This document shows, piece after piece, positions 1-64,000 of a DNA stretch of 64,000 nt. Positions within the stretch are counted from its first letter, which is position 1. The number at the start of each line of letters is the position of its first letter. A model generated the notes under the pieces. It searched no databases. It was not told where the DNA came from and saw nothing but the letters and a program-made list of their open reading frames with translations. The stretch is from Croceicoccus sp. YJ47 (GTDB lineage Bacteria; Pseudomonadota; Alphaproteobacteria; Sphingomonadales; Sphingomonadaceae), in the NCBI RefSeq assembly GCF_016745095.1, contig NZ_CP067087.1, positions 2,964,501 to 3,028,500 on the forward strand, in the 5' to 3' direction. The position numbers were made by a program, and so were the translations under genes.

Positions 1-75
1 TCCACAAAAGGGGCAAGGCAGCAATTCCCGCGTCACGTCCACGCTCGCGCCGGTTTCGTTCGTATCGGTCATCAT
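1..75 (-). CDS. Lar-type restriction alleviation protein, partial
   Basis: Only the first 25 codons are present; the gene runs off the left edge. The fragment ends in LLPCPFCG, the start of the zinc ribbon typical of Lar-family restriction alleviation proteins, small phage proteins that modulate host type I restriction. The ATG at 75-73 overlaps the stop of the upstream gene as ATGA, so the two are translationally coupled; a second ATG follows directly. The second cysteine pair of the ribbon lies outside the window. Confidence 0.6.
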   Translation of the reverse strand, partial: MMTDTNETGASVDVTRELLPCPFCG

Positions 76-350
76 TTTACTCCCCATTCTGCATCGCGTT
101 TCGCCTGCATTTCCGCGCGCTCGGCGAAGGTCAGCGGCGGCTCGCCCTCGCACATGGCGCTGAACGCATCGGCGGCTGCGTCGTTTGCCTCGTCCTGCGT
201 CATGGTGCGCCATCCGGTTCGGTCGCATTCGGTGCAGTCCTCTTCGGTAAGCTGAACGCGGCTGTTGAATGCCCATCGGCGTGGAAGCCACCCGTTGCCA
301 TTGCAGGCAGGGCACTCGATTTCGGGGAGGTCAATCGTGTCGGCCATCAT
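72..350 (-). CDS. small phage protein with two CxxC pairs
   Basis: A 92-residue protein. CPACNGNGW and CTECDRTGW form two CxxCxGxGW-like knuckles, as in DnaJ-type zinc fingers, so zinc binding is likely; the function is unknown. The C-terminal half is acidic and helical. Start chosen at the ATG whose A is shared with the stop of the 41-codon gene upstream (TGATG). It belongs to the leftward early operon, where almost every gene overlaps its neighbour by one to four bases. Confidence 0.6.
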   Translation of the reverse strand: MMADTIDLPEIECPACNGNGWLPRRWAFNSRVQLTEEDCTECDRTGWRTMTQDEANDAAADAFSAMCEGEPPLTFAERAEMQAKRDAEWGVK

Positions 351-475
351 CAAAATCCAATCTCGAAAATGATCAGGTAGAGGCCCAAGAAGAGCAGCCC
401 GATCAGGGCGGCAGCGACGGCGCCGGTTTCGCGGCGGTGCTGGCGGCGAAGGCGGCGATCATCGCGGCGGGTCAT
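350..475 (-). CDS. 41-residue membrane protein
   Basis: Very short gene between two coupled neighbours. It encodes a strongly basic N-terminus (MTRRDDRRLRRQHRRE) followed by one hydrophobic segment (VAAALIGLLFLGLYLIIF), so a single-pass membrane protein with a cytoplasmic basic tail is expected. The start overlaps the upstream stop as ATGA and the stop overlaps the downstream start. Continuity of this overlap chain is the main evidence that it is real. No family recognised. Confidence 0.6.
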   Translation of the reverse strand: MTRRDDRRLRRQHRRETGAVAAALIGLLFLGLYLIIFEIGF

Positions 476-1023
476 TGGCTGGACTCCGCACGGACGCGCT
501 TATCTCGCAGGGATTTGCCGACGCTCTCGATAAAAATCTCCCGCGTCCATTCTGGCGGCAGTCTATCGAAGGCATGCCCGATGGCTTCATCCAGCGGATC
601 GACCGGCTTCGGTAGGGCGTCGAGCGCAGTTCGGAATGCTCGAAGGTCGGCGTCCACCTTCGCCGGTCTGTTCGCAATGGCGGCAGAACGACCGTTCCAG
701 AGGATCGAAGCGGCGTAGTCGATAACGCGCCCGCCAGCGCGCAAAGCCTCCACCAATTCCGGCGGCACCGATTGCGACTGCGCGGCGGCATCAGCGATGC
801 CAGCGTAATACGGGTGATCGGTGGGAAGGCGGAAAGTCGAACTGTCGCGGCGGCTGTAAATGGACACCGGGCCGGGTATCTCCGCGCCCCATTCAATCGC
901 ATCGGCCAGACGTTCATCCTGAGGCGGTTGGCGCCGCTCCCGGCATGTCGGGCAGGGGATCATTTCAAGCTCGGACTGCACTTCGCGACGGCCCTTGCAG
1001 GTGGGGCAGGTTTCGTTTGTCAT
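472..1023 (-). CDS. phage hypothetical protein with N-terminal zinc knuckles
   Basis: A 183-residue protein. The first 30 residues carry CPTCKGRR and CPTCRERR, a four-cysteine zinc site; the rest is a mixed helical region without a motif I recognise. The start overlaps the stop of the upstream membrane protein as ATGA and the stop overlaps the 41-residue gene downstream. The zinc knuckle suggests nucleic-acid or protein binding, but no function can be assigned. Confidence 0.65.
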   Translation of the reverse strand: MTNETCPTCKGRREVQSELEMIPCPTCRERRQPPQDERLADAIEWGAEIPGPVSIYSRRDSSTFRLPTDHPYYAGIADAAAQSQSVPPELVEALRAGGRVIDYAASILWNGRSAAIANRPAKVDADLRAFRTALDALPKPVDPLDEAIGHAFDRLPPEWTREIFIESVGKSLRDKRVRAESSQ

Positions 1024-1214
1024 GAGAAAACTCCCGGTTGGGAAAAGAGGTAGGCGACAAGCCCGATCAGGCAGGCAGCGATAATCAGTCCGATCACCGC
1101 GCCAAAGATGCGCTCGTCACGCTTTTCGGCTTTCGCGCGCTTGGCCATCATCGCGGCCTCTTCGGCGTTAATCGGCTTCGTGAAATCGAGCCATGGGTTG
1201 AGGGGGTCGTTCAT
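1020..1214 (-). CDS. 64-residue membrane protein
   Basis: Starts at the ATG preceded by GGGGAGGG, a strong ribosome-binding site. The N-terminal half is charged and helical; the C-terminal half is one hydrophobic segment (IFGAVIGLIIAACLIGLVAYLF), so a tail-anchored inner-membrane protein is expected. It overlaps the 39-residue gene upstream by ATGA. Function unknown; small membrane proteins are common in early regions of temperate phages. Confidence 0.65.
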   Translation of the reverse strand: MNDPLNPWLDFTKPINAEEAAMMAKRAKAEKRDERIFGAVIGLIIAACLIGLVAYLFSQPGVFS

Positions 1215-1330
1215 GCGTCCCTCCCCATTGCGATGGGCGCGAGATCGGCCAGCCATTTGCAGGAACCGACGCCGCCAAAGACCGCGCAGCCGATGAAGAA
1301 CATCAGGCAGATTATGGACAGGGCGCTCAC
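1211..1330 (-). CDS. 39-residue membrane protein, GTG start
   Basis: A 39-codon gene starting at GTG, with GGAGG six bases upstream. The product is mostly one hydrophobic segment (SALSIICLMFFIGCAVFGG) and a short tail. The GTG overlaps the stop of the preceding 27-codon gene, and its own stop overlaps the next ATG. The exact Shine-Dalgarno plus both overlaps argue that it is translated. Confidence 0.55.
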   Translation of the reverse strand: MSALSIICLMFFIGCAVFGGVGSCKWLADLAPIAMGRDA

Positions 1331-1410
1331 GGCCACCTCCAATCGTCATAGGTGGCAAGCACAGCGTCGATGGCTGCGAGGATCATGTCGCGACGTTCGG
1401 GGCCGGTCAT
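1327..1410 (-). CDS. 27-residue peptide, tentative
   Basis: A 27-codon frame from the ATG at 1410 to a TGA overlapping the GTG start of the next gene. AGGTG lies about six bases before the ATG. The peptide (MTGPERRDMILAAIDAVLATY...) could form an amphipathic helix. It is kept because it fills the only gap in an otherwise continuous chain of coupled genes, but it is short enough to be chance. Confidence 0.3.
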   Translation of the reverse strand: MTGPERRDMILAAIDAVLATYDDWRWP

Positions 1411-1450
1411 GGCTGCACCTGTGATGCGTGGGCCCGCAGAGCGGCGGCTG

Positions 1451-1777
1451 TCAGGGCGAGGGCGGGGTGGGCGCTTCCCTCCAATCAAGCGGCCCTTTGA
1501 TCTGGCAGCAGGCATGATAACCGCCGCGCACCTCACCGCGCATGGTGATCGACCAGAAGGCCTCGCCCGGCACCAACGTCATCGCGGCGTCGAGGCTGGC
1601 GGTGTAGGGCTTGGGCGTCACTCGCCGTTCGACCCAACTATCACTATACGGATCGGGGCGATCGTGTTCAAAACGTGCTAGCCCGAGATGGTTCTCAATC
1701 CAGCAGTCCACCGACGTGTCCGGCCCGTCCAGCGCCTCAACCCGTTCGGCCAGCGCGATAAGTTCCTGCGCGGTCAT
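1451..1777 (-). CDS. phage ABA-sandwich-type hypothetical protein
   Basis: A 108-residue protein beginning MTAQELIALAERVEAL. The block CWIENHLG followed by PYTASLDAAMTLVP is a recurrent signature of small phage proteins annotated with an ABA sandwich domain. The start was chosen at the ATG with GGAGCGGG upstream, overlapping the stop of the zinc-ribbon gene as ATGA. Role unknown; such genes occur in early, non-structural phage regions. Confidence 0.65.
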   Translation of the reverse strand: MTAQELIALAERVEALDGPDTSVDCWIENHLGLARFEHDRPDPYSDSWVERRVTPKPYTASLDAAMTLVPGEAFWSITMRGEVRGGYHACCQIKGPLDWREAPTPPSP

Positions 1778-1953
1778 CGAACCCGCTCCACGGTATAAGT
1801 CCCACACTCGATGCAATGGCCGTCCTCGTAATCGTGAGAGGACCAGCCACAGCGGGTGCAGGCGTAGGCGTGGGGCTTGTCAGCAGGGGCGAACAGCGAG
1901 GCGAACAGGGTCGCATGCTGATAGGGCATCTCTGCCATGATCGGGGCGGTCAT
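1774..1953 (-). CDS. 59-residue zinc-ribbon protein
   Basis: A short gene coupled at both ends by ATGA overlaps. The product has CTRCGW and CIECG, two CxxC pairs fourteen residues apart, which is a classical zinc ribbon. The first 30 residues are hydrophobic-aromatic without a clear membrane segment. Small zinc ribbons of this kind in phage early operons may bind DNA or host proteins, but nothing here identifies a target. Confidence 0.6.
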   Translation of the reverse strand: MTAPIMAEMPYQHATLFASLFAPADKPHAYACTRCGWSSHDYEDGHCIECGTYTVERVR

Positions 1954-2285
1954 GATGCGCCTCGGGCTTTGGCGAGGACCGTGCGAGATGCATCCCCAAT
2001 AGCGTATAGGTCATCCCAGCCAGTGCCGTTCAGGTACTCACACTCGGGGTCATTGCTGGCGGAAGTCTTTTCCAGCCAATCGACTAGCTGCTGCGCGACA
2101 TTGAGCGCCTCAGGCGCTGCCGAAATTACGCGGGCGTTGGCAATGATTTCGCTCCCGTGGCCGAGGATCGGAACGAGTTCGAAAACAGGCTGTGGGGCCA
2201 TGGTTGAAACCCATCCGCCAAGTTGTTCGCCCTCGGTCCAATTGCCTTCAAGCTGCCACGGCCCCGGGGTATGCGCCCCGCTCAC
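1950..2285 (-). CDS. phage hypothetical protein, HTPGPW family
   Basis: A 111-residue protein starting MSGAHTPGPW and containing ANARVISAAPEALNVAQQLV. This HTPGPW-to-AAPE arrangement is a widespread signature of small phage early proteins of unknown function. It overlaps both neighbours by four bases. No catalytic or membrane features are seen. Confidence 0.7.
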   Translation of the reverse strand: MSGAHTPGPWQLEGNWTEGEQLGGWVSTMAPQPVFELVPILGHGSEIIANARVISAAPEALNVAQQLVDWLEKTSASNDPECEYLNGTGWDDLYAIGDASRTVLAKARGAS

Positions 2286-2740
2286 AACGCACCCCCAATC
2301 GCCGGGACATTGTTGTCCAGACCCATGCCGACGAGGGCTTTGAAAGCGTCCAGCTCGTCCTGCGTCGGGCGAACGCGCAGGTTCGGCGCGCGGCCTTCGC
2401 GGTGGGCGAACTCGGCATCGACCGCGTCGGAGATCGTCGGGAGGCGCCCGTATTCGGAAATGTAGAAAGCGGTGGCGCCGTTCTCGTCGGCGTCATCAAG
2501 GTTCAAGTAGCCCGTAACCTCATAGAGATACGCTTCCTGCGCGGCCTTGAGGCGATTTTCGTCCTGCTCGGCGGCGCCGGTAATGCCGCCCCATTCGATA
2601 ACGTCGTCACCGAATACAGCAGGGCGGCGGTAGGTGATCCACTCGTCGCGGTTCAGCCGGGCCAGCGTCTCGCGGGCGTCGGGGCTGTCGAACCATGGAG
2701 CGGCGTAACCGGCCATCGGGGCGTGGGCGAGGTAGGTCAT
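2282..2740 (-). CDS. phage hypothetical protein
   Basis: A 152-residue acidic protein with no motif I recognise. The C-terminal part (RVRPTQDELDAFKALVGMGL) looks helical. Its start overlaps the upstream stop as ATGA and its stop overlaps the HTPGPW gene, placing it inside the leftward early operon. I infer only that it is an accessory early protein. Confidence 0.55.
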   Translation of the reverse strand: MTYLAHAPMAGYAAPWFDSPDARETLARLNRDEWITYRRPAVFGDDVIEWGGITGAAEQDENRLKAAQEAYLYEVTGYLNLDDADENGATAFYISEYGRLPTISDAVDAEFAHREGRAPNLRVRPTQDELDAFKALVGMGLDNNVPAIGGAL

Positions 2741-3066
2741 GCCGCTTCTCCCGTGAGGGCGGCAAGCTGCTTGCGCAGGCTATCAATGCTGGCGAGCCGG
2801 TTGGCTTCTTTGTTATGAACGACCGACGCCTCGATCTTAATGACCGACTGCACCTTGTCGGCTAAGGTTTTGCCCTGCACGAAAGAATGCTGGCGCGATC
2901 CGTGGTCGCAATCGCGGCTGTCGAAATAGGTTACGCCTACGCCGAAAAATTCATCATAACGATTGAAGCCAACCTGCCATGAGCTTTTCGGCGGCGTGTG
3001 CTTATCGATGATTGCAGCAGCAGCGTTAATCGTGTCGCGCTCTGCGTCGGTCAGGGTGTAGGTCAT
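2737..3066 (-). CDS. phage hypothetical protein
   Basis: A 109-residue protein beginning MTYTLTDAERDTINAA. The start is set at the ATG with GGAGG six bases upstream, overlapping the stop of the first gene of the operon; a GTG twelve bases earlier is less likely because it lies over that Shine-Dalgarno. The C-terminal 40 residues are likely coiled (IDSLRKQLAALTG). Function unknown. Confidence 0.6.
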   Translation of the reverse strand: MTYTLTDAERDTINAAAAIIDKHTPPKSSWQVGFNRYDEFFGVGVTYFDSRDCDHGSRQHSFVQGKTLADKVQSVIKIEASVVHNKEANRLASIDSLRKQLAALTGEAA

Positions 3067-3302
3067 GCGACCCTCCACACGCGCACAGCGTCGCCTTCTT
3101 GGCGGGTCGCAACTTTGCCCTTGCCGAGAACCTGCGCGCCGCGGCTGCCCAGAGCCCTCTGAAGATTGGTTACATTTTCAGAGTGGCTTTCGGCCAAAGT
3201 GACCTTAAAGCTGTCGCCAACCTCCATTTCGTTGAACGGATATTTGACGTGCGCTTGGCGCGAACTGGGAAGCGGAACGCCCTTCTCGATTTTGATCGCC
3301 AT
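3063..3302 (-). CDS. first gene of the leftward early operon
   Basis: A 79-residue protein starting MAIKIEKGVPLP. Start chosen at the ATG with GGAG eight bases upstream; the longer frame reaching 3,446 would read through the promoter and operator. Pattern PFNEMEVGDSF...VTNLQRALG...RVWRV is common in small phage early proteins of unknown function. It lies directly downstream of a promoter whose spacer contains the repressor operator, so it should be repressed in the lysogen. Confidence 0.65.
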   Translation of the reverse strand: MAIKIEKGVPLPSSRQAHVKYPFNEMEVGDSFKVTLAESHSENVTNLQRALGSRGAQVLGKGKVATRQEGDAVRVWRVA

Positions 3303-3348
3303 CTGTTGTCTCCAATGCGGCGGGGTGCCGCTTCTTGGAGACAGTAAA

Positions 3349-3376
3349 AGCATATGCCGATATGCTATGCAAGCAA
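3349..3376 (-). promoter_or_regulatory. leftward early promoter with repressor operator
   Basis: On the minus strand TTGCTT (3376-3371) and TATGCT (3354-3349) are spaced by 16 bases. The spacer and -10 are covered by the near-palindrome GCATATGCCGATATGC (3350-3365), which matches the perfect palindrome in the divergent promoter at 4,575-4,590 in 13 of 16 bases. A further half-site GATATGC lies at 3,404-3,410. A transcript would start near 3,340, about 37 bases before the first gene. Confidence 0.6.
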
Positions 3377-3485
3377 AAAAGCACATCCCTGTATGCCAAT
3401 TGCGATATGCGCGATTCGTTTGATGCGCACACGCGGCTGTGCACAAAATGGGAACATCGCCTTGCGCTGCATACTATCATGTGCC

Positions 3486-3523
3486 AAAAGAAAATCCCGG
3501 CGAAGCTGTGCAGGCTTCCCGGG
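3486..3523 (-). terminator. intrinsic terminator after the repressor transcript
   Basis: On the minus strand a hairpin (CCGGG-GAAGC arms with one bulged base, loop of seven) is followed by ATTTTCTTTT. It lies about 330 bases downstream of the repressor gene and before the leftward early promoter, so it would stop the repressor transcript and insulate the early operon from it. Confidence 0.65.
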
Positions 3524-3850
3524 GACGGTCACATGGGTTGGTTGAACACTCTGGCGTGTGACGCGGATTTGCTACCAGAAGGGGCCTGACAAAGCAAGAA
3601 CCCAGTCCGAAAGGTGGAAGGGTGTCAGGCGGGGCGATGCAGCCTCGAAAGTAACCACCGAGCAGCCACTTGCATCAAGCTGGTTGCGCCTGTGAACGAC
3701 GGTTGGCTCCGAAGGTCATGACGTCGAAATAGGCCGGGCTGCCTTCGCTGCTATAGCGGGGGTAGTTGTCCTGTGCCTATTTCACTCGGGTTTCACCAAA
3801 GGTCATTACACATAGGTTAGTAGCTTCTACACCCATGAGCGCGACGATGT
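3524..3850. other. non-coding stretch after the repressor gene
   Basis: About 330 bases with no convincing gene on either strand. On the minus strand it would be the long 3' part of the repressor transcript. It holds an 8-base perfect inverted repeat (GCCTGACA 3584-3591 with TGTCAGGC 3623-3630) and two short frames that both begin ATGACCTTTGG or ATGACCTTCGG. It could carry a small RNA; I cannot say more. Confidence 0.35.
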
Positions 3851-4519
3851 TTACAACACCCGCTGCCGATAATCCCCGATGACAATCCCGACGACCTCGA
3901 TGCTCCGAATATTTTCGGGCGGATTGTTCGTGTTTAACGGCATCTGATGATCGGGATGATCGGATTGCGGCCAAAGCCATTTTCCGCCCTCTCCGTCGAC
4001 GCGATACTGTTTGAGCGTCGCCTCGATAGTGTCGTCATGGGCATGGCTGTAAACGACCACGTGATCCCCGTCCCGGGGCGGTCGAAAATCAAGCATTTTC
4101 ACCCATATGACGATGCTACCTTCTTTGAACTCCTTGTTCATTGAATTCCCAGCCACGCGCAGGGCGCGGGCCATCCCCTGAAAACGGCTTGGAACTGGCA
4201 CATCCACAGCGAAGCTTTCGTGGCTTTCCCATTCTACAGCTTCTTTGAAAACGCCTGCCTGCACTTCTCCGCTCACCATGACGGAAGTTGGGCTGGATAC
4301 CTCCGGTTCGTCTCCGGAAAGCTGCCAGGATGGCACCTGCGCGGTTCTGGCAAGCTTCGCATAGGTCCGAGGGTCCAGAGCGTTGGAATGGCCATTCAGG
4401 AAGTTATAAATCGAGTTTTTGTCGACGCCGCTCGACTTGGCCCATGATGCGATCTTGAGGCCATTACTTTTGATGTAGTTCCGCAGAATATCGCGGCGCT
4501 GATCGGGTGTCTTTTCCAT
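3851..4519 (-). CDS. LexA/CI-type phage repressor
   Basis: A 222-residue repressor. Residues 10-45 form a helix-turn-helix (IASWAKSSGVDKNSIYNFL). Residues about 80-220 form an S24 peptidase domain: predicted self-cleavage site between A88 and G89 (VQAGVF), catalytic serine S126 in AGNSM and lysine K170 in TLKQY. It should keep the prophage silent and self-cleave on RecA activation during DNA damage. The start is at MEKTPDQRR; upstream in-frame starts would cross the operator region. It is divergent from the Cro-like gene, with a palindromic operator between them. Confidence 0.9.
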   Translation of the reverse strand: MEKTPDQRRDILRNYIKSNGLKIASWAKSSGVDKNSIYNFLNGHSNALDPRTYAKLARTAQVPSWQLSGDEPEVSSPTSVMVSGEVQAGVFKEAVEWESHESFAVDVPVPSRFQGMARALRVAGNSMNKEFKEGSIVIWVKMLDFRPPRDGDHVVVYSHAHDDTIEATLKQYRVDGEGGKWLWPQSDHPDHQMPLNTNNPPENIRSIEVVGIVIGDYRQRVL

Positions 4520-4567
4520 AGACGGGCGAATACGACGCGTCGCGCCCATCCCGGTATGCATTTTCAA

Positions 4568-4596
4568 TTGCGCGGCATATCCTGATATGCTAAATA
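4568..4596 (+). promoter_or_regulatory. rightward early promoter with palindromic operator
   Basis: TTGCGC (4568-4573), 17 bases, TAAATA (4591-4596). The spacer contains a perfect 7-2-7 palindrome, GCATATC-CT-GATATGC (4575-4590), the likely repressor operator. The inferred transcription start falls at or next to the ATG at 4604, so the first gene may be translated from a leaderless message. Confidence 0.6.
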
Positions 4597-4603
4597 ATCC
4601 GCC

Positions 4604-4801
4604 ATGATGGCTATCACCGATATTCCCGCGAGGGTTCGATATGCGCTGGATCATGGGGAAACCCGATACAGCTTGGCTAAGAAAGCGGGGTTGCATCGCA
4701 ACACGCTATACGGATGCGAAGACGAGGGCTGGAACCCAACCCTGGAAACGCTGAGCAAGCTTTCCCCGCACCTTCCGCCGCTCCCCAAGGCAGCAGCATG
4801 A
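4604..4801 (+). CDS. Cro-like helix-turn-helix protein
   Basis: A 65-residue protein (start at 4604 or the next ATG, 4607). Residues 18-50 (TRYSLAKKAGLHRNTLYG) are a typical helix-turn-helix. It is the first gene of the rightward early operon, directly opposite the repressor, the position of Cro in lambdoid phages. No Shine-Dalgarno is visible, consistent with leaderless translation. Its stop overlaps the next ATG. Confidence 0.7.
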   Translation: MMAITDIPARVRYALDHGETRYSLAKKAGLHRNTLYGCEDEGWNPTLETLSKLSPHLPPLPKAAA

Positions 4802-4902
4802 CGCCGCGCCCCTCCGTTCTCGAAATATGGTCCGCTATCTTCGCGGGCTGCATTTTCTTTTGGACCGTCATGCTCGGGCTGTTTCTCGGGGCGTTTCAAT
4901 GA
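4798..4902 (+). CDS. 34-residue membrane protein
   Basis: A 34-codon gene coupled by ATGA to the Cro-like gene and overlapping the methyltransferase start. The product is one hydrophobic segment (AIFAGCIFFWTVMLGLFLG). It appears to be a real small membrane protein because of coupling at both ends; function unknown. Confidence 0.5.
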   Translation: MTPRPSVLEIWSAIFAGCIFFWTVMLGLFLGAFQ

Positions 4903-6005
4903 TCCCGCCCGCGTTTGAAGACACCGGCCACGATGGTGCGCCGTTCGATTTCCCGCGCCCGCCGCTGGAGCAGGTCGAGCATGACGCTCCTCTCGCCTTT
5001 TACAACGAGATCGACCCCGTTGCCGCCGAGTGGCTGCGCAACCTTATCGCCGCTGGCCACATTGCCCCCGGCATCGTCGATGAAAGGGATATTCGTGACA
5101 TACGACCTGACGACCTCGCCGGATTTGTTCAGTGCCATTTCTTCGCTGGAATCGGCATATGGTCCCACGCCCTTCGAAGCGCAGGATGGAGCGACGACCG
5201 CCCCGTCTGGACCGGATCCTGCCCATGCCAGCCTTTCAGCGCGGCAGGCGCAAGAAAAGGGGTTGCTGACGAGCGGCACCTTTGGCCGCACTGGTTCTGG
5301 CTCATCGACCAGTGCCGTCCTGCAAGCGTCCTTGGAGAGCAGGTTGCGAGCAAGGACGGGCGCGTATGGCTCGATACTGTATCGGCTGACCTGGAAGCAT
5401 TGGGACTTGCCTTCGGGGCGTCGGATTTGTGCGCTGCGGGGTTCGGCGGCGCGCATATCCGGCAAAGGCTCTACTTTGTCGGAACCCGAATTGAAGGGGT
5501 GGACGACGCCACAGGCGCACGACACGTCGGGCCGGTCGGTGGGGCAGAAAGCCATCCACGGGACGAAGCACGGTTGCGCTTGCTTGGTGAGGGAGGCGGC
5601 ATTGGCGGGCTGGCCGACGCCGACCAGCAAGGAGGCAGCGGGCGGAGAATACAAAGACCCGTTGAAGGCGCTGGCGAGGGTGAAGGGTCCGCATTCGAAC
5701 GACCTCCGGGACTTCGCCAAGATCGCCACACCCATGCGCCTATGCTCGGACGGGACCCTGCTGACTGGCTGTTCTGCCGGGATGGCAAGTGGAGGCCGGT
5801 TGAACCCGGCACATTCCCGCTGGCTGATGCGCCTACCGGCCGCGTGGGACGACTGCGCGCCTACGGAAACGGCCTCGACGCTGAAACGGCGGCGCAATTC
5901 ATCACCGCGGTGATCGAAACCCAAGACGCAGCCGGGGGCCAGAATGACCCTGAAACCGGCGCGCTCGATCTTTTTCCCCTTTCTCATGTTCATGGAGGTA
6001 GCTGA
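4899..6005 (+). CDS. phage DNA (cytosine-5) methyltransferase
   Basis: A 368-residue C5-cytosine methyltransferase, transferring a methyl group from AdoMet to cytosine in DNA. Motif I is FAGIGIWSHALRSAGW (about 82-97), motif IV is GSCPCQPFSAAG with catalytic C110, motif VIII is RQRLYFVG, and motif X is YGNGLDAETAAQFI near the C-terminus. The region between is low-complexity, as in related phage enzymes. Start at MIPPAFED overlaps the upstream gene as ATGA. No restriction enzyme is adjacent, so it is probably a solitary enzyme protecting phage DNA. A second long frame overlaps it. Confidence 0.9.
   Translation: MIPPAFEDTGHDGAPFDFPRPPLEQVEHDAPLAFYNEIDPVAAEWLRNLIAAGHIAPGIVDERDIRDIRPDDLAGFVQCHFFAGIGIWSHALRSAGWSDDRPVWTGSCPCQPFSAAGARKGVADERHLWPHWFWLIDQCRPASVLGEQVASKDGRVWLDTVSADLEALGLAFGASDLCAAGFGGAHIRQRLYFVGTRIEGVDDATGARHVGPVGGAESHPRDEARLRLLGEGGGIGGLADADQQGGSGRRIQRPVEGAGEGEGSAFERPPGLRQDRHTHAPMLGRDPADWLFCRDGKWRPVEPGTFPLADAPTGRVGRLRAYGNGLDAETAAQFITAVIETQDAAGGQNDPETGALDLFPLSHVHGGS
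5080..5913 (+). CDS. overlapping alternate-frame protein inside the cytosine methyltransferase gene
   Basis: A 277-codon frame wholly inside the methyltransferase gene in another frame. It does not look like random read-through: it contains ASLESRLRARTGAYGS, LYRLTWKHWDLPSGR, the recurring phrase GWTTP/GWPTP and the ending LNPAHSRWLMRLPAAWDDC, features I recall from many phage proteins annotated as hypothetical. Whether it is translated is unknown; no Shine-Dalgarno precedes ATG 5080, and the frame opens farther upstream at 4915. Conservation could be a by-product of the methyltransferase frame. Confidence 0.35.
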   Translation: MKGIFVTYDLTTSPDLFSAISSLESAYGPTPFEAQDGATTAPSGPDPAHASLSARQAQEKGLLTSGTFGRTGSGSSTSAVLQASLESRLRARTGAYGSILYRLTWKHWDLPSGRRICALRGSAARISGKGSTLSEPELKGWTTPQAHDTSGRSVGQKAIHGTKHGCACLVREAALAGWPTPTSKEAAGGEYKDPLKALARVKGPHSNDLRDFAKIATPMRLCSDGTLLTGCSAGMASGGRLNPAHSRWLMRLPAAWDDCAPTETASTLKRRRNSSPR

Positions 6006-6463
6006 TGCCCGATAGGCACATCCACCCATCGCGCCGCGTATTTTCCGCGTCAAACGTGCGCTGGGCCATTGCTGAGGCTCTGCGCGAGATCCGCGAAGAG
6101 GACGACCTTACCGACGCCGATATGGGTGCGCTGCTCGGTAAGAGCGCCGACCGTGTGCGGGCTTATCGCCGTGAAGAAGCGACCATGGATGCCGAGACGT
6201 TCGGGCGCGGCAAACGGGAGTTCAACGGGAGATTCACAGGCTACTTCGATCGGCTCTGCATCGACAGCCGCCCCGGTCCGCTTTGCGATCGGCACGGCCA
6301 GTCCAGCATTCTTGCCGCCGCCCTCGCGCTATCGGTTGCACTTGAGGATGGCGAGATCGACGCAGACGAAGTGCGGGAGAACCGGCAGACGCTGGAGAAC
6401 GCCCGCGATGCCATTGATGCCCAGCTTCGCAAATTGCGCCCTGCGCAGGCGGTGGGGCAATGA
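6005..6463 (+). CDS. putative phage DNA-binding protein
   Basis: A 152-residue protein. Residues about 15-60 (AIAEALREIREEDDLTDADMGALLGKSADRVRAYR) resemble a helix-turn-helix in which GALLGKSADRV is the turn and recognition helix. The C-terminal 40 residues are probably coiled. ATG overlaps the methyltransferase stop (TGATG). It lies between two DNA methyltransferase genes and may regulate them or early transcription; that is inference. Confidence 0.5.
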   Translation: MPDRHIHPSRRVFSASNVRWAIAEALREIREEDDLTDADMGALLGKSADRVRAYRREEATMDAETFGRGKREFNGRFTGYFDRLCIDSRPGPLCDRHGQSSILAAALALSVALEDGEIDADEVRENRQTLENARDAIDAQLRKLRPAQAVGQ

Positions 6464-7287
6464 GCCCGCGTCGTCCCGCTCTCCGTTGGCATGGTGGCAA
6501 GTGGTTACTCGCCCCATGGATCATCAGCCATTTTCCCAAGCATCAGGTATACGTGGAGCCGTTCGGCGGTGCAGCATCAGTGTTGCTTCGTAAGCAGCGA
6601 TCATACGCTGAAATCTATAACGACCTTGATCAGTCCGTAGTGAATTTGTTCCGCGTTTTGAGGTCGGAGCAGGCGGGTAAACTGGTCGAGAGTCTCCGTC
6701 TTACTCCATTTGCGCGCGACGAATTTAGCGAGGCGTATCAGGACGCGGAATGCCCGATAGAGCGCGCGCGACGGCTCGTCATTCGTTCGTTTATGGGTTT
6801 CGGGAGCAATGGCCACAACAAGCTGACTGGCTTTCGCGCGAACAGCAACCGTAGCGGGACGACGCCCGCTCATGACTGGCAAAATTATCCCGATAGTCTC
6901 GCGCTAATAGTTGGACGGCTTGGCGGTGTGACCGTCGAGAACAAAGACGCAAAAGCCGTGATGGCGCAGCACGACGCGCCGACAACCCTTCACTACGTGG
7001 ACCCGCCCTACGTTTGGGCAACTCGCGACAAGGGAGATGATTACGCGCACGAACTGACAGACGATCAGCATAGCGATCTACTCGCTTTTCTGCGCGAATT
7101 GCGCGGAATGGTGGTCCTTTCCGGCTACCCGAACGAAAAATACGATGCCGCACTTTCGGATTGGACACGCGTCGAGCGAAACGCCCTTGCGGACGGAGCT
7201 CGAGCACGCGTCGAAGTTCTTTGGCTGAACCCTGCGGTGACCGACGCGACGAGCAACGGGCCTCTGTTTGAAGGGAAAGCAGCATGA
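6460..7287 (+). CDS. D12-class DNA adenine methyltransferase
   Basis: A 275-residue N6-adenine methyltransferase of the Dam/D12 class. The N-terminal RWHGGKWLLAPWI and VEPFGGAASVLLRK give the AdoMet-binding motif, and HYVDPPYVW contains catalytic motif IV DPPY. The family methylates adenine, often in GATC; specificity cannot be read here. It overlaps its neighbours by four bases, so it is co-expressed with the cytosine enzyme. Confidence 0.88.
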   Translation: MSPRRPALRWHGGKWLLAPWIISHFPKHQVYVEPFGGAASVLLRKQRSYAEIYNDLDQSVVNLFRVLRSEQAGKLVESLRLTPFARDEFSEAYQDAECPIERARRLVIRSFMGFGSNGHNKLTGFRANSNRSGTTPAHDWQNYPDSLALIVGRLGGVTVENKDAKAVMAQHDAPTTLHYVDPPYVWATRDKGDDYAHELTDDQHSDLLAFLRELRGMVVLSGYPNEKYDAALSDWTRVERNALADGARARVEVLWLNPAVTDATSNGPLFEGKAA

Positions 7288-7505
7288 CCCTCGCTACCCG
7301 CATAGCCGCCATGTTCACCCGCCGCGACGATGGACGCTGCGAGCCTGTGGACCCCATGATCCACAACGCCCGGCGCATTAACTGGGCACTGCTCCCCCCG
7401 GTGGATCCTGATTACGACGAAACCACGCTCGATGCGCATCTTGCCCGTCGCAAAGCAGCGCGCCCCGACCGTCAGGCTGCGGCCAAGCGGGGGAGGGGCG
7501 CATGA
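7284..7505 (+). CDS. small basic phage protein
   Basis: A 73-residue protein with a basic C-terminus (RRKAARPDRQAAAKRGRG). No recognised domain. It starts within the stop of the adenine methyltransferase and ends in the start of the DnaA-domain gene, so it is part of the early operon. The basic tail could bind DNA or RNA; function unknown. Confidence 0.5.
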   Translation: MTLATRIAAMFTRRDDGRCEPVDPMIHNARRINWALLPPVDPDYDETTLDAHLARRKAARPDRQAAAKRGRGA

Positions 7506-8128
7506 TCCTGTCCGCCGACCTTCTCTATCACACCGCAGTCGTTTTCGGGGTGTCCGTCGATGATCTTCGCGGGCCTCGCCGGTTCAAAGAATATACCGTT
7601 CCGCGCAGCGCTTATTCCTACCTTGCGCGCGAGCTGGCCGGGCGGTCTTTCCCCAGCATCGGCAGGACGCTGGGTGGGCGCGATCACAGCACGATTATCA
7701 ACGGCCACAGGAACATTAAACGGGCCGTAGAGAGGTGTGGCGTGTTGGCGGAGGCACTTGGCATCATACGTCACAGGGCCATCAAAACCGCCGAGCAGCG
7801 CAAGGTAAACCCCTTGGCCCGGCCTGAAGATACACCACTGCCTGAACGCGTTTTCTTCCTGCTCGACGGCCACGAAGGCGTGTGGATACGGGCCGACGAT
7901 GCGCGCGCCATGATTGCCAGCATGACGCAGAAAAAGCGGGAGATTTACCACGAATTTGTGGCGTGGAAATCTACTCTGCCGGACGAAAAAGAGCCGGAAG
8001 CTCCAGTGCGCCGGACTAAAATTCTGGCGTTCACGCCGTCGAAACCCGAAACCCCTCTGCACGAACTGGACGAGGATGAATACCTCGACCGCCTCGCGCA
8101 GATCGCCATGTCGAAGGAGGACGCATGA
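7502..8128 (+). CDS. protein with DnaA-type C-terminal DNA-binding domain
   Basis: A 208-residue protein. Residues 10-75 match the DnaA domain IV fold that binds DnaA boxes, including RSAYSYLARELAGRSFPSIG and the signature GGRDHSTIINGHRNI. There is no AAA+ ATPase region, so it is a stand-alone domain, as seen in several alphaproteobacterial phages. The remaining 130 residues are unfamiliar. It may recognise the phage origin or sequester host DnaA sites. It precedes the replication genes in the same operon. Confidence 0.75.
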   Translation: MILSADLLYHTAVVFGVSVDDLRGPRRFKEYTVPRSAYSYLARELAGRSFPSIGRTLGGRDHSTIINGHRNIKRAVERCGVLAEALGIIRHRAIKTAEQRKVNPLARPEDTPLPERVFFLLDGHEGVWIRADDARAMIASMTQKKREIYHEFVAWKSTLPDEKEPEAPVRRTKILAFTPSKPETPLHELDEDEYLDRLAQIAMSKEDA

Positions 8129-8286
8129 CCCCCTCCGCCCTGCGCAAGATCGCCGCCAAGCTGCGCGAGATCAACGCCGACCTCGACCCTGAGAATATCG
8201 AACTGAACCGCGAGGCTCTGAGCGTCGAGATACGCCGCCTCGAAGCGCAGGCCGAAATGGCTGAGGGAGGGCTGGGTGATGCATAA
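8125..8286 (+). CDS. 53-residue helical protein
   Basis: Starts at an ATG with AAGGAGG five bases upstream, overlapping the preceding stop. The product is almost entirely charged helix with heptad character (LRKIAAKLREINADL, LNREALSVEIRRLEAQAEM), suggesting a coiled coil. It overlaps the DUF1064 gene by eight bases. Function unknown. Confidence 0.55.
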   Translation: MTPSALRKIAAKLREINADLDPENIELNREALSVEIRRLEAQAEMAEGGLGDA

Positions 8287-8614
8287 GTATCGAGCCAAGC
8301 CGACGACCTGCATCCACGGCCATAAGCACGCCAGCAAGCGCGAGGCGGTCCGCTGTGTCGAACTGCACCTGCTTCAGCAGGCGGGGCAGATCGGGGATCT
8401 TGAGATCGAGCCGACCTTCACGTTCCAGATCAATGGGAAGCCGTTGAAGATGGAGAACGGTCAGGCGGCGAAATACCGCCCGGATTTCATCTACACCGAA
8501 AACGGCCAGGACATTGCCGAGGACGTGAAGGGCTTTGTTGTGCGCGACTTCCCGCTTCGCGCCGCCCTGTTCCGTGCCCTGTATCCCACCATCGAACTGA
8601 GGGTGACGAAATGA
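8279..8614 (+). CDS. DUF1064 family predicted nuclease
   Basis: A 111-residue protein matching DUF1064: opening MHKYRAKPT, middle SKREAVRCVELHLLQQAG, then YRPDFIYTENG and DVKGFVVRDFPLR. The acidic PDF and the DVKG lysine fit a restriction-endonuclease-like core, and the family is regarded as phage nucleases acting in recombination or replication. It sits among early replication genes. Start at ATG 8279, directly after an in-frame GTG at 8276. Confidence 0.75.
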   Translation: MHKYRAKPTTCIHGHKHASKREAVRCVELHLLQQAGQIGDLEIEPTFTFQINGKPLKMENGQAAKYRPDFIYTENGQDIAEDVKGFVVRDFPLRAALFRALYPTIELRVTK

Positions 8615-8823
8615 GCGTCGTTCCGTTTCTCCGTCCCGTGCCGCCCGTCCCCATCATCCATTACGATGAGGGGAAGGCATCCCGCGCATACATGGCCTAT
8701 CTCGGCGTTCTCGCGCACGGACAGGCCGATCCCGACCTCGCCGCTACCGATGAATGGGAATACCTCCGTCAGTGCGCCTACAGGCAGTTTGAAGCAGCTT
8801 ATGCCGCCGGGGGTGCGGCATGA
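8611..8823 (+). CDS. small phage early protein
   Basis: A 70-residue protein starting MSVVPFLRPVPPVPIIHYDE. No recognised domain. ATG overlaps the DUF1064 stop and its stop overlaps the next ATG. Codon use fits the neighbours. Function unknown. Confidence 0.5.
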   Translation: MSVVPFLRPVPPVPIIHYDEGKASRAYMAYLGVLAHGQADPDLAATDEWEYLRQCAYRQFEAAYAAGGAA

Positions 8824-8999
8824 CCCTATCCGACATGCTGATCCGTACACAGCGTGCAGCCCTGATCGGCGCGCTTGTCGAGACGTTCGAAAATAACAGC
8901 GCCCGTTTGTCCCTTATCCGCGATCTACACGCTGCCGAGATTATCTCCGGCACGACAGCCGACATGCTCGTGGAAATCTACAGCATGGAGTCCGCATAA
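8820..8999 (+). CDS. 59-residue phage early protein
   Basis: A 59-codon gene coupled on both sides (ATGA at its start, TAATG at its end). The product is predicted helical (MTLSDMLIRTQRAALIGALV) with no recognised family. Included because of continuous coupling. Confidence 0.55.
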   Translation: MTLSDMLIRTQRAALIGALVETFENNSARLSLIRDLHAAEIISGTTADMLVEIYSMESA

Positions 9000-9670
9000 T
9001 GGCCGCTGGTTATATCAAGCTTTTCCGAGGCTGGCAGGACTGCCCGGCACTGTCCGATGCGGAGCGCAAGCTGGCATGGATATGGCTGCTTGAGAACGCC
9101 TGCTGGAAGCCCGCCAGCTTCAATGTGAAAGGCAAGACAGTCCACCTCGAACGCGGTCAGATTTGCGTCTCCGTGCGCCATCTTGCGGCCGCTTGGAACT
9201 GGTCAAAATCGGCCGTTGACCGGTTTTTGACCCGTCTCGAAACCGAGACAATGGTGAAGCGCGAAGCGGGACACGGAAAACTGGTCCTAACCATCTGTAA
9301 TTACGGAAAATATCAGGACGGCGAAGATGCCGACCGGGACAGCAGCGGGACAGCAACCGGGACAACAGCGGGACAGCAGCGGGACACAAAAGAAGAAAGA
9401 GAAGAAAGAAAGAAGGAAGAAACTAAGGGCGGCTACGCCTTCGACGGGCGAGTTGTTCGGTTGAATTTCGCCGATTACCGGCGGTGGCAAACTGCCTTCC
9501 CTGATCTCGACCTCCGTGCCCAGCTTACGGCACGCGATGATTGGCTTTCCGGTCAGGACCAATCGGTTCGCAAGCGATGGTTTCAGTCGACATCGAGCTG
9601 GCTTGCCAAGCGGCAACAGGAAACGACCGCCGCTGCAAGCACGGACCTCATGGCGGATTTCATATGCTGA
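8999..9670 (+). CDS. phage replication protein with N-terminal winged helix
   Basis: A 223-residue protein. The first 100 residues resemble the winged-helix part of phage replisome organizers: GYIKLFRGWQDCP, then GQICVSVRHLAAAWNWSKSA and VDRFLTRLETETMV, then ICNYGKYQ. A charged linker (KEEREERKKEE) leads to a C-terminal region. Directly upstream of the primase-helicase, it probably helps initiate phage replication or load the helicase. Confidence 0.65.
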   Translation: MAAGYIKLFRGWQDCPALSDAERKLAWIWLLENACWKPASFNVKGKTVHLERGQICVSVRHLAAAWNWSKSAVDRFLTRLETETMVKREAGHGKLVLTICNYGKYQDGEDADRDSSGTATGTTAGQQRDTKEEREERKKEETKGGYAFDGRVVRLNFADYRRWQTAFPDLDLRAQLTARDDWLSGQDQSVRKRWFQSTSSWLAKRQQETTAAASTDLMADFIC

Positions 9671-10176
9671 TCCCCAACCGCCCCGGCAAGCACACGTGTC
9701 CACAGTGCTCGCACACCCGGCGGAACAAGCGGGACCGCTGCCTCAGCGTGACGAGGGATGACCGGGGGACGGTCTGGCACTGCCACCATTGCGGATTTTC
9801 AGGAGCGGAAAACGATGATTCACGAGAAGCACATGGAATGGATTTCCGCCCGCGGTCTCGATCCGCAGCTTGCCGAGCGGTTCGGCCTGAAAACGATCCA
9901 GCGCGAAGGCAAGGCATGGCTGGCAATTCCCTATTTCGACGGGGACGACCTGATCAATCACAAATACCGGCGGACCTCCGAGAAGGACCATCGGATGGAC
10001 ACCGGCGCGCCGCTTGCGCTGTGGAACGCGAACGTCCTGCGCGACCCGAAAGTGCGCAGCGGGCAAGTGCCTGTCGTGATTACCGAGGGGGAATGGGACG
10101 CACTGGCGGCGATACAGGCAGGGTTCCCGCTGACGGTCTCCGTTCCGAACGGTGCGCCTTCGTCGGAAACCGCTGA
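9664..10176 (+). CDS. primase-type zinc ribbon in a separate frame
   Basis: The ATG lies inside the end of the preceding gene. The first 50 residues are a clear four-cysteine ribbon (CPQCSHTRRNKRDRC and WHCHHCGFSGAEND), the type placed at the N-terminus of T7-like primase-helicases. Beyond about residue 55 the frame runs 120 codons inside the primase-helicase gene and looks like shadow. The partner frame is +1 to this one. Either this is a short ribbon protein with a meaningless tail, or a +1 shift near 9,805-9,830 joins the two. Confidence 0.5.
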   Translation: MLIPNRPGKHTCPQCSHTRRNKRDRCLSVTRDDRGTVWHCHHCGFSGAENDDSREAHGMDFRPRSRSAACRAVRPENDPARRQGMAGNSLFRRGRPDQSQIPADLREGPSDGHRRAACAVERERPARPESAQRASACRDYRGGMGRTGGDTGRVPADGLRSERCAFVGNR

Positions 10177-11233
10177 CCTCGATCAGGCCAAACGTTACGA
10201 ATGGGTCGATCGCCATGCCGATGACCTGTCGCACGTGGCGGAATTCATCCTGGCGGTCGATGACGACAAGGCGGGCCATTACCTGCGCGCGGATCTCGTC
10301 GCGTTGCTTGGTGCCGATCGCTGCCGGTTCATCGAATACCCGTTCCCCTGCAAAGACCTTGGCGAGGTTCTGGAGGAATACGGGGCCCAGCGCGTCGCCG
10401 AATGCATCGGGCAGGCCAAGCCTTATCCGGTGCAGGGTCTCTACACCGTCGATGATTTCCCCGAACGCGGCGAGGTCCGGTCCTACAGTATCGGGGTTCG
10501 TCCGATCGCCGACATGATCCACATCGTGCCCGGCACGCTCACGGTCCTGACCGGCTACGCGAACATGGGCAAATCTACCCTGATGAACGCGGTCATCGCG
10601 CACACGCTGCGCTACCACTTCCCGGTTTGCGTGGCGTCGTTCGAAACCGATGTGCGGCCGATCCTCGTCGACGGCCTGCGCATGGCGATCAACCAGTGCA
10701 GCAAGCACGACCTGACAAAGGTGGATTGCAGCGATGCCGACAGGATCATTCGTGAGCGCCTGACCATCATTTCGCAGGCAGTCGATGAGGACATGGAAAT
10801 GGACCTCGACAAGTTCCTGTCGCTGTGCCGCACGGCGGTGCTTCGCCACGGCGCCAAGATGATCGTGCTCGATCCGTGGAATGAGCTGGAACACAAGCGC
10901 AAGCGGGATGAAACGGAAACCGATTACATCGGGCGCGCCATCCGGGCGATCAAGCGGTTCGCCAAGCAATACGATGTGGCGTTCTGGATCGTGGCGCACC
11001 CCACCAAGCCGCACGAGGGACATAAGAAGATCCCCGGCCTTTACGACATTTCAGGCAGCGCAAACTGGGCGAACAAGCCGGATTACGGGCTGACCTACCA
11101 TCGCCCGAATTTCAAAGACAACATCGCCAAGATCGTCACGACGAAGGTGCGCATGGGTCTGCCGGGACGCCGCGATGAGGTCGAGGTGACGTTCGATTTC
11201 CGGTCGAGTGAATTCCATGCGGTCGCCCAATAA
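9815..11233 (+). CDS. Toprim-helicase (T7 gp4-like) replication protein
   Basis: A 472-residue primase-helicase. The N-terminal third contains a Toprim core (VVITEGEWDALAAI, then FILAVDDDKAG). The C-terminal half is a RecA/DnaB-like helicase: Walker A TGYANMGKSTLMNAV, Walker B MIVLDPWNEL, and VAFWIVAHPTKP as motif III-like. Start at ATG 9815 with AGGAG nine bases upstream. The zinc ribbon such proteins usually carry lies just upstream in another frame. Confidence 0.85.
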   Translation: MIHEKHMEWISARGLDPQLAERFGLKTIQREGKAWLAIPYFDGDDLINHKYRRTSEKDHRMDTGAPLALWNANVLRDPKVRSGQVPVVITEGEWDALAAIQAGFPLTVSVPNGAPSSETADLDQAKRYEWVDRHADDLSHVAEFILAVDDDKAGHYLRADLVALLGADRCRFIEYPFPCKDLGEVLEEYGAQRVAECIGQAKPYPVQGLYTVDDFPERGEVRSYSIGVRPIADMIHIVPGTLTVLTGYANMGKSTLMNAVIAHTLRYHFPVCVASFETDVRPILVDGLRMAINQCSKHDLTKVDCSDADRIIRERLTIISQAVDEDMEMDLDKFLSLCRTAVLRHGAKMIVLDPWNELEHKRKRDETETDYIGRAIRAIKRFAKQYDVAFWIVAHPTKPHEGHKKIPGLYDISGSANWANKPDYGLTYHRPNFKDNIAKIVTTKVRMGLPGRRDEVEVTFDFRSSEFHAVAQ

Positions 11234-11381
11234 TGGCGCGTTCCTCGCAGACCTATCCAGCGCCCTGCCGGACAGCACCATTCGCAAACGCTGGCAGGCA
11301 GGGGACTACGGTCCGATCCGCACTGATTACGCCCGCCAATGGTGGAAGCTCGCAGGCCGTGCACCGGCAGAACATGATTGA
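11217..11381 (+). CDS. 54-residue phage protein
   Basis: A short frame starting inside the end of the primase-helicase gene. The product (MRSPNNGAFLADLSSALPDS, then IRTDYARQWWKLAG) has no recognised domain. The 17-base overlap fits the packing of this operon. Function unknown. Confidence 0.4.
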   Translation: MRSPNNGAFLADLSSALPDSTIRKRWQAGDYGPIRTDYARQWWKLAGRAPAEHD

Positions 11382-11387
11382 AGGGGA

Positions 11388-11681
11388 ATGACGATGGCCT
11401 TTTTCGAGATTGTTGGAATGCTCACCACAGGGGTGATTGCGCTGCTCGCCTTGCGTGTGGCTTCCGAGATCGCAGGCAACATCTACGGAGGTGTCACAGG
11501 CGCCTATCGCATCCGCAAATTTTTTGCAGCGCGCGATGGGGCAGCAAAAATCACGCACCTATCGGCGATAAGGCAGGGCTTTCGGGCGTGGCTCGGAGGC
11601 ACGTCAATTCGCATCACGGTGGGTAACGTGACGATCCCGTTCGACGGGCGGTTGCCGATTTCCGGCGAAGAAGGGGAATAA
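11388..11681 (+). CDS. small membrane protein
   Basis: A 97-residue protein with GGGGA six bases before ATG 11388. Residues 5-30 (FFEIVGMLTTGVIALLALRV) form one membrane segment; the rest is basic then polar, probably cytoplasmic. No recognised family. Confidence 0.5.
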   Translation: MTMAFFEIVGMLTTGVIALLALRVASEIAGNIYGGVTGAYRIRKFFAARDGAAKITHLSAIRQGFRAWLGGTSIRITVGNVTIPFDGRLPISGEEGE

Positions 11682-11683
11682 CG

Positions 11684-12274
11684 ATGGGCAAGGCAAAAGC
11701 ACGCGACCGCAATGCCAAGCGCCGGGACGAGAGCGACGTGCAGTTCCGCTCCCGGCTTGCACGCCAGCGGCAAAACGAGCGGGACCGCAATGAGCCGATC
11801 GTGCCGAAGGAAGCGCAGGCACACGGTGACTATCACACCGCATTCGTCACCCATGCGGAGACGAATACCAAAGCGCATGTGGTCATGAACCGGGGAGGGT
11901 GCCCTGTAAGCCGCTGGAAGGCCGCTGGGAGGCTTTCCGATACCCAAGTGGGGGCGATAGACCTGTGCCACCATCTATGGGCCTTGGCGGGCCTTAAAAC
12001 GAAGATGACCGCCAACTATGGCGAGCGTATCCCCGGTTGCGGTAATTCAGAGCGGTTCGCCATCAACGAGATCGAGGCGCGCGACGACCTTCATCGCATC
12101 AAGGGATATGTGCCCGCGAAGTATTGGGACATTTACGAAAACGTGGTGCGCTTCGATGAGCCTGCGGGTGTCGCTGGATCTACGCTGGCCCGTAACACGC
12201 GATCGGGCATGGATGCTGCGTTCGTGGTGGTGTGCTTTGTCGCCGATGTGATTGCGATGAAGGAGGGGTTGTGA
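11684..12274 (+). CDS. phage hypothetical protein
   Basis: A 196-residue protein with a very basic N-terminus (GKAKARDRNAKRRDE, RSRLARQRQNERDRNE) and a C-terminal helical region. It lies late in the early operon, where antiterminators and late regulators are often encoded, and the basic arm could bind nucleic acid, but no family match is visible. Its stop overlaps the next ATG (TGATG). Confidence 0.5.
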   Translation: MGKAKARDRNAKRRDESDVQFRSRLARQRQNERDRNEPIVPKEAQAHGDYHTAFVTHAETNTKAHVVMNRGGCPVSRWKAAGRLSDTQVGAIDLCHHLWALAGLKTKMTANYGERIPGCGNSERFAINEIEARDDLHRIKGYVPAKYWDIYENVVRFDEPAGVAGSTLARNTRSGMDAAFVVVCFVADVIAMKEGL

Positions 12275-13077
12275 TGACTCCGCTTGCCCACCGGATTGCC
12301 AAGGAACTGACGCTTCCAGTGAAGTCGCGCACCTTCATTGACCAGTGCGGCCTCTTGCAAGCTATGGCGGATATACATTGCTTCGACGTCACGGAGGTTA
12401 TGAGTCTGATAAGTGACCTAGCGCAGCGACAGGTCGATGAATGTGGCGCAACAAACTGCTTTGCTTTTACGCCAGAGCAATCGTTTCTCCCGGCCCCCCG
12501 AACTTGGATAGAGTTCAAGCGTCAGGATGGGACAAGGGATGCCGTTCTCATGGTTGAACAAGGGGATGGATGGGCAGGCTCAATGTGGGCGAGTGATGCG
12601 ATAGATTTCTGCTCAGCCAAAGAACGGGGGTGGCTCCCTCTTGATGAGGCATGCTTGCCTCTAGGCCCTAATGCCCCCGCAACAGCGGTGCGCACTGTGC
12701 CGGGTGAGGGGCAAGAGGAAATGAGGGGCTGGAATTGGTGGGCATGGGCTGCTCTAGCCATCATCAACTCTCCCCGACTGATCGGACGTAAGCAGCACAT
12801 GCCGCACCGTGGGCTTGAGCGGCGATTGGCGAAATCAAAGGGGCTGGTGGGCAAGTTTCCGCTCCACGCATGGACCGAACTAAAACTATCCGTTTCGGAC
12901 ATTGGCGGGCGGGCGGATGGCACCGAGCATGAGGCTCACTACACGGGGGAGAAGTGCCTTCATTTTTGCCGCTCCCATATTCGGATTCGTCGGGGCAGGC
13001 TCGAACGCGTAACAGCACACTGGCGCGGCAATCCCGCTCTCGGCATCAAGCGCACCCGATATGCCGTTACACCTTGA
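12274..13077 (+). CDS. conserved phage hypothetical protein
   Basis: A 267-residue protein. The phrase NSPRLIGRKQHMPHRGLERR followed by PLHAWTEL recurs in alphaproteobacterial phage proteins of unknown function. Start at the ATG overlapping the upstream stop, with AGGAGGGG nearby. It is the last gene before the branched RNA and terminator that close the early operon. A late-gene regulatory role is possible but unsupported. Confidence 0.55.
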   Translation: MTPLAHRIAKELTLPVKSRTFIDQCGLLQAMADIHCFDVTEVMSLISDLAQRQVDECGATNCFAFTPEQSFLPAPRTWIEFKRQDGTRDAVLMVEQGDGWAGSMWASDAIDFCSAKERGWLPLDEACLPLGPNAPATAVRTVPGEGQEEMRGWNWWAWAALAIINSPRLIGRKQHMPHRGLERRLAKSKGLVGKFPLHAWTELKLSVSDIGGRADGTEHEAHYTGEKCLHFCRSHIRIRRGRLERVTAHWRGNPALGIKRTRYAVTP

Positions 13078-13262
13078 CAATGGCGCGCACCTAAGATAAG
13101 CAATCCGCAATCGTTGGACTTGCGCCCGCGATCTACGCGGGTCACGCCCTCAAATTAGAGAGGAGGTGATCTAGCGGTTCGGGCGCGCAAGTTTCGACAC
13201 GAGATTATGTTCCTGCTCTGCATGGGTTAACGTGGTTCTAGAGCACGCCATGCAACAGGCTT

Positions 13263-13339
13263 GAGGCCCGCCTGATCCGAATACGTTGGCTAGACCAACC
13301 GTGCTGGCGCTTAAAGCCAGATAGGGTCAGGCGGGCCTC
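13263..13339 (+). ncRNA. three-branched structured RNA before the packaging genes
   Basis: A 16-pair outer stem (13263-13278 with 13324-13339, one G-U) encloses two perfect 5-base hairpins: GTTGG-CTAGA-CCAAC (13285-13299) and CTGGC-GCTTAAA-GCCAG (13304-13320). Such compact folding without coding potential argues for a functional RNA or a DNA packaging structure. It is followed 15 bases later by an intrinsic terminator. A separate hairpin CCCGCG-ATCTA-CGCGGG lies upstream at 13125-13141. Options: phage small RNA, antitermination site, or part of cos. Confidence 0.55.
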
Positions 13340-13353
13340 CCCAACACATTCAC

Positions 13354-13387
13354 AAGGCTCCACGCTTAACCGCGCTGGGGCTTTTTT
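13354..13387 (+). terminator. intrinsic terminator between early and late operons
   Basis: The arms AAGGCTCCACGC and GCGCTGGGGCTT pair over about 11 positions with one bulge per side around loop TTAACC, followed by TTTTTT. It would end the rightward early transcript or the branched RNA. Late genes must therefore have their own promoter or use antitermination. Confidence 0.65.
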
Positions 13388-13498
13388 CCTTTTGGCTGCG
13401 GTTCTTTCCCTGAACCAGCCAACCCACCAGGCAGATCAACCGACGCAACCTATAGGCAGCATACTGCATCAAGCGGTCGGCGCTGTCTCGTCTGGTGG

Positions 13499-13867
13499 GT
13501 GAAATACGAGGAGCGCGATGTGGCTGCTTCATGGCGTGATGACCGCCGCAAGACAGCAGAGCGGGGCTATGGCAGCAAATGGCAGCGTGAGCGTCTAGTG
13601 TTCCTCGACCAACATCCGCTTTGCGAGCGTTGTGAGGCAGACGGACGCGTAGAGGCGGCAACGGTGGTCAATCACCGGATACCGCACAAGGGCAACATGA
13701 AGCTGTTCTGGGATCGCTCCAACTGGGAGGCGACCTGCAAGCGCCACCATGACAGCGACATCCAAAGGGAAGAGCGATCTGGTGTCGTGAAGGGGAATGG
13801 CAGGGACGGTCGACCGACCGACCCGTGCCACCCATGGAACCGTTCAGGTGAGGGGCGGAGAGGCTGA
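13499..13867 (+). CDS. HNH endonuclease
   Basis: A 122-residue HNH nuclease of the HK97-phage type: RGYGSKWQRERLVFLDQHPL, CERCEADG, VVNHRIPHKGN and LFWDRSNWEATCKRHHD, with paired cysteines and HNH-fold histidines intact. Such proteins act with terminase in cos-type DNA packaging, and its place just before TerS fits. Start taken at GTG 13499; another GTG at 13520 is possible. Confidence 0.85.
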   Translation: MKYEERDVAASWRDDRRKTAERGYGSKWQRERLVFLDQHPLCERCEADGRVEAATVVNHRIPHKGNMKLFWDRSNWEATCKRHHDSDIQREERSGVVKGNGRDGRPTDPCHPWNRSGEGRRG

Positions 13868-13987
13868 GCAGCCCCCCCGGGTCGAAAGTCTGGGTTGAGA
13901 TTCCTCCTGACCGGTGTCGGCCCACCGTGTGCACCGAAAGCAATTCTGAAACAAAAAGTTCGGGGCACCCCGAAGGGGTGAGATGCT

Positions 13988-14422
13988 ATGAACGCAGTCG
14001 AAGGCACTGGCGGGATCGTTGCTGAACCGGATTGGGCGCTGCTGTTGTCCGATGGGCTGGAGCAGGAAGCCGCATCCGGTCACTGGCGCCGTGTGACGAA
14101 CGAAATGCGGGATCGCGATACGCTTGCCGCGTCGAACGCGCATGCTGTGCAGAGGCTCGTCCTCTCGTATATTCTTTACGACCGGTGTTCGCGTGATGTC
14201 GCAGAGAACGGAGCGGTCACGAAGCCGAAGCGGGGCAACCCGAAGGCGATTGCCCGGCTGAGCCCCTACTTTCAAGCGATGCGCGAGGCTGGTTCCGATG
14301 CCGAGCGGCTTGAAGCCGACCTGGGTCTGACCCCGCGGCGGCGTAGCAGTGTCACGAAGGTGCAGAAGCGGACCGAACGCAAAACGGCGTCGGCGAATTA
14401 CCTGAAGCCCGTTGCACAATAA
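13988..14422 (+). CDS. terminase small subunit, P27 type
   Basis: A 144-residue protein with YFQAMREAGSDAERLEADLGLTPRRR, matching the C-terminal signature of P27-family terminase small subunits, which recognise phage DNA for packaging. It follows the HNH gene and overlaps the large-subunit gene by 11 bases. Confidence 0.8.
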   Translation: MNAVEGTGGIVAEPDWALLLSDGLEQEAASGHWRRVTNEMRDRDTLAASNAHAVQRLVLSYILYDRCSRDVAENGAVTKPKRGNPKAIARLSPYFQAMREAGSDAERLEADLGLTPRRRSSVTKVQKRTERKTASANYLKPVAQ

Positions 14423-16223
14423 ATATCTGGCGCAAGCCGACCCTACGACAGCTTGGGCAAAGGATGCTGTCGCTGGGAAGTTCGTGTGCGGAGAACTGGT
14501 CAAGCACGCCGCTGAACGTCACCTGCGCGATTTGAAGGATGGAGCGAGCCGCGGGCTTTACTGGAAGCCGGAAGCGGCTGCGCATGCGCTTGGGTTTCTG
14601 CCAGCGGTGTTCAGTGTCACCGATGGGCCAAGGGCTGGGGAGCCGTTCTACCCGCTAAGCTGGCACACGTTCGTTGTCGGCTCGCATTTCGGTTGGCTCA
14701 CGTCGACGGGCCGATGGCGGTTTCGCACCGGATGGTGGGAGACCGGCAAGGGGCAGGCTAAATCTCCGCTGATGGGGGCCATCGGGGTCTACATCATGGG
14801 GTGGTGCAATATCCCGCGAGCCCAGTGCTTTCTGATCGGTCAGGACAAGGCGACAGCCAGCGTTCCGTTCCGGGACGCGGTGGCTATGTGCCGGGCGGAT
14901 ATACCGGGCGAAGCGGACGGCGATAGCTTGGAGAGCCGCGGCGAGGTTATCATTCGCGGCGAAGGCGACAACGCTTGGAAGATCGAGCATCCCGATTCAG
15001 GTGGTTTTTTCCGGACGCTGGCGGGCGGCGACAGCCAGTCTGGTCCGCGCCCGGCGTTCGTCGGGGCTGACGAGATACACGAATTCAAGTCCGACCACTC
15101 CATCGAGACATGGAAGCGGGCGATCGACAAAGTGGCCGGCAATGCGCTGATGGTGCTCGGCACGAACACGCCCGCTACATCGCAGTTGGTCGGCACGAGC
15201 TATTCGGAAATGTACCAGGCGATTGCGAAGGGCGAGGCGCGGGACGACAGCTCGTTCGCGTTCATTGCCCGGGTCGATAAAGAGGACCGCGAAACCATAT
15301 TCGAGAATGAGGCGGCATGGGCGAAGGCATTGCCTGCCCTTGGCGAGACGTTCCCGATAGAAAACCTGCGGGCGACGGTGGCTGCAGCGACTTTGCGGCA
15401 ATCCACAAAGTCGAGCGTAAAGCGCCTGTATTTCGGAATTGACATCGGTGCCGCGGATTTCTGGATCGATGAGGAAAAGTGGGCGGCGGTTCAGGGCGCG
15501 GTGGATAGCCGGGCCATGCGCGGCCGCAAGTGCTGGCTCTCGCTCGATCTGTCTCGCAAGAACGATCTGACCGCGCTGACCGGCACATGGGAAGCTGGTG
15601 ACGGCGGGCTGCTTGCTTCGAAGACCTGGTACTGGACAGTCAGGGAAGGTCTGGAAGATCGCGCTGAGGAAGATCGGGCGCCATATCTGGATTGGGTCGA
15701 GGACGGGTATCTGACGGCCACGCCGGGTTCGACGATCGACTACACGTTTGTCGCGCAGCAGGTCGCGGAAATTGTTGCGGCGCACGACGTTGTCGAGCTC
15801 GTCGTCGACATAGCTTTTGTGACGGAGTTTCGAGAGGCCTGCAATGAGGTGGGGCTTGAAACATGGCTCTACGACGGGCCGGGCAAGCCTGAGGGGCGCG
15901 GGCTTCGGATCGTGAAGCATGCTCAGGGCAAGAAAGTAATCTTCGAGGACCGGCAGCTTTGCATGCCTCATTCGATCACACGGACGGAAGACGCAATTCT
16001 TGAATGCCGTGTCGTCATCGACAGTTCGCCGGTGACCTATTCGTGCGCGGGCAACGTCCATATGGACGAAGACGGGCAAGGCAACCGGTGTTTTGACAAG
16101 GCGAGATCACGCGGGCGCATTGACGGCATGGTGACCATTGCGATGGGCATTGGCGCAGCAACCGCTGCGCAGAAGCCTAAAAAGAAATCGGTTTACGCCT
16201 CCCGCGGCGTGCTGAGGATATAG
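14412..16223 (+). CDS. terminase large subunit
   Basis: A 603-residue packaging motor. The ATPase half has a deviant Walker A (TGKGQAKSPLMGAI) and Walker B (PAFVGADEIHEF). The nuclease half has LSLDLSRKNDLTAL and VVDIAFVTEF acidic centres, and the C-terminus contains RSRGRIDGMVTIAMG. It cuts concatemers and pumps DNA into the prohead through the portal. Start is TTG 14412, overlapping TerS. Confidence 0.88.
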   Translation: MHNKYLAQADPTTAWAKDAVAGKFVCGELVKHAAERHLRDLKDGASRGLYWKPEAAAHALGFLPAVFSVTDGPRAGEPFYPLSWHTFVVGSHFGWLTSTGRWRFRTGWWETGKGQAKSPLMGAIGVYIMGWCNIPRAQCFLIGQDKATASVPFRDAVAMCRADIPGEADGDSLESRGEVIIRGEGDNAWKIEHPDSGGFFRTLAGGDSQSGPRPAFVGADEIHEFKSDHSIETWKRAIDKVAGNALMVLGTNTPATSQLVGTSYSEMYQAIAKGEARDDSSFAFIARVDKEDRETIFENEAAWAKALPALGETFPIENLRATVAAATLRQSTKSSVKRLYFGIDIGAADFWIDEEKWAAVQGAVDSRAMRGRKCWLSLDLSRKNDLTALTGTWEAGDGGLLASKTWYWTVREGLEDRAEEDRAPYLDWVEDGYLTATPGSTIDYTFVAQQVAEIVAAHDVVELVVDIAFVTEFREACNEVGLETWLYDGPGKPEGRGLRIVKHAQGKKVIFEDRQLCMPHSITRTEDAILECRVVIDSSPVTYSCAGNVHMDEDGQGNRCFDKARSRGRIDGMVTIAMGIGAATAAQKPKKKSVYASRGVLRI

Positions 16224-16233
16224 GAGGGCGGAT

Positions 16234-17526
16234 GTGGTGATGTCGCCCGATGATTACAGGAAGCGGGCCGGGTTCCGCCGGTCTGTGGCCAGCCCGCAGG
16301 CAGTCGGCCCGAAAGTTTCAGGGCCGATTACGGCTTATCAGACACTCGATCTGAGTGATCCGGCCCTGATCGAAATGATGCGCGGGGGCCGTATTGGCGT
16401 GGCCGGTGTCGCGGTCAACGAGATTCAGGCGCTTCGGAACAGCACGTTCTTCCGGGCAATGTCGCTCATAGCCGGCTCGATGGGCATGCTGCCGATCCAC
16501 CTGATGCGCCGCAAAGACGATGGCACGACCGAGAAGGCGAAGGACCACCCGCTGTTCAACGTCCTGCATCGCAAGGCCAACGATTTTCAAACGGCGGGAC
16601 AGTTTAAGAGCTACATGCAACTGGCGGCTTTGCTGGACGGCAATGCCTACGCGATGAAGATCCGCTCGCGCGGTGCGGTTCGCCAGTTGGTGCCTTTGCC
16701 GCGGCGCCGGGTCACGCCGCAATTGTCCGATAGTTGGCAGCTGACGTTCAAATACGATCGCCCGAAAGGCGGATCGGTGACCTTGCAATCCGACGATGTG
16801 TTTCATTTCCGTTCGCCGATGACCTTGGACGGTCTGAACGGCGTCAAGCTGCTGGACGTAGCGACCGATACGCTGGGGCTGGCCCTGAAGGCGCAGCACG
16901 CCGCAGCGCGGTTGCTGACGAAGGGGTCCATGGCCCGCGGCGCTCTCGAAACGGAGCAGACGCTGGGCGAAGAGGCTATCAGCCTGCTGAAGCAAAGTTT
17001 GCGCGATGACTATGCGGGCGCCGATGCATCCGATGACTGGATGGTGCTGGAAGAGGGGCTGAAGGCGAAGCTGTTTGCGTCCTCGGCAAGGGATTCGCAG
17101 CTGCGCGAACTGATGCAGGGCGAAGCGGAAGAGGTCGCGCGGTTTTCCGGCGTTCCCCGCCCATTGTTGATGTTCGACGAGACGAGCTGGGGCAGCGGCA
17201 TCGAGCAGCTGGGGCTGTTTTTCGTAACCTACTGCCTGATGCCGTGGTTCGTCATCTGGGAAGAGGCCATCTGGATGTGCCTTCTGAACGAGCGCGAGCA
17301 GGACACCATGTACGCCAAGGTGAACGAGGGCGCGCTGCTGCGCGGATCGCTGAAAGACCAGGCCGAATTCTTCAAGGCGGCTCTGGGTCCGAACACCGGT
17401 TACCTTTCGCAGAATGAAGTGCGGGAAGCCTTTGACCGTAATCCGCGCCCTGACGGCGACGACTTGCCGCGCAACGGGACGAGCGCCGCGGCGATCAATG
17501 AAGAGGACATGCAGGATGCGTCGTAA
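16234..17526 (+). CDS. HK97-family portal protein
   Basis: A 430-residue protein with the HK97 portal layout: early AVNEIQALRNSTFFRAMSLI (cf. the typical VxxxVxxIA motif), LFNVLHRKAND, YAMKIRSRGAVRQLVPL, and the late RFSGVPRPLLM. Twelve copies form the DNA channel at one capsid vertex. Start GTG 16234 or ATG 16240, downstream of GGAGGG; it overlaps the protease by 11 bases. Confidence 0.9.
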   Translation: MVMSPDDYRKRAGFRRSVASPQAVGPKVSGPITAYQTLDLSDPALIEMMRGGRIGVAGVAVNEIQALRNSTFFRAMSLIAGSMGMLPIHLMRRKDDGTTEKAKDHPLFNVLHRKANDFQTAGQFKSYMQLAALLDGNAYAMKIRSRGAVRQLVPLPRRRVTPQLSDSWQLTFKYDRPKGGSVTLQSDDVFHFRSPMTLDGLNGVKLLDVATDTLGLALKAQHAAARLLTKGSMARGALETEQTLGEEAISLLKQSLRDDYAGADASDDWMVLEEGLKAKLFASSARDSQLRELMQGEAEEVARFSGVPRPLLMFDETSWGSGIEQLGLFFVTYCLMPWFVIWEEAIWMCLLNEREQDTMYAKVNEGALLRGSLKDQAEFFKAALGPNTGYLSQNEVREAFDRNPRPDGDDLPRNGTSAAAINEEDMQDAS

Positions 17527-18376
17527 AGGTCTGTTGCAGGTTCGCGCACAGCGGCCCCCAGAAATCACTGGTATCGGCAGCGGATCCGAATGGAAATTCG
17601 AGACGACCGCTTTGGCGCCCGACTTTCAGCATTTCGAGGTCCGGGCGCTGGCCAGCAGCACGCCTACCATTTCGATCTTCGATTACATCGGCGACGATGG
17701 TGATGGCGGGGGTGTCTCGGCATCCCGTATTGCCGGAGCCCTGCGCCAGATCGGCAACAAGCCGGTGACGGTCGAGATCAACTCACCCGGCGGTAGCTAT
17801 TTCGAAGGGGTGGCGATCTACAACCTCCTTCGCCGGCACACGCAGCCGGTGAACGTCCAAGTTCTCGGCATCGCGGCGTCGGCTGCTTCGGTGATTGCGA
17901 TGGCTGGCGATGAAATCGCGATCGCCCATAATGCCGAGATCATGATCCATGAGGCCCGCGGTCTGTTTTTCGGCACCAAGTCGGAGATGAAGGACGGGTG
18001 GGAGACGCTGGGCCGCATCGATGATGCGATGACCAGCACCTATGCCGCCCGCACCGGGCGCGACAAGGCCGAGTTCGACGCGATGATCGCCGGGAAGGAC
18101 GTGTTCTTTCGCGGGCAGGAGGCGATCGACGCTGGCCTCGCCGATGTGATGATGGAGCGCGAGGCCGAAATGCCGGTCTATGCGTCCGCGAATGATTTCC
18201 CGAGCGACAAAGCCTCGCTCGACCGGTTTCTCGCGAAGAATGACATGCCGCGGTCTGCGCGTCGTGATCTTTATCGCGCGATTGGCACGCACAACGCTGC
18301 CGAACCCGCCACGCCCAGCGCTGGCAACGAACCGCAGGCGGATCTTTCCGTCCTGTTTCAAGCCCTCACCGTCTGA
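17516..18376 (+). CDS. ClpP-type prohead maturation protease
   Basis: A 286-residue S14-type protease. VEINSPGGSYFEGVAIYNLL, then the catalytic serine in GIAASAASVIAMAGDEI, then the histidine in IMIHEARG match ClpP-like phage head proteases. It should trim the capsid N-terminus during assembly. Start at the ATG with AGG just upstream, overlapping the portal gene; the capsid gene follows eight bases after the stop. Confidence 0.88.
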   Translation: MRRKGLLQVRAQRPPEITGIGSGSEWKFETTALAPDFQHFEVRALASSTPTISIFDYIGDDGDGGGVSASRIAGALRQIGNKPVTVEINSPGGSYFEGVAIYNLLRRHTQPVNVQVLGIAASAASVIAMAGDEIAIAHNAEIMIHEARGLFFGTKSEMKDGWETLGRIDDAMTSTYAARTGRDKAEFDAMIAGKDVFFRGQEAIDAGLADVMMEREAEMPVYASANDFPSDKASLDRFLAKNDMPRSARRDLYRAIGTHNAAEPATPSAGNEPQADLSVLFQALTV

Positions 18377-18383
18377 AAGGACA

Positions 18384-19664
18384 ATGACGATGAATATGAT
18401 TTCCAACCTGCGCGGCGCTGCCGCGACGGGCCGGGGCCTCGTTGCCGTGCGCGCCGAAGCCCAGCCCAAGACGCCCGCTTCCATTCCGGAACTGGCGACC
18501 GCCTTCGAAGCGTTCAAGGCTACGCACACCCAGCAGCTCGACGAAATCAAGGCGGGCCGCGAAGATGTGGTGACGAAAGACAAGCTCGAAACGATCAATG
18601 CCGCCCTCAGCGAACTGCAGGCCGCAGTCGATGAGCAGGCCAAGATCACCGCTGCGGCCAAACTCGGCAATGGCGCAGTGATCGGCGATATTCAGGGCGA
18701 CCCCGAATATACCGCGGCATTCAAGCAGCACATGCGCAAGGGCGATAACGCCGACAGCGACATCAAGGCCGCCATGCAGAAGGGCACCGATGCGGACGGC
18801 GGTTATCTGGCGCCGATCGAATGGGACCGCACCATCGGCGAAAAGCTGAAGAAGATCAGCCCGATGCGCGCCGAAAGCCGCGTTATCACGATTTCCGGCG
18901 CCGGCTTCAAGAAGTTCTTCAGCGACCGCAATGTCGGTTCGGGTTGGGTCGGTGAGACGGCATCCCGGCCTACCACTGCCACTCCGCAGATCGGCCAGGT
19001 CGAGTTTCAGCCCGGCGAGCTTTATGCAAACCCCGCCATTTCGCAGGGTCTGCTGGACGATGCCGCCGTGGATCTGGAACAGTGGCTTTCCAGCGAGGTC
19101 GATACCGAGTTTGCACGCCAGGAAGGGATCGCCTTTCTCTCGGGCGACGGTTCGAACAAGCCGCACGGTGTTCTGACCTATGTGGAAGGTGCTGCAAACG
19201 CGACGCGCCACCCCTATGGTGCGATCAAGGTGCTGAACAGCGGCGCGGCTGCTGCCTTCACCGGCGATGGCTTTCTCGACCTCATGTACGACCTGCCGAG
19301 CGAATATGCGCAGAACGCGAAGCTGTTCATCAATCGCCTCGCCATGGGCAGCGCGCGCAAGCTGAAGGACGGGCAGAATAACTATCTGTGGCAACCGTCC
19401 TATGCCTCGGGCCAGCCCCAGACCCTTGGTGGTGCGCCGGTCGTGGAAATGACCGACATGCCTCCGGTCGCCGCGGGGAACATCGCCGCGCTCTACGGCG
19501 ACATGGAAGCCACCTATTTGGTGGTCGACCGCATCGGTATCCGCGTTCTGCGCGATCCGTTCACCAACAAGCCGTTCGTGCATTTCTACACGACCAAGCG
19601 CGTCGGCGGCGGTGTCCACAACCCCGAGCCCATGCGCGCGCTTCGCATCGGCACGGGTACCTAA
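18384..19664 (+). CDS. HK97-fold major capsid protein
   Basis: A 426-residue protein. Residues about 1-110 are a helical delta-like scaffold (FEAFKATHTQQLDEIKAG), followed by the HK97 capsid core: TDADGGYLAPIEWDRTIGEK, VGETASRPTTATPQIGQV and GIAFLSGDGSNKPHGVLTY. The ClpP-type protease upstream probably removes the delta region. Start at ATG 18384 after AAAGGA. Confidence 0.92.
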   Translation: MTMNMISNLRGAAATGRGLVAVRAEAQPKTPASIPELATAFEAFKATHTQQLDEIKAGREDVVTKDKLETINAALSELQAAVDEQAKITAAAKLGNGAVIGDIQGDPEYTAAFKQHMRKGDNADSDIKAAMQKGTDADGGYLAPIEWDRTIGEKLKKISPMRAESRVITISGAGFKKFFSDRNVGSGWVGETASRPTTATPQIGQVEFQPGELYANPAISQGLLDDAAVDLEQWLSSEVDTEFARQEGIAFLSGDGSNKPHGVLTYVEGAANATRHPYGAIKVLNSGAAAAFTGDGFLDLMYDLPSEYAQNAKLFINRLAMGSARKLKDGQNNYLWQPSYASGQPQTLGGAPVVEMTDMPPVAAGNIAALYGDMEATYLVVDRIGIRVLRDPFTNKPFVHFYTTKRVGGGVHNPEPMRALRIGTGT

Positions 19665-19718
19665 TTCAGTCGGGCCGGGTTCGCCCCGGCCCGGGTCTGA
19701 TGAACCAGGAGACAATTC

Positions 19719-19943
19719 ATGACCAAGAAACCCGACAGCAATGGCGTGAAGCCCGCCGACAACGTCGATACGTCCGGTGCGCCGCAGCAGATCGTCCCCG
19801 ACGTCGACATGGAGCATCCCGCCGTCGACAATGACCCGCGTGCAGGTACGTCGGCCGAGCAGAACAAGATCGACTTCAACGACCCGACGCTTTCGGGATC
19901 GGAAGCGGTCGAGAAGAACCTGAAGGACCTGGACAAGGGTTGA
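19719..19943 (+). CDS. small protein after the capsid gene
   Basis: A 74-residue acidic, proline-rich protein with no predicted fold (MTKKPDSNGVKPADNVDTSG), preceded by AGGAG. Its place between capsid and connector suggests a head decoration or assembly role, but it could be a non-structural accessory. Confidence 0.5.
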   Translation: MTKKPDSNGVKPADNVDTSGAPQQIVPDVDMEHPAVDNDPRAGTSAEQNKIDFNDPTLSGSEAVEKNLKDLDKG

Positions 19944-19990
19944 ATGGATGCGCTGGCCTTCGGGTCGGCGCGTCTTCATAGGAGACTGCC

Positions 19991-20500
19991 ATGGCGCTTC
20001 CGGTTTCGCTTGATGAGGCAAAACGTCAACTGCGCGTCATCGGCGATGATGAAAACGATACTATCGCGGATTTCATCAAGGACGCCGCTGGGTGGGTCGA
20101 AGAATATACCGGCCATTTGCTTGAACCGAGGGAGGTTCGCGAACGCTTTTCCAGTTTCGAACGGCTGCAGCTGCGACATTGGCCGATTTCAAACGAAACA
20201 GTGATCGTGACGGTGTCAGGTACTGTGCTCGCAGATGCGAGGTTGCTAAGCGCAGTTCGCCCGGCTCGCCTTCTGCCTGCAGCCGATGCCGCTTGGCCCC
20301 GTCTAAACGGCGGAGATGTGGTGGAAGTAACCTATATTGCAGGATATTCGACGCCTGCCGATGTTCCTCGCAACTTCGTTCGGGCAATGTTGGTACTGAT
20401 TGGCGGCTATGATGCCGACCGTGAAGGCGGTGAAGTGTTTCAGGCGGCGGAGGAAACCGCCAAGCGGCTGTGCCGGACGAAAAAGGCTTGGGTCGCATGA
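19991..20500 (+). CDS. head-tail connector, gp6 type
   Basis: A 169-residue protein: LDEAKRQLRVIGDDENDTIADFIKDA at the N-terminus and YIAGYSTPADVPRNFVRAMLVL at the C-terminus are hallmarks of HK97 gp6-like connector proteins, which stack below the portal. Preceded by AGGAG; overlaps the adaptor gene by four bases. Confidence 0.8.
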   Translation: MALPVSLDEAKRQLRVIGDDENDTIADFIKDAAGWVEEYTGHLLEPREVRERFSSFERLQLRHWPISNETVIVTVSGTVLADARLLSAVRPARLLPAADAAWPRLNGGDVVEVTYIAGYSTPADVPRNFVRAMLVLIGGYDADREGGEVFQAAEETAKRLCRTKKAWVA

Positions 20501-20820
20501 GCGCCGGGCGCCGCCGCGACCTGATCGTTTTTGAACGGGCGACCCAAGTAGAAAACACCTTGGGCAATGTTCGTGAACAATGGGCTGAGTACAAGCAGGA
20601 ATACGCTGCCATATTCTACGGCAGAGGTGCTGAGCGCCGCCAAGCAGCAGTCGAGCAGGGCACCCAATCCGCAACTTTCCAGGTCAGGATTAATGCGCGA
20701 ACTCGCGCATTGACGGTCAGGGACCGAATACTGTTCGCCGGGGTATGGGACATTGAGGGCATTGCACTCGACGCGCCAAAACGAGGTCAGATGGAAGTGA
20801 CCGCGGTTAGGGTCTCTTAA
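20497..20820 (+). CDS. head-tail adaptor (head closure) protein
   Basis: A 107-residue protein with RRRDLIVFERATQVENTLGN, AAIFYGRGAERRQA and TVRDRILFAGVWDIEGIAL, matching head-tail adaptor/head-closure proteins of siphoviruses. The ATG overlaps the gp6 stop. It probably closes the connector after packaging. Confidence 0.75.
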   Translation: MSAGRRRDLIVFERATQVENTLGNVREQWAEYKQEYAAIFYGRGAERRQAAVEQGTQSATFQVRINARTRALTVRDRILFAGVWDIEGIALDAPKRGQMEVTAVRVS

Positions 20821-21260
20821 TGGCTCGTGAGGTCGTCCAGCTCATCGGTATGCGCGAACTTGAGCGCGCTCTAGGAGAGTTGCCGAAAGCAACTCGCCGT
20901 AGGACCGCTTTGAACGCGCTACGAAAGGGAGCGGAGCCGCTTGCTAAGGCCGCAAGAGCGCTGGCGCCGACGGATAAAGGCAACCTCAAAGAGGGTATCA
21001 AGGTCAGCGCTACTCTCGCCCGCTCTCAGCGAGGATATAAGGGCAGCATCGCAGACGTCGAAATGTATGTCGGGCCGGGGCAGCACCCGCAGGCTATCAC
21101 GCAAGAATTCGGGACATTCAAAGAACCAGCGCAGCCCTATATGCGGCCCGCTTGGAGCCTCACCCGTTACAGCGTGCTTGATTTGATCGGCGCGCACCTT
21201 GGCATTGAAATCGAGAAGACGGCAGCGCGGGAACGCCGCAAGGCCGAGCGGGGCAGATAG
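20820..21260 (+). CDS. HK97 gp10-family tail completion protein
   Basis: A 146-residue protein. LIGMRELERALGELPKA, then KAARALAPTDKGNLKEGI and EFGTFKEPAQPYMRPAW are the conserved blocks of the HK97 gp10 family, which joins head and tail. The start overlaps the adaptor's stop and the next gene starts one base after its stop. Confidence 0.85.
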   Translation: MAREVVQLIGMRELERALGELPKATRRRTALNALRKGAEPLAKAARALAPTDKGNLKEGIKVSATLARSQRGYKGSIADVEMYVGPGQHPQAITQEFGTFKEPAQPYMRPAWSLTRYSVLDLIGAHLGIEIEKTAARERRKAERGR

Positions 21261-21650
21261 ATGGAAGCAGCGTTGCGCGCTCGCCTGTTGGCCGACGCCG
21301 GACTCTCGGCGCTCGTCCAGAAGATTTCGTGGTTGGTCCGGGCGCAGAGCTCAGCGCTGCCCGCGATCACCTTGCAGAAAGTCACCCTTGATCGCGGCTA
21401 TACATACGATGGCGCGTCTGGTTTTCGGGGTGAAACTGTCCAGTTCGATATATGGTCGAACGATGACGAGATGCTCTTGCAAATCCGAGGCGCCCTGACC
21501 GCTGCACTTGAAAAAAGCGCAGTTGCAGGCGGGGTGACGTTTTCCCCTTCTTTCCTCAATTCCGAACGCCAAACAGTCGAAGATGTGGCGGGCGTCGGTG
21601 CCGTGTTCAGGATTAGCCTGGACGCGATTGTTTGGTGGCAACCCTCTTAG
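21261..21650 (+). CDS. tail terminator, DUF3168 family
   Basis: A 129-residue protein with EAALRARLLADAGLSALV near the start, VQFDIWSNDDEMLLQIRGAL in the middle and a C-terminal RISLDAIVWW strand: the DUF3168 pattern. These proteins form the ring capping the tail tube. Gene order (gp10, DUF3168, tail tube) is canonical. Confidence 0.8.
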   Translation: MEAALRARLLADAGLSALVQKISWLVRAQSSALPAITLQKVTLDRGYTYDGASGFRGETVQFDIWSNDDEMLLQIRGALTAALEKSAVAGGVTFSPSFLNSERQTVEDVAGVGAVFRISLDAIVWWQPS

Positions 21651-21662
21651 GAGTAATGACAA

Positions 21663-22100
21663 ATGACTGACGCAGTGATCGGCTATGGTGCCCAGTTTCA
21701 CCTTTCGACCAATGTGACCGCAGCAAACCTCGCGAAGGTGGCCGAGGTTATCGAGATCGGGCTTCCCGACCCCCAGACTGCCGACGCTGAGGCAACACAC
21801 TTTGAATCGCCCGGTCGCCAGCGCGAATATATCCCCGGCCTGATCGACAATGGCGAAATCACGATCGGTATCAACTGGATCCCGGGCTCCGATACCGATG
21901 CGCTGATCAAAAGCGCGCAGGAGGACGACGCGTCGCGTGCAATGAAGATCGTTATCCCGACTGGGACGGTCGATCAGGAGTTCAGCTTCCTCGGCATTGT
22001 GAAGGGCTTCGCGAAGAATGTTCCGATGGATGATCGCATGACCGCCACGGTGACGATTCGTGTTGCTTACGCGGTCACGCAGGCTGCGGCGGGCGCATAA
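21663..22100 (+). CDS. major tail tube protein
   Basis: A 145-residue protein with the tail-tube beta pattern: VIGYGAQFHLSTNVTAAN, HFESPGRQREYIPGLIDNGE, and a C-terminal MTATVTIRVAYAVT strand. It should polymerise into the tail tube around the tape measure protein. Preceded by AGGAG; the chaperone gene follows at once. Confidence 0.8.
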   Translation: MTDAVIGYGAQFHLSTNVTAANLAKVAEVIEIGLPDPQTADAEATHFESPGRQREYIPGLIDNGEITIGINWIPGSDTDALIKSAQEDDASRAMKIVIPTGTVDQEFSFLGIVKGFAKNVPMDDRMTATVTIRVAYAVTQAAAGA

Positions 22101-22101
22101 C

Positions 22102-22455
22102 ATGCCGAATGCAATCAGAGGTGAGACGACGCTGAAGGCGGGCGAGGAAACCTATACGCTTCTTTGCGACATAAATGCGCTGTGCCTCGCCGAGGAGCAG
22201 TTAGGCATGGATATCGACATGCTGCTTGCCCGCTATTCCGGCGGGACCAGCACGCGGCTTGTTCGCGGATTGCTTTGGGCGGCGCTACAGGCAAAGCACG
22301 AATGCACGATTGAGCAGGCTGGTAATATCATCACTGATGCAGGTTTTCTGTCGGCCAAGGCGGCGCTGGAAACGGCGTTGCTGCTGGCGATGCCTGCGCC
22401 GGAGGATAAGAAGCCGGGAAAGGCTCCGAGGAAAGCAAAGGTTGGGACTGGCTGA
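22102..22455 (+). CDS. tail assembly chaperone, upstream frame (GTA gp10-like)
   Basis: A 117-residue protein with MPNAIRGETTLKAGEETYTL, FDINALCLAEEQLG-like INALCLAEEQLGMDIDMLLA, and LVRGLLWAALQAKH: the GTA-gp10/tail chaperone signature. It corresponds to lambda gpG. The last codons contain GGGAAAG (22416-22422), where a -1 slip would continue into the next frame and make a longer G-T fusion. It would assist tape-measure folding and tail assembly. Confidence 0.75.
   Translation: MPNAIRGETTLKAGEETYTLLCDINALCLAEEQLGMDIDMLLARYSGGTSTRLVRGLLWAALQAKHECTIEQAGNIITDAGFLSAKAALETALLLAMPAPEDKKPGKAPRKAKVGTG
22416..22422 (+). promoter_or_regulatory. -1 ribosomal frameshift site GGGAAAG
   Basis: In the chaperone frame the heptamer reads G-GGA-AAG, the X-XXY-YYZ form and the same heptamer used by lambda G/T. 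After a -1 shift the frame stays open to 22,715. The zero frame ends 33 bases after the slip site. This is the gene position at which siphoviruses use such a shift. Confidence 0.75.
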
Positions 22456-22715
22456 AACTGTTCCAGCTATGGGCAGAGATGGGATATGACCCCGAAGTGT
22501 TCTGGCGGCAGACGCCTCGCCTTTTGAAAGCAGCGATCGCCGGATATACGAACCGCGAGCGCTCAGCGCATCGGGAAATGATGTATGGCGCATGGCATGG
22601 AGCCGCCTTTCAGCGGGCTAAGAAGATGCCGCCCCTTAACCAGGTCTTGGGCGACAAGCGGAAAGCGCAGACACCGGAACAGATGCTGGCGATCATGCAG
22701 TCGCTTGCGGTTTAA
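22422..22715 (+). CDS. tail assembly chaperone, downstream (T) frame
   Basis: The -1 frame after the slip site encodes 97 codons: GWDWLKLFQLWAEMGYDPEV, FWRQTPRLLKAAIAGY, and PPLNQVLGDKR. The W-P-FW-TPR arrangement is typical of the second chaperone of siphophages and gene transfer agents. Made by frameshift, the fusion would be about 204 residues; an internal ATG at 22479 gives a 78-residue alternative that lacks the conserved WDWLKLF block, which favours the frameshift. Confidence 0.7.
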   Translation, partial: GSEESKGWDWLKLFQLWAEMGYDPEVFWRQTPRLLKAAIAGYTNRERSAHREMMYGAWHGAAFQRAKKMPPLNQVLGDKRKAQTPEQMLAIMQSLAV

Positions 22716-22894
22716 TCGCGATTGTGCCGCGATCGGTACATAATGCCATGCACGCAATAGGGTGCAGCGACCATAAACAACCCGACTGCCGCTGCGGCCC
22801 CTTGTTGTGCCGCCCCGGGCATACCGAATGACAATAATATCAAAATCGCGCCTAGCACCGCGCCGACGTAAGTCAGAACGCCAAATATCTTCAT
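22712..22894 (-). CDS. minus-strand membrane protein inserted in tail operon
   Basis: A 60-residue protein with two hydrophobic segments (VLTYVGAVLGAILILLSFGM and AAAAVGLFMVAAPY). AAAGGGGA precedes its ATG. It is convergent to the late genes, its stop sharing TTAA with the chaperone stop. Its orientation suggests a cargo gene expressed from the lysogen, perhaps affecting the host envelope; function unknown. Confidence 0.55.
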   Translation of the reverse strand: MKIFGVLTYVGAVLGAILILLSFGMPGAAQQGAAAAVGLFMVAAPYCVHGIMYRSRHNRD

Positions 22895-22935
22895 GCCGAA
22901 TCCCCTTTCACCTTTGATACGTAGGAGCGTCGCTT

Positions 22936-25407
22936 ATGGCTAGTAGTGTCGTAGGCGCCCTTCGGGTCGTCCTTGGTCTGGACAGTGCTGAATTTGAAAG
23001 CGGCATCCGCCGCTCGCAGCGCTCGGCGCGCGGGTTCGAGGGCACGACGCGGACGCTGAGCGGGGCTGTCAAAGGGCTTGGTGCGGCGCTGGGTATCGTT
23101 AGTTTCGGCGCGGCGGCACGTGGTTACCTTAGCCTCGCAGACCAGTCAGCGAATCTCACGGCCCAATTAAGGCTGGCGACGCGCGAGACCGGCAGCTTCA
23201 GCAGGGCGCAAGAGGATGTGCGTCGTATCGCTGCCAATTCGCGTGCCGGCCTATCCGAAACCGCTCAGCTTTATGCCACGTTTCAGCGGAACGCAGCCGA
23301 CATTGGTATCACTCAGCAACAGTCCGCCCGTTCCACAGAGACGATTACAAAGGCGTTCAAAATCAGCGGCGCTACTGCTGCGGAAGCGGCCTACGGTCTT
23401 AGGCAGTTCCTTCAAGGTCTCCAAAGCGGGACTTTGCGCGGCGAAGAATTGAACAGTGTTCTGGAAAATGCTCCACGACTGGCAAAAGCTTTGGCGGACG
23501 GTCTTGGAGTGACGACCGGGCAACTCCGTGAAATGGGTTCGGCGGGGCAGATCGGCGCGCGTGAGATTGTTCAATCGCTCGACGATGCTGCTGAACAAAT
23601 AGATGCTGAATTCAGAGAACTTCCGATGACGTTTGAAGACGCTATGACGGCGCTTCAGAATTCAGCGATTGTCACCTTCGGGGGGTTCGATCGTGGCGGT
23701 CAGTTTTCCCAGATGCTCGCAAACTTCTTCATGCAAGGCTCTGAGGGCTTTGCTGACATGGAGCAGGACGCAGAAGACACCGGCATTGCGGTTCGCGCAT
23801 CATTTGAGGGTTTGGGGGACGTGTTCGATCCTCTTCTGCAAGGTGCCATTGAGGTATTTGGCGGGGTGCGCGCCGAGGCGGAAAGCGCGCGGGATGTTAT
23901 CGCTCAGATACTGCGCGGATACGATCGCCTTAATGCCGTCGATAATTGGATCGACGAAAAGGTTTGGGGCCTCGAAACGCGCAGCCTCGAAAAAGATTTC
24001 TTGCTAAGTTACGACCGATCTGAGCGGCGGAGCCGGTCTCGTATAGGCGAGCAGATGATCGCTGATTGGAACCGGGGTTATGACGCCCTCGGCAATCCAA
24101 TTGCTTCTGATCGGCGTGGCGGAGGCAGCGCAGGAGGCGGCGCTGCACAACGAAAGAAGGCGGCTGGCGGCGGACGTTCAAGCGCAGCATCGGCAGCACG
24201 CAAGGCAGAGGCCGAGCGCAACCGTATAGCCCGCGAGGCCGAACGCGCAGCCGATAATATGCGCCGCTTCACGGATGAAATTGGAAGCCAGCAAACTGGT
24301 CTGGCAACATCCCTTGCCGAACTGAGCCGGTCTGTTGAGCAACGCGCTGATGCCGAGTTAAGCGAAATCGAGAACCGGCGGGCTGCGTATGAGCGATCAA
24401 TCCAAGCAGACGATGCGCTTAATGACGTTCAAAGGCAGCAGCTTCTTGTTCTCTCCAACCAGCAAGCGGATGCAGATGCGCGCCTGGTAAAGCAGCGCCT
24501 TGCCGATCAGATTGCCGAACGAAATGCTCGCATCGAACAGGACCGCGCCGACCTCGCAATCGAGTTGCTGCAATACACCGGCGATCTTGCCCGCACGGCA
24601 AAGGAGGCGCGGGCCGTAGAATTGCGGATCGTGGATTTGGCGTTTGATGCGGAGCGGGCTCGGCTTGAACAGATCAAAGCAACCAGTGCGGTCGCCAGCG
24701 CAGAATACCAATATGCAGAGGCCCGTCTTGCCGCCCTGCCGGGGTTGCGCGGAATGGCGCAAGCAAGCGCGCGGCGACAGACGATGGGGCCGATGGAGGC
24801 CTATCTCGACACTCTACCACGATCTGCCGATGAAGCCCGGGAGGCGCTCGAACGTGTGCAGGTAGATGGCATCGATGGAATTGTCGAAGGTTTGGCCGAT
24901 GCGGCAACCGGCGCGCGCACGCTGGGCGACGTGTTCAAGAATGTCACGAAACAGATCATCGCAGACCTGATCCGCATTCAACTTCGCAAAGCCATCGTAA
25001 GTGGGTTGTCGAGCGTGCTGAGCGGGTCCGCTGGTTCGTTCGGCTCGACCACCGCGGGGTTCGGGGCCGGCATAGCGGCAGCTTCCAATATCAGCGTGAC
25101 CGGCTTTAATTTCGGTGGAGCGCGGGCCAAGGGCGGCCCTGTTTTGCCAAGCATGAGCTATCTGGTCGGCGAACGGGGGCCAGAGATATTCAGCCCTGGC
25201 TCGGCAGGAACGATTATTCCGAACCACGATCTCTATGGCGGCGCCAATCTGCAAGTCGAGGTCGTGGCGAACAATAACGGGTTCGGCGCGATCGTGCGCA
25301 ACCATGCCGGGCAGGTGGTGGCCGAGGCCGCGCCGTCACTCGTCGATGCGGGAGGCAGGGCGGGCGTCAACCGCGTTGCCTATCGCAATTCGCGGCGCGT
25401 GGGTTAG
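22936..25407 (+). CDS. tail tape measure protein
   Basis: An 823-residue protein. The N-terminus (SSVVGALRVVLGLDSAEFES) and the block ETAQLYATFQRNAADIGI to LNSVLENAPRLAKALADGLG are the conserved tape-measure domain. Residues about 390-600 are charged coiled coil (KAEAERNRIAREAERAA), and the C-terminus carries KGGPVLPSMSYLVGERGPEI, the usual tail end. Its length sets tail length. Confidence 0.92.
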   Translation: MASSVVGALRVVLGLDSAEFESGIRRSQRSARGFEGTTRTLSGAVKGLGAALGIVSFGAAARGYLSLADQSANLTAQLRLATRETGSFSRAQEDVRRIAANSRAGLSETAQLYATFQRNAADIGITQQQSARSTETITKAFKISGATAAEAAYGLRQFLQGLQSGTLRGEELNSVLENAPRLAKALADGLGVTTGQLREMGSAGQIGAREIVQSLDDAAEQIDAEFRELPMTFEDAMTALQNSAIVTFGGFDRGGQFSQMLANFFMQGSEGFADMEQDAEDTGIAVRASFEGLGDVFDPLLQGAIEVFGGVRAEAESARDVIAQILRGYDRLNAVDNWIDEKVWGLETRSLEKDFLLSYDRSERRSRSRIGEQMIADWNRGYDALGNPIASDRRGGGSAGGGAAQRKKAAGGGRSSAASAARKAEAERNRIAREAERAADNMRRFTDEIGSQQTGLATSLAELSRSVEQRADAELSEIENRRAAYERSIQADDALNDVQRQQLLVLSNQQADADARLVKQRLADQIAERNARIEQDRADLAIELLQYTGDLARTAKEARAVELRIVDLAFDAERARLEQIKATSAVASAEYQYAEARLAALPGLRGMAQASARRQTMGPMEAYLDTLPRSADEAREALERVQVDGIDGIVEGLADAATGARTLGDVFKNVTKQIIADLIRIQLRKAIVSGLSSVLSGSAGSFGSTTAGFGAGIAAASNISVTGFNFGGARAKGGPVLPSMSYLVGERGPEIFSPGSAGTIIPNHDLYGGANLQVEVVANNNGFGAIVRNHAGQVVAEAAPSLVDAGGRAGVNRVAYRNSRRVG

Positions 25408-25538
25408 GCGCGGGGTTTTCGGAACGCAGCGATGACGTGCTTTGGCAATACCTCGGCGGCTTTACGTGCGCGCTCGAAATCAGCGTGGGTCCATTCCGGA
25501 TTTTCGTCGAACTCTCGGGATGGGGTCGTCTTGCCCAT
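25404..25538 (-). CDS. orphan BrnA-like antitoxin
   Basis: A 44-residue protein containing FDENPEWTHADFERARKAAE and VLPKHVIAAFRKPR, the DENPEWT-DF-RAR pattern of the BrnA antitoxin family, short of the usual C-terminal DNA-binding part. No BrnT toxin gene (about 90 codons) fits on either side. AGGA lies just before the ATG. The stop shares TTAG with the tape-measure stop, mirroring the other inverted cargo gene. It may neutralise a host or rival toxin. Confidence 0.6.
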   Translation of the reverse strand: MGKTTPSREFDENPEWTHADFERARKAAEVLPKHVIAAFRKPRA

Positions 25539-25610
25539 TGTCCTGCTTCCTCCCTTTACCGGTGTGGCGGCGAACAACGCTTCTACCCAGAAATCTTACG
25601 CGGGGACACT

Positions 25611-26207
25611 ATGATCGAACTCCCCGACGATGTGGTGCCCAACGGCGTTTCCGCATCGATCATCGATTATGGCATCACCCTGCGCCCGGCGACGGGTGGG
25701 GCAACGCAGCGGGTCGGGCGAGCGGGTTCGCGGATGCGAGTGGATTACGTATTTCCGCCAATGGTGGGCGACAAGGCGCGGCGGGTGATTGCGCGGTTGA
25801 TGAAGGCTAAACGGGTCGGAGGGATCCGCATGCCGTACTATTTGCTCGACGTGCCGCAAGGCATTCCGGGGGCGCCGGTGGTGGATGGGTCAGGGCAGGC
25901 GGGCACATCGCTCTCCCTGCGCGGTCTGACGCCGCATTATGCGTTCAAGGAAGGGTTCTGGCTGTCCATCGTGGATGAGAACGGCCTACCTTATCTGCAC
26001 AATGTCGGTGCGCCTGCGGTTGCGGGGGCGGACGGGTTGGTGACGCTGACCGTCGAGCCGCCCTTGCGCTGGCCGTTCGCCGACGGGGCAACCGTTCTCG
26101 TCGCGCAACCTGTGGTCGAGGGCTTTATCGACGGCGGCGAATGGTCGTGGGACATCAACACGGCCCGTCATTACGGGTTGTCGGTGACGATCGAGGAAGC
26201 GGCATGA
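25611..26207 (+). CDS. phage minor tail protein
   Basis: A 198-residue protein (MIELPDDVVPNGVSASIIDY) with a beta-rich composition, including GSRMRVDYVFPPMVGDKARR and the ending WSWDINTARHYGLSVTIEE. Its position directly after the tape measure and before other tail-tip genes indicates a distal tail or tip component. Upstream in-frame extension crosses the BrnA gene and is rejected. Confidence 0.6.
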   Translation: MIELPDDVVPNGVSASIIDYGITLRPATGGATQRVGRAGSRMRVDYVFPPMVGDKARRVIARLMKAKRVGGIRMPYYLLDVPQGIPGAPVVDGSGQAGTSLSLRGLTPHYAFKEGFWLSIVDENGLPYLHNVGAPAVAGADGLVTLTVEPPLRWPFADGATVLVAQPVVEGFIDGGEWSWDINTARHYGLSVTIEEAA

Positions 26208-26803
26208 TTGCGCTGATCGGGCTGGTAAAGATCGAATTGCCCGGCGCCACGGTACGTCTGTGCGATGGCGGATTCGTGACGTTCGACGGCGAGGTCTATC
26301 GGTCCGCCGATCCGGTGTTCGGTGTGATCGGTTCGATTTCCCCGCTGACCGATGGGGTGGGCGAGGAAATACCAGCGCTCGAAATGGTACTGCTGCCTGC
26401 CGGTGACAGCGCGCCGGCGCAATTGTCGCAGCCGGGGTTTCAGCGCAGCGTGGTGCGGTTCTGGGTCGGCGAATACGATCAGGACACAGGCCAGCTTATC
26501 GGTGTGCCGGATCTGCTGTTTCATGGGCAGATCGACGTGACGACCTTGCGGGTGGGACGTGCGGTGCGTGAGCTGGCCATGACGATCGTATCGACGGCGG
26601 AACGCATGTTCATGCGCAACGAGGGCAATTCGCTTTCCCCGCGCTGGCACAAGAGCGTGTGGCCGGGCGAGCAGGGCCATGACAACGCGATCGGCCTGAC
26701 CGTGCCGGTGTCGTGGGGCGTCGAGAGCCGGCCCGTTGCGTCGCCCAGTGCGGGCGGTTCGTCCGGTGGGAGCCGCCTTTCCGACATGCAGAGGCTGCGA
26801 TGA
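26204..26803 (+). CDS. phage tail-tip protein
   Basis: A 199-residue protein: MIALIGLVKIELPGATVRLC, FVTFDGEVYRSADPVFGVIG, and LLFHGQIDVTTLRVGRAVRE. This strand-rich arrangement resembles minor tail proteins of the GTA/DUF2163 neighbourhood, though I am not certain of the family. ATG overlaps the upstream stop. Confidence 0.6.
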   Translation: MIALIGLVKIELPGATVRLCDGGFVTFDGEVYRSADPVFGVIGSISPLTDGVGEEIPALEMVLLPAGDSAPAQLSQPGFQRSVVRFWVGEYDQDTGQLIGVPDLLFHGQIDVTTLRVGRAVRELAMTIVSTAERMFMRNEGNSLSPRWHKSVWPGEQGHDNAIGLTVPVSWGVESRPVASPSAGGSSGGSRLSDMQRLR

Positions 26804-27207
26804 ACGAACTGCTGCGCCGCAAGGAGGCGGTCGAGAAGACGCTCGCGAAATATCGGGATAAGCCGTTCGACTGGCGGCGGGGGCAGACCTGCCTTCACAT
26901 GCTGCGCTTTCACCTGCGCCTGATGGGACACGCGCCGGAACCGCTCCCGCGCGTGCGGTCGGCGATCGGGGCGCGGCGGGCGCTGAATTTGCGCGGGTGG
27001 CAGGACGTGGGCGACATGCTGGACGCGATGCTGCCGAGGATCGCGCCGGCGGCGATGTTGCTGGGCGATGTGGCGTCGTTCCGGTCGGATGACGGGTTCG
27101 GGGCGATCACGATCAACCTGGGCGGCAAGGTGATGGGCTGGCACGAAGATGCGCCGGGGATGACGGCACTGGAACCGGTCGAAATTGCGGGGGCGTGGCG
27201 GGTATGA
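26800..27207 (+). CDS. DUF6950-like tail-associated protein
   Basis: A 135-residue protein: KYRDKPFDWRRGQTCLHMLR, then INLGGKVMGWHEDAPGM. The W-R-G-C pattern resembles NlpC/P60-like or DUF6950 proteins found before the tail-tip gene in GTA-like modules, which could open the cell wall during infection. The cysteine (C34 region) and histidine (GWHED) are present, but catalysis is not proven. Confidence 0.6.
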   Translation: MNELLRRKEAVEKTLAKYRDKPFDWRRGQTCLHMLRFHLRLMGHAPEPLPRVRSAIGARRALNLRGWQDVGDMLDAMLPRIAPAAMLLGDVASFRSDDGFGAITINLGGKVMGWHEDAPGMTALEPVEIAGAWRV

Positions 27208-29000
27208 GCAAGACGATGGCCAAGGTCGCGACTATCGCTGGCGCGGTGGCCTTGGTTGCGACCGGCGTGGGTCCACTCCTGGCGGGTGGCGCGCTGGCAA
27301 TTGGCGGAGTGGGGGTGGCCTCTACGGCATCGCTCGTCGCCGGTGTGGCGTCGATCGGCGCATCGCTCACCGCCAAAAAGCCTGCCGCGCGCGGCTCGGA
27401 AAGTTCGGTGCTGATCGAGACGGACCCGCCGCAGCCCTATGTCATGGGCCGCACCTATTCGGGTGGCATCATGCGCCACGACGTTGCCTATGGCGGCAAG
27501 GTCAACGACGTGAATAACCCGTATCGGGCGATGGTCATGGTCTATTCGGGCGCCGGGCCGGTCGATCAGATCACGCCGCAGGTCGATTATCAGGCGGTGC
27601 CGTCATGGTATGCCAATTTCATGGCCATCGACACGCAGACGGGGGCGACGCCGGAAGCGAACGCACTGGCGCCGTTCTGGGCCGGCATGCCGCGATGGGG
27701 CAGCGCCTACAAGCTATCGGGGCAGGCGGCGATCCTGTGGAACCTGCGCTTCGACAAGAAGGGCAAGCGGTTCGCATCGGGTGTGCCGCCGATCGGGGCC
27801 ATCGTTCGCGGGGTGCGCGTCTACGATCCACGACAGGACAGCACGTTCCCCGGCGGGGCGGGACCGCAGCGGATCGATAACGAAGCGACCTGGACCTATT
27901 CCGACAATCCCGCGCTTCATGCCATCGCCTATGCCTACGGACGTCATCAGAACGGCCGCAAGGTGTTCGGCGTCGGCCTGCCGGCAACCGGCATCGACAT
28001 GGCGCGCATGGCGGCATGGGCGAATGTCTGCGAGGCCAATGGCTGGACGGTGTCGGGCACGATCTACGAGCCGGGCGACCGGTGGAACAATCTGAAGGAC
28101 ATCATGGCGGCGGGCTGCGGCGAGCCGACCTTTGCCAACGGGGTGCTGACCGTGCGCTACCGCGCGCCGCTTCCCGCGCTCGACACGATCACCGAGGCCG
28201 ACCTTGCCGATGGCGATATCAGCGTCACCGCGATGCAGTCCTATCGCGACCGGCTGAACGGGATCATTCCGAAGTATCGGAGCGAAGATCACAACTGGGA
28301 ATATGTGCCGAGCGATCTTGTCTCCGTCGCCTCCTACGTGGCCGAGGATGGCGAGGAAAAGCACGAGGAGCGGCAATACAACCTCGTCGCCGACCGCGAT
28401 CAGGCGGCGCAGCTTGCCGCTTATGATCTGGTCGACGCGCGTGAGTTGGGGCCGGTGGAGATCACGCTGGGCCCGCAATGGCGTATGGTGAAGCCGGGGG
28501 AATGCTACCACCTCGACCTGCCGTCGCTCGACCTCGACAGCGATGCCATCGTGCTGGCGCGCGATTTCGATCCGGGGTCGATGACGGTGAAGCTGACCTT
28601 GGTGAGCGAAGACCCGGCCAAGCATGGCTTTGCGCTGGGCCAGACCGGCACCGCACCGCCGACGCCCGCGCTGGGCGATCCGCAGGAGCGGGACGAAACG
28701 CACGCGGCGCTGACCGGCATCGGGGTCTATCCGGTCGCCGACGAGGCGGCGATGCTGGCGCTCGACGCGCGGCGTGGGGACATCGCGGCGCGGGCCGATG
28801 TGAACAAGAACTTCGTCCACAATGGCGGTACGACCGGCACGCTGGCCGATTGGGGACCGCTGCTGACCCCCGACGAGGTTGCCAGCGCCACCTATGCCGC
28901 CAGCGCCGGGAGCGCGACCACGGCGGGCAGCGTGGGCGCTTATTCGGAGGCCGACATCGTCGCATTGCAGGATCGCATCGCCGCGCTCGAAGCGCAGTAA
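27204..29000 (+). CDS. tail-tip / host-specificity-like protein
   Basis: A 598-residue protein. The N-terminus has alternating hydrophobic stretches (AGAVALVATGVGPLLAGGAL), then large tail-hub-type domains: QPYVMGRTYSGGIMRHDVAY, WTYSDNPALHAIAYAYGRHQ and WRMVKPGECYHLDLPSLDL. It corresponds to the big tip protein of siphoviruses, which anchors fibres. Start overlaps the upstream stop as ATGA. Confidence 0.7.
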   Translation: MSKTMAKVATIAGAVALVATGVGPLLAGGALAIGGVGVASTASLVAGVASIGASLTAKKPAARGSESSVLIETDPPQPYVMGRTYSGGIMRHDVAYGGKVNDVNNPYRAMVMVYSGAGPVDQITPQVDYQAVPSWYANFMAIDTQTGATPEANALAPFWAGMPRWGSAYKLSGQAAILWNLRFDKKGKRFASGVPPIGAIVRGVRVYDPRQDSTFPGGAGPQRIDNEATWTYSDNPALHAIAYAYGRHQNGRKVFGVGLPATGIDMARMAAWANVCEANGWTVSGTIYEPGDRWNNLKDIMAAGCGEPTFANGVLTVRYRAPLPALDTITEADLADGDISVTAMQSYRDRLNGIIPKYRSEDHNWEYVPSDLVSVASYVAEDGEEKHEERQYNLVADRDQAAQLAAYDLVDARELGPVEITLGPQWRMVKPGECYHLDLPSLDLDSDAIVLARDFDPGSMTVKLTLVSEDPAKHGFALGQTGTAPPTPALGDPQERDETHAALTGIGVYPVADEAAMLALDARRGDIAARADVNKNFVHNGGTTGTLADWGPLLTPDEVASATYAASAGSATTAGSVGAYSEADIVALQDRIAALEAQ

Positions 29001-29012
29001 CGGAGTAACCAC

Positions 29013-29408
29013 ATGGCCCTGTTTCCCACCGTCGCCGCGCCCCTTGTGGCGTGGCGGGCGACCCCGCTTGTCGAACAGATCATCGTCGAGGGGTTCGATC
29101 TTTCCAGTGCGACGTTCCGTCTCGAGGTGCGCGACAGGCGCGATGGCGGGCAATTGCGTGCCGGGCTCAACAATGCGAGCAACGGTGTCGAAGGGATCGA
29201 GGTCACCGGGGTTGAGACGGTGAATGGTCTGCCCATCACCTTTATCGAAGTGCGTTTCGATCAAGCCACGATCGACGCGATGCCGCCTGCGCCAGAGGCC
29301 GGGGAGGACATCGAACTGGTGTGGGGCATGTTCATCCAGCCCGTCGATGTGCCGAAATTCATGGCCTTCGACGGGCCGTTCATCCTGAAAGCGAGTGCAA
29401 TATCATGA
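29013..29408 (+). CDS. tail-associated hypothetical protein
   Basis: A 131-residue, probably beta-rich protein (MALFPTVAAPLVAWRATPLV). No family recognised. Preceded by CGGAG and coupled by ATGA to the SGNH protein, so it is likely part of the tail tip or fibre assembly. Confidence 0.5.
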   Translation: MALFPTVAAPLVAWRATPLVEQIIVEGFDLSSATFRLEVRDRRDGGQLRAGLNNASNGVEGIEVTGVETVNGLPITFIEVRFDQATIDAMPPAPEAGEDIELVWGMFIQPVDVPKFMAFDGPFILKASAIS

Positions 29409-31312
29409 CCATTCGAGTGAGCGTTGGCGATAACACGCGGGCATCGGCCTTGTTCAAGGAACAGGCGCAGGCAGCGGCGGCGGCATCCGCACAATCCGAA
29501 CAGGACGCAGCGACGCGCGTAACCCTCGCCACCCAGCAGGCGGAACGCGCCGAGGATGAAGCCGACCGGGCAGGCGTGGAGGCCGACCGATCGACGGACG
29601 CGGCGATGGAGGTGGTTGCGCCCATCAAGGCCAGCCTTTCGACACCGCAGGCCGGGGAAGCAGGGGTGGCCACGCTCGCCGCCGGGGCGCGCAGTTATGG
29701 CGACAAGCTGGTGGCCGATGCGCCGATCACCGGGCCGGGCCGGATCACCGGATTCGATACGTGGTGCTTCGTCGAGGGTGGGCAGGTCGAATTCGTCCTG
29801 TATCGCGATAATGAGGACGGCACGTTTTCCGAGGTCGGGCGGCGCACCGAATCCACCACGGGCCAAGGCGCGGCATGCAGCATCGTGTTCGACGTTCCGG
29901 TCGAGTTCGGCGATTACCCAGTCCGCACGGCCTATCGAGAAGTTGACGAGAATGCGCTTTCGGCTCTCGAACAGGCGGGCAACTTCAAGATCGTGGGGCC
30001 GGGCGTGTTCCCCGCGTCCTTCGCCACCGCCGACACGGGCGCATCGCCTGTGCGCGCGATGGTGCAGACGCAATACGAGCAGGACGTGCAGACCGTGACC
30101 GCCCCGGCAGTTTCAAGTCTGGATCAGCGCTTGCTGGTCGTCGAAGCGCTCTCCGCGCCCGACCCGCTGGATATTCCGCAACCGATCGAACCCCGCCGCA
30201 TCCGCCGTGCCGCTTACGATGGCGAGCCGCGCCAGTATGCGCAGACGGACCCGATCACGGTCAGCACCACGACGAACGCGACGATCACCGGCGGAACCGT
30301 CTATCCTCGCACCACGGACAAGGTGGCGTTCCTCGGCGGCAACTGGATACTTGGCACCAGTTATCCCGGCGAACTCTACCGCTACAACCAGTCCGTATAT
30401 TACGGTCCGGGCGAGGGGCAGGGTTATGTCGGGCGCAACCCGATGATCGAAATGGTGGTGACGGGTTCCGCCGTGGAGTTCGCCACCCAAGGGGGCGCGA
30501 AGCCGTTCTGGATTTCCATCGACGGCGTGTTCACGAACGCCAACGGCTACACGCTTTCGAATACGGACGGCGAGCCCAAATATGTGAAGCTCGCGTTCGC
30601 CACGCCGCTCGATCAGGCGCGGGTCAAAATCTATTTCGCGGCGGGCGTCAATTACGGCGAAACGCGCGTTCCGGCGGGGGCGTTTCTGTCCGATCCTGCG
30701 CCGGTCTATTCGGCCAGCGCGATCTGGATCGGAGACAGCATTACCGAAGGCACGCAGGTCAGCCACGAGTTCAAGACGTTCCCGGCCATCGCATCGGGGC
30801 GGCTTGGCGTACGCGATTACGTCGCCAGCGGTGTGGGTGCGACCGGATATGTCGTGGCACCGGAAGGGCGTGTGACCTTCATCGAGCGCATCAACGACGT
30901 TCTGCAAGGGATCGACGGCGGGCCGCCAGATCTGTGCGTCCTGTGCGGCGGTCTGAACGATCCCTACAGCACGCAGGCAGAGCAGGATGCGTTCGACGCA
31001 GCCGTGCTGGACTATGTGACCGCCCTTCGCGCGGGTGCGCCCAACATGACGATCATCGGTTACGGCCCGATGCCGACGCAGAACGGCTATGACCCGCGCC
31101 TGTCCGGGCAGGAAGCGTCGGTTCACGCCGTCATGGACCTCTTCCCGAATTGCTTCAAAGCGAGCGTTTCCGACGCCGCCAATCATCCCGATTGGACGAG
31201 TTGGTTCGGGCTGGACAGCAACGGGCAGTTCGACGGAACGCACGTCATGGATCCGGGCCATGCTCACCTTGGCGAACTGATGGGCGAGGACGTCAAGGCA
31301 ATCCTGCTGTGA
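29405..31312 (+). CDS. tail fibre with SGNH/GDSL hydrolase domain
   Basis: A 635-residue protein. The N-terminal 80 residues are alanine-rich coiled coil, as in fibre stalks. The C-terminal 200 residues form an SGNH hydrolase: catalytic serine in WIGDSITEG, block with GGLND, and the D-x-x-H pair in QFDGTHVMDPGHAHL. Such domains deacetylate or cleave surface polysaccharide, so it probably binds and modifies host capsule or O-antigen. The middle has beta-rich GFDTWCFVEGGQVEFVLY-like receptor modules. Confidence 0.8.
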   Translation: MTIRVSVGDNTRASALFKEQAQAAAAASAQSEQDAATRVTLATQQAERAEDEADRAGVEADRSTDAAMEVVAPIKASLSTPQAGEAGVATLAAGARSYGDKLVADAPITGPGRITGFDTWCFVEGGQVEFVLYRDNEDGTFSEVGRRTESTTGQGAACSIVFDVPVEFGDYPVRTAYREVDENALSALEQAGNFKIVGPGVFPASFATADTGASPVRAMVQTQYEQDVQTVTAPAVSSLDQRLLVVEALSAPDPLDIPQPIEPRRIRRAAYDGEPRQYAQTDPITVSTTTNATITGGTVYPRTTDKVAFLGGNWILGTSYPGELYRYNQSVYYGPGEGQGYVGRNPMIEMVVTGSAVEFATQGGAKPFWISIDGVFTNANGYTLSNTDGEPKYVKLAFATPLDQARVKIYFAAGVNYGETRVPAGAFLSDPAPVYSASAIWIGDSITEGTQVSHEFKTFPAIASGRLGVRDYVASGVGATGYVVAPEGRVTFIERINDVLQGIDGGPPDLCVLCGGLNDPYSTQAEQDAFDAAVLDYVTALRAGAPNMTIIGYGPMPTQNGYDPRLSGQEASVHAVMDLFPNCFKASVSDAANHPDWTSWFGLDSNGQFDGTHVMDPGHAHLGELMGEDVKAILL

Positions 31313-31713
31313 CCATCCTCACCGCAATCGCCGTCACCGCGCGGGTGATGTTGATCCTTCTCACATGCGCGCTGATTATCGGGCGGTGGCGGCAGTTGTG
31401 GGCGGTGCTGTCCAAACAGGCGGGTTGGCCGACGCATCTGTCCGAGTTCATCGTCGTGTCCATGGCGATTGGCGGTTCGGTCATTTCCGCCGTCAATATC
31501 TTCCCCGATGCGGGGTGGCATATCCCGAACGCATTGCGCCTCGCCGTCGTGGACGTGGGCCTCGTCCTGTTCTGCATCGCGCTGCTCACGCATGTCTATC
31601 GCACTGCCCGCAAGTCCGGCCCTGACAAGGCGCGCAAAGCCATGCTGTGCGGGTGCGGTATGTGCGTGCCGGCCGCCGGGTTCGTCGTTCTGCTAACCAT
31701 GGGCGGGGGCTGA
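31309..31713 (+). CDS. multi-pass membrane protein, possible holin
   Basis: A 134-residue protein starting at GTG coupled to the preceding TGA. About four hydrophobic segments can be seen, including TARVMLILLTCALIIG and LAVVDVGLVLFCIALL. Lying before the lysozyme gene it could be a holin or antiholin, but it may also be a superinfection-exclusion protein. Confidence 0.5.
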   Translation: MTILTAIAVTARVMLILLTCALIIGRWRQLWAVLSKQAGWPTHLSEFIVVSMAIGGSVISAVNIFPDAGWHIPNALRLAVVDVGLVLFCIALLTHVYRTARKSGPDKARKAMLCGCGMCVPAAGFVVLLTMGGG

Positions 31714-31716
31714 TGA

Positions 31717-32136
31717 GTGCCGATTTATCGAGACATTCCGCCGAAATGGTGGGCCATCGTCCTGGGCGTGTTCTTCGGATCGATGGCGCTCATCACGATC
31801 AACGGCGCGCGCGAGGGCTACGGTAAGGCCGTTCTGACTGCGGCGGGCATTGCACCGCTGCTGTGCCTCGTCGCGGGCGCATTACTCCCGACCGGCACCT
31901 CGCTGGAAATGGCGGCGCTGGTCGGCGGTGTAACGGCATTGGGCGGCACGGCATTGGTATTGGGGCTGGCCAAGAAGGCGCCCCTGATCTTGGGTGCGGC
32001 GGTCGAGGCGGCGGCGCGATCGTATCTCACGGTCGACAAGGGCGAGACGACCCGTATTCGCGACGATCAAACGCCCGCCGCACCGAACCCCGAACTGGAA
32101 CAGATGGCGAGGAAGATCGACGATGACAATTCATAA
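31717..32136 (+). CDS. membrane protein, possible holin
   Basis: A 139-residue protein, GTG start, with three hydrophobic segments (WWAIVLGVFFGSMALITI, APLLCLVAGALLP, AALVGGVTALGGTALVLGL) and a charged C-terminal tail. This topology and the position directly before the lysozyme suit a class I holin. Overlaps the lysozyme by 14 bases. Confidence 0.55.
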   Translation: MPIYRDIPPKWWAIVLGVFFGSMALITINGAREGYGKAVLTAAGIAPLLCLVAGALLPTGTSLEMAALVGGVTALGGTALVLGLAKKAPLILGAAVEAAARSYLTVDKGETTRIRDDQTPAAPNPELEQMARKIDDDNS

Positions 32137-32719
32137 CAGGCGGCTGATTTTCGATGCTGTCCGCGAAATGTTGGGCCGTGGATTCCGCCCGTCGGAGGTG
32201 GAGGATCTGGACGAGGCGATCGACGAAGCCATGAGCATCGTCGTGGTCCACGCGCCGAAGGCATCGCATCGCCAGATCAACGCGAACGGCGCGCGTCTCA
32301 TCAAGTCGTTCGAGGGCAAGGAACTTGTCGCCTACCCGGATCCGGGCACCGGCGGGAAGCCCTACACGGTTGGTTACGGCGCGACCGTGGGCATCGACGG
32401 GAAGCCCTTCCGGTTGGGGCAGACAATCGACGACGCAATGGCCGATGCGCTGTTTGCGAAGGATATTGCCCGGTTTGAAGAGGCGGTCGATGACCTGACC
32501 GGCGGCAATGCGACCGACAATCAGTTCGCCGCAATGGTGTCGCTAGCGTTCAACGTCGGTAAAGAGAATTTCGAAGATTCGACGCTCCTGCGCAAGCATC
32601 GCGCGGGCGACTATTCCGGCGCCGCCAATGAGTTTGCGCGATGGAAATTCGCCAACGGCAAGGTGCTCAACGGGCTGGTTCGCCGCCGCGCCGCCGAAGC
32701 CGAGCTGTATCGGTCATGA
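32123..32719 (+). CDS. phage endolysin, GH24 lysozyme
   Basis: A 198-residue muramidase. The T4-lysozyme triad is visible: E in IKSFEGKELVAY, D in YPDPGTGGKPY and T in GYGATVGI. LAFNVGKENFEDSTLLRKH and VRRRAAEAELY complete the family. An N-terminal 50-residue extension precedes it. It degrades peptidoglycan for lysis; export would need a holin since no signal peptide is seen. Confidence 0.88.
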   Translation: MTIHNRRLIFDAVREMLGRGFRPSEVEDLDEAIDEAMSIVVVHAPKASHRQINANGARLIKSFEGKELVAYPDPGTGGKPYTVGYGATVGIDGKPFRLGQTIDDAMADALFAKDIARFEEAVDDLTGGNATDNQFAAMVSLAFNVGKENFEDSTLLRKHRAGDYSGAANEFARWKFANGKVLNGLVRRRAAEAELYRS

Positions 32720-32946
32720 CCGGCACCCCGATGGACCACCTGCGCAAGCTGGCCGTGGTCTGCCTCACCGTCATGGCGGTGGGCGTCATCGCGTTTCTGT
32801 TCATGCTCGTCTGGCCGACACGCTCTGTCACCGCCGAGATGGCGGGTTGGGCAACGGCGGCGTTCCTCGCCCTGCGCGAGTTCATCAGCAAGATCGAGAA
32901 CATCGTGAACGGGCCTGCAAGCCCGCTGCCGGAGGAAAACCAATGA
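32716..32946 (+). CDS. small holin-like membrane protein
   Basis: A 76-residue protein with two hydrophobic segments (LAVVCLTVMAVGVIAFLFML and MAGWATAAFLALREF). ATG overlaps the lysozyme stop and it precedes the Rz gene, so it is another holin or antiholin candidate in the lysis cassette. Confidence 0.5.
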   Translation: MTGTPMDHLRKLAVVCLTVMAVGVIAFLFMLVWPTRSVTAEMAGWATAAFLALREFISKIENIVNGPASPLPEENQ

Positions 32947-33233
32947 TTGAGGGATGGCTCACCACGAAGGCGCTATTCGGCCTGTCCCGTGCGGGATGGG
33001 TGGGCATCGGCATCGCCCTGATCGGCGCGGTGTGGTTCTGGCTCTGGATGGCGGAGCGGGCCGACGACCGGACGAACCAGACACTCGGCGCGAACAAGGT
33101 CGTTATCGAACAGCAGGAGCAAACCAATGAAGTGCTTTCCGATGCGCTTGGCGCTGACAATCCCGATGCTGTGCGCGATCAGCGCCTGTGCGACAAATAC
33201 AACCGCGCCGGTTGCGCCCCCGCCGCCCGCTGA
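32943..33233 (+). CDS. Rz-like inner-membrane spanin
   Basis: A 96-residue protein: one N-terminal membrane segment (GWVGIGIALIGAVWFWLWM) followed by a charged periplasmic helix (ANKVVIEQQEQTNEVLSDAL). This is the i-spanin topology. The o-spanin gene is embedded in its 3' half in another frame, the classical Rz/Rz1 design. It should join inner and outer membranes during lysis. Confidence 0.75.
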   Translation: MIEGWLTTKALFGLSRAGWVGIGIALIGAVWFWLWMAERADDRTNQTLGANKVVIEQQEQTNEVLSDALGADNPDAVRDQRLCDKYNRAGCAPAAR

Positions 33234-33396
33234 CGTCTATTGCTCCATCGCGTTCGGTATCAGCTATTCGCAGGCTTTGGCGGGGGTTCTGGACGGGTCG
33301 GCGAACGCATACGACACCAAAGATACAATCGACCAGATCAAGCGCCATAACTCGCGCTATGAGTGCGTATGCAATGGGGATTGTCCAAGGAAGTAG
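33127..33396 (+). CDS. Rz1-like outer-membrane lipoprotein spanin
   Basis: An 89-residue protein whose first 107 bases lie inside the Rz gene in a different frame. A lipoprotein signal peptide ends in LCAISAC (lipobox with C at about residue 21), followed by a proline-rich stretch (TAPVAPPPPAD) as in Rz1. The C-terminal tail is longer than in lambda. Confidence 0.7.
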   Translation: MKCFPMRLALTIPMLCAISACATNTTAPVAPPPPADVYCSIAFGISYSQALAGVLDGSANAYDTKDTIDQIKRHNSRYECVCNGDCPRK

Positions 33397-33508
33397 CTGC
33401 GGGCCGGTCGCTACTCCGGCGCATAGGTTTGTTTAACGTGGCGGCCCCTAAATACCATCTCCGCGTGTCTGCTTTCCACGCCGCCGCAGCCCGCACCTTA
33501 TGCCAGAT

Positions 33509-33703
33509 TCACCTTTCGTTCGCAAGCTGCTTCAACTCATGCAGCGCGGGCAATATCTCGTCCTCGATCAGCTTTCGCGCGTCGAGAAAGGCAACGAAGG
33601 CATCATTGCGAATCACCATGCCGTCAGGGTGTTTGCCAGCCTCGGGAAACAGTTTGAACCTGTCGAATAGCGCCTGTGTGCGTTGGGGTAGATCTTGCTT
33701 CAT
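33509..33703 (-). CDS. small phage protein, right-arm cluster
   Basis: A 64-residue, mostly helical protein (MKQDLPQRTQALFDRFKLFP). TATAAC lies eight bases before the ATG on the minus strand and no Shine-Dalgarno is seen, so it may be translated from a leaderless message. It is the last gene of the leftward cluster at the right end of the prophage. Function unknown. Confidence 0.45.
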   Translation of the reverse strand: MKQDLPQRTQALFDRFKLFPEAGKHPDGMVIRNDAFVAFLDARKLIEDEILPALHELKQLANER

Positions 33704-33734
33704 GCCGTGGTTATAGCGGGCCGGGCGGGGATGG

Positions 33735-33965
33735 TCATGCGGTTTGGTTGTCCTGTAGGGCGGAACGAGCATGTTCGCAGAACTCGCACTCAACTTCGTC
33801 CAACCCGAACTCATAGACACCTTCCCCGGAACATTTCGGGCAGTGATCGCGAGCCGCCTCCAAAGCCTCCCGATAGCGTTTCAGCGCGTCGGCGGCTTCT
33901 TTGCGGTCGCATCGCATCATTCGCCGATCCTTATCGAGCAACCGCTCTTCCAATTCCTTCGACAT
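33735..33965 (-). CDS. small zinc-binding phage protein
   Basis: A 76-residue protein with a helical first half (ELEERLLDKDRRMMRCDRKE) and two CxxC pairs (CPKCSGEG and CEFC), a probable zinc ribbon. Its start is ATGATG preceded by GGAGAATGG, the conserved junction sequence shared with two other genes of this cluster. Function unknown. Confidence 0.5.
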   Translation of the reverse strand: MSKELEERLLDKDRRMMRCDRKEAADALKRYREALEAARDHCPKCSGEGVYEFGLDEVECEFCEHARSALQDNQTA

Positions 33966-34005
33966 CATCCATTCTCCATCAGATAATCGCGGACGGCGAG
34001 GCCGA
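33963..34005. repeat. 43-base direct repeat, copy 1
   Basis: Identical over 43 bases to 35,106-35,148; a third copy of the first 21 bases lies at 34,327-34,347. Each copy spans a gene junction on the minus strand: stop codon, GGAGAATGG ribosome site and ATGATG start. Such shared junctions could let phages exchange single genes by recombination. Confidence 0.8.
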
Positions 34006-34329
34006 AATCATCGCCCCATTCGATGCCGAAAGCTTCAGACAAGGCGAGAACCACCTCGTCGGCCCATAGCGTTTCCCCCATGCGCTCTTTCGGTAGCATT
34101 CCAGCGCCTCAGCCATCGTCGCGGGTTGTGGCAAGTCGGCGTCAAAACCGCTGTCGAACCGCTCGTCCGTGCCAAGCAATGCGATATGCTCGCTTTCGCT
34201 GGTCGGGGCGCACGATGCGTCGGCAGATACTTGGCACTCGCACACGCGGAACCACCAACCGGGCAGCGTGGCTTTGAACTTGGCTATCATTTCTTCAAGC
34301 CCGGTTGCGGGCGCGGTTTGCCAGTCCAT
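33979..34329 (-). CDS. phage hypothetical protein, right-arm cluster
   Basis: A 116-residue protein (MDWQTAPATGLEEMIAKFKA; the preceding ATG at 34332 is an alternative). FRVCECQVSADASC holds three cysteines and PATMAEALECYRKS is a common phage phrase. Its 3' end lies in the 43-base repeat also present at 35,106-35,148, read in a different frame there, so the end of the protein may have been replaced by recombination. Confidence 0.45.
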   Translation of the reverse strand: MDWQTAPATGLEEMIAKFKATLPGWWFRVCECQVSADASCAPTSESEHIALLGTDERFDSGFDADLPQPATMAEALECYRKSAWGKRYGPTRWFSPCLKLSASNGAMISASPSAII

Positions 34330-35108
34330 CATCCATTCTCCATCAGAGAGGCCAGAACGGCGGTCGCGAGCGCGCGAACATCGCAGGCGAACAAACCCAC
34401 CTGACCAGCATGGAAGGGATTGAACTCGACGCAGGCCGGCGTGTCGCCAATCATACCAAGGTCGATAACCGCACTGTCAGTTTCCATTTCTTTGGCGATC
34501 TGGCGCGCGAGGGCGACCATCGCGTCCAAGCCGTTCCACGGTTCACTATTCATGTCGGCTTGCTTCCGCCACGCGACACCGTGCGGGACCGGATAGTCGA
34601 TAGGCGTCAGCGTATAGGCCGCAGGGGACCACGTTACGACTTCTCGACCGATCACGAAGAAGCGGTGTTCAAATGTAAAGTCGACCAGTTCCTGCACCAT
34701 CAAGGGAACGGGGCTGTCGATAAAACTGTAGGCCATATCCCCAACAACATCGGCGACGGATTCGCCTTGGTTGACCACCGCATTGAAGAACTTGTCGAAG
34801 CCAGACTTGATATAGACGTCGTGGCCGAGTGCGTGAAAGCTTTCAACGCGCCCCTGTAATCCGTCGAACAAAGTGGTTTCGAACCGACGCCCACAGTGCC
34901 TCAGGAAAGCACGGTCATTCCAGTAAGCCAGCGAAAAGCTGTGACGAAATCTGTTCCCACGAACACCAAAATCGGCCTCACTATTGCCTGTTGCTGGCTT
35001 AACCATACCATCCGAAGCGTCATACAGCGCCTTGAACAAAGCGGCATCCTCAAGGCGCTCTTCGGGATCGTTGGTATCGCGCAGTCGATAGGTCCATTCC
35101 CTGCCCAT
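34329..35108 (-). CDS. ATP-grasp protein, R2K-like
   Basis: A 259-residue protein. The C-terminal half has the ATP-grasp end pattern: FFVIGREVVTWSPAAYTL, then AVIDLGMIGDTPACVEFNPF, where the E-x-N pair would bind Mg-ATP. This resembles the R2K clade of ATP-grasp enzymes, which ligate amino acids or modify peptides and occur in phages. No ligase partner is nearby. Start at ATG 35108 or 35111, following GGAGAATGG. An accessory role in the lysogen or a conflict role is inference. Confidence 0.6.
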   Translation of the reverse strand: MGREWTYRLRDTNDPEERLEDAALFKALYDASDGMVKPATGNSEADFGVRGNRFRHSFSLAYWNDRAFLRHCGRRFETTLFDGLQGRVESFHALGHDVYIKSGFDKFFNAVVNQGESVADVVGDMAYSFIDSPVPLMVQELVDFTFEHRFFVIGREVVTWSPAAYTLTPIDYPVPHGVAWRKQADMNSEPWNGLDAMVALARQIAKEMETDSAVIDLGMIGDTPACVEFNPFHAGQVGLFACDVRALATAVLASLMENG

Positions 35109-35148
35109 CATCCATTCTCCATCAGATAATCGCGGACGGCGAGGCCGA
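35106..35148. repeat. 43-base direct repeat, copy 2
   Basis: Second exact copy of the junction repeat at 33,963-34,005. Here it is read as the codons for LAVRDYLMENG and the start of the ATP-grasp gene; in copy 1 the same bases are read in another frame as the end of the 116-residue protein. Confidence 0.8.
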
Positions 35149-35311
35149 GAGGGGTGAGAATGATCGCCACCCAATTGCCGGTTCCAAGGTGCCCTGCGAC
35201 AAGGCCCTTCCTTTTGAGGCGACCGGATATTCCCGACGATGACCACTTGTTCGTCAACGCCGCCCTCTGCGCATCCGTCATCCCCGCCGCGATCTGTGCT
35301 GCGTCAGTCAT
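35108..35311 (-). CDS. 67-residue phage protein, possible winged helix
   Basis: A 67-residue protein (MTDAAQIAAGMTDAQRAALT) ending TPLGLAVRDYLMENG. The region RLKRKGLVAGHLG...LTPLGLAVRDYL resembles the recognition helix and wing of small winged-helix proteins. Its 3' end and the following start codon form the 43-base repeat. Common in phages; function unknown. Confidence 0.5.
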   Translation of the reverse strand: MTDAAQIAAGMTDAQRAALTNKWSSSGISGRLKRKGLVAGHLGTGNWVAIILTPLGLAVRDYLMENG

Positions 35312-35453
35312 TGGGGGTGGCCTTCATGTGTTCGCCGCGTTCGATGGCATCTGCCATTGTTCGCGGTGAATTCTGGCGCACGTGGTCCGGGCTAATGGCC
35401 ACAAATGTCGGCTGTTTCCGCAGCCACGCCACGATTGCCTTGCGCTCATCCAT
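35304..35453 (-). CDS. 49-residue phage protein
   Basis: A 49-codon frame (MDERKAIVAWLRKQPTFVAI), overlapping the downstream gene by eight bases and the upstream gene by eight bases. No recognised family. Overlap on both sides is the main support. Confidence 0.45.
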   Translation of the reverse strand: MDERKAIVAWLRKQPTFVAISPDHVRQNSPRTMADAIERGEHMKATPND

Positions 35454-35715
35454 CGTTCTTGTCCTTACCTGCGGGTGGGATAGGGCGTTCGATCCGTTCG
35501 GGAAACTGGCATTTCAGCAGGCGCGATTGTTCGACCATCATTTCGCAGCAAGCCATCGCAGCCTGTCTTGCATGGTGGTGGCTTTGATCGAACGCACGGG
35601 CACTAATCATTGTGGGCAGGTGTGTAACCTCCACCCATGCGGCGTTCGGTCCGCAATGCCACATGCCCGATGACGGTTTATCCTCGATCAGACGAACGTG
35701 ATATTTATCACCCAT
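35446..35715 (-). CDS. phage hypothetical protein
   Basis: An 89-residue protein (MGDKYHVRLIEDKPSSGMWH; the preceding ATG at 35718 is an alternative). HLPTMISARAFDQSHHHARQ is histidine-rich and the C-terminus is proline-rich. Starts at ATGATG after GGAGATGG, like the other genes of this cluster. Function unknown. Confidence 0.45.
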   Translation of the reverse strand: MGDKYHVRLIEDKPSSGMWHCGPNAAWVEVTHLPTMISARAFDQSHHHARQAAMACCEMMVEQSRLLKCQFPERIERPIPPAGKDKNDG

Positions 35716-35882
35716 CATCCATCTCCTTCGATAAGCGTAACAGTCGCGCCGGTCTGGATGCCTTTGCCGCCGCTGTCCCGGCGCCAGCGTCGAACGGCCG
35801 TCCATTTCGCTGCCCATTCGGACGGCGCTTCAACGGTGTAGGTCTGATCCACCGATGCAAGGTGCACGCTGTAGCGGGCCAT
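35715..35882 (-). CDS. 55-residue phage protein
   Basis: A 55-residue protein (MARYSVHLASVDQTYTVEAP) with RRDSGGKGIQTGATVTLIEG, a likely small beta fold. ATG overlaps the upstream stop as TGATG, preceded by AGGGGA inside a 24-base repeat that also precedes the gene at 36,501. Function unknown. Confidence 0.5.
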   Translation of the reverse strand: MARYSVHLASVDQTYTVEAPSEWAAKWTAVRRWRRDSGGKGIQTGATVTLIEGDG

Positions 35883-36031
35883 CACGCTTCCCCTTCGGTG
35901 TGCTTGGGGGCGGGGGCGAATTGGCGTTCGACGGTCTGGCGCTCCTGTTGCTCTTTCCCGTTCCAACGCGGTTCTCGGTTGCGGTTGCCTGTCTTGGCGA
36001 TGGGATTCATGCCCCATATTTTCCGCCCCAT
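35882..36031 (-). CDS. 49-residue basic phage protein
   Basis: A 49-codon frame (MGRKIWGMNPIAKTGNRNRE) ending KHTEGEA. Start overlaps the upstream stop (TAATG) and stop overlaps the next ATG (TGATG). Basic and probably unstructured. Function unknown. Confidence 0.5.
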   Translation of the reverse strand: MGRKIWGMNPIAKTGNRNREPRWNGKEQQERQTVERQFAPAPKHTEGEA

Positions 36032-36501
36032 TACGCCTCTCCTTCCGACGGCCCGGCCAGCAGCGCCATTCGCGGCGTGCCGGTTTTGTATTCGAGCGCC
36101 AGATCGCCCCCGATGCGCTCATGCACGGTCTGTCCGTTGCTCATTACGATGTTCGCAAGGAAGGCTTGTTCGAACGTCTCAATGCCGCTCTCGATGCTTT
36201 CCAGTTTGGCTTTGATCGTCAGCAGAAGCGCCCGCCCACGCTGGCGCCGCGCCTGTTCTGTTTTCGCCGCGCTCTGGGCTGTGGTCAGCGTCTTGCCGTT
36301 GCCGTCCTTCGTGGGAATATCGCTGTCAGGTACGAACGGAACGCGAAACTTGATCATCCGGTCGCCCAAGGTGAACTGCACAGCGAAACTGGCGCGGTCC
36401 TCGAACTGGCCAAGCTGATCGGCGCCCGCTTTGCGCAAGAGCGCCATGATCTCGCTGATCGACTTCTCGAACGAAACCTTCGTCGTTTCCGCGTAGGCCA
36501 T
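36031..36501 (-). CDS. conserved phage protein, first gene of right-arm cluster
   Basis: A 156-residue protein opening MAYAETTKVSFEKSISEIMA, with RMIKFRVPFVPDSDIP, ARRQRGRALLLTIKAKLESI and ETFEQAFLANIVM. This pattern is widespread in alphaproteobacterial prophages; its function is unknown. AGGGGA precedes the ATG. It is the gene nearest the right attachment site, so the cluster is probably transcribed from there inward. Confidence 0.6.
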   Translation of the reverse strand: MAYAETTKVSFEKSISEIMALLRKAGADQLGQFEDRASFAVQFTLGDRMIKFRVPFVPDSDIPTKDGNGKTLTTAQSAAKTEQARRQRGRALLLTIKAKLESIESGIETFEQAFLANIVMSNGQTVHERIGGDLALEYKTGTPRMALLAGPSEGEA

Positions 36502-36519
36502 CACGCTTCCCCTTCGGTG
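36496..36519. repeat. 24-base junction repeat (pair with 35,877-35,900)
   Basis: The 24 bases covering the ribosome site and start codon of the gene at 36,501 are identical to 35,877-35,900. On the minus strand both encode TEGEA and a stop, then ATGGCC. The upstream remnant at 36,496-36,530 (MAAVTEGEA) may be the end of a lost gene at the prophage edge. Confidence 0.7.
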
Positions 36520-36625
36520 ACAGCGGCCATCGGTTTACACAGTCCGGGTAAGTGATTGAAATCATAGGGCGGGGAGGAGGTTCGGTTTACAAGAAAACGC
36601 CGCCTTTTCAATTGGACACGAGAAA

Positions 36626-36669
36626 TCATAATCCGCGTGTCGGGGGTTCGAGTCCCTCCTCCGCTACCA
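36626..36669 (+). repeat. 3' tRNA-Met fragment, prophage right attachment site
   Basis: The sequence runs from the anticodon loop (TCATAA, anticodon CAT) through the 3' anticodon stem, variable loop, T-arm (GGGGG-TTCGAGT-CCCTC) and acceptor to CCA. The bases upstream do not supply a 5' half, D-arm or matching stem. This is the expected remnant when a phage integrates into a tRNA 3' end; the intact tRNA would lie at the left end, outside the window. Confidence 0.75.
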
Positions 36670-36847
36670 TATGGCGTACCGGGTGCCCCATGAGCGCCGC
36701 GGTTCTTTTCGGAAAATCTCGAAAATATTGTGCGGTTTGGGGAGTATTTGCTCCCCCATGTGCCATGATTTTGTCCGTGACAGCGCGTCAACGGGTCGGC
36801 CCCGTTCGACATTGCATATCGCTAAATTTCGCCGCTAAAAACCAGCG

Positions 36848-37006
36848 ATGGGATTCAGGAAACCATTCAAGGCCGTTCCGATCCGCCTGGGTGCGCATTA
36901 CCGGCGAAAGGCCCGGGCCGAGCAGCGCAAACAGTCTCTACGAACGCTCGCGATCGCGGCCCTGGTCGGCCTGACGATCGGGATTGCCAGCGTGTGGGTA
37001 TCTTGA
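36848..37006 (+). CDS. small conserved sphingomonad membrane protein
   Basis: A 52-residue protein: GFRKPFKAVPIRLGAHYRRK, a basic arm, then one hydrophobic segment (LAIAALVGLTIGIASVWV). I recall closely similar small proteins in sphingomonads, so it is taken as host, not phage. Function unknown. Confidence 0.65.
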   Translation: MGFRKPFKAVPIRLGAHYRRKARAEQRKQSLRTLAIAALVGLTIGIASVWVS

Positions 37007-37083
37007 CCCGGCCACGGATGACGCGGCCTTCGCTGGCGTTCGCGCAAATTCGGTCTTAATCGTGGCGGGCGAAGGAGAGCAAC

Positions 37084-38124
37084 ATGGATTACGTCACGCT
37101 TGGCCGCTCGGGTTTGAAGGTTTCGCCTCTGTGCCTCGGCTGCATGAGCTACGGCGACACGCGCCGGGGCTGGCACGGTGACTGGGTCCTGGGGGAGGAA
37201 GAAAGCCGCCCGTTCATCCGTGAGGCGGTGGAGGCGGGGATCAATTTCTTCGACACGGCCAATATGTATTCCGGCGGATTGTCCGAAGAGGTGATCGGCC
37301 GCCTGCTTCCCGAATTCGCCCATCGCGACGAGCTTGTCGTGGCGACCAAGGCGTTCCTGCCTTGGCGCCAGGCGCCCAATGCCGGCGGTTTGTCGCGCAA
37401 AAGCCTGATGCAGGCGATCGACGATAGCCTGACGCGGCTGAACATGGATTATGTCGACCTCTATCAGATTCATCGCTGGGACGACGATACCCCGATCGAG
37501 GAAACGATGAAGGCGCTGCACGACATCGTGAAGGCGGGGAAGGCCCGCTATATCGGCGCGTCGAGCATGTATGCGTGGCAGTTTGCCAAGGCACAGGAGG
37601 CCGCGCGCGCGCATGGGTGGACGCCGTTCATTTCGATGCAGAACCACGTCAACCTGCTCTACCGCGAGGAGGAACGCGAAATGATCCCGCTCTGCACGGA
37701 TCAGGGCGTGGGGCTTATCCCGTGGAGCCCGCTCGCACGCGGAAGGCTCGCCCGCGCCGCGGACGAACGCACCGTGCGCAGCGAAACCGACGGGTTTGGC
37801 AAGACGCTGTATCGACAGCATGAGGATGCCGATCGCGCGGTTATCGAGGCGGTGGGCGAAATCGCCGCGGCGCGCGGGGTCGAGCGCGCGACGGTGGCGC
37901 TCGCCTGGCATTACTCCAAACCCGCGACGATTGCCCCCATCGTCGGCGCGACGAAGCCGGGTCACATCGCCTCCGCCGTGGCCGCGACCCGGCTTTCCCT
38001 CACCGCGGAGGAGATTGCCGCACTGGAAAAGCCTTATCAGCCCAAATGGCCGGTCGGGGTGGAAAGCACGGCCCCGCGCGATCTTGCGCTGACAATGCGA
38101 AACGCGGTTGGCGAGGGCGCCTAG
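37084..38124 (+). CDS. aldo/keto reductase
   Basis: A 346-residue NADPH-dependent oxidoreductase of the aldo/keto reductase family. FFDTANMYSGGLSEE gives the catalytic D and Y; VVATKAFLP carries the lysine; YVDLYQIHRWDDDTPIEETM has the histidine; APIVGATKPGHIASA binds the cofactor. Preceded by GGAG. Substrate unknown. Monocistronic and convergent with the globin gene. Confidence 0.9.
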   Translation: MDYVTLGRSGLKVSPLCLGCMSYGDTRRGWHGDWVLGEEESRPFIREAVEAGINFFDTANMYSGGLSEEVIGRLLPEFAHRDELVVATKAFLPWRQAPNAGGLSRKSLMQAIDDSLTRLNMDYVDLYQIHRWDDDTPIEETMKALHDIVKAGKARYIGASSMYAWQFAKAQEAARAHGWTPFISMQNHVNLLYREEEREMIPLCTDQGVGLIPWSPLARGRLARAADERTVRSETDGFGKTLYRQHEDADRAVIEAVGEIAAARGVERATVALAWHYSKPATIAPIVGATKPGHIASAVAATRLSLTAEEIAALEKPYQPKWPVGVESTAPRDLALTMRNAVGEGA

Positions 38125-38157
38125 GTTCGGGGCATTCGCGGCGCCGCCCGGCGGTTG

Positions 38158-38685
38158 TTAAGGCGCGACGACGTCGTGCGACATCGGGGCCAGCTTGGCG
38201 AGGAAGCGATTCTGCACCGCGAAGGGCACGTTTTCTTCGCGCATGGCCTGTTGCAGGTTTTCGACCAGCGCGTTCATGTCGCGCATCCGGACGCCCATCG
38301 CGGCGTGCGCGACCACCATGTCCCGCCCGGTGTAGGCACAGCCCGCGCCAAGGATATAGCAGAACTGTTCGAACAGGGTCCGCCTGAGCCGGACCGTGTC
38401 GCGGCTTATGAAGATGGAGGCGATGCGCGGATCCGATTCCGACAGTGCGACGGTTCGCTCGGCAATCCGGCGAATGCCGTCCTGCCCCCCGAAATGCGCC
38501 GCCATCGCGGTCCCGCCAAAGGGTTCCGCCCCGGCATTGCGATCGTCCTGCGTATAGGGATCGACGGGGAATTCGCCTGTGACCGGGTCGCGAACGCGTT
38601 CCTCCACGCCAAATTCCTTGTCCCAGTCGACATCGGCGTGGGGCGCGGCCTGCATGGTGAAAAGTGCGAAGAAAATGCTGATCAT
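38158..38685 (-). CDS. truncated haemoglobin (group 1-like), probably exported
   Basis: A 175-residue protein. The first 13 residues are a short hydrophobic leader (MISIFFALFTMQAAP), then a 50-residue extension, then the globin: FGGQDGIRRIAERTVALSES, and YILGAGCAYTGRDMVVAHAAM with the proximal histidine in AHAAMG. Such globins bind O2 or NO. Forms a likely operon with the DUF3034 gene upstream (46-base gap). Confidence 0.75.
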   Translation of the reverse strand: MISIFFALFTMQAAPHADVDWDKEFGVEERVRDPVTGEFPVDPYTQDDRNAGAEPFGGTAMAAHFGGQDGIRRIAERTVALSESDPRIASIFISRDTVRLRRTLFEQFCYILGAGCAYTGRDMVVAHAAMGVRMRDMNALVENLQQAMREENVPFAVQNRFLAKLAPMSHDVVAP

Positions 38686-38731
38686 TTGAAATGGCCTCGT
38701 ACCGGGGCGGATTGATAAACGCGAAGGTCAT

Positions 38732-39637
38732 TCACAGGGCGAGCTGCGCCGACAGGAATGCGCCGCGCTGATCCTCGAACGTGGCGATGGAGCCCAGATC
38801 GGCATAGGCTGCGGTTATCGTGAGGTGATCGCTCACCGCATAGGCGGCAAAGACATCCATCCAGTTATCTTCGCCAAGCCCGAGATTGTCCGGCTTGCTC
38901 CGATACTCCGCGCCCAGCACGGCGCGGCGCGAAAGCTGATACGCGAGGGAGCCTTCGAATTGCAGGCGATTCCTGCCCTCCGGCCCTCCAAAGCCGAGCA
39001 ATCCCCCCTGATTTCCCTGTGTCCGGCGCACCGTGGCCGAGGCGAGAATGCTGTGTGAAAGAAAGAGTTTCGACGCGCTCAGGAACAGATCCGTGCCCGT
39101 CTCGTCCCTCGCACCCACCGCGCGCACGATACCGGCATCGCGGCTCCGCTTGTGCTGCGCCCCGATGCTGATTTGCGGGAGCAGCGGGTCGCCATAGACG
39201 AGGTCGCCGAAGAGCCGCAGCTTCGCGCCGAAAATATCCTGATTGAACGCGAAACCCTCACCGAGGCCGAGCGCAGCACCGACATCGCGGGTGTCGAAAT
39301 TCTGACGCGTATAGGACAGTTCGACCCGGTTCGAGATGCCGATCGCGACGCCGTGGCTCTGAAACCCGAAATCCGGCAATTCCACGAACGTGACATGCCC
39401 GGTCATCCCGATATCACCTCGCGTTTCCAGTCCGCCTATGGTCGCCCAGGTGGCGAGTCCGCCACCGCTCGCCCCTTCGACCGCGCTGACCCCGTTGGTG
39501 AGGAGCAGCTTCCCACCGGGCAGGAGCGCCGCATCGCGCATGTCCGGAACGACCGGCTCTGCATCCTGCGCGAGGGCGGGGGTAGCAATCGATAGGAATG
39601 CGCCGAAAATGGCAGGAATGAAAACGGTTCTGCTCAT
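38732..39637 (-). CDS. DUF3034 family outer-membrane protein
   Basis: A 301-residue protein with a signal peptide ending TPALAQDAEP. The rest alternates polar and hydrophobic residues in strand-length blocks (GDIGMTGHVTFVELPDFGF, VLGAEYRSKPDNLGL, FLSAQLAL at the C-terminus), a beta-barrel pattern, and matches DUF3034. Divergent from the cupredoxin gene. Probably a secreted outer-membrane protein of unknown role. Confidence 0.75.
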   Translation of the reverse strand: MSRTVFIPAIFGAFLSIATPALAQDAEPVVPDMRDAALLPGGKLLLTNGVSAVEGASGGGLATWATIGGLETRGDIGMTGHVTFVELPDFGFQSHGVAIGISNRVELSYTRQNFDTRDVGAALGLGEGFAFNQDIFGAKLRLFGDLVYGDPLLPQISIGAQHKRSRDAGIVRAVGARDETGTDLFLSASKLFLSHSILASATVRRTQGNQGGLLGFGGPEGRNRLQFEGSLAYQLSRRAVLGAEYRSKPDNLGLGEDNWMDVFAAYAVSDHLTITAAYADLGSIATFEDQRGAFLSAQLAL

Positions 39638-39730
39638 GCGCCGCTATCTACGGCCGCATCGTTAAGAGCACCCTAATCACGGGGTCGGCCCAAGCACTTT
39701 ATTAAGCTTTCGACGTTATCAGCCGACGGC

Positions 39731-40345
39731 GTGAAGAAACGTGTCGCCATTCTCCTCGCTTGCCTTGCGCTTGTGCTTCCGGCCACGGCGATCATCGCCG
39801 CCGGGAGCGTTTCCGCGCGGGTACAGATCGTCGACGAACGCGGTATGCCCGTGCGCGACGCGGTGGTGGAAATCACGCCGGCAGGGGGAGTGAGATCCCC
39901 GACCAATTTCGCGTGGCGCGCCGCCATGGCGCAAAAGGACCTTAAATTCACGCCCGGAACGCTTGTTGTCGCAAAGGGGGCCGTGGTGGCCTTTCCCAAT
40001 CTCGACCGGGTCCGCCACAGCATCTACAGCTTTTCGCGGATCGCCCGTTTCGAAATCGAGCTTTACGGACGCGATCAGACGCGCACGCAGAAATTCGATA
40101 TTGCCGGCGCGGCGGCGCTGGGCTGCAATATTCATGACGACATGCGCGGTTACGTGCGCGTGGTGGAAACGCCATTCGCGGCCAAGACGGATGCGAACGG
40201 TTTCGTCCATATCCCGGCCATTCCCAGCGGAAATGCCACCATGACGGTCTGGCATCCGCGCCTGCGGACGCCGGCCAATGAAATGAGCACAAGCGTTTCA
40301 TTGAAGGGAGATTTCTCCCGAAAGATCCGGGTCCGCCTGCGGTGA
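39731..40345 (+). CDS. secreted cupredoxin-like protein (annotated in relatives as methylamine utilization protein)
   Basis: A 204-residue protein with a signal peptide (AILLACLALVLPATAIIA). Candidate copper ligands are H in RVRHSIYSFS and C, H, M in GCNIHDDMRGY, the type 1 copper arrangement. A C-terminal carboxypeptidase-regulatory-like beta domain (AKTDANGFVHIPAIPSG) follows. The neighbouring GGDEF-EAL gene overlaps it by four bases, so they are co-translated. Confidence 0.7.
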   Translation: MKKRVAILLACLALVLPATAIIAAGSVSARVQIVDERGMPVRDAVVEITPAGGVRSPTNFAWRAAMAQKDLKFTPGTLVVAKGAVVAFPNLDRVRHSIYSFSRIARFEIELYGRDQTRTQKFDIAGAAALGCNIHDDMRGYVRVVETPFAAKTDANGFVHIPAIPSGNATMTVWHPRLRTPANEMSTSVSLKGDFSRKIRVRLR

Positions 40346-42687
40346 GCGCGTTCGAGCGTATCGATTTCTTTCGCTTCGGTTCGTTGAAGTTGCGCATGAC
40401 GGCGCTCTATGCCGCATTGTTCGCCGCGGTCCTCGCGGTAGTGCTTGCCATCGTGGGACAGGCAATCGACCGGTTCGCCGAAAACGCAGCGACACACGAT
40501 CTGGCGGCGAACGCCCGCGTTTTCGAGGAAATTCTGGCCCTGCGCGCACGCCAGATGCGCAGTTCGAGCGAAGTTCTGTCCCGCGATTTCGGATTTCGCG
40601 AAGCGGTCGCCACCGCCGACCGGCCGACGCTCGCCAGCGCGCTCGACAGCCTCCGGGAACGGTCGGGAAGCCGCTCTGCCTTCGTCGTGGGGTACGATGC
40701 CTCGCTTGTCGGCTCGACGGGCGATGCCATGCCCGATCCGGCGGAATTGTGGAACGCGCTCGACAACGGGCAGGGCTATGGCGTGATCACGCAAGGAGGG
40801 CAGCTGGCGCTTGCCGCCGCGTCGCCGATCGAGGTGCCGGACCTCGTCGGCTGGCTGGTGGTGACGCAACCACTCGATCAGGCGGAATTGTCGCGCCTCG
40901 TCGATCTGGGCGCGATCGATCTGGGAGCGTCGGTGATGCGGCGGGCGCGACTTCCGCAGGCGATCGCGAACGCGCCGCCGGGCGAGGTTTTCGAGCGGGG
41001 CGAGGGCGAGCGCATGCTTTATCGCGTGTCGAATTTGCGCACGCTAGAGGATGACCTTCACCCGGTGCTCGTCCTGCAATATTCGCTGACCCGTTCGCTC
41101 GCGCAATATTCCTCCATTCGCTGGCTGCTCGCGGCGCTCGCCGGGGCCGGGCTTGCACTTGTAGTCGCACTGAGCTGGCGAGTGGCGAAGACCATCACCG
41201 CGCCGCTGCGCAAGCTGGATGAGGCGACCCGAATCATCAGCGCGGGCGAGCGGGTGGCGCTGTCGGTGGAAACCGACGACGAGATTGGCCGCCTGGCTGC
41301 GAGTTTCAACACCATGATCGAGGCGATAGAGGAGCGCGAAAAGCGGATCGTTCACGTCGGGCTTCACGACGGGCTCACCAACCTTCCGAACCGGAAATTA
41401 TTTGCAGAGCAGCTGGCGCTCGCGCTTTCCCGCCGGAGGGAGAACCGGCAGGTCATGGTGATTTGCGCCGATCTCGACGATTTCAAGGCGGTCAACGAGA
41501 CGCTCGGCCATCCGGCCGGCGATACCATGCTCGTCGAGCTTGCCCATACGCTGCGCCAGAGTCTGCCCAACGGCACCACGGCCCGCCTCGGGGGTGACGA
41601 ATTCGCGATCATGATCGACGATATCGCGCCGGGGGAGAATCTCGATGCGCTCGCCCGCCGGGTACAGACGTGCTTTGCCAAGGATATCGAGATTGCCGGG
41701 CGGAAAACCGTTGCGACGGCGAGCCTCGGCATCGCGGTCGCGCCTGGCGACGGAGCAGACGGCGTAACGCTCATGAAGCATGCCGATCTCGCGCTCCATC
41801 GCGCGAAGAGCGGGGGGCGGGCCTGCCATCATTTCTTCGAACCCGCTCTCGATGAGCAGGCACGACACCGCCGCCAGATGGAACTCGACCTTCGCGACGC
41901 CATCGCGAACGGCGGATTTGAACTCCATTTTCAACCGCTCTACAGCCTGAGGGAAGACAGGCTGAAAGGTTTCGAGGCGCTGATCCGATGGAACCATCCG
42001 ACGCGCGGAATGGTCGCTCCAGGCGATTTCATCGGACTGGCCGAAGAAACCGGGCTCATCATTGCCATCGGCGAATGGGTCGTTCACGAAGCATGTCGCC
42101 AGGCAAGCCAGTGGCCAGGCGATCTGTCTGTCGCCGTCAATATCTCACCCAGGCAATTCGCGGCGCCGGAGCTGATCGAACGGATCAAGGCGTCGATCGC
42201 CGCCACGGGAATCGCGCCGCGCAGGCTCGAACTGGAAATCACCGAAAGCATTTTCATCGCCGATGTCGAGACGACGCTGGCCGCGCTGCACGATCTCCGG
42301 CGGCTCGGCGTGCGGATCGCTCTCGATGATTTCGGGACGGGCTACTCGTCACTCGGCTATCTGCGATCCTTCCCCTTCGACAAGGTGAAAATTGATCGCA
42401 GTTTCGTGAACGACCTGACTGACGGTGGGAACGGCCATGCCATCATCCGGGCGATCACGACGCTCGCCGCCGCCTTGGGCATGGAAACGCTGGCGGAAGG
42501 AGTCGAAAATCGCAATCAGCTCGCGATTCTTCGGCGCGAGGGATGCGAAAGCATTCAAGGTTTCCTGCTCAGCCGGCCCATGCCTGTTTGCGACATGAAA
42601 GATTGGTTGAATAGGAGAAACGCGCGAAATTTTGTGACGGATATGCTCGACTGCGATGAACCGGCGATGATCCATGCGACGCAATGA
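40342..42687 (+). CDS. GGDEF-EAL cyclic-di-GMP sensor protein
   Basis: A 781-residue inner-membrane protein, GTG start. Membrane segments at about 20-45 and 255-280 bracket a periplasmic sensor region. A HAMP segment follows (SWRVAKTITAPLRKLDEAT), then GGDEF with intact RLGGDEFAIM, then EAL with GFEALIRW and DDFGTGYSSLGYLRSF. Both catalytic signatures are complete, so it could make and degrade c-di-GMP. The partner cupredoxin may supply a redox or metal signal. Confidence 0.9.
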   Translation: MSAFERIDFFRFGSLKLRMTALYAALFAAVLAVVLAIVGQAIDRFAENAATHDLAANARVFEEILALRARQMRSSSEVLSRDFGFREAVATADRPTLASALDSLRERSGSRSAFVVGYDASLVGSTGDAMPDPAELWNALDNGQGYGVITQGGQLALAAASPIEVPDLVGWLVVTQPLDQAELSRLVDLGAIDLGASVMRRARLPQAIANAPPGEVFERGEGERMLYRVSNLRTLEDDLHPVLVLQYSLTRSLAQYSSIRWLLAALAGAGLALVVALSWRVAKTITAPLRKLDEATRIISAGERVALSVETDDEIGRLAASFNTMIEAIEEREKRIVHVGLHDGLTNLPNRKLFAEQLALALSRRRENRQVMVICADLDDFKAVNETLGHPAGDTMLVELAHTLRQSLPNGTTARLGGDEFAIMIDDIAPGENLDALARRVQTCFAKDIEIAGRKTVATASLGIAVAPGDGADGVTLMKHADLALHRAKSGGRACHHFFEPALDEQARHRRQMELDLRDAIANGGFELHFQPLYSLREDRLKGFEALIRWNHPTRGMVAPGDFIGLAEETGLIIAIGEWVVHEACRQASQWPGDLSVAVNISPRQFAAPELIERIKASIAATGIAPRRLELEITESIFIADVETTLAALHDLRRLGVRIALDDFGTGYSSLGYLRSFPFDKVKIDRSFVNDLTDGGNGHAIIRAITTLAAALGMETLAEGVENRNQLAILRREGCESIQGFLLSRPMPVCDMKDWLNRRNARNFVTDMLDCDEPAMIHATQ

Positions 42688-42730
42688 GCCGGGAAAAAGC
42701 GAAGCTCACCATGCAAGTTGAATAAGGAAA

Positions 42731-42776
42731 TGGTGGACGCACTAGGGCTCGAACCTAGGACCCGCTGATTAAGAGC
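42731..42776 (-). repeat. 3' tRNA-Lys fragment, left attachment site of element B
   Basis: On the minus strand the sequence from CTCTTAATCAGC to GTGCGTCCACCA is the 3' half of tRNA-Lys (anticodon CTT), with T-arm CCTAG-GTTCGAG-CCCTAG. The following bases do not form a D-arm or a matching 5' anticodon stem; instead they mirror the 3' half. The integrase gene lies 131 bases on. The intact tRNA-Lys is expected at the far end of the element, beyond the window. Confidence 0.7.
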
Positions 42777-42906
42777 CATGATCAGAGGGTCCTAGCGCGT
42801 CCGCATGGGTCCAAGAATGGCGGAAATCTGCGATTCATAGTCCGCATTGTTCTTGAAATGTTCGCCAGTATCCACTACAAAAAGCTACCTAAGGTAGCAG
42901 GTACAT

Positions 42907-44178
42907 ATGGCGAACAAAGTAGGTTTGACGGATGCGAAAATCGCAGGGCTGAAGGCGCCGACTGCGGGTCAGGTTGAGCTCGCCGATGGTATCGTACCCG
43001 GCCTTAGGCTCCGCATGGGTGCCAGTGGTATCAAGACGTACATTCTGCGCAAGCGGGTTCAGGGCAAATGGTTGAATGTGACAATCGGACGCCATGGGCC
43101 AAGCTTTACGCTGGCCCATGCCCGAAAGAAGGCGCGCGATCTGCTTGTCGATGTCGAGCAGGGCAAGAGCATCGCCAGAAAGGCGGGGGCAAAGAGAAAG
43201 GGATCAAAAGGGGTCGGGACAGTCGCGGAACTCTACGAGACGTACCTTGCTCAGCAGATCGAGGGCAAAAAGCGGAGCGCGAGGGAGTTCGATCGAGTGT
43301 TCCGAAAATACATCGAGCCCGAGATTGGAGACCGGCTCGCGGACTCCATTACCCGAAGTGACGTGAGCCGCTTCGTTGAGAAAATTGCGTTCGAGCGGGG
43401 CAAGGAAACCCTGACGATGGCGCGCATCGTGTATCGCCATCTTTCGACCTTCTACACGTGGGCGCTCACCAGACTTGAGCATATGCCAGCCAACCCCTGC
43501 CGAGATGCGTGGCGCCCGAAGCGGAATGAGCCTCGCGACCGTGTACTCAGCGACCGTGAGCTTGCTGCGCTGTGGCAATCTGCGGTCGAGGATGGCTATC
43601 CGTTCGGCCATCTCGTGCAGATGCTTATTCTTACGGCTCAACGCAGAGGTGAAGTGCTTGATGCGGCGTGCGATGAGTTCGACTTCAAGGCGAAAGTCTG
43701 GACAGTTCCGGGCGACCGAGCGAAAAACGGCAAAGCGAATGTGGTGCCGCTATCCGCCCAGGCCCTGGCAGTCATCACCGAGATATTCATGGCGGCTGGC
43801 ATCGACCCTGACGATGCCCACAAGCAATCCCAGATCCTGTTGGCATCGAAGGTCACCAATACGAACAGCGTCAGCGGACTATCGAAGGCCTGGAAGCGCA
43901 TCAGGGCAAGCGTGGACGAAAAGCTCGGCTATGAGGCCGGTCACTTCACAATGCATGATATTCGACGGACGGTGGCAACTGGTCTCCAGCGTCTTGGCAT
44001 ACCCTTGGTGGTTTCTGAGGCGGTGCTCAATCACCAGTCAGGATCAGCTATGGCTGGCGTCGCTGGCGTCTATCACCGTCACCAGTATACCAACGAGAAA
44101 CGGGAGGCGTTGGCGCTGTGGGGTAAGGAGGTAATGCAGATTGCAGCCAAGTATCCAGTCGAAGTCAAAGTCGGCTAA
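42907..44178 (+). CDS. tyrosine recombinase / integrase with DUF4102 arm
   Basis: A 423-residue integrase. An N-terminal DUF4102 arm-binding domain (GLTDAKIAGLKAPTAGQVEL, RKRVQGKWLNVTIG) precedes a SAM-like core and the catalytic domain: R in LTAQRRGEVLDA, HxxR in MHDIRRTVATGLQRLGI, nucleophile Y probably in AGVYHRHQYTNEKR. It integrates element B into tRNA-Lys. Points away from the attachment site. Confidence 0.92.
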   Translation: MANKVGLTDAKIAGLKAPTAGQVELADGIVPGLRLRMGASGIKTYILRKRVQGKWLNVTIGRHGPSFTLAHARKKARDLLVDVEQGKSIARKAGAKRKGSKGVGTVAELYETYLAQQIEGKKRSAREFDRVFRKYIEPEIGDRLADSITRSDVSRFVEKIAFERGKETLTMARIVYRHLSTFYTWALTRLEHMPANPCRDAWRPKRNEPRDRVLSDRELAALWQSAVEDGYPFGHLVQMLILTAQRRGEVLDAACDEFDFKAKVWTVPGDRAKNGKANVVPLSAQALAVITEIFMAAGIDPDDAHKQSQILLASKVTNTNSVSGLSKAWKRIRASVDEKLGYEAGHFTMHDIRRTVATGLQRLGIPLVVSEAVLNHQSGSAMAGVAGVYHRHQYTNEKREALALWGKEVMQIAAKYPVEVKVG

Positions 44179-44265
44179 TCTCACAGGGGTTCGCAACCGC
44201 AACAAATCCGCCCAGCTAGAAACCGCAGGATGATGGGCCGTGCTATGGCCATCGTGGGTCGATCT

Positions 44266-44922
44266 TTAGAAACGCCATTGTCGAAGGACCTCTTGGACAT
44301 ATCCGGGCGTCTCGCCATTCCGGGGAATGCCGCCTGCGCGTTCCACTGCGCCGGGACCCGCATTGTAGGCAGCCACCGCGAGGTGAACCACGCCGAACCT
44401 GTCGAGCATCTGCCGCAGATACCGCGCCGCGCCGAAGATGTTGGCCATAGGATCGAAGCGATTGAAGACCCCGAGTTCTTTTGCCGTGGCTGGCATCAGC
44501 TGTCCAAGACCTGCGGCACCCGCCGGGCTGACGGCGAAGGGGTTATATCGAGATTCTGTCCATACGAGCGCATCGAGCAGGCCCGCGGGCAATGAGTACT
44601 TCGCTTCCGCAGCATAGATGTGGGGAAGGTAGCTTGCTCGCCTGAAGTCGGAGGGGCCAGGTTTGGCCTTGGGTTCGTATCTGTATGGCAGGTTCACCCG
44701 GCCATTTTGTGGTACAATGAGACCCGATGCCGGGCCGGCCTGACGGGATGACCACAGCCCGTGCTCGACCAGCTGGAAGCCGTTCGATGTTTCAGCAATT
44801 CGGATGCCTTCGGAGTGACTCGCGGGGGCTTCGATTGTGGCTGGCGCGGACAAATCCTGGGCTCTGGCGGAGGTAGCAGAGGTGATCGCGAAGCCTGCGA
44901 CCAAGATAGCTTTCATTGTCAT
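44266..44922 (-). CDS. lytic transglycosylase
   Basis: A 218-residue exported protein with signal peptide AILVAGFAITSATSARAQ. The SLT domain (about 95-210) has catalytic E in LVWTESRYNPFAVSPAGAAG, then GLGQLMPATAKELGV and AAYNAGPGAVERAGG. It cleaves peptidoglycan, as VirB1-type proteins do for conjugation machinery; here it lies beside the integrase. Start MTMK or the second M. Confidence 0.88.
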   Translation of the reverse strand: MTMKAILVAGFAITSATSARAQDLSAPATIEAPASHSEGIRIAETSNGFQLVEHGLWSSRQAGPASGLIVPQNGRVNLPYRYEPKAKPGPSDFRRASYLPHIYAAEAKYSLPAGLLDALVWTESRYNPFAVSPAGAAGLGQLMPATAKELGVFNRFDPMANIFGAARYLRQMLDRFGVVHLAVAAYNAGPGAVERAGGIPRNGETPGYVQEVLRQWRF

Positions 44923-45046
44923 TTCTCGATCCTTCTATAGCCGAATCGAGTGAGAACATATATAGAACAGGCGGCGTAGGAAATTGGTTTGGCGCGAGTG
45001 CAGAGTGGAGGCTGCACGGGGAGGGCACCTCAACCGGAGAAGGTCG

Positions 45047-45943
45047 ATGCCCCCGTTAGACAAACCTCATCAACTCGAACGCCGCGCCCGCGCGATCGTC
45101 GAAAGCCTTCAGGGTACATGGAGTCGGGGCAAAGGCATGTGCTGCTGCCCGGCGCATGATGACCGAACTCCCTCATTGAGCGTGACACTGGGAAGAAAGG
45201 CGATACTGTTTCATTGCTTCGCGGGATGCTCGAACGAGGAGGTCATAGCAGCACTGGACCGCCAGGGTGTTCGCAGCCGTGACCTGTTCGATGGCTCTAG
45301 TGCCGTGGTCGCTGATCGACAGGAAAATAGGGCCTTCGATTCCAACGCGCGGCGTTTGTGGCAATCGGCGACGGCGATCTCCGACAGCCCTGCCGAAGGA
45401 TACCTCGCGCAGCGCGGGATCCTGCGTGCCTCTGATCAGCTCCGTTACCTCGAGCGCACGCCGCTCGGACCACGTGGCGCGGTCCAGTTCCTCCCTGCAA
45501 TGTTGGCGAACGTCACGACTGACATCGGCACAATAGCGGTGCACAGGACGTTTATCGATACTGCGAGCGGCAAGTTGGCGGGTTTCGAGCGTCCCAAGCG
45601 TGCGCTGGGAAGCCTCAGCTGTGGTGCTGTCAGACTTGCCCCGCCAGCCGCGGGCCGGTTGGGCCTTGCCGAAGGTATCGAAAGCGCCCTGTCAGCCATG
45701 CAGCTGTTTGGGATTCCTTGCTGGGCAACGCTCGGGAACGAGCGGTTCGGCCTCGTCGCGATTCCCGAGAGTGTGCGCGAGCTCCACTTGTTCATCGACA
45801 ATGATCCGGGAGGCGAGCTCGCGGATCAGCGCGCACGAAAGGCCTATTCTGCATCAGGCCGTGTGATCCACTCGCGAGCACCAGCGTCGACCGGTCTCGA
45901 CTGGAACGATGAACTCAAGGCAAGGCTCGCTCGGCAAACCTGA
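45047..45943 (+). CDS. Toprim-domain primase-like protein (DUF7146 type)
   Basis: A 298-residue protein. CCCPAHDDRTPSLSV and FHCFAGCSNEEV form a CHC2-like zinc region; the Toprim core is LAEGIESALSAM and HLFIDNDPGGE. Plasmid and island proteins of this kind are thought to act in replication or transfer priming. Start at ATG with GGAGAAGG upstream; the long frame before it is not supported. Confidence 0.78.
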   Translation: MPPLDKPHQLERRARAIVESLQGTWSRGKGMCCCPAHDDRTPSLSVTLGRKAILFHCFAGCSNEEVIAALDRQGVRSRDLFDGSSAVVADRQENRAFDSNARRLWQSATAISDSPAEGYLAQRGILRASDQLRYLERTPLGPRGAVQFLPAMLANVTTDIGTIAVHRTFIDTASGKLAGFERPKRALGSLSCGAVRLAPPAAGRLGLAEGIESALSAMQLFGIPCWATLGNERFGLVAIPESVRELHLFIDNDPGGELADQRARKAYSASGRVIHSRAPASTGLDWNDELKARLARQT

Positions 45944-46018
45944 TCAGCGAGCCAGAGGGGAGGGGGCCTTCGGCTGATTGAGGCCTGCGAGGCGCAGGAC
46001 CTCGTCAGGAGGTTTCCC

Positions 46019-49000
46019 ATGTCCAACACTTCCCTCGCCTTCGCATTCGATCCACCATCTCCGCCGCTTGTCGTGACGGCAGCCAAAGCAATGGCGTTGC
46101 AATTGGCAGCAGGCAGCGCGCTTTCGCGCGGCGAAATCAACCGCATCATGACGGACCACTTCGGCGGAACCGATGCACTCGGGGCATGGTCAGTCCGTGA
46201 TGCTCACGCTGCGCTCGAGCTGGCGCAGGTTCAACATCTGCAAGCATCAGATCAAGTCCAGCCCACGAGCCCGATCGACGAGGCGGAACAGTTCTTCTGC
46301 GGTCTCGATGCCCGAGTTCCGACCCAAACCAATCGCAGCGACGAGCAGATCGAATGGCAGCAGTTTGCAACGCCGCCGCGGTTGGCCTGGCTTGCCGCAC
46401 GGGCCTGCGGACTGATGCTCAACGAGCTCGTGCTCGAGCCCTCGGCCGGAACGGGGATGCTTGCGGTCTGGGCCACCAAAGCCGGAGCCCGCCTAGTCCT
46501 GAACGAAATTTCACCGCTGCGCCGCGACTGCCTGACTGCGGTATTCCCGGATGCCCGCGTGACTGGACATGATGCCGAGCTGATCGACGAATTGCTCGAT
46601 CCGGCCATCAGCCCCAGCGTCGTGCTGATGAACCCGCCCTATTCTCACGGGATCGAGCGGGGCCACGATGGCCGCACTGGGGCGAGGCATCTGCGATCGG
46701 CCTGGAACCGTCTGGCGTCCGGGGGGCGGCTTGTCGCGATCATGCCTGAATGGTTCGACTGCGTGCGGTTTTTGGCCGGGGCGAAAGGGCCAGTTTCGCT
46801 GAGGCTCAATGCCGCCGTCGAACGCGCGTTCGTCAGGCAGGGCACCGGCATTACCACGCGGCTGTTGGTCTTCGACAAGGTGGAAGACTCCAATGAGCCT
46901 GTCGCCATCCGCACAAACGACTTTCGCCAGCTGGTCGATCTTGTCGATGCTTTGCCGGCTCGCGCCAGCCTTGAGGCTGCGCGCGAGAAATCCAGCGTTC
47001 CGGCTCGTTCGCCGTTCCTTTTGGTCGCCGCACCGCGCAGGCAGCTGCCGATACCAACCAGGATCACGCCTCCAGCCTCCGCCATCGGGTCGCTCACCTA
47101 CCAGTCGCTCGAAACCCCTGCGCGGCTTGCCCCTCAGGTTGGCCACTATCTGCCCTATCGCCCGAGCAGGATCGTGATCCATGGCGCGGCCGAGCATCCG
47201 ACGCCGCTCGTCGAATCTGTTGCCATGGGGTCGATCGCCGCACCGATGCCCGAAGCGGTGCCGCAGCTGCCTGACGGGCTTATCGCCAAAGGACTGCTTT
47301 CGGCCGCCCAGGCAGAGACCTTGATCTATGCTGCAAGTGCCCATGGGCGCGATTTGCCTGGCCGGTTCGAGCCCGAGGACAAGGGCTGTTCGCTCGAGGC
47401 CTCGGCGGAAGGTCAGATATACCGACAGGGCTACTTCCTTGGGGACGGCACCGGCGCTGGTAAAGGACGCCAGGTCGCGAGCGTCATTCTCGATCGCTGG
47501 GTGCGCGGCGAGCGCCGCCATATCTGGATTTCGAAGAACGAGGCGCTGCTCGAAGACGCGCGCCGCGACTGGGCGGCCCTTGGCGGTTTGCCGATCGACA
47601 TCCAGCCGCTGGCGTCCTGGAAGCTGGGTACCCCCATCGCAATGCGGGACGGCATTCTCTTCGTGACCTACTCGACCCTGCGGTCAGGTCGAACCGATGC
47701 GACCCGCCTCGCCCAGATCTTCGCCTGGGCGGGTGACGATTTCGACGGCGTGATCGTGTTCGACGAAGCGCACGCCATGGCCAACGCTGCCGGCGGTGAA
47801 GGATCGCGGGGCAAGGTCAAGGGATCGGAGCAAGGCATTGCGGGGGTACGTCTGCAGAACCTCCTGCCCCGGGCGCGCGTGCTCTATGCCTCTGCAACCG
47901 GTGCGTCCGACGTCAACAATCTGGCCTATGCGACGCGCCTCGGGCTCTGGGGTCCGGAGACCGCCTTCGCCAATCGCGAGGCCTTCGTTGCCGACATTCG
48001 CGATGGCGGCATCGCCGCAATGGAGCTGGTCGCGCGGGACCTCAAATCGCTCGGCCTCTACACCGCGCGTGCGCTCTCCTTTGCAGGCGTCGAATATGAA
48101 ATCCTCGAGCATTGCCTGACCGAGGATCAGATCGCAGTCTATGACGCTTATGCTGATGCCTGGGCGATCATCCACGCCAACCTGCGCGACGCGCTGGAAG
48201 CCACGCGGATCGTCGACAGCGAGACCGGGGGCACGCTCAACTCCGGTGCCAAGTCCGCAGCGCTGTCGATCTTCGAGGGAACCAAGCAGCGCTTCTTCGC
48301 GCAGCTGCTTCTGTCGATGAAGCTCCCCAGCTTGCTGCCCGCGATCGATACGGCGATCGCCGATGGGCATGCCGTTGTCGTGCAACTCGTCTCGACGGCA
48401 GAGGCCATGCTCGACCGGCGACTTGCCGACCTGTCTGACGAGGAACGCGAAGCTCTCGAGATCGACCTCTCCCCGCGGGAATACGTGATCGACTATCTCG
48501 CCAAGAGCTTTCCTGTCCGCCTGATGGCGGTGTTCACCGACGAAAACGGCAATCCTCGCTCCGAGCCGATGAGCAACGAGCATGGTGCACCTGTACTCTG
48601 CCGCTCCGCGCTCGCCGCGCGCGAGCGGATGATCGAGCAGCTCTGCGCCTTGCCGCCGATCGCTACCGCGCTTGATGCCATCATCGAACGCTTCGGCCTT
48701 GACCAGGTGGCGGAAGTCACCGGCCGCACGCGCCGGCTGATCGTCGGACGCGATGGTCGTCAGAAGCTGCAGTCCCGTTCGCCACGCGCCAATGTGGCCG
48801 AAACTCAGGCGTTCATGGACGGCGCCAAGCGTATCCTGGTGTTCTCCGATGCCGGTGGAACCGGGCGCAGCTACCATGCCGATCTGGCCGCGAAGAACCA
48901 GGCCCGCCGCGTCCACTTCCTGCTCGAGCCGGGCTGGCGGGCTGACGCCGCAATTCAGGGGCTCGGGCGGACCAATCGCACCAATCAGGCGTCGGCGCCG

Positions 49001-50260
49001 CTGTTCAGACCGGTGACCACCGATGTGCGCGGCGAGCGCCGCTTCATCTCAACGATCGCCCGGCGCCTCGACAGCCTCGGCGCTCTGACCCGCGGGCAGC
49101 GCCAAACCGGCGGGCAGAACCTGTTCGATCCGGCCGACAATCTCGAAAGCATCTACGCCAAGGAAGCACTCCATCGCTGGTTCGGCCTGTTGTTTACCAG
49201 CAAGCTCGAAGCGGTAAGCCTCGGGCGCTTTCAGGAACTGACGGGCCTGCGGATCGAAGCTCCCGACGGCTCAATGGTCGACGACCTGCCGTCGATCCAG
49301 CGGTGGCTCAATCGCATCCTGGCGCTTCCTATCGCCCTGCAGAACGCGATCTTTGACGAGTTCATGGGGCTGGTCGAAGCGCGCATCGATGCCGCGCGGC
49401 AGGCCGGTACACTCGATCTCGGCCTGGAGACGATCGCAGTCGAGGAGTTCACGATCCTGTCGGACATGTTGCTGCGCACCGATCCGGCATCGGGCGCGAC
49501 CACCCATCTGCTGGAACTGGAAATCGCCAGAGCCTTGAAGCCGCTCACGCTGAAGCGGCTAGAAGAGCTTCACGGCCTAACCGGGCAACGGCAGCGGCCG
49601 GTTCGAAACGCCCGCTCTGGTCGGGTCGCCCTACTTGTGCCCACCCGCAGTATTCTTGCCGATGACGGTACGCGCGTGGCCCGCTTCGAATTGCTGCGTC
49701 CCCTCAAGCGCAGCCACATCACCGAAGATCAGCTGGCGGAGAGCAGCTGGGAGGATGTCTCCCTCGACGATTTTCAAAATTCCTGGGTGACCGAGGTCGA
49801 AGAAGCCCGTTCTAGCCACAAACGCGAGCGCCTCTATCTTGCGACGGGCCTCCTGCTTCCGGTCTGGGACAAGCTCCCTTCGGATTTCGTGAGGGTGAGC
49901 CGCATCTCGGCAGCAGACGGCCGTTCGCTCCTCGGCCGCGAGGTTCCCGCCCATTGTGTGCCCGAACTGTGCCGAGCGCTGGGTCTGGAACGCGAGCAAA
50001 CTCTTTCCGCCGACGACATTGTCCAGACCGTCCTGGCAACGGGCAGGGCCATGGAGTTCGCGGGCCGCGAGCTGCTCATGGTCAAGCGCAGCCTGGTCAA
50101 TGGCTCACAGCGACTTGAACTCACGGGATGGAGTGCTGCTCGGCTCGACTGGTACAAGGCCCAAGGCTGCTTTACCGAGATCATTCGCTATCAGACGCGG
50201 CTCTTCGTACCGATCGAGGGCGCGGCGCGCGTGATTGCTAGACTGGCATCATCGGCATAG
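46019..50260 (+). CDS. strawberry-notch-like helicase with N-terminal methyltransferase domain
   Basis: A 1,413-residue protein, common on sphingomonad plasmids and islands. Residues about 120-300 have methyltransferase motifs (VLEPSAGTGMLAVWATKAGA and MNPPYSHGIE). From about 470 comes a strawberry-notch/superfamily 2 ATPase: GDGTGAGKGRQVASVIL, VIVFDEAHAMAN, and the helicase C-part DAGGTGRSYHADL, AIQGLGRTNRTNQASA. It probably modifies or remodels DNA during transfer or defends it. AGGAGG precedes the ATG. No cognate nuclease is adjacent. Confidence 0.8.
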   Translation: MSNTSLAFAFDPPSPPLVVTAAKAMALQLAAGSALSRGEINRIMTDHFGGTDALGAWSVRDAHAALELAQVQHLQASDQVQPTSPIDEAEQFFCGLDARVPTQTNRSDEQIEWQQFATPPRLAWLAARACGLMLNELVLEPSAGTGMLAVWATKAGARLVLNEISPLRRDCLTAVFPDARVTGHDAELIDELLDPAISPSVVLMNPPYSHGIERGHDGRTGARHLRSAWNRLASGGRLVAIMPEWFDCVRFLAGAKGPVSLRLNAAVERAFVRQGTGITTRLLVFDKVEDSNEPVAIRTNDFRQLVDLVDALPARASLEAAREKSSVPARSPFLLVAAPRRQLPIPTRITPPASAIGSLTYQSLETPARLAPQVGHYLPYRPSRIVIHGAAEHPTPLVESVAMGSIAAPMPEAVPQLPDGLIAKGLLSAAQAETLIYAASAHGRDLPGRFEPEDKGCSLEASAEGQIYRQGYFLGDGTGAGKGRQVASVILDRWVRGERRHIWISKNEALLEDARRDWAALGGLPIDIQPLASWKLGTPIAMRDGILFVTYSTLRSGRTDATRLAQIFAWAGDDFDGVIVFDEAHAMANAAGGEGSRGKVKGSEQGIAGVRLQNLLPRARVLYASATGASDVNNLAYATRLGLWGPETAFANREAFVADIRDGGIAAMELVARDLKSLGLYTARALSFAGVEYEILEHCLTEDQIAVYDAYADAWAIIHANLRDALEATRIVDSETGGTLNSGAKSAALSIFEGTKQRFFAQLLLSMKLPSLLPAIDTAIADGHAVVVQLVSTAEAMLDRRLADLSDEEREALEIDLSPREYVIDYLAKSFPVRLMAVFTDENGNPRSEPMSNEHGAPVLCRSALAARERMIEQLCALPPIATALDAIIERFGLDQVAEVTGRTRRLIVGRDGRQKLQSRSPRANVAETQAFMDGAKRILVFSDAGGTGRSYHADLAAKNQARRVHFLLEPGWRADAAIQGLGRTNRTNQASAPLFRPVTTDVRGERRFISTIARRLDSLGALTRGQRQTGGQNLFDPADNLESIYAKEALHRWFGLLFTSKLEAVSLGRFQELTGLRIEAPDGSMVDDLPSIQRWLNRILALPIALQNAIFDEFMGLVEARIDAARQAGTLDLGLETIAVEEFTILSDMLLRTDPASGATTHLLELEIARALKPLTLKRLEELHGLTGQRQRPVRNARSGRVALLVPTRSILADDGTRVARFELLRPLKRSHITEDQLAESSWEDVSLDDFQNSWVTEVEEARSSHKRERLYLATGLLLPVWDKLPSDFVRVSRISAADGRSLLGREVPAHCVPELCRALGLEREQTLSADDIVQTVLATGRAMEFAGRELLMVKRSLVNGSQRLELTGWSAARLDWYKAQGCFTEIIRYQTRLFVPIEGAARVIARLASSA

Positions 50261-50313
50261 TTCCTTGCCAAATGGCATTATTCACCGTATATGATGCCAT
50301 ATGGAGAACTGCC

Positions 50314-50727
50314 ATGCTGGCTCTGCAACCCGTTGATACTGCTGTTACCGCCTTCCGGCCCGATCCGATTACCCAGGACGAGGCAGCTGCCATGCTCCGG
50401 GCAGTCATCAATCTGTTCGGCAAGTGGGAGTTGACCGACGAGCAGGCGGCAACTTTGCTCGACATGCCTGTTCGATCCTATCGGCGCTGGAAGGCGGAAG
50501 GCCCCGGGCGGGTTTCGCGCGATGGGCGTGCGCGCCTCTCCAACCTGATGGGCATCCACAAGGCGCTTCGGATCATCTTCTCGGAGGCAACTCGTGGCTA
50601 TTTCTGGATCAGGTCGGCCAACGATGCCTTTGGCGGATCCAGTGCGCTCGAAGTCATGCTCGGGGGCGAGCTCACCGATATTATGCGGGTGCGTCGCTAC
50701 CTCGACGCCGAGCGTGGTGGCTGGTGA
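50314..50727 (+). CDS. Xre/MbcA-type antitoxin
   Basis: A 137-residue protein. The middle (WELTDEQAATLLDMPVRSYR) is a helix-turn-helix, and the C-terminal 50 residues (FGGSSALEVMLGGELTDIMR) match the DUF2384 toxin-binding domain. It should neutralise and autoregulate the RES toxin next door. The start at MLALQP is preferred; an ATG at 50272 gives 14 extra residues. Overlaps the toxin by four bases. Confidence 0.85.
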   Translation: MLALQPVDTAVTAFRPDPITQDEAAAMLRAVINLFGKWELTDEQAATLLDMPVRSYRRWKAEGPGRVSRDGRARLSNLMGIHKALRIIFSEATRGYFWIRSANDAFGGSSALEVMLGGELTDIMRVRRYLDAERGGW

Positions 50728-51458
50728 ACGGAACGGCGGATATCCCCGTTTCTAGAGTTGAGTGGAAGGGCGCTGTTCGGATCATCCGGAGTGCCTTTCC
50801 GCCGATTGATCTGTTCGAGGACATCGCCGATCCAGCCGACTGGCCGCTGCTGATTTCGGCCGAGCAGAAGACCAATCCTCGCATCATGGCGACGATTGGC
50901 AATCTCGACCTGGTGCCGGTCAACCGCCGCGTCGGTGGAAGCGGAGCCTCCTACCTCATGGCGCCCTTCACTCATGTCAGCACTGACCGGCCGAGCCGCT
51001 TTACCGATGGCAGCTACGGCGTTCTCTACGTCGGGGACCGGTTCGAGACCGCGCTGTTCGAGACGATCCACCACCATGCTCGCTTTATGGCACGGACAAA
51101 GGAAGCGCCTGGCTGGACCTCGCAATTCCGGGAGATCGTCATGTCGGTAGATGCAGACTTGCATGATCTCCGAGTTCCGGCGGCGGAGCCAGGTCCGGCG
51201 CTTGATCCCGACAGCTATGCCGCATCTCAAGCGCTCGCGATGCACCTTAAGGGAGCGGGATCGGACGGGATTGCCTACCCGAGCATCAGGCATCACGGAG
51301 GAGAATGCGTCGCGCTCTTCTACCCCGACTGCGCATCAGATCCCTTGCAGGGGCGTCATCTCGACTATCACTGGGATGGGGAGCGGGTTGATCTGGTCCG
51401 TGATGTCGGTTCAGGGTCTGTTTTCCGCGTCGTCGATTTGCCGCCCGATCCTGTCTGA
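50724..51458 (+). CDS. RES-domain toxin
   Basis: A 244-residue protein, GTG start coupled to the antitoxin stop (GTGA). RES domain: the block RFTDGSYGVLYVGDRFETAL provides the conserved R, Y and E; DLHDLRVPAAE and GIAYPSIRHHGGECVALF with S follow. Such toxins degrade NAD+ and arrest growth when the antitoxin is lost, stabilising the island or limiting phages. Confidence 0.87.
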   Translation: MNGTADIPVSRVEWKGAVRIIRSAFPPIDLFEDIADPADWPLLISAEQKTNPRIMATIGNLDLVPVNRRVGGSGASYLMAPFTHVSTDRPSRFTDGSYGVLYVGDRFETALFETIHHHARFMARTKEAPGWTSQFREIVMSVDADLHDLRVPAAEPGPALDPDSYAASQALAMHLKGAGSDGIAYPSIRHHGGECVALFYPDCASDPLQGRHLDYHWDGERVDLVRDVGSGSVFRVVDLPPDPV

Positions 51459-51523
51459 CCGCATGAGTTGGCCTTCCGGCCTAGTAACGTAGGATCTTCG
51501 AGCGCAGCTGGCCGCTAGAGCGT

Positions 51524-52036
51524 TCATGCCTGCGCCCCAGCCTTCACGAGTTCGTGAAGCGCTCTGTCTGGCGAAACCGGCCCCTTGTACAGCGGGCTAC
51601 ATGGTGTTTCCGCTAGCTTGGCGGAGATTGCCAAGAGGTCGTCATCATCGCCCTTTTCGTATGCATAGGCGGCCAACCAGAATTCGGCCTGCTTAACGAA
51701 CTCATTGAGGATGCCGACGACGCTCCGGTTCGCAGTCTTCGCGTACCGGACCTGGTCCATCCACCAGACTTCCTGAGCAATGAATTCAGATGAGACGCCG
51801 TGCTCCTTCAGGACCAGCGCCAATTGTGCGGGGAATCTTCGAGCAAGCGTGGCCGCTGGGGCCAGCGGCATAAGCACGGGAAGAAGCGTGCGCTCAGAAA
51901 CCAGCAAAGCTAATTGCGGCTTCCAGAACAGGGCGGTGGCGTACCAGTTGCCCAGCGCCGTGTCGCTTTGCCCAGGCACAGCGACTTCCGGTTTGATCCG
52001 ATCGAGTAGCTTCTTGGTGCAATGGAGGTGGAACAT
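51524..52036 (-). CDS. DUF6933-type protein
   Basis: A 170-residue protein starting MFHLHCTKKLLDRI, then GNWYATALFWKPQLALLVSE, then LPVLMPLAPAATLARRFPAQ and VRYAKTANRSVVGILNEF, matching the DUF6933 pattern. Function unknown; it sits on the opposite strand between the RES toxin pair and the CBASS operon. A longer frame starting at 52138 is possible but its first 34 residues look unrelated. Confidence 0.55.
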   Translation of the reverse strand: MFHLHCTKKLLDRIKPEVAVPGQSDTALGNWYATALFWKPQLALLVSERTLLPVLMPLAPAATLARRFPAQLALVLKEHGVSSEFIAQEVWWMDQVRYAKTANRSVVGILNEFVKQAEFWLAAYAYEKGDDDDLLAISAKLAETPCSPLYKGPVSPDRALHELVKAGAQA

Positions 52037-52259
52037 CAGAGCGGACGATAGTTTTCGGCGCTCAGTGAGTCCATCGACGCTAGTGGCCTTGCCATGGGGA
52101 TGGCAATCTCCGCGACCGTAGCGGTTGCTTAGCCACATTTTTTGGGTCGTGTGAAACCTTCCCGTCTTTCATTCGAACCTCCGCCCCCGTGCGTTCGCAG
52201 CGGACCGAGTAGGCAAGCGAGCTTATGGCATGGGTCAAGATCTCATCCGCCACTCCTGA

Positions 52260-53684
52260 TCACAAGAGCGCAGTTGGCTCATAGTGCCTTTCGCTCGTCA
52301 GATATTCGTGAAGCTGGGTGGGCGGCATCGCGTTCCAGCGGTGGCCAAGCGCGACGGCGAAGGCTGCGGGGCCGGCCAGATAGAGCCGTATTTGTCGTGC
52401 ACCGAGCCGCGCGACCGCCGCATCTACCGTCTGCTTGACTAGCGAAGCACTCGCCTGCGCCGCTCTCCCCGAGGCTATCGCCTCTGGTAAATGAAGGCCT
52501 AGCACCGAGTCCGCCGCAATTCCCGCTGAGGCCTCAAGGTCGGCAGACGGGTCGCGCAGTACCCCGACCGTGACGATGAGAGCGTCGCCTTCCAATCGAG
52601 AGGGCTGATGGATACGCCACGGTGGAGCAGGCTCGCCAGTCGTAGGGCGATCGTCAGTCGACCAGCTGCCAGCGCGTGTCTGGATTTCGAGCTCGAAACC
52701 ATGAGCGGACCGTAACGACCAGCCGACCGCTAACGCTGTGCTGAGCCGGTAGGAACCACTCAACGCGACTCTCGACATAGTATGTGCGCGCAGCCATCGC
52801 GCCGTGCGGTCAAGCGGACCAAGCAGCTGCTCGGCCCAGATGTCCGGGGGCGGGAAGCCGGCATCGCCGCCCGAGAACTGGCTCGCGTCCAATTCCAGCG
52901 CGGTCTCATCGGCTTCGTTGCGATCGGATCGGATGTGGAGCGCACAAGTTTGCCCGAGTGGAAGCGGCTTGCCCAACGTCTGCTCCATCGCTCTTCTTAG
53001 GTCTGAACGGCCTAGCGGGGTGCCAAGTGAACGGCGTGCGAGGGAGGATAGCACCTCGAACGCATCGGCAACTTTGCGGGACGGTGCTTCCAGTGCCGGG
53101 AAGGCCTGGTCGAGCGCGGCGCCGAAGGTGGCGAGCGCAGTGGCGGCGTCGGGCAGGCTGCGCTCACTCACTTCGACCGCGGACGCTACGAATTCACCGA
53201 GTTCCAGGCCATAAGTTTCGACAAGACTATCGCGTAGTGCCGCATCGCTCGCCGCCATGATGTCCGCGAAAGGCGCATAGAAGGGCCGTGCCCGGCGTAC
53301 GCGAAGCGGGTCCCGAGCGAGCCAAGCGAGTGTTGGCGGCAACCGCGGCGTGACCAACGCGTGGATGCGCGTCGCGTTGGGAAACCGCTCTTCGAAGCCG
53401 TGGAAGGTCTTGAGTACGTCGCGGACCTCGCCTGGCGAAAGCGCGCCGACCTTAGCCTGATAGCGTTCGAGCAGACGATGGCGGGGAGACTGGGGTGCGA
53501 AGAAGCGGGCTTCCAGATCTTCAAGTCCTTCGAAGATTATTTCCTCGAAGGCCGGGTTGGCGAGCCATGCGGGTAACCGCGCGAGGCCGTCCCAAAGCTG
53601 ATAGTCGAAACCGCCTTGGGCAATCACGCCCCCCATGCCGCGGGCATCGGTCAGGGCCGGCGCGGGAGGTTTATCAGACAACAT
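52260..53684 (-). CDS. cap4: CBASS effector: Cap4-type nuclease-SAVED
   Basis: A 474-residue effector. The N-terminal 120 residues have a PD-(D/E)xK-like nuclease pattern: FDYQLWDGLARLP, IIFEGLEDLEARF, then RYQAKVGALS with the Q-x-K. The C-terminal 200 residues are SAVED: GWSLRSAHGFELEI, ADLEASAGIAADSV, and IRLYLAGPAAFAVALGHRWN. SAVED binds the cyclic nucleotide made by the CD-NTase and switches on DNA cutting to kill infected cells. Last gene of the operon, overlapping cap3 by 11 bases. Confidence 0.85.
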   Translation of the reverse strand: MLSDKPPAPALTDARGMGGVIAQGGFDYQLWDGLARLPAWLANPAFEEIIFEGLEDLEARFFAPQSPRHRLLERYQAKVGALSPGEVRDVLKTFHGFEERFPNATRIHALVTPRLPPTLAWLARDPLRVRRARPFYAPFADIMAASDAALRDSLVETYGLELGEFVASAVEVSERSLPDAATALATFGAALDQAFPALEAPSRKVADAFEVLSSLARRSLGTPLGRSDLRRAMEQTLGKPLPLGQTCALHIRSDRNEADETALELDASQFSGGDAGFPPPDIWAEQLLGPLDRTARWLRAHTMSRVALSGSYRLSTALAVGWSLRSAHGFELEIQTRAGSWSTDDRPTTGEPAPPWRIHQPSRLEGDALIVTVGVLRDPSADLEASAGIAADSVLGLHLPEAIASGRAAQASASLVKQTVDAAVARLGARQIRLYLAGPAAFAVALGHRWNAMPPTQLHEYLTSERHYEPTALL

Positions 53685-54138
53685 CCATCTCCAGTTTGGC
53701 CTCGAACTCATTGCCCTGCGGATCAAACACCCAGCTGGCCGCCGAAAGTGTGCCGCCGTCAAGCCGAACGATCATTAGCACCGCGAAGCTGCCGGCGAAG
53801 CGGGCATCACCCACCAGCGCCCGCATCGTCGCGAGGTCTGTGCCGCTTGGATACACCGCGAAGCTCGGATGGCTGTGCCATTCGCCAATGTAATTGTAGC
53901 GTGTGTAGTGATGCTTGGTGCGATCGAAAAAGTGCATCGCATCGCGTGCGGCCTGCAGCAGATCGACCATAAAGCGCGCGAAGCTCCCGCGACGCGCCTG
54001 GATGGTGAGCTCGGTCACGTCGAAGTCGGACGGCGCAAGCTGCTCACCGAACAGCTGTCCGCCGATCTCGCGCTTGCCGGCCTTCTCCAGCGCCGCGACG
54101 AGCCTGGCGGTCTGATCAACCGGCAGCCTTAGCCGCAT
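53674..54138 (-). CDS. cap3: CBASS Cap3 JAB/JAMM protease
   Basis: A 154-residue isopeptidase. The JAMM zinc site is complete: E25 in KREIGGQLFG, H88 and H90 in GEWHSHPSFA, S98 and D101 in YPSGTD. In type II CBASS, Cap3 removes the CD-NTase from its conjugates, opposing Cap2. Start at MRLRLPVDQ; the 16 upstream residues are rejected. Overlaps cap2 by 23 bases. Confidence 0.88.
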   Translation of the reverse strand: MRLRLPVDQTARLVAALEKAGKREIGGQLFGEQLAPSDFDVTELTIQARRGSFARFMVDLLQAARDAMHFFDRTKHHYTRYNYIGEWHSHPSFAVYPSGTDLATMRALVGDARFAGSFAVLMIVRLDGGTLSAASWVFDPQGNEFEAKLEMDVV

Positions 54139-55805
54139 CGAGCCATTCCTTGAATAAATCGAGTGCGAAGGCCCGGGCCTCGGCATCCTCTCCGCTGGTG
54201 CCCGGACACCGTTCGCCGACGCTCAGCCGGATCGTGTGACCATGGCCGTCGAACAGCCAGTGCCTGCTGTAACCGAGAAGGAGCCAAGCGGAGTCCGACG
54301 GAGCGGGCGCTCCGTCGACTATGTCTAGGATGACGCGCGCCGCATGCCCGGCGGTCATGGTGACTGCGGCATCGTCCGCAACGATCGGCGCACCGTCGCC
54401 GGCGAGCATCTCGTAGCGCCGGGGACCGGGCTCTGGCGGGGCCACGCCTTGCTCATCACACCAGGCAAGAAAGGTCGCCCGCCCATCGACGAACGGCGGA
54501 TCTCGATCGGGCAGCGCCGTCGCCACAAGCGCGCCAAGCCCGCCCTCGAAGACCTCGACCGACACGAACGGGCGCTCGTTCGCGTCGGCAAGAGCACCGA
54601 GGAAGAGCGCAGTTGCCGGATCGCCGGTGGCGTCGACGATGACACTGCAGTCGGCAACGGCCTCGACCTGCCAAGCGTGTGATTTGGCCGAACGCTGCCA
54701 GTTGAGATTGTTGTCGACCACGCGGATGTCGGCGCCGGGCGCGATGGCAAGAAGGCGGCGCTTGAGGCCATTGACTTTGCGGAACCCTACGTCGCGCCAC
54801 TCGAGCGCGTGCCGCTCGAGATTGTCGGGGAGGAGTACGTCGCCGTCGATTAGCGTCAGGAGGCCGATGCCGGATCGGACCAGAGATTCGGCGAGCTTGG
54901 AACCGATGGAACCCGCGCCAACGATCGCGACGCGCTTGCACTCAGCCGCTGTCGATCTCGCGGACCGCGCACCGCTCTCGTCCGGAAGCACAAGAACCCG
55001 GCGACGGTGTGTGGCGCCATCCGCCATCAGGTGGAACCCGGCAATGTCCGCCTCGCCCGTGAAGAGAATGATGGCAGCGTTCGTTTCGAGGGCCAAGTTG
55101 GCCATGTCCGACTGCAGGTCGGCAGCTGCCACCAACGCGGCCCGATCTGGCACGCCTGCAGGCGCAGACCGGGTAGAGACAAATACCGGAATATCAAAGC
55201 GCCAGTTGTGGATGTCTGCGCTTGGCGGCCTACGAAGCAAGAGCCGGTCCTCGGCGTCATGGACGAGAATCGGCCAGACTTCGTCAGCCGCCATCCAGCG
55301 CAGTCCCACCAAGTCCAAGGCGATTCGCGCTTCGATCCGCCCGGCGCACCGTTGGCCGATCAGGACGGGATTGAGGCCCCAGTCATAGGCCTGGACCTGT
55401 CCAATCCGATGATCCGAAGGCGCGCGTTCGCCGCCTTCGCCCAGCGGGTCCTCGGTCACGAGCAAATTGTGTGCGCTACGTAGCACATCGGCCCCGGTCG
55501 CTTCTGCCGTCCAATTGTCCGGTCGCAGCTCAAGGCAGAGCACGCCCTTGCCATATTGATGAGTGGACCAGCGCGCCTCATCCTGCGGCTCGACCCAGGG
55601 TGGGACCTGCGGAAACTGGTCAGGATAGATCAGCCGGACCGGATAGCGCCGTGCCGTGGGCCGAGATGATGGCTTCGGCAGCGAACCGCGCGTCGTCGAA
55701 CTTCCATCGGGTGAACTCCAGCCAGTCCTCGTCGCGCGCCAGCGCTTCGACCACCGCGCGCTCGGCAGCGAGCCGGGCAGAGTCGGTGAGCCACCAGAAC
55801 CTCAA
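54116..55805 (-). pseudogene. cap2: CBASS Cap2 (E2-E1 fusion) with a broken frame
   Basis: Both halves of Cap2 are present in different frames. The first (TTG at 55805, RFWWLTDSARLAAERAVVEA, ending at TGA 55622-55620) is the E2 start. The second begins RRYPVRLIYPDQFPQVPPWV and holds the E2 cysteine in GVLCLELRPDNW, then the E1 part with VAIVGAGSIGSKLAESLV and DGDVLLPDNLERHAL. A +1 change at the CACGG-CACGG direct repeat (55649-55658) separates them. A downstream GTG (55543) would make an E1 protein without an intact E2. True inactivation, a sequence error or recoding are all possible. Confidence 0.75.
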
Positions 55806-56818
55806 GCGAAGCCGCGCGGCTTGGTAGGAGGCGCAGCCATCGCATTGGGGAAGGTGTATCCGGCGGCCACCGGTACCGCTGCGGCGAACCCGCCATAGGT
55901 CGAGGCCTTGGCCGGCGTCGCAGTGGCCTTGAAGCGATCGCCGAACACCCGGCGCCATTGCCGTGTTGCTTCCTCGATATCGTCGGCGTCCTGCGCCCGG
56001 CGGGCGATGCCAGCATAGACGCGAACCTTCTCGATGAATTCAGTCCACTGGGCGACCGACACCTTTCCCAAGATGTCGTTCGAGCCATCCGCGGGGTCGG
56101 CGATGAATGGCTTTTGGCCGATCGAGGCATGATAGCCATAGGCGTCGTAGATATTCTCAAGCAGTTGAGCGAATGCCTCGCCGTAATGCGTCTCGCCGGT
56201 GGGCGCGTGCAGCCCGACAAGCACTTCGAGGACGAAACCCTTGGGGCGCCGACCGGTTAGCGGGTTGATTCGACGCCACCATTTGAACAGCTTCACGAGC
56301 GGCTTGAACCGGCCACCGAACCGCGTGTTCTGCGCCGAACTCCAGCTGGTGTGGACCGGGGGATTGGTAAACTTCCAAGTGCCCGTGTCGCGGTCGGGGA
56401 TCATGTAGCCGTTCCATGTCGATGCGACCGGAACGATGTCCATCTCCGCCTGCCAGGTCTCGACCCGCACAGAGCGTTTATTGATTCGCTCGACCTCATA
56501 GCCGTCGCCGCCGTCTTCGAGGGCCTTACAGACCTCCTTCAGCACCGTGTCGGGATGGTCGTCGGTCGAAAAGTTCGTCACGATGATGATGTCGACATCG
56601 GGCCGCTCCTGACCATTCGACGTCGAGCGCGGGCGGATGGCAGAGTCGCGGGCATAGCTTCCTGAAAGGAAGCTGGTCACATATCGGTCCTTGAACTTCG
56701 CCTGCGTGCGCAGATGGTCGCGGATGCCGGTATGTCCGCCGGACGCCCGCGTTTTGGTTGTCGTGCTCGGCTCTATATCCTGCAGCAGTTCGATGAATCG
56801 TGTATTCGGAACGGGCAT
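55802..56818 (-). CDS. cdnT: CBASS CD-NTase
   Basis: A 338-residue cGAS/DncV-like nucleotidyltransferase. Nucleotide-binding G-S in FLSGSYARDSAIRP (51-64), catalytic D74 and D76 in RPDVDIIIV, and third D127 in AEMDIVPV. It should make a cyclic oligonucleotide on phage infection. The C-terminal tail is flexible and ends GFA, suited to Cap2 conjugation. Start at MPVPNTR; its stop overlaps the TTG of cap2. Confidence 0.88.
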   Translation of the reverse strand: MPVPNTRFIELLQDIEPSTTTKTRASGGHTGIRDHLRTQAKFKDRYVTSFLSGSYARDSAIRPRSTSNGQERPDVDIIIVTNFSTDDHPDTVLKEVCKALEDGGDGYEVERINKRSVRVETWQAEMDIVPVASTWNGYMIPDRDTGTWKFTNPPVHTSWSSAQNTRFGGRFKPLVKLFKWWRRINPLTGRRPKGFVLEVLVGLHAPTGETHYGEAFAQLLENIYDAYGYHASIGQKPFIADPADGSNDILGKVSVAQWTEFIEKVRVYAGIARRAQDADDIEEATRQWRRVFGDRFKATATPAKASTYGGFAAAVPVAAGYTFPNAMAAPPTKPRGFA

Positions 56819-57180
56819 GGATCCCCCCAAGGTGTTCCCTATTCGTTTCAATATGGGAGTGCTCCTTCGGTCGCGCAAGATGCACGGTTCAAACTTGGTG
56901 GAAAGCTGTGGTGCACAATGGGGTAGAAGTTGCGGCTCAAGATTCTGATTTGCGGCATCGCCCGACGGAGCAGTCGCGCATCGTCGAAATTAGGTCAGCT
57001 GAACGATTGGCGCGAAAAACATAAAATGCTCCACAGTCCGCAATCATGATCATTCGTCATTGCCCGCTGCCATCGGCAGGTTTGCTGCGAACGTATTAAG
57101 AGTGGAGTGGGCTTTGCCCTGATCGAGCCAGTTGGGCGTCGAAGGTCGATGCACAAGGCTCTCAGTCAGGAGTGTGTCCC
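56819..57180. other. divergent control region between CBASS and parB-like gene
   Basis: About 360 bases with no supported gene. It must hold the leftward promoter of the CBASS operon and the rightward promoter of the ParB-like gene. I see no palindrome long enough to call an operator or parS site. Confidence 0.35.
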
Positions 57181-59169
57181 ATGATCAAGTCGATCCCGCT
57201 GAACAAACTCGTCCAGTCTCCCCGCAATGTCCGTCGTCACAGCGATCCGGCGGCAGATGCCGAACTCAAAGCCAGCATTGCAGCGCATGGATTGCTGCAG
57301 AACCTGATCGTCCGCCCCGCTGCCAAGGGCAAATTCGAGGTCGAAGCTGGGGAGCGTCGTCGCCGCGCGATGCTTGCGCTCGCAGACGAAAAGATCTTCG
57401 CCCGCGATCATGAAGTCATGTGCTTGGTCGTCGACGACAGCGCCGAAGCCGCCGTCGAGACCAGCCTCGCCGAGAATTTCCACCGCCTCGCCATGAACCC
57501 AGCCGATGAAGCCCAAGCTTTTGCCGCGCTTGTCGCATGCGGCGCGACCGTCGAAGACGTTGCGCGCCGTTTCGGCCTGACGGTCCGCTTCGTCGAGGGC
57601 CGTCTGCGCCTCGCGACGCTTGCGCCCGTCGTGTTCGAGGCACTGGCGTCCGGGGAAATCACCCTCGACATTGCCAAGGCCTTTGGTGCGACTTCCGACC
57701 AGGAAATCCAGGCTTGCGTTTTTGAGCAGGTCTCCTCGGCCTACTACGCGCCCAATCCCGACAGCGTTAGGCGCATGGTCCTCTCCGGGACTGTCCGAGG
57801 CAGCGATCCGCGAGCACGGCTTATCGGCCGCGATGCCTACGTCGCTGCCGGCGGCCGGATCGAGCGCGAACTGTTCGATGACGACGACAGCGAATCCTGG
57901 GTCGATGTTGCGCTGCTCGAAGCCCTTGCCGCGGCAAAGATGGAAGAGCAGGCCAAAGCCCTCGCCGCCGAGCAGGGTCTTGCCTGGGTCAAGCCGACGC
58001 TCGATCCCTATGCCAGCCACGATCTGGTCGAAGGGCTAGTCCGGCTTCCGACCGAACCGGCGCCATTGACCGACGCAGAATTGGCGAGGCTCGACGAACT
58101 CGATGCCTCCTATGACGAGCACGCGGCGATCCTTGAAGACGAGGACAGTGCCGAGGATGCCGTGGCTGCAGCCGAAACGGCTATCGAGGCCATCGAACGC
58201 GAATGCCAGGAAATCCGTGCCCGACCGCCGGTTATCGCGCCGGAGCTCAAGGCCGAGGCGGGAATGGTGCTGGTGCTCTCCCGCGATGGCACGCCGGTTC
58301 TCCAGCCGGTGTTCTACGGCGAGCGTCAGGCTGAACCCGCCGAAGCCGACGACGGGATCGAAGTCGTTGCAGGCGAAGAAGGTTCGGACAGGCGCCGGAC
58401 CACCTTGTCGAAACGTCTGATCGACGAACTCGCGATGCAGCGCCGCGATGTTCTCGCACTTCACGTTGCATCTGATCCCGGGCTGGCGCTCGACATCATG
58501 GTCTTCACCCTCGCCGATGCCGATACCCACGACTGGCGGGCACGCCCTTCGACCACGCTGCGCGCGCCTGTTCCAGCAGGCCCGATCATCGGCTTCGAAG
58601 CCAAGGATGCGTCGGCGAGCAGCGCGCTTGCTGAGTTCAGATCCGGCCTCGACGAAAGCTGGCGTGCGGGCACCGATGCGACTGCCCGCTTTGACCTGTT
58701 TCGCGCGCTGCCTGATGACTGCCGCGCTGCCTGGCTGGGCTATGTCGTAGCCCGGTCGCTCGAGGCAAGCCTCAACATGACGGGCGAGCGTCAGCTGCCG
58801 TTCCAGGATCACCTTGGCAGCCTGATCGGCATCGACATGGCGCAGTGGTGGCGGCCGACCGCGGCCAACTACTTCGACCGCGTGTCGAAGCAGGTGATCC
58901 TCAATGCGCTGACAGATGTCGGCGGTCTCGAGCTCTCCTCGCGCTTCGCCTCGGTCAAGAAGGGTGACCTCGCGATGAGCGCCGAGCGCGTCTTTGCGGG
59001 CACCTACATCACCGAGGTCGAGGTTCGCGAAAAGGCCCTAGCCTGGGTGCCCGAGGTCATGCGCTTCGCTTGCCCTGCGGCGGATGCTGGCGAAGCAGAG
59101 ATCGACCCCGCTGGAGCGGAGCAGGGCGGTGACGACGAAGATGAGTCCCCCCGCGAGCTGGCCGCCTGA
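57181..59169 (+). CDS. ParB/Srx-family DNA-binding protein
   Basis: A 662-residue protein. The N-terminal ParB/sulfiredoxin nucleotide-binding domain shows IPLNKLVQSPRNVRRHSDPA, IAAHGLLQNLIVRP and VEAGERRRRAMLAL; the helix-turn-helix is VEDVARRFGLTVRFVEGRL. A long acidic C-terminal half is typical of the large ParB-like proteins on plasmids and integrative elements. Likely partition or regulatory role; no parA is adjacent. Confidence 0.82.
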   Translation: MIKSIPLNKLVQSPRNVRRHSDPAADAELKASIAAHGLLQNLIVRPAAKGKFEVEAGERRRRAMLALADEKIFARDHEVMCLVVDDSAEAAVETSLAENFHRLAMNPADEAQAFAALVACGATVEDVARRFGLTVRFVEGRLRLATLAPVVFEALASGEITLDIAKAFGATSDQEIQACVFEQVSSAYYAPNPDSVRRMVLSGTVRGSDPRARLIGRDAYVAAGGRIERELFDDDDSESWVDVALLEALAAAKMEEQAKALAAEQGLAWVKPTLDPYASHDLVEGLVRLPTEPAPLTDAELARLDELDASYDEHAAILEDEDSAEDAVAAAETAIEAIERECQEIRARPPVIAPELKAEAGMVLVLSRDGTPVLQPVFYGERQAEPAEADDGIEVVAGEEGSDRRRTTLSKRLIDELAMQRRDVLALHVASDPGLALDIMVFTLADADTHDWRARPSTTLRAPVPAGPIIGFEAKDASASSALAEFRSGLDESWRAGTDATARFDLFRALPDDCRAAWLGYVVARSLEASLNMTGERQLPFQDHLGSLIGIDMAQWWRPTAANYFDRVSKQVILNALTDVGGLELSSRFASVKKGDLAMSAERVFAGTYITEVEVREKALAWVPEVMRFACPAADAGEAEIDPAGAEQGGDDEDESPRELAA

Positions 59170-59336
59170 CCTCCTCCTGACAGGCACAGCCACTCGCACC
59201 TCGTGAAGCGGTCCTTCGGCTTATGCCGGAGGGCCGCTTCCTTTTTGGAAAGAGAGCGGAGGGGGCGCGGGAACCTGTGGCACTGACCGGCGAACCTGTC
59301 GCCAGCTGTCCGGATGCCTCAATCAGGAGAACTATC

Positions 59337-60065
59337 ATGGCCTATCGCAAGGGGCAGGGCGGCGGCCTGTCGCCCGCCACACGTATCACCCAGGAAATCA
59401 TCGCCCGTCTGGAAGCGGGCACGAAGCCGTGGATCAAGCCGTGGCGCGGTGTCCCGGTCTCCCGGCCCTTACGGGCCTGTGGGATCCCGTACCGCGGCAT
59501 GAACGTGTTCTGGCTCTGGATGGTCGCCGATATGTGCGGCTACGCATCGCCGTTCTGGATGACCTACAACCAGGCAAAATCGCTCGGAGCCCAGGTCCGC
59601 AAGGGCGAGAAGTCGACCATCGCGATCTTCTACAAGAGCTACACCAAGGAGGTCGAAGCCCCCGATACCGGCGAAAAGACCGATGAAGCCCGCAGGGTGC
59701 TGAAGGCCTATCCAGTCTTCAACGCCGATCAGGTCGACGGTCTGCCCGAGCGCTTCCGTCCGGCTGCAACGCTTGAGCTCGTCGAGCCTGAAGGACGCGA
59801 GGCCGAGCTCGACGCCTTCTTCGCCGCCATACCTGTCAATCTGCGCCACCAGGGCTGCGAGGCTTATTACGAACCGACTGCGGATCGTGTCACGATGCCG
59901 CCGACGAGCCTGTTTTCCGGCTTCGACCACTATTATGCCACGCTCGCCCATGAGGTATGTAACATCGCAAGTGTCCTCATTTCGAGGACAGTCGATGGCC
60001 TCCTCACTTTGGTTGCGCGGCACCATCGCAGGGCCTGCCTTGCGATGTCAGGACGGGAGTCCTGA
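59337..60065 (+). CDS. ArdC-type antirestriction protein, C-terminally truncated
   Basis: A 242-residue protein. The ArdC N-terminal ssDNA-binding domain is intact (TRITQEIIARLEAGTKPWIK, YNQAKSLGAQVRKGEKSTIA). The metalloprotease domain stops right after YYATLAHE: the H and E of HExxH are the last matching residues, and the following 31 codons belong to a palindromic insert. The zinc site is therefore incomplete. It may still bind DNA. An intact paralogue follows. Confidence 0.7.
   Translation: MAYRKGQGGGLSPATRITQEIIARLEAGTKPWIKPWRGVPVSRPLRACGIPYRGMNVFWLWMVADMCGYASPFWMTYNQAKSLGAQVRKGEKSTIAIFYKSYTKEVEAPDTGEKTDEARRVLKAYPVFNADQVDGLPERFRPAATLELVEPEGREAELDAFFAAIPVNLRHQGCEAYYEPTADRVTMPPTSLFSGFDHYYATLAHEVCNIASVLISRTVDGLLTLVARHHRRACLAMSGRES
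59962..60048. repeat. branched palindromic element truncating ArdC
   Basis: Outer 10-base perfect arms ACATCGCAAG (59962-59971) and CTTGCGATGT (60039-60048) enclose TGTCCTC-ATTTC-GAGGACA (59972-59990) and CGATGG/CCATCG. The whole 87-base unit would fold as a three-way junction. It lies where the ArdC active site should continue, so it is probably a mobile palindrome (REP/MITE-like) or a deletion scar. Confidence 0.55.
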
Positions 60066-60067
60066 TC

Positions 60068-60955
60068 ATGCGTAACTCCGAACGCACCGATATCTACACG
60101 CGCGTCACCAACGAGATCGTCGCAGCCATCGAGGCTGGCGCGGGCGAGTGGCGCATGCCCTGGCACCATGACGGTTCGGCCATCACGCGGCCGATCAACG
60201 CCGTGTCACGCAAGGCCTATAGAGGGGCCAACATCCTGTCTTTGTGGATTGCCGCTCAGGCCAACGGGTATACCTCGGGGCTCTGGGCAAGCTACCGGCA
60301 GTGGCAGTCGCTGGGTGCGCAAGTCCGCAAAGGTGAGCACGCAACTACGATCGTCTTCTGGAAGATTAGCCAGCGCGGCGAACAGACAGACGATCAGGAC
60401 GATTCAGGCGGCCATGTTCGCATGTTCGCGCGCGGATACAGCGTGTTCAACGAGGCCCAGGTGGAGGGCTACGTTGCGCCCGCGATTGCCGTCCTCTCTG
60501 AGGAAGAACGCGTCGCCCGTGCCGAGGAGTTCTTCGCCAACCTCGGCATCGCGACCATCCACGGCGGCAACGAAGCCTATTATTTGCCGTCGAAGGACCG
60601 GATCCATATGCCACCGTTTTCCCAGTTCAAGGATCAAGCCGCCTACTATGGCACGCTTTTCCACGAAGGACTCCACGCGACAGGAGCGCCCCATCGGTGC
60701 GACCGCGACTTGAGCGGGCGGTTCGGCTCTGACCGATACGCCATGGAGGAGGTTACGGCCGAGCTCGGGACCGCCCAACTGCTCGCCGAACTTGGCATCG
60801 CCCATCATCCCAGACCCGACCATGCCGCGTATATTGCCTCGTGGCTTAAGGTGCTCAAGGCCGATGCACGCGCCATATTCACTGTCGCAAGCAAGGCGCA
60901 GGCAGGCGTGGACTGGATGCATGGACAGCAACCGGATTTAGCTCAGGCAGCCTGA
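60068..60955 (+). CDS. ArdC-type antirestriction protein
   Basis: A 295-residue protein. ArdC N-domain (TDIYTRVTNEIVAAIEAGAG, WQSLGAQVRKGEHATTIVFW) then the zinc metalloprotease part with HEGLH (H199, E200, H203) and ATGAPHRCDRDLSGRFGSD, YAMEEVTAELGTAQLL. Complete, unlike the neighbour. Such proteins protect incoming DNA from restriction during conjugation. The Shine-Dalgarno GGGAG lies in the loop of hairpin AGGAC-GGGA-GTCCT (60050-60063). Confidence 0.85.
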   Translation: MRNSERTDIYTRVTNEIVAAIEAGAGEWRMPWHHDGSAITRPINAVSRKAYRGANILSLWIAAQANGYTSGLWASYRQWQSLGAQVRKGEHATTIVFWKISQRGEQTDDQDDSGGHVRMFARGYSVFNEAQVEGYVAPAIAVLSEEERVARAEEFFANLGIATIHGGNEAYYLPSKDRIHMPPFSQFKDQAAYYGTLFHEGLHATGAPHRCDRDLSGRFGSDRYAMEEVTAELGTAQLLAELGIAHHPRPDHAAYIASWLKVLKADARAIFTVASKAQAGVDWMHGQQPDLAQAA

Positions 60956-61032
60956 CCGATCAGACGATTGTCTGCGCATGCAGCGCTTGCCATTTCCACG
61001 CTTGCAGGGCAGAGCGACGGGCATTCGCAAGG

Positions 61033-61078
61033 ACCCGGTGAGATTCCGGGTGGCTATCCCGGCCGCCGATCCGCCGGG
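61033..61078 (+). promoter_or_regulatory. structured leader before sulP
   Basis: Two strong adjacent hairpins, ACCCGG-TGAGATT-CCGGGT (61033-61051) and CCCGGC-CGCCGATCC-GCCGGG (61058-61078), lie about 80-120 bases before the transporter start, with no gene in between. A structured leader is plausible; the alphaproteobacterial sul1 RNA class, known upstream of sulfate transporters, is a possible match but I cannot confirm the fold. Confidence 0.35.
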
Positions 61079-61155
61079 CAACCGGCACATGGATAGCGAA
61101 CGCCAGTCCCCATGAGCGGGCGCTGGGCCCGTGTGCTGCGTTTGATCCAGGTCAC

Positions 61156-62529
61156 ATGAGAACCATGCTTTCCCGTTTCCGGTCCGAATGGTCCGTCAAT
61201 GCCGTCGAAGCGCGACACGACATCCTTGCCGGTATCGTCGTCGCACTTGCCCTCATCCCCGAGGCAATCGGCTTTTCCATCATTGCCGGGGTTGACCCCC
61301 GGGTCGGGCTCTACGCTTCCGTCGCGATCGCCATCATCATCTCGTTGCTGGGAGGGCGATCAGCCATGATCTCGGCAGCAACCGCGGCGGTGGCCGTCGT
61401 GGTCATTCCGCTGGTACGCGACCACGGGGTTGAGTATCTGTTCGCCGCCACGATCCTGATGGGGATTATACAGATCATTGCAGGAGTGCTTCGGCTTGAC
61501 CTCCTGATGCAGTTTGTGTCGCGTTCGGTCATTACCGGCTTCGTCAACGCGCTGGCGATCCTGATATTCATGGCCCAGCTACCTCAGCTGACCGACGTCA
61601 CTTGGCACACTTACGCAATGGTTGGCGCAGGACTTGCCATCATTTACCTCTTCCCTCGCGTTACTAATGCGGTTCCGTCTCCGCTCGTGGCGATCGTTGT
61701 TCTCGCCGTTGCCAGCATCAGCCTTGACCTCCCCGTTCGCACCGTCGGCGACATGGGACAATTGCCTGAAGGCCTCCCTTCTTTTGCGCTGCCCAACATT
61801 CCGCTTACGCTCGACACCCTGCGGATCATTGCACCCTATTCGTTCACTATGGCTGCGGTCGGCCTGCTCGAGTCGATGCTTACCGCACAGATCGTCGACG
61901 ACATGACCCACACTGACAGCAACAAGCAGCGTGAGTGCGTTGGTCAGGGCAGCGCCAACATCGCTGCCGCGCTGGTCGGCGGCATGGGCGGTTGCGCAAT
62001 GATCGGCCAGTCGGTGATCAACGTGACCTCGGGCGGGCGCAAGCGCTTGTCGACCTTCGTCGCAGGCGCATTCCTGCTGTTCCTACTGGTGGCGCTTGGA
62101 CCCGTTGTCGGGCAGATCCCGATGCCCGCGCTTGTCGCCGTCATGATCATGGTGTCGATTGGCACATTCAGTTGGAACTCGATCCCCAACCTGAGACGTC
62201 ATCCGCCGACGTCGTCGGTGGTCATGCTGGTAACCGTTGCTGTCGTCGTGCTGACCCACGATCTTGCGCAGGGTGTGCTGGCAGGTGTTTTGCTCTCGGG
62301 CATCTTTTTTACGGGCAAAGTCCGGAGCATGTTCGCGGTTAGGCGGATCATGGCCGATGACGGCGCGACTGTGGTCTATCAGGTTCGCGGCGAGATTTTC
62401 TTTGCTTCGGTAGACCGCTTTGTCCGCTCGTTCGAGGACGAGCAGGGGCGGTCGGTTACAATCGACGTAACACGCGCGCACTTCTGGGACAGGTCGTGTA
62501 AAAACGCGTTGGCAGACGAACGGCGCTGA
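61156..62529 (+). pseudogene. SulP-family anion transporter, truncated in STAS domain
   Basis: 457 codons. Ten or more membrane segments are seen, with the family motifs [20 protein letters not shown] and GLLESMLTAQIVDDMTHTDS. The cytoplasmic STAS domain starts (TVVYQVRGEIFFASVDRFVR) but breaks after SVTIDVTRAHFWD at about 62,490, followed by 13 foreign codons. The break coincides with the edge of the IS1182-type element. STAS is usually needed for folding or regulation, so it is probably inactive. Confidence 0.82.
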
Positions 62530-62562
62530 TTTTGGATTGGCGCGGAAGGTTTCCGTCCACCC

Positions 62563-63999
62563 TCAGGTCTGGATTGCGGCGATCATCGCCGGGACACCGA
62601 GGATGGCGACCAGCCTTTTGAAGTTATAGGCCAGGATGTGGAGACTGGCTTCCGTTCTGACGTGTTTTAGCGTCTTCATTTGGAAGTGGGTCGAGCCCAT
62701 CCAGGATTTCAGCGTGCCGAACGGATGCTCGACCGTCTGTCGGCGGATTCGCATCGCATCTGGCCTAAGATCGAGGCGACGCTCCATTGCCTCTACGACT
62801 GCCTCATGCTCCCATCGTCTGACCCGCCGTTCCTTGCCGGTCGTGCATTGGTCATGGAGCGCGCAACTCTGGCAGTTCGAGCTCCAGTAGCTATGCATCG
62901 TCAACCCGTCCTCGACCGAGGTGTAACGATAGATCAGATCTTCGCCGGCGGGGCATCGATAAACGTTTTCCTGCTCCAGGTAGACGAAGTCCGGTTTGCC
63001 GAAGCGGCCTTGTGCCTTTGACCCCGAGGTAAGCGGTCTGGGCACGAAGGCGGTGACGCCCATGCCCTCGCAGGTCCGGATATCCTCACCCTTGAAGTAA
63101 CCCTTGTCGGCAATGGCATCCAGAGCCTTCACGCCCATCGCATCCTTGGCTTTCGCCGCCATGGATGAGAGCTGTCCGCGATCATACCCAGTGTTCAAGA
63201 GCTCGTGCGCGACAATGAGGTGGTGCTCGGCATCGACGGCCGCTTGGAGATTGTAGCCGACGATGCTTGTGCCGCGGCCCGCGCTCGCCATGGCACGCGC
63301 GTCCGGATCGGTCAGCGACACCTGCTGGTCCGGTGCATTCCGGACTTCCTCTTCACGCGTTGCTAGGTCCCGCATCTGTGCACGCAACCGAGCGATCTTC
63401 TCCGTCAGTCGCTTTGCCTTCGGCTCGGCAATGTCGCTTTCTTCGCGGTCGGCACGATCAAGCGCGTCGAGATACCGGTCGATATTGTCCTGCACCTGCT
63501 TCATCCGCGAGGCGACTTTCGCTGCGGTGTAATTCTTGTCGCGGTTGTTAACCGCCTTCATCTTGCTGCCGTCGATCGCGACAACCGCGCGCGTAAACAG
63601 GCCCAATCGCCGGCACAGAACGATGAACTGGCTGCACACAGACTGGATCGCAGCGCTGTTTGCCTGGCGGAAGTTGGCGATCGTCTTGAAGTCGGGCGCC
63701 AATCGCCCCGTCAGCCACATCAACTCAATATTCCGCTGGGCTTCACGCTCGAGCCGCCGGCTCGACTGGACTCGGTTCAGATAGCCGTAGAGGTAAATCT
63801 TGAGCATCGTTGCAGGATGATAGGCGGGACGGCCCGTCTCAGCCGGCGTCATTCCGGCGAACTCCAGCGCCTTCAAATCGAGCGCATCAATGAAGGCCTC
63901 GATCGCCCGAACCGGGTTGTCTTCCGACACGTAATCATCGAGCGATGCTGGCAGCAAATAGTCCTGCCGACGGTCTTCCCCTTGGACGAAACGAGCCAT
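62563..63999 (-). mobile_element. IS1182-type transposase gene
   Basis: A complete 478-residue transposase. N-terminal helix-turn-helix region (AYHPATMLKIYLYGYLNR, SRRLEREAQRNIELMWLTG), then the catalytic core with D in VVAIDGSKMKAVNNRDKNY, D in NLQAAVDAEHHLIVAHEL, and the later DAIADKGYFKGEDI and HPFGTLKSWMG. CPAGEDL and CALHDQC are typical of the family. The insertion begins at about 62,491 inside sulP; the other end lies beyond the window. Confidence 0.9.
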
Positions 64000-64000
64000 T

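Follow-up and report, generated by a model that had tools for sequence, protein, structure and literature searches.

A frame break in the Cap2 gene of a type II CBASS operon in the Croceicoccus sp. YJ47 genome record: probably a consensus error

Is the Cap2 gene of the CBASS operon in Croceicoccus sp. YJ47 really broken, or is it broken only in the genome record? In the window (the whole stretch of 64,000 nucleotides that was analysed), the two halves of this gene lie in different reading frames, and a short tandem repeat sits exactly at the frame change. The original prediction offered three readings for this: an operon switched by change of repeat number, a loss of conjugation, or an assembly error. 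We consider the Cap2 split a consensus (sequencing or assembly) error in the genome record, with a probability of roughly three in four.

Gene layout of the CBASS operon and the Cap2 frame break

The features at the locus are as follows.

52260-56818, minus strand: type II CBASS operon of four genes (CD-NTase, Cap2, Cap3, Cap4), assigned with Pfam and PADLOC models and solved relatives
55802..56818, minus strand: CD-NTase, 338 aa, intact, C-terminus ...PRGFA (PF18144, E 3.5e-38; PDLC00773, E 1.8e-149)
55620..55805, minus strand: first part of Cap2 (61 aa), which opens the E2 domain and runs into a stop after the frame change (PDLC00855 positions 2-53)
55649..55658, minus strand: two tandem copies of a 5-base unit at the frame change, absent from the two nearest relatives
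54116..55658, minus strand: remainder of Cap2 in the other frame, with the E2 end and its cysteine, a linker and the E1 (ThiF) domain (PF00899, E 2.3e-20; PDLC00855 positions 91-575)
53674..54138, minus strand: Cap3, JAB-family peptidase, intact (PF14464, E 2.7e-11; PDLC00905, E 1.6e-58)
52260..53681, minus strand: Cap4-type effector (nuclease plus SAVED), intact (PF18145, E 4.3e-23; PDLC00748, full length, E 9e-275; 6vm5/6vm6)

The genes of the operon overlap end to start. A type II CBASS is expected to have a CD-NTase with an effector, and here they are a SMODS CD-NTase and a SAVED Cap4; the JAB peptidase Cap3 is also present. The CD-NTase ends in Ala, which agrees with the rule of a C-terminal Gly or Ala given in the available part of PMC10097602. 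A single protein carrying both the E1 and E2 domains of Cap2 was not found in the window, where they occupy two frames, and this is probably an error of the record.

Cap2 starts with TTG at 55805, overlapping the CD-NTase stop, and the E2 fragment stops at 55620. In the other frame, which stays open as far as 54116, GTG at 55543 is the earliest start codon. Translations confirmed the original prediction that the E2 start (RFWWLTDSARLAAERAV) and the E2 end (RRYPVRLIYPDQFP to GVLCLEL) are in different minus-strand frames and that the switch falls on the tandem at 55649-55658; its frame arithmetic was also correct. The PADLOC E1-E2 model PDLC00855 matches both frames, at positions 2-53 upstream (E 1.4e-10) and 91-575 downstream (E 1.6e-126), and such a two-frame match of a conserved protein model around the switch is not chance. 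The search of this genome for Cap2 returned two matches; at E <= 1e-30 the Cap2 model gave one match only, so no complete spare copy in trans was found at that cut-off.

Cap2 in relatives and frame breaks elsewhere in the assembly

The original prediction proposed an alignment with intact Cap2 of related strains. Cap2 was in one frame in all 11 relatives examined (loci L002-L005, L036-L041 and L047); the tandem was absent from the nearest two, which speaks against an inherited slippage site. The closest relatives were Novosphingobium sp. MD-1 (L002) and Sphingobium chungbukense (L003), with 98% and 97% protein identity in the downstream part of Cap2, and Cap2 was likewise in one frame in two Mesorhizobium loci. 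The search of 397 genomes of the family gave seven Cap2 matches including this genome, and that of 385 genomes of the class gave two, again including it; the six further family genomes and the one further class genome match the Cap2 model from position 2 to 576/577 without inner stop. Among the Cap2-like matches in 305 plasmid records, the frame was examined only for the Mesorhizobium amorphae plasmid (H1, the same locus as L005).

The four operon genes differ in length from the Novosphingobium and the Sphingobium records at the frame change and nowhere else. In DNA they share 98.6-99.4% identity with Novosphingobium MD-1, against 91% for the adjacent DUF6933 gene and 92% over the full collinear stretch (44297-59950), which suggests a recent exchange of the CBASS cassette between sphingomonads. 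Compared with the Sphingobium record there is a second split ORF besides Cap2, at the start of the DUF6933 gene, where that record differs from both the window and Novosphingobium.

Some observations were also made on the neighbouring genes. The DUF6933 gene (51524-52138) adjoins the CBASS operon and matches the candidate defence family PDC-S63 (E 9e-12). At 59223-60955 there are two adjacent genes which we take to be ArdC-like; the match to both sphingomonad records breaks off within the first, at 59950-59953, and this gene looks truncated at a junction. Further on, at 61156-63999, an ORF that is presumably a SulP-like transporter stops shortly ahead of a transposase-like ORF (62563-63999), which may have cut it short.

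As a control, stretches sampled from this genome (G000) were set against two genomes of the same genus, G009 (about 95-96% identical) and G002 (about 90-92%). A gene was counted when it was open in both other genomes and passed a filter on GC content at the third codon position. By this rule the genes split over frames were 10/137 in G000, 2/140 in G009 and 0/142 in G002 (Fisher p 4e-4, G000 against G009 and G002 pooled); a smaller run gave 8/83, 2/87 and 0/99. The rule was needed because long antisense ORFs in GC-rich DNA confounded the first reciprocal tests, which had no coding filter and showed no clear excess in G000 (in one run 15/129 G009 ORFs and 21/142 G000 ORFs were split). Genes with a stop (5 in G000, 4 in G009 and 6 in G002) were found in all three genomes, were taken as antisense or natural, and were left out of the splits.

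Eight of the ten split genes in G000 were identified. Cytochrome c oxidase subunit I (CtaD), SURF1, HisB, lycopene cyclase (CrtY), a histidine kinase and an S24 peptidase are split, and in ArgH and RlmB the break lies wholly ahead of the region matching their family, which may reflect start-site differences; without these two the counts are 8/137 against 2/282 (p 0.003). In addition, at 1.2 Mb, G000 has splits in an AcrB-type pump gene and in the gene of its outer-membrane partner, both of which are whole in G002, G007 and G009. The split conserved genes were located at 380001-580000 of G000 (loci L048, L087-L091, L100 and L129-L131) and at locus L049.

Not every part of the assembly shows this. 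No gene was split in either direction in 340-380 kb (31/31 and 33/33 full) or in 2.02-2.10 Mb (10/10 full both ways, on only 7.7 kb of shared sequence), rpoB is whole, and the genome completeness score is 99.9%. A consensus error would be expected to come with excess frame breaks elsewhere in the assembly, and they were found in the sampled stretches, with none of 31 in one stretch. This excess over two genomes of the same genus in conserved genes makes the assembly error, the third reading of the original prediction, the best supported one.

Length changes were also counted directly. Those specific to G000 numbered 50 in 186 kb, 42 of them not divisible by three, and those specific to G009 numbered 12, with 8 not divisible by three. 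Of the 50, 18 fell in a poorly aligned patch at 509-511 kb, and dropping it left 32, with 27 not divisible by three; the comparison is thus 27/32 in G000 (trimmed) with 8/12 in G009 (untrimmed), and 27 against 8 gives p 0.002. These event counts are sensitive to the placement of the G002 pieces and to coverage (18 in 119 kb, 50 in 186 kb). The patch itself (G000:C1:509000-511000, L091) differs from both G009 and G002 by many large changes in length. Frame-changing events of G000 lay inside genes in 10/15 cases in the first set (sequence 85% coding, patch rows left out) and in 25/36 placed cases in the larger set (83% coding, patch rows included); for G009 it was 2/8. Genes in G000 are thus hit only a little less often than the rest of the sequence, which is an error-like pattern.

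In the 15.6 kb collinear with Novosphingobium MD-1, Cap2 has the only uncompensated length difference inside a gene, and one more, at 44980, lies between ORFs; the window is thus not full of errors, which counts against the consensus-error reading. With 27 frame-changing events in 186 kb less the patch, or roughly one in 7 kb, about two would be expected in 15.6 kb, so this result is not surprising.

The events have a sequence context. CGGCCG or GCCGGC lay within 12 bases of 12/32 G000-specific events against 1.34 expected, and homopolymer runs were at 9/32 against 3.55 expected. The hexamers had been picked after the first 18 of the 32 events were seen; of the later 14 events, 4 were near the motif (p 0.002). 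In the control G009 2/12 events were near it against 0.40 expected (p 0.06), so a real tendency of such sites to gain or lose bases may account for some of the effect. The nearest relative, Novosphingobium MD-1, shares this context at the Cap2 site, carrying both hexamers; Sphingobium chungbukense has neither. When hexamers were scanned for changed sites, CGGCCG (15/49) and GCCGGC (20/69) ranked second and third among hexamers with at least 25 sites, at an overall rate of 0.105, with 4/41 and 10/63 in G009; since these changes are mostly substitutions, the scan gives mild support only.

The restriction enzyme family of NgoMIV, specific for GCCGGC, had no match in G000, G009 or G002; it had none in the control genomes either, so this result is uninformative. 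C5-methyltransferase matches were 3 in G000, 1 in G009 and 2 in G002. Within the window such a match lies at about 5211-5489, inside 3851-7287, a stretch which we take to be phage-like genes including a repressor-like ORF and a Dam-like methyltransferase ORF.

Motif-linked read errors arising from DNA modification are described for nanopore assemblies in the accessible text of PMC10687267, and large numbers of false pseudogenes in nanopore or long-read bacterial assemblies in that of PMC8011154. Errors of this nanopore type may account for the breaks in the present record. From the excess of breaks, the one-frame relatives and the context shared with the nearest of them, we infer a read or consensus error as the cause at Cap2.

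If so, the operon is probably a working type II CBASS whose Cap2 gene has, in the cell, an ordinary single frame. The E1 and E2 domains of Cap2 would conjugate the CD-NTase, through its C-terminal Gly or Ala, to target proteins, Cap3 would reverse this conjugation, and the cyclic nucleotide made by the CD-NTase would activate the effector, here the Cap4 nuclease. Other broken genes from this genome record deserve the same doubt and should be taken as biology only with reads in hand.

Less likely readings: loss of conjugation, repeat-number switching and programmed frameshifting

A genuine, recent single frame-breaking mutation is unlikely but the next best explanation. Cap2 would then be a pseudogene without a complete E2, the CD-NTase would not be conjugated and the operon would be impaired, possibly further by polarity on cap3 and cap4, as the genes overlap. 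The three other operon genes are intact and, with their 98.6-99.4% identity to Novosphingobium MD-1, look as expected soon after one event. According to the seen portion of PMC10097602, Cap2 must have both E1 and E2 activity for conjugation to occur and for some, not all, phages to be resisted, and in the B. cereus system joint deletion of cap2 and cap3 abolished immunity, as stated in the part of PMC11153139 at hand. However, the like breaks in hisB, ctaD, crtY and SURF1 in the same assembly make the Cap2 break unremarkable as a consensus error. The substitutions peculiar to the window after the break, four non-synonymous and four synonymous, are too few to judge decay of the operon. The loss of conjugation named in the original prediction is possible if the letters are right, as the cell would then lack a complete E2 and hence the conjugation step, but an assembly error is favoured over it.

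It is quite improbable that the recently exchanged cassette lost E2-dependent conjugation in this host, keeps its cyclase, peptidase and nuclease, and still answers some phages. The conjugation might have been lost perhaps because full priming is costly in the host. A terminal Gly or Ala on the CD-NTase accompanies operons with full Cap2 and Cap3 (PMC10097602, as far as its text was available); since the present CD-NTase has kept its terminal Ala, a loss, if any, would be recent.

The short tandem at the frame change invites a story of phase variation, in which change in the number of pentamer repeats toggles Cap2 on and off. The two-copy tandem lies exactly at the switch and one more copy would be frame-compatible. 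The 10-base tandem occurs once in the 64-kb window, at 55649; head-to-tail pairs of 5-mers in general are common, with 117 in 64 kb against 94 +/- 10 expected from 30 first-order Markov sequences, an excess of 2.3 standard deviations and about one pair per 550 bases. The tandem was not found in Novosphingobium MD-1 or Sphingobium chungbukense, the two nearest relatives, so it is not an inherited slippage or hypermutable tract; the repeat therefore arose together with the length difference. Two repeat units are also short for a contingency locus, where an unusual, shared and copy-variable tract is expected; here there are two copies of a kind common by chance and absent from both relatives. A slippage repeat was ruled out on these two grounds, and the idea that the operon is switched by repeat number found no support; we regard it as very improbable. 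The near-identical relatives and the control within the same genome point to a consensus error.

Programmed ribosomal or transcriptional frameshifting, by which a full Cap2 would be made from two frames, is even less credible: the downstream frame is indeed intact to the end of Cap2, but a single frame is used in the 11 relatives examined and the frame change is kept in none of them, and the tandem has no homopolymer run of at least four bases and no stop codon. Phase variation and programmed frameshifting both have little support. In the available portions of the literature on CBASS Cap2, on phase variation of defence systems and on type II CBASS with Cap4 or CdnD, we found no report of a Cap2 frame switch.

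Comparison with known systems

The operon is like the CdnD-Cap2-Cap3-Cap4 type II CBASS of Bacillus cereus (PDB 9sa4/9sa5; PMC13424991, seen in part), which has the same four genes. The solved chains nearest to the CD-NTase are 9sa4 (E 1.4e-70) and 9sa5 (E 7.1e-70) of the B. cereus enzyme, and PDB 7to3 and 6vm6 are also among the closest known type II CBASS entries. Cap4 matches 6vm5 with E 5e-23, and the E1 domain of the Novosphingobium MD-1 Cap2 matches solved Cap2 chains with E 2e-13 and weaker. A terminal Ala, as on this CD-NTase, is often found where an operon has both Cap2 and Cap3 in full, by the excerpted text of PMC10097602. Unlike the known CdnD-Cap2-Cap3-Cap4 systems, Cap2 is in two frames in this record.

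The present record differs from the published nanopore cases in that we infer the cause of the breaks. It resembles the false pseudogenes (PMC8011154) and the motif-linked errors (PMC10687267), as described in the parts of these papers available, in having frame breaks in conserved genes with a homopolymer and motif context.
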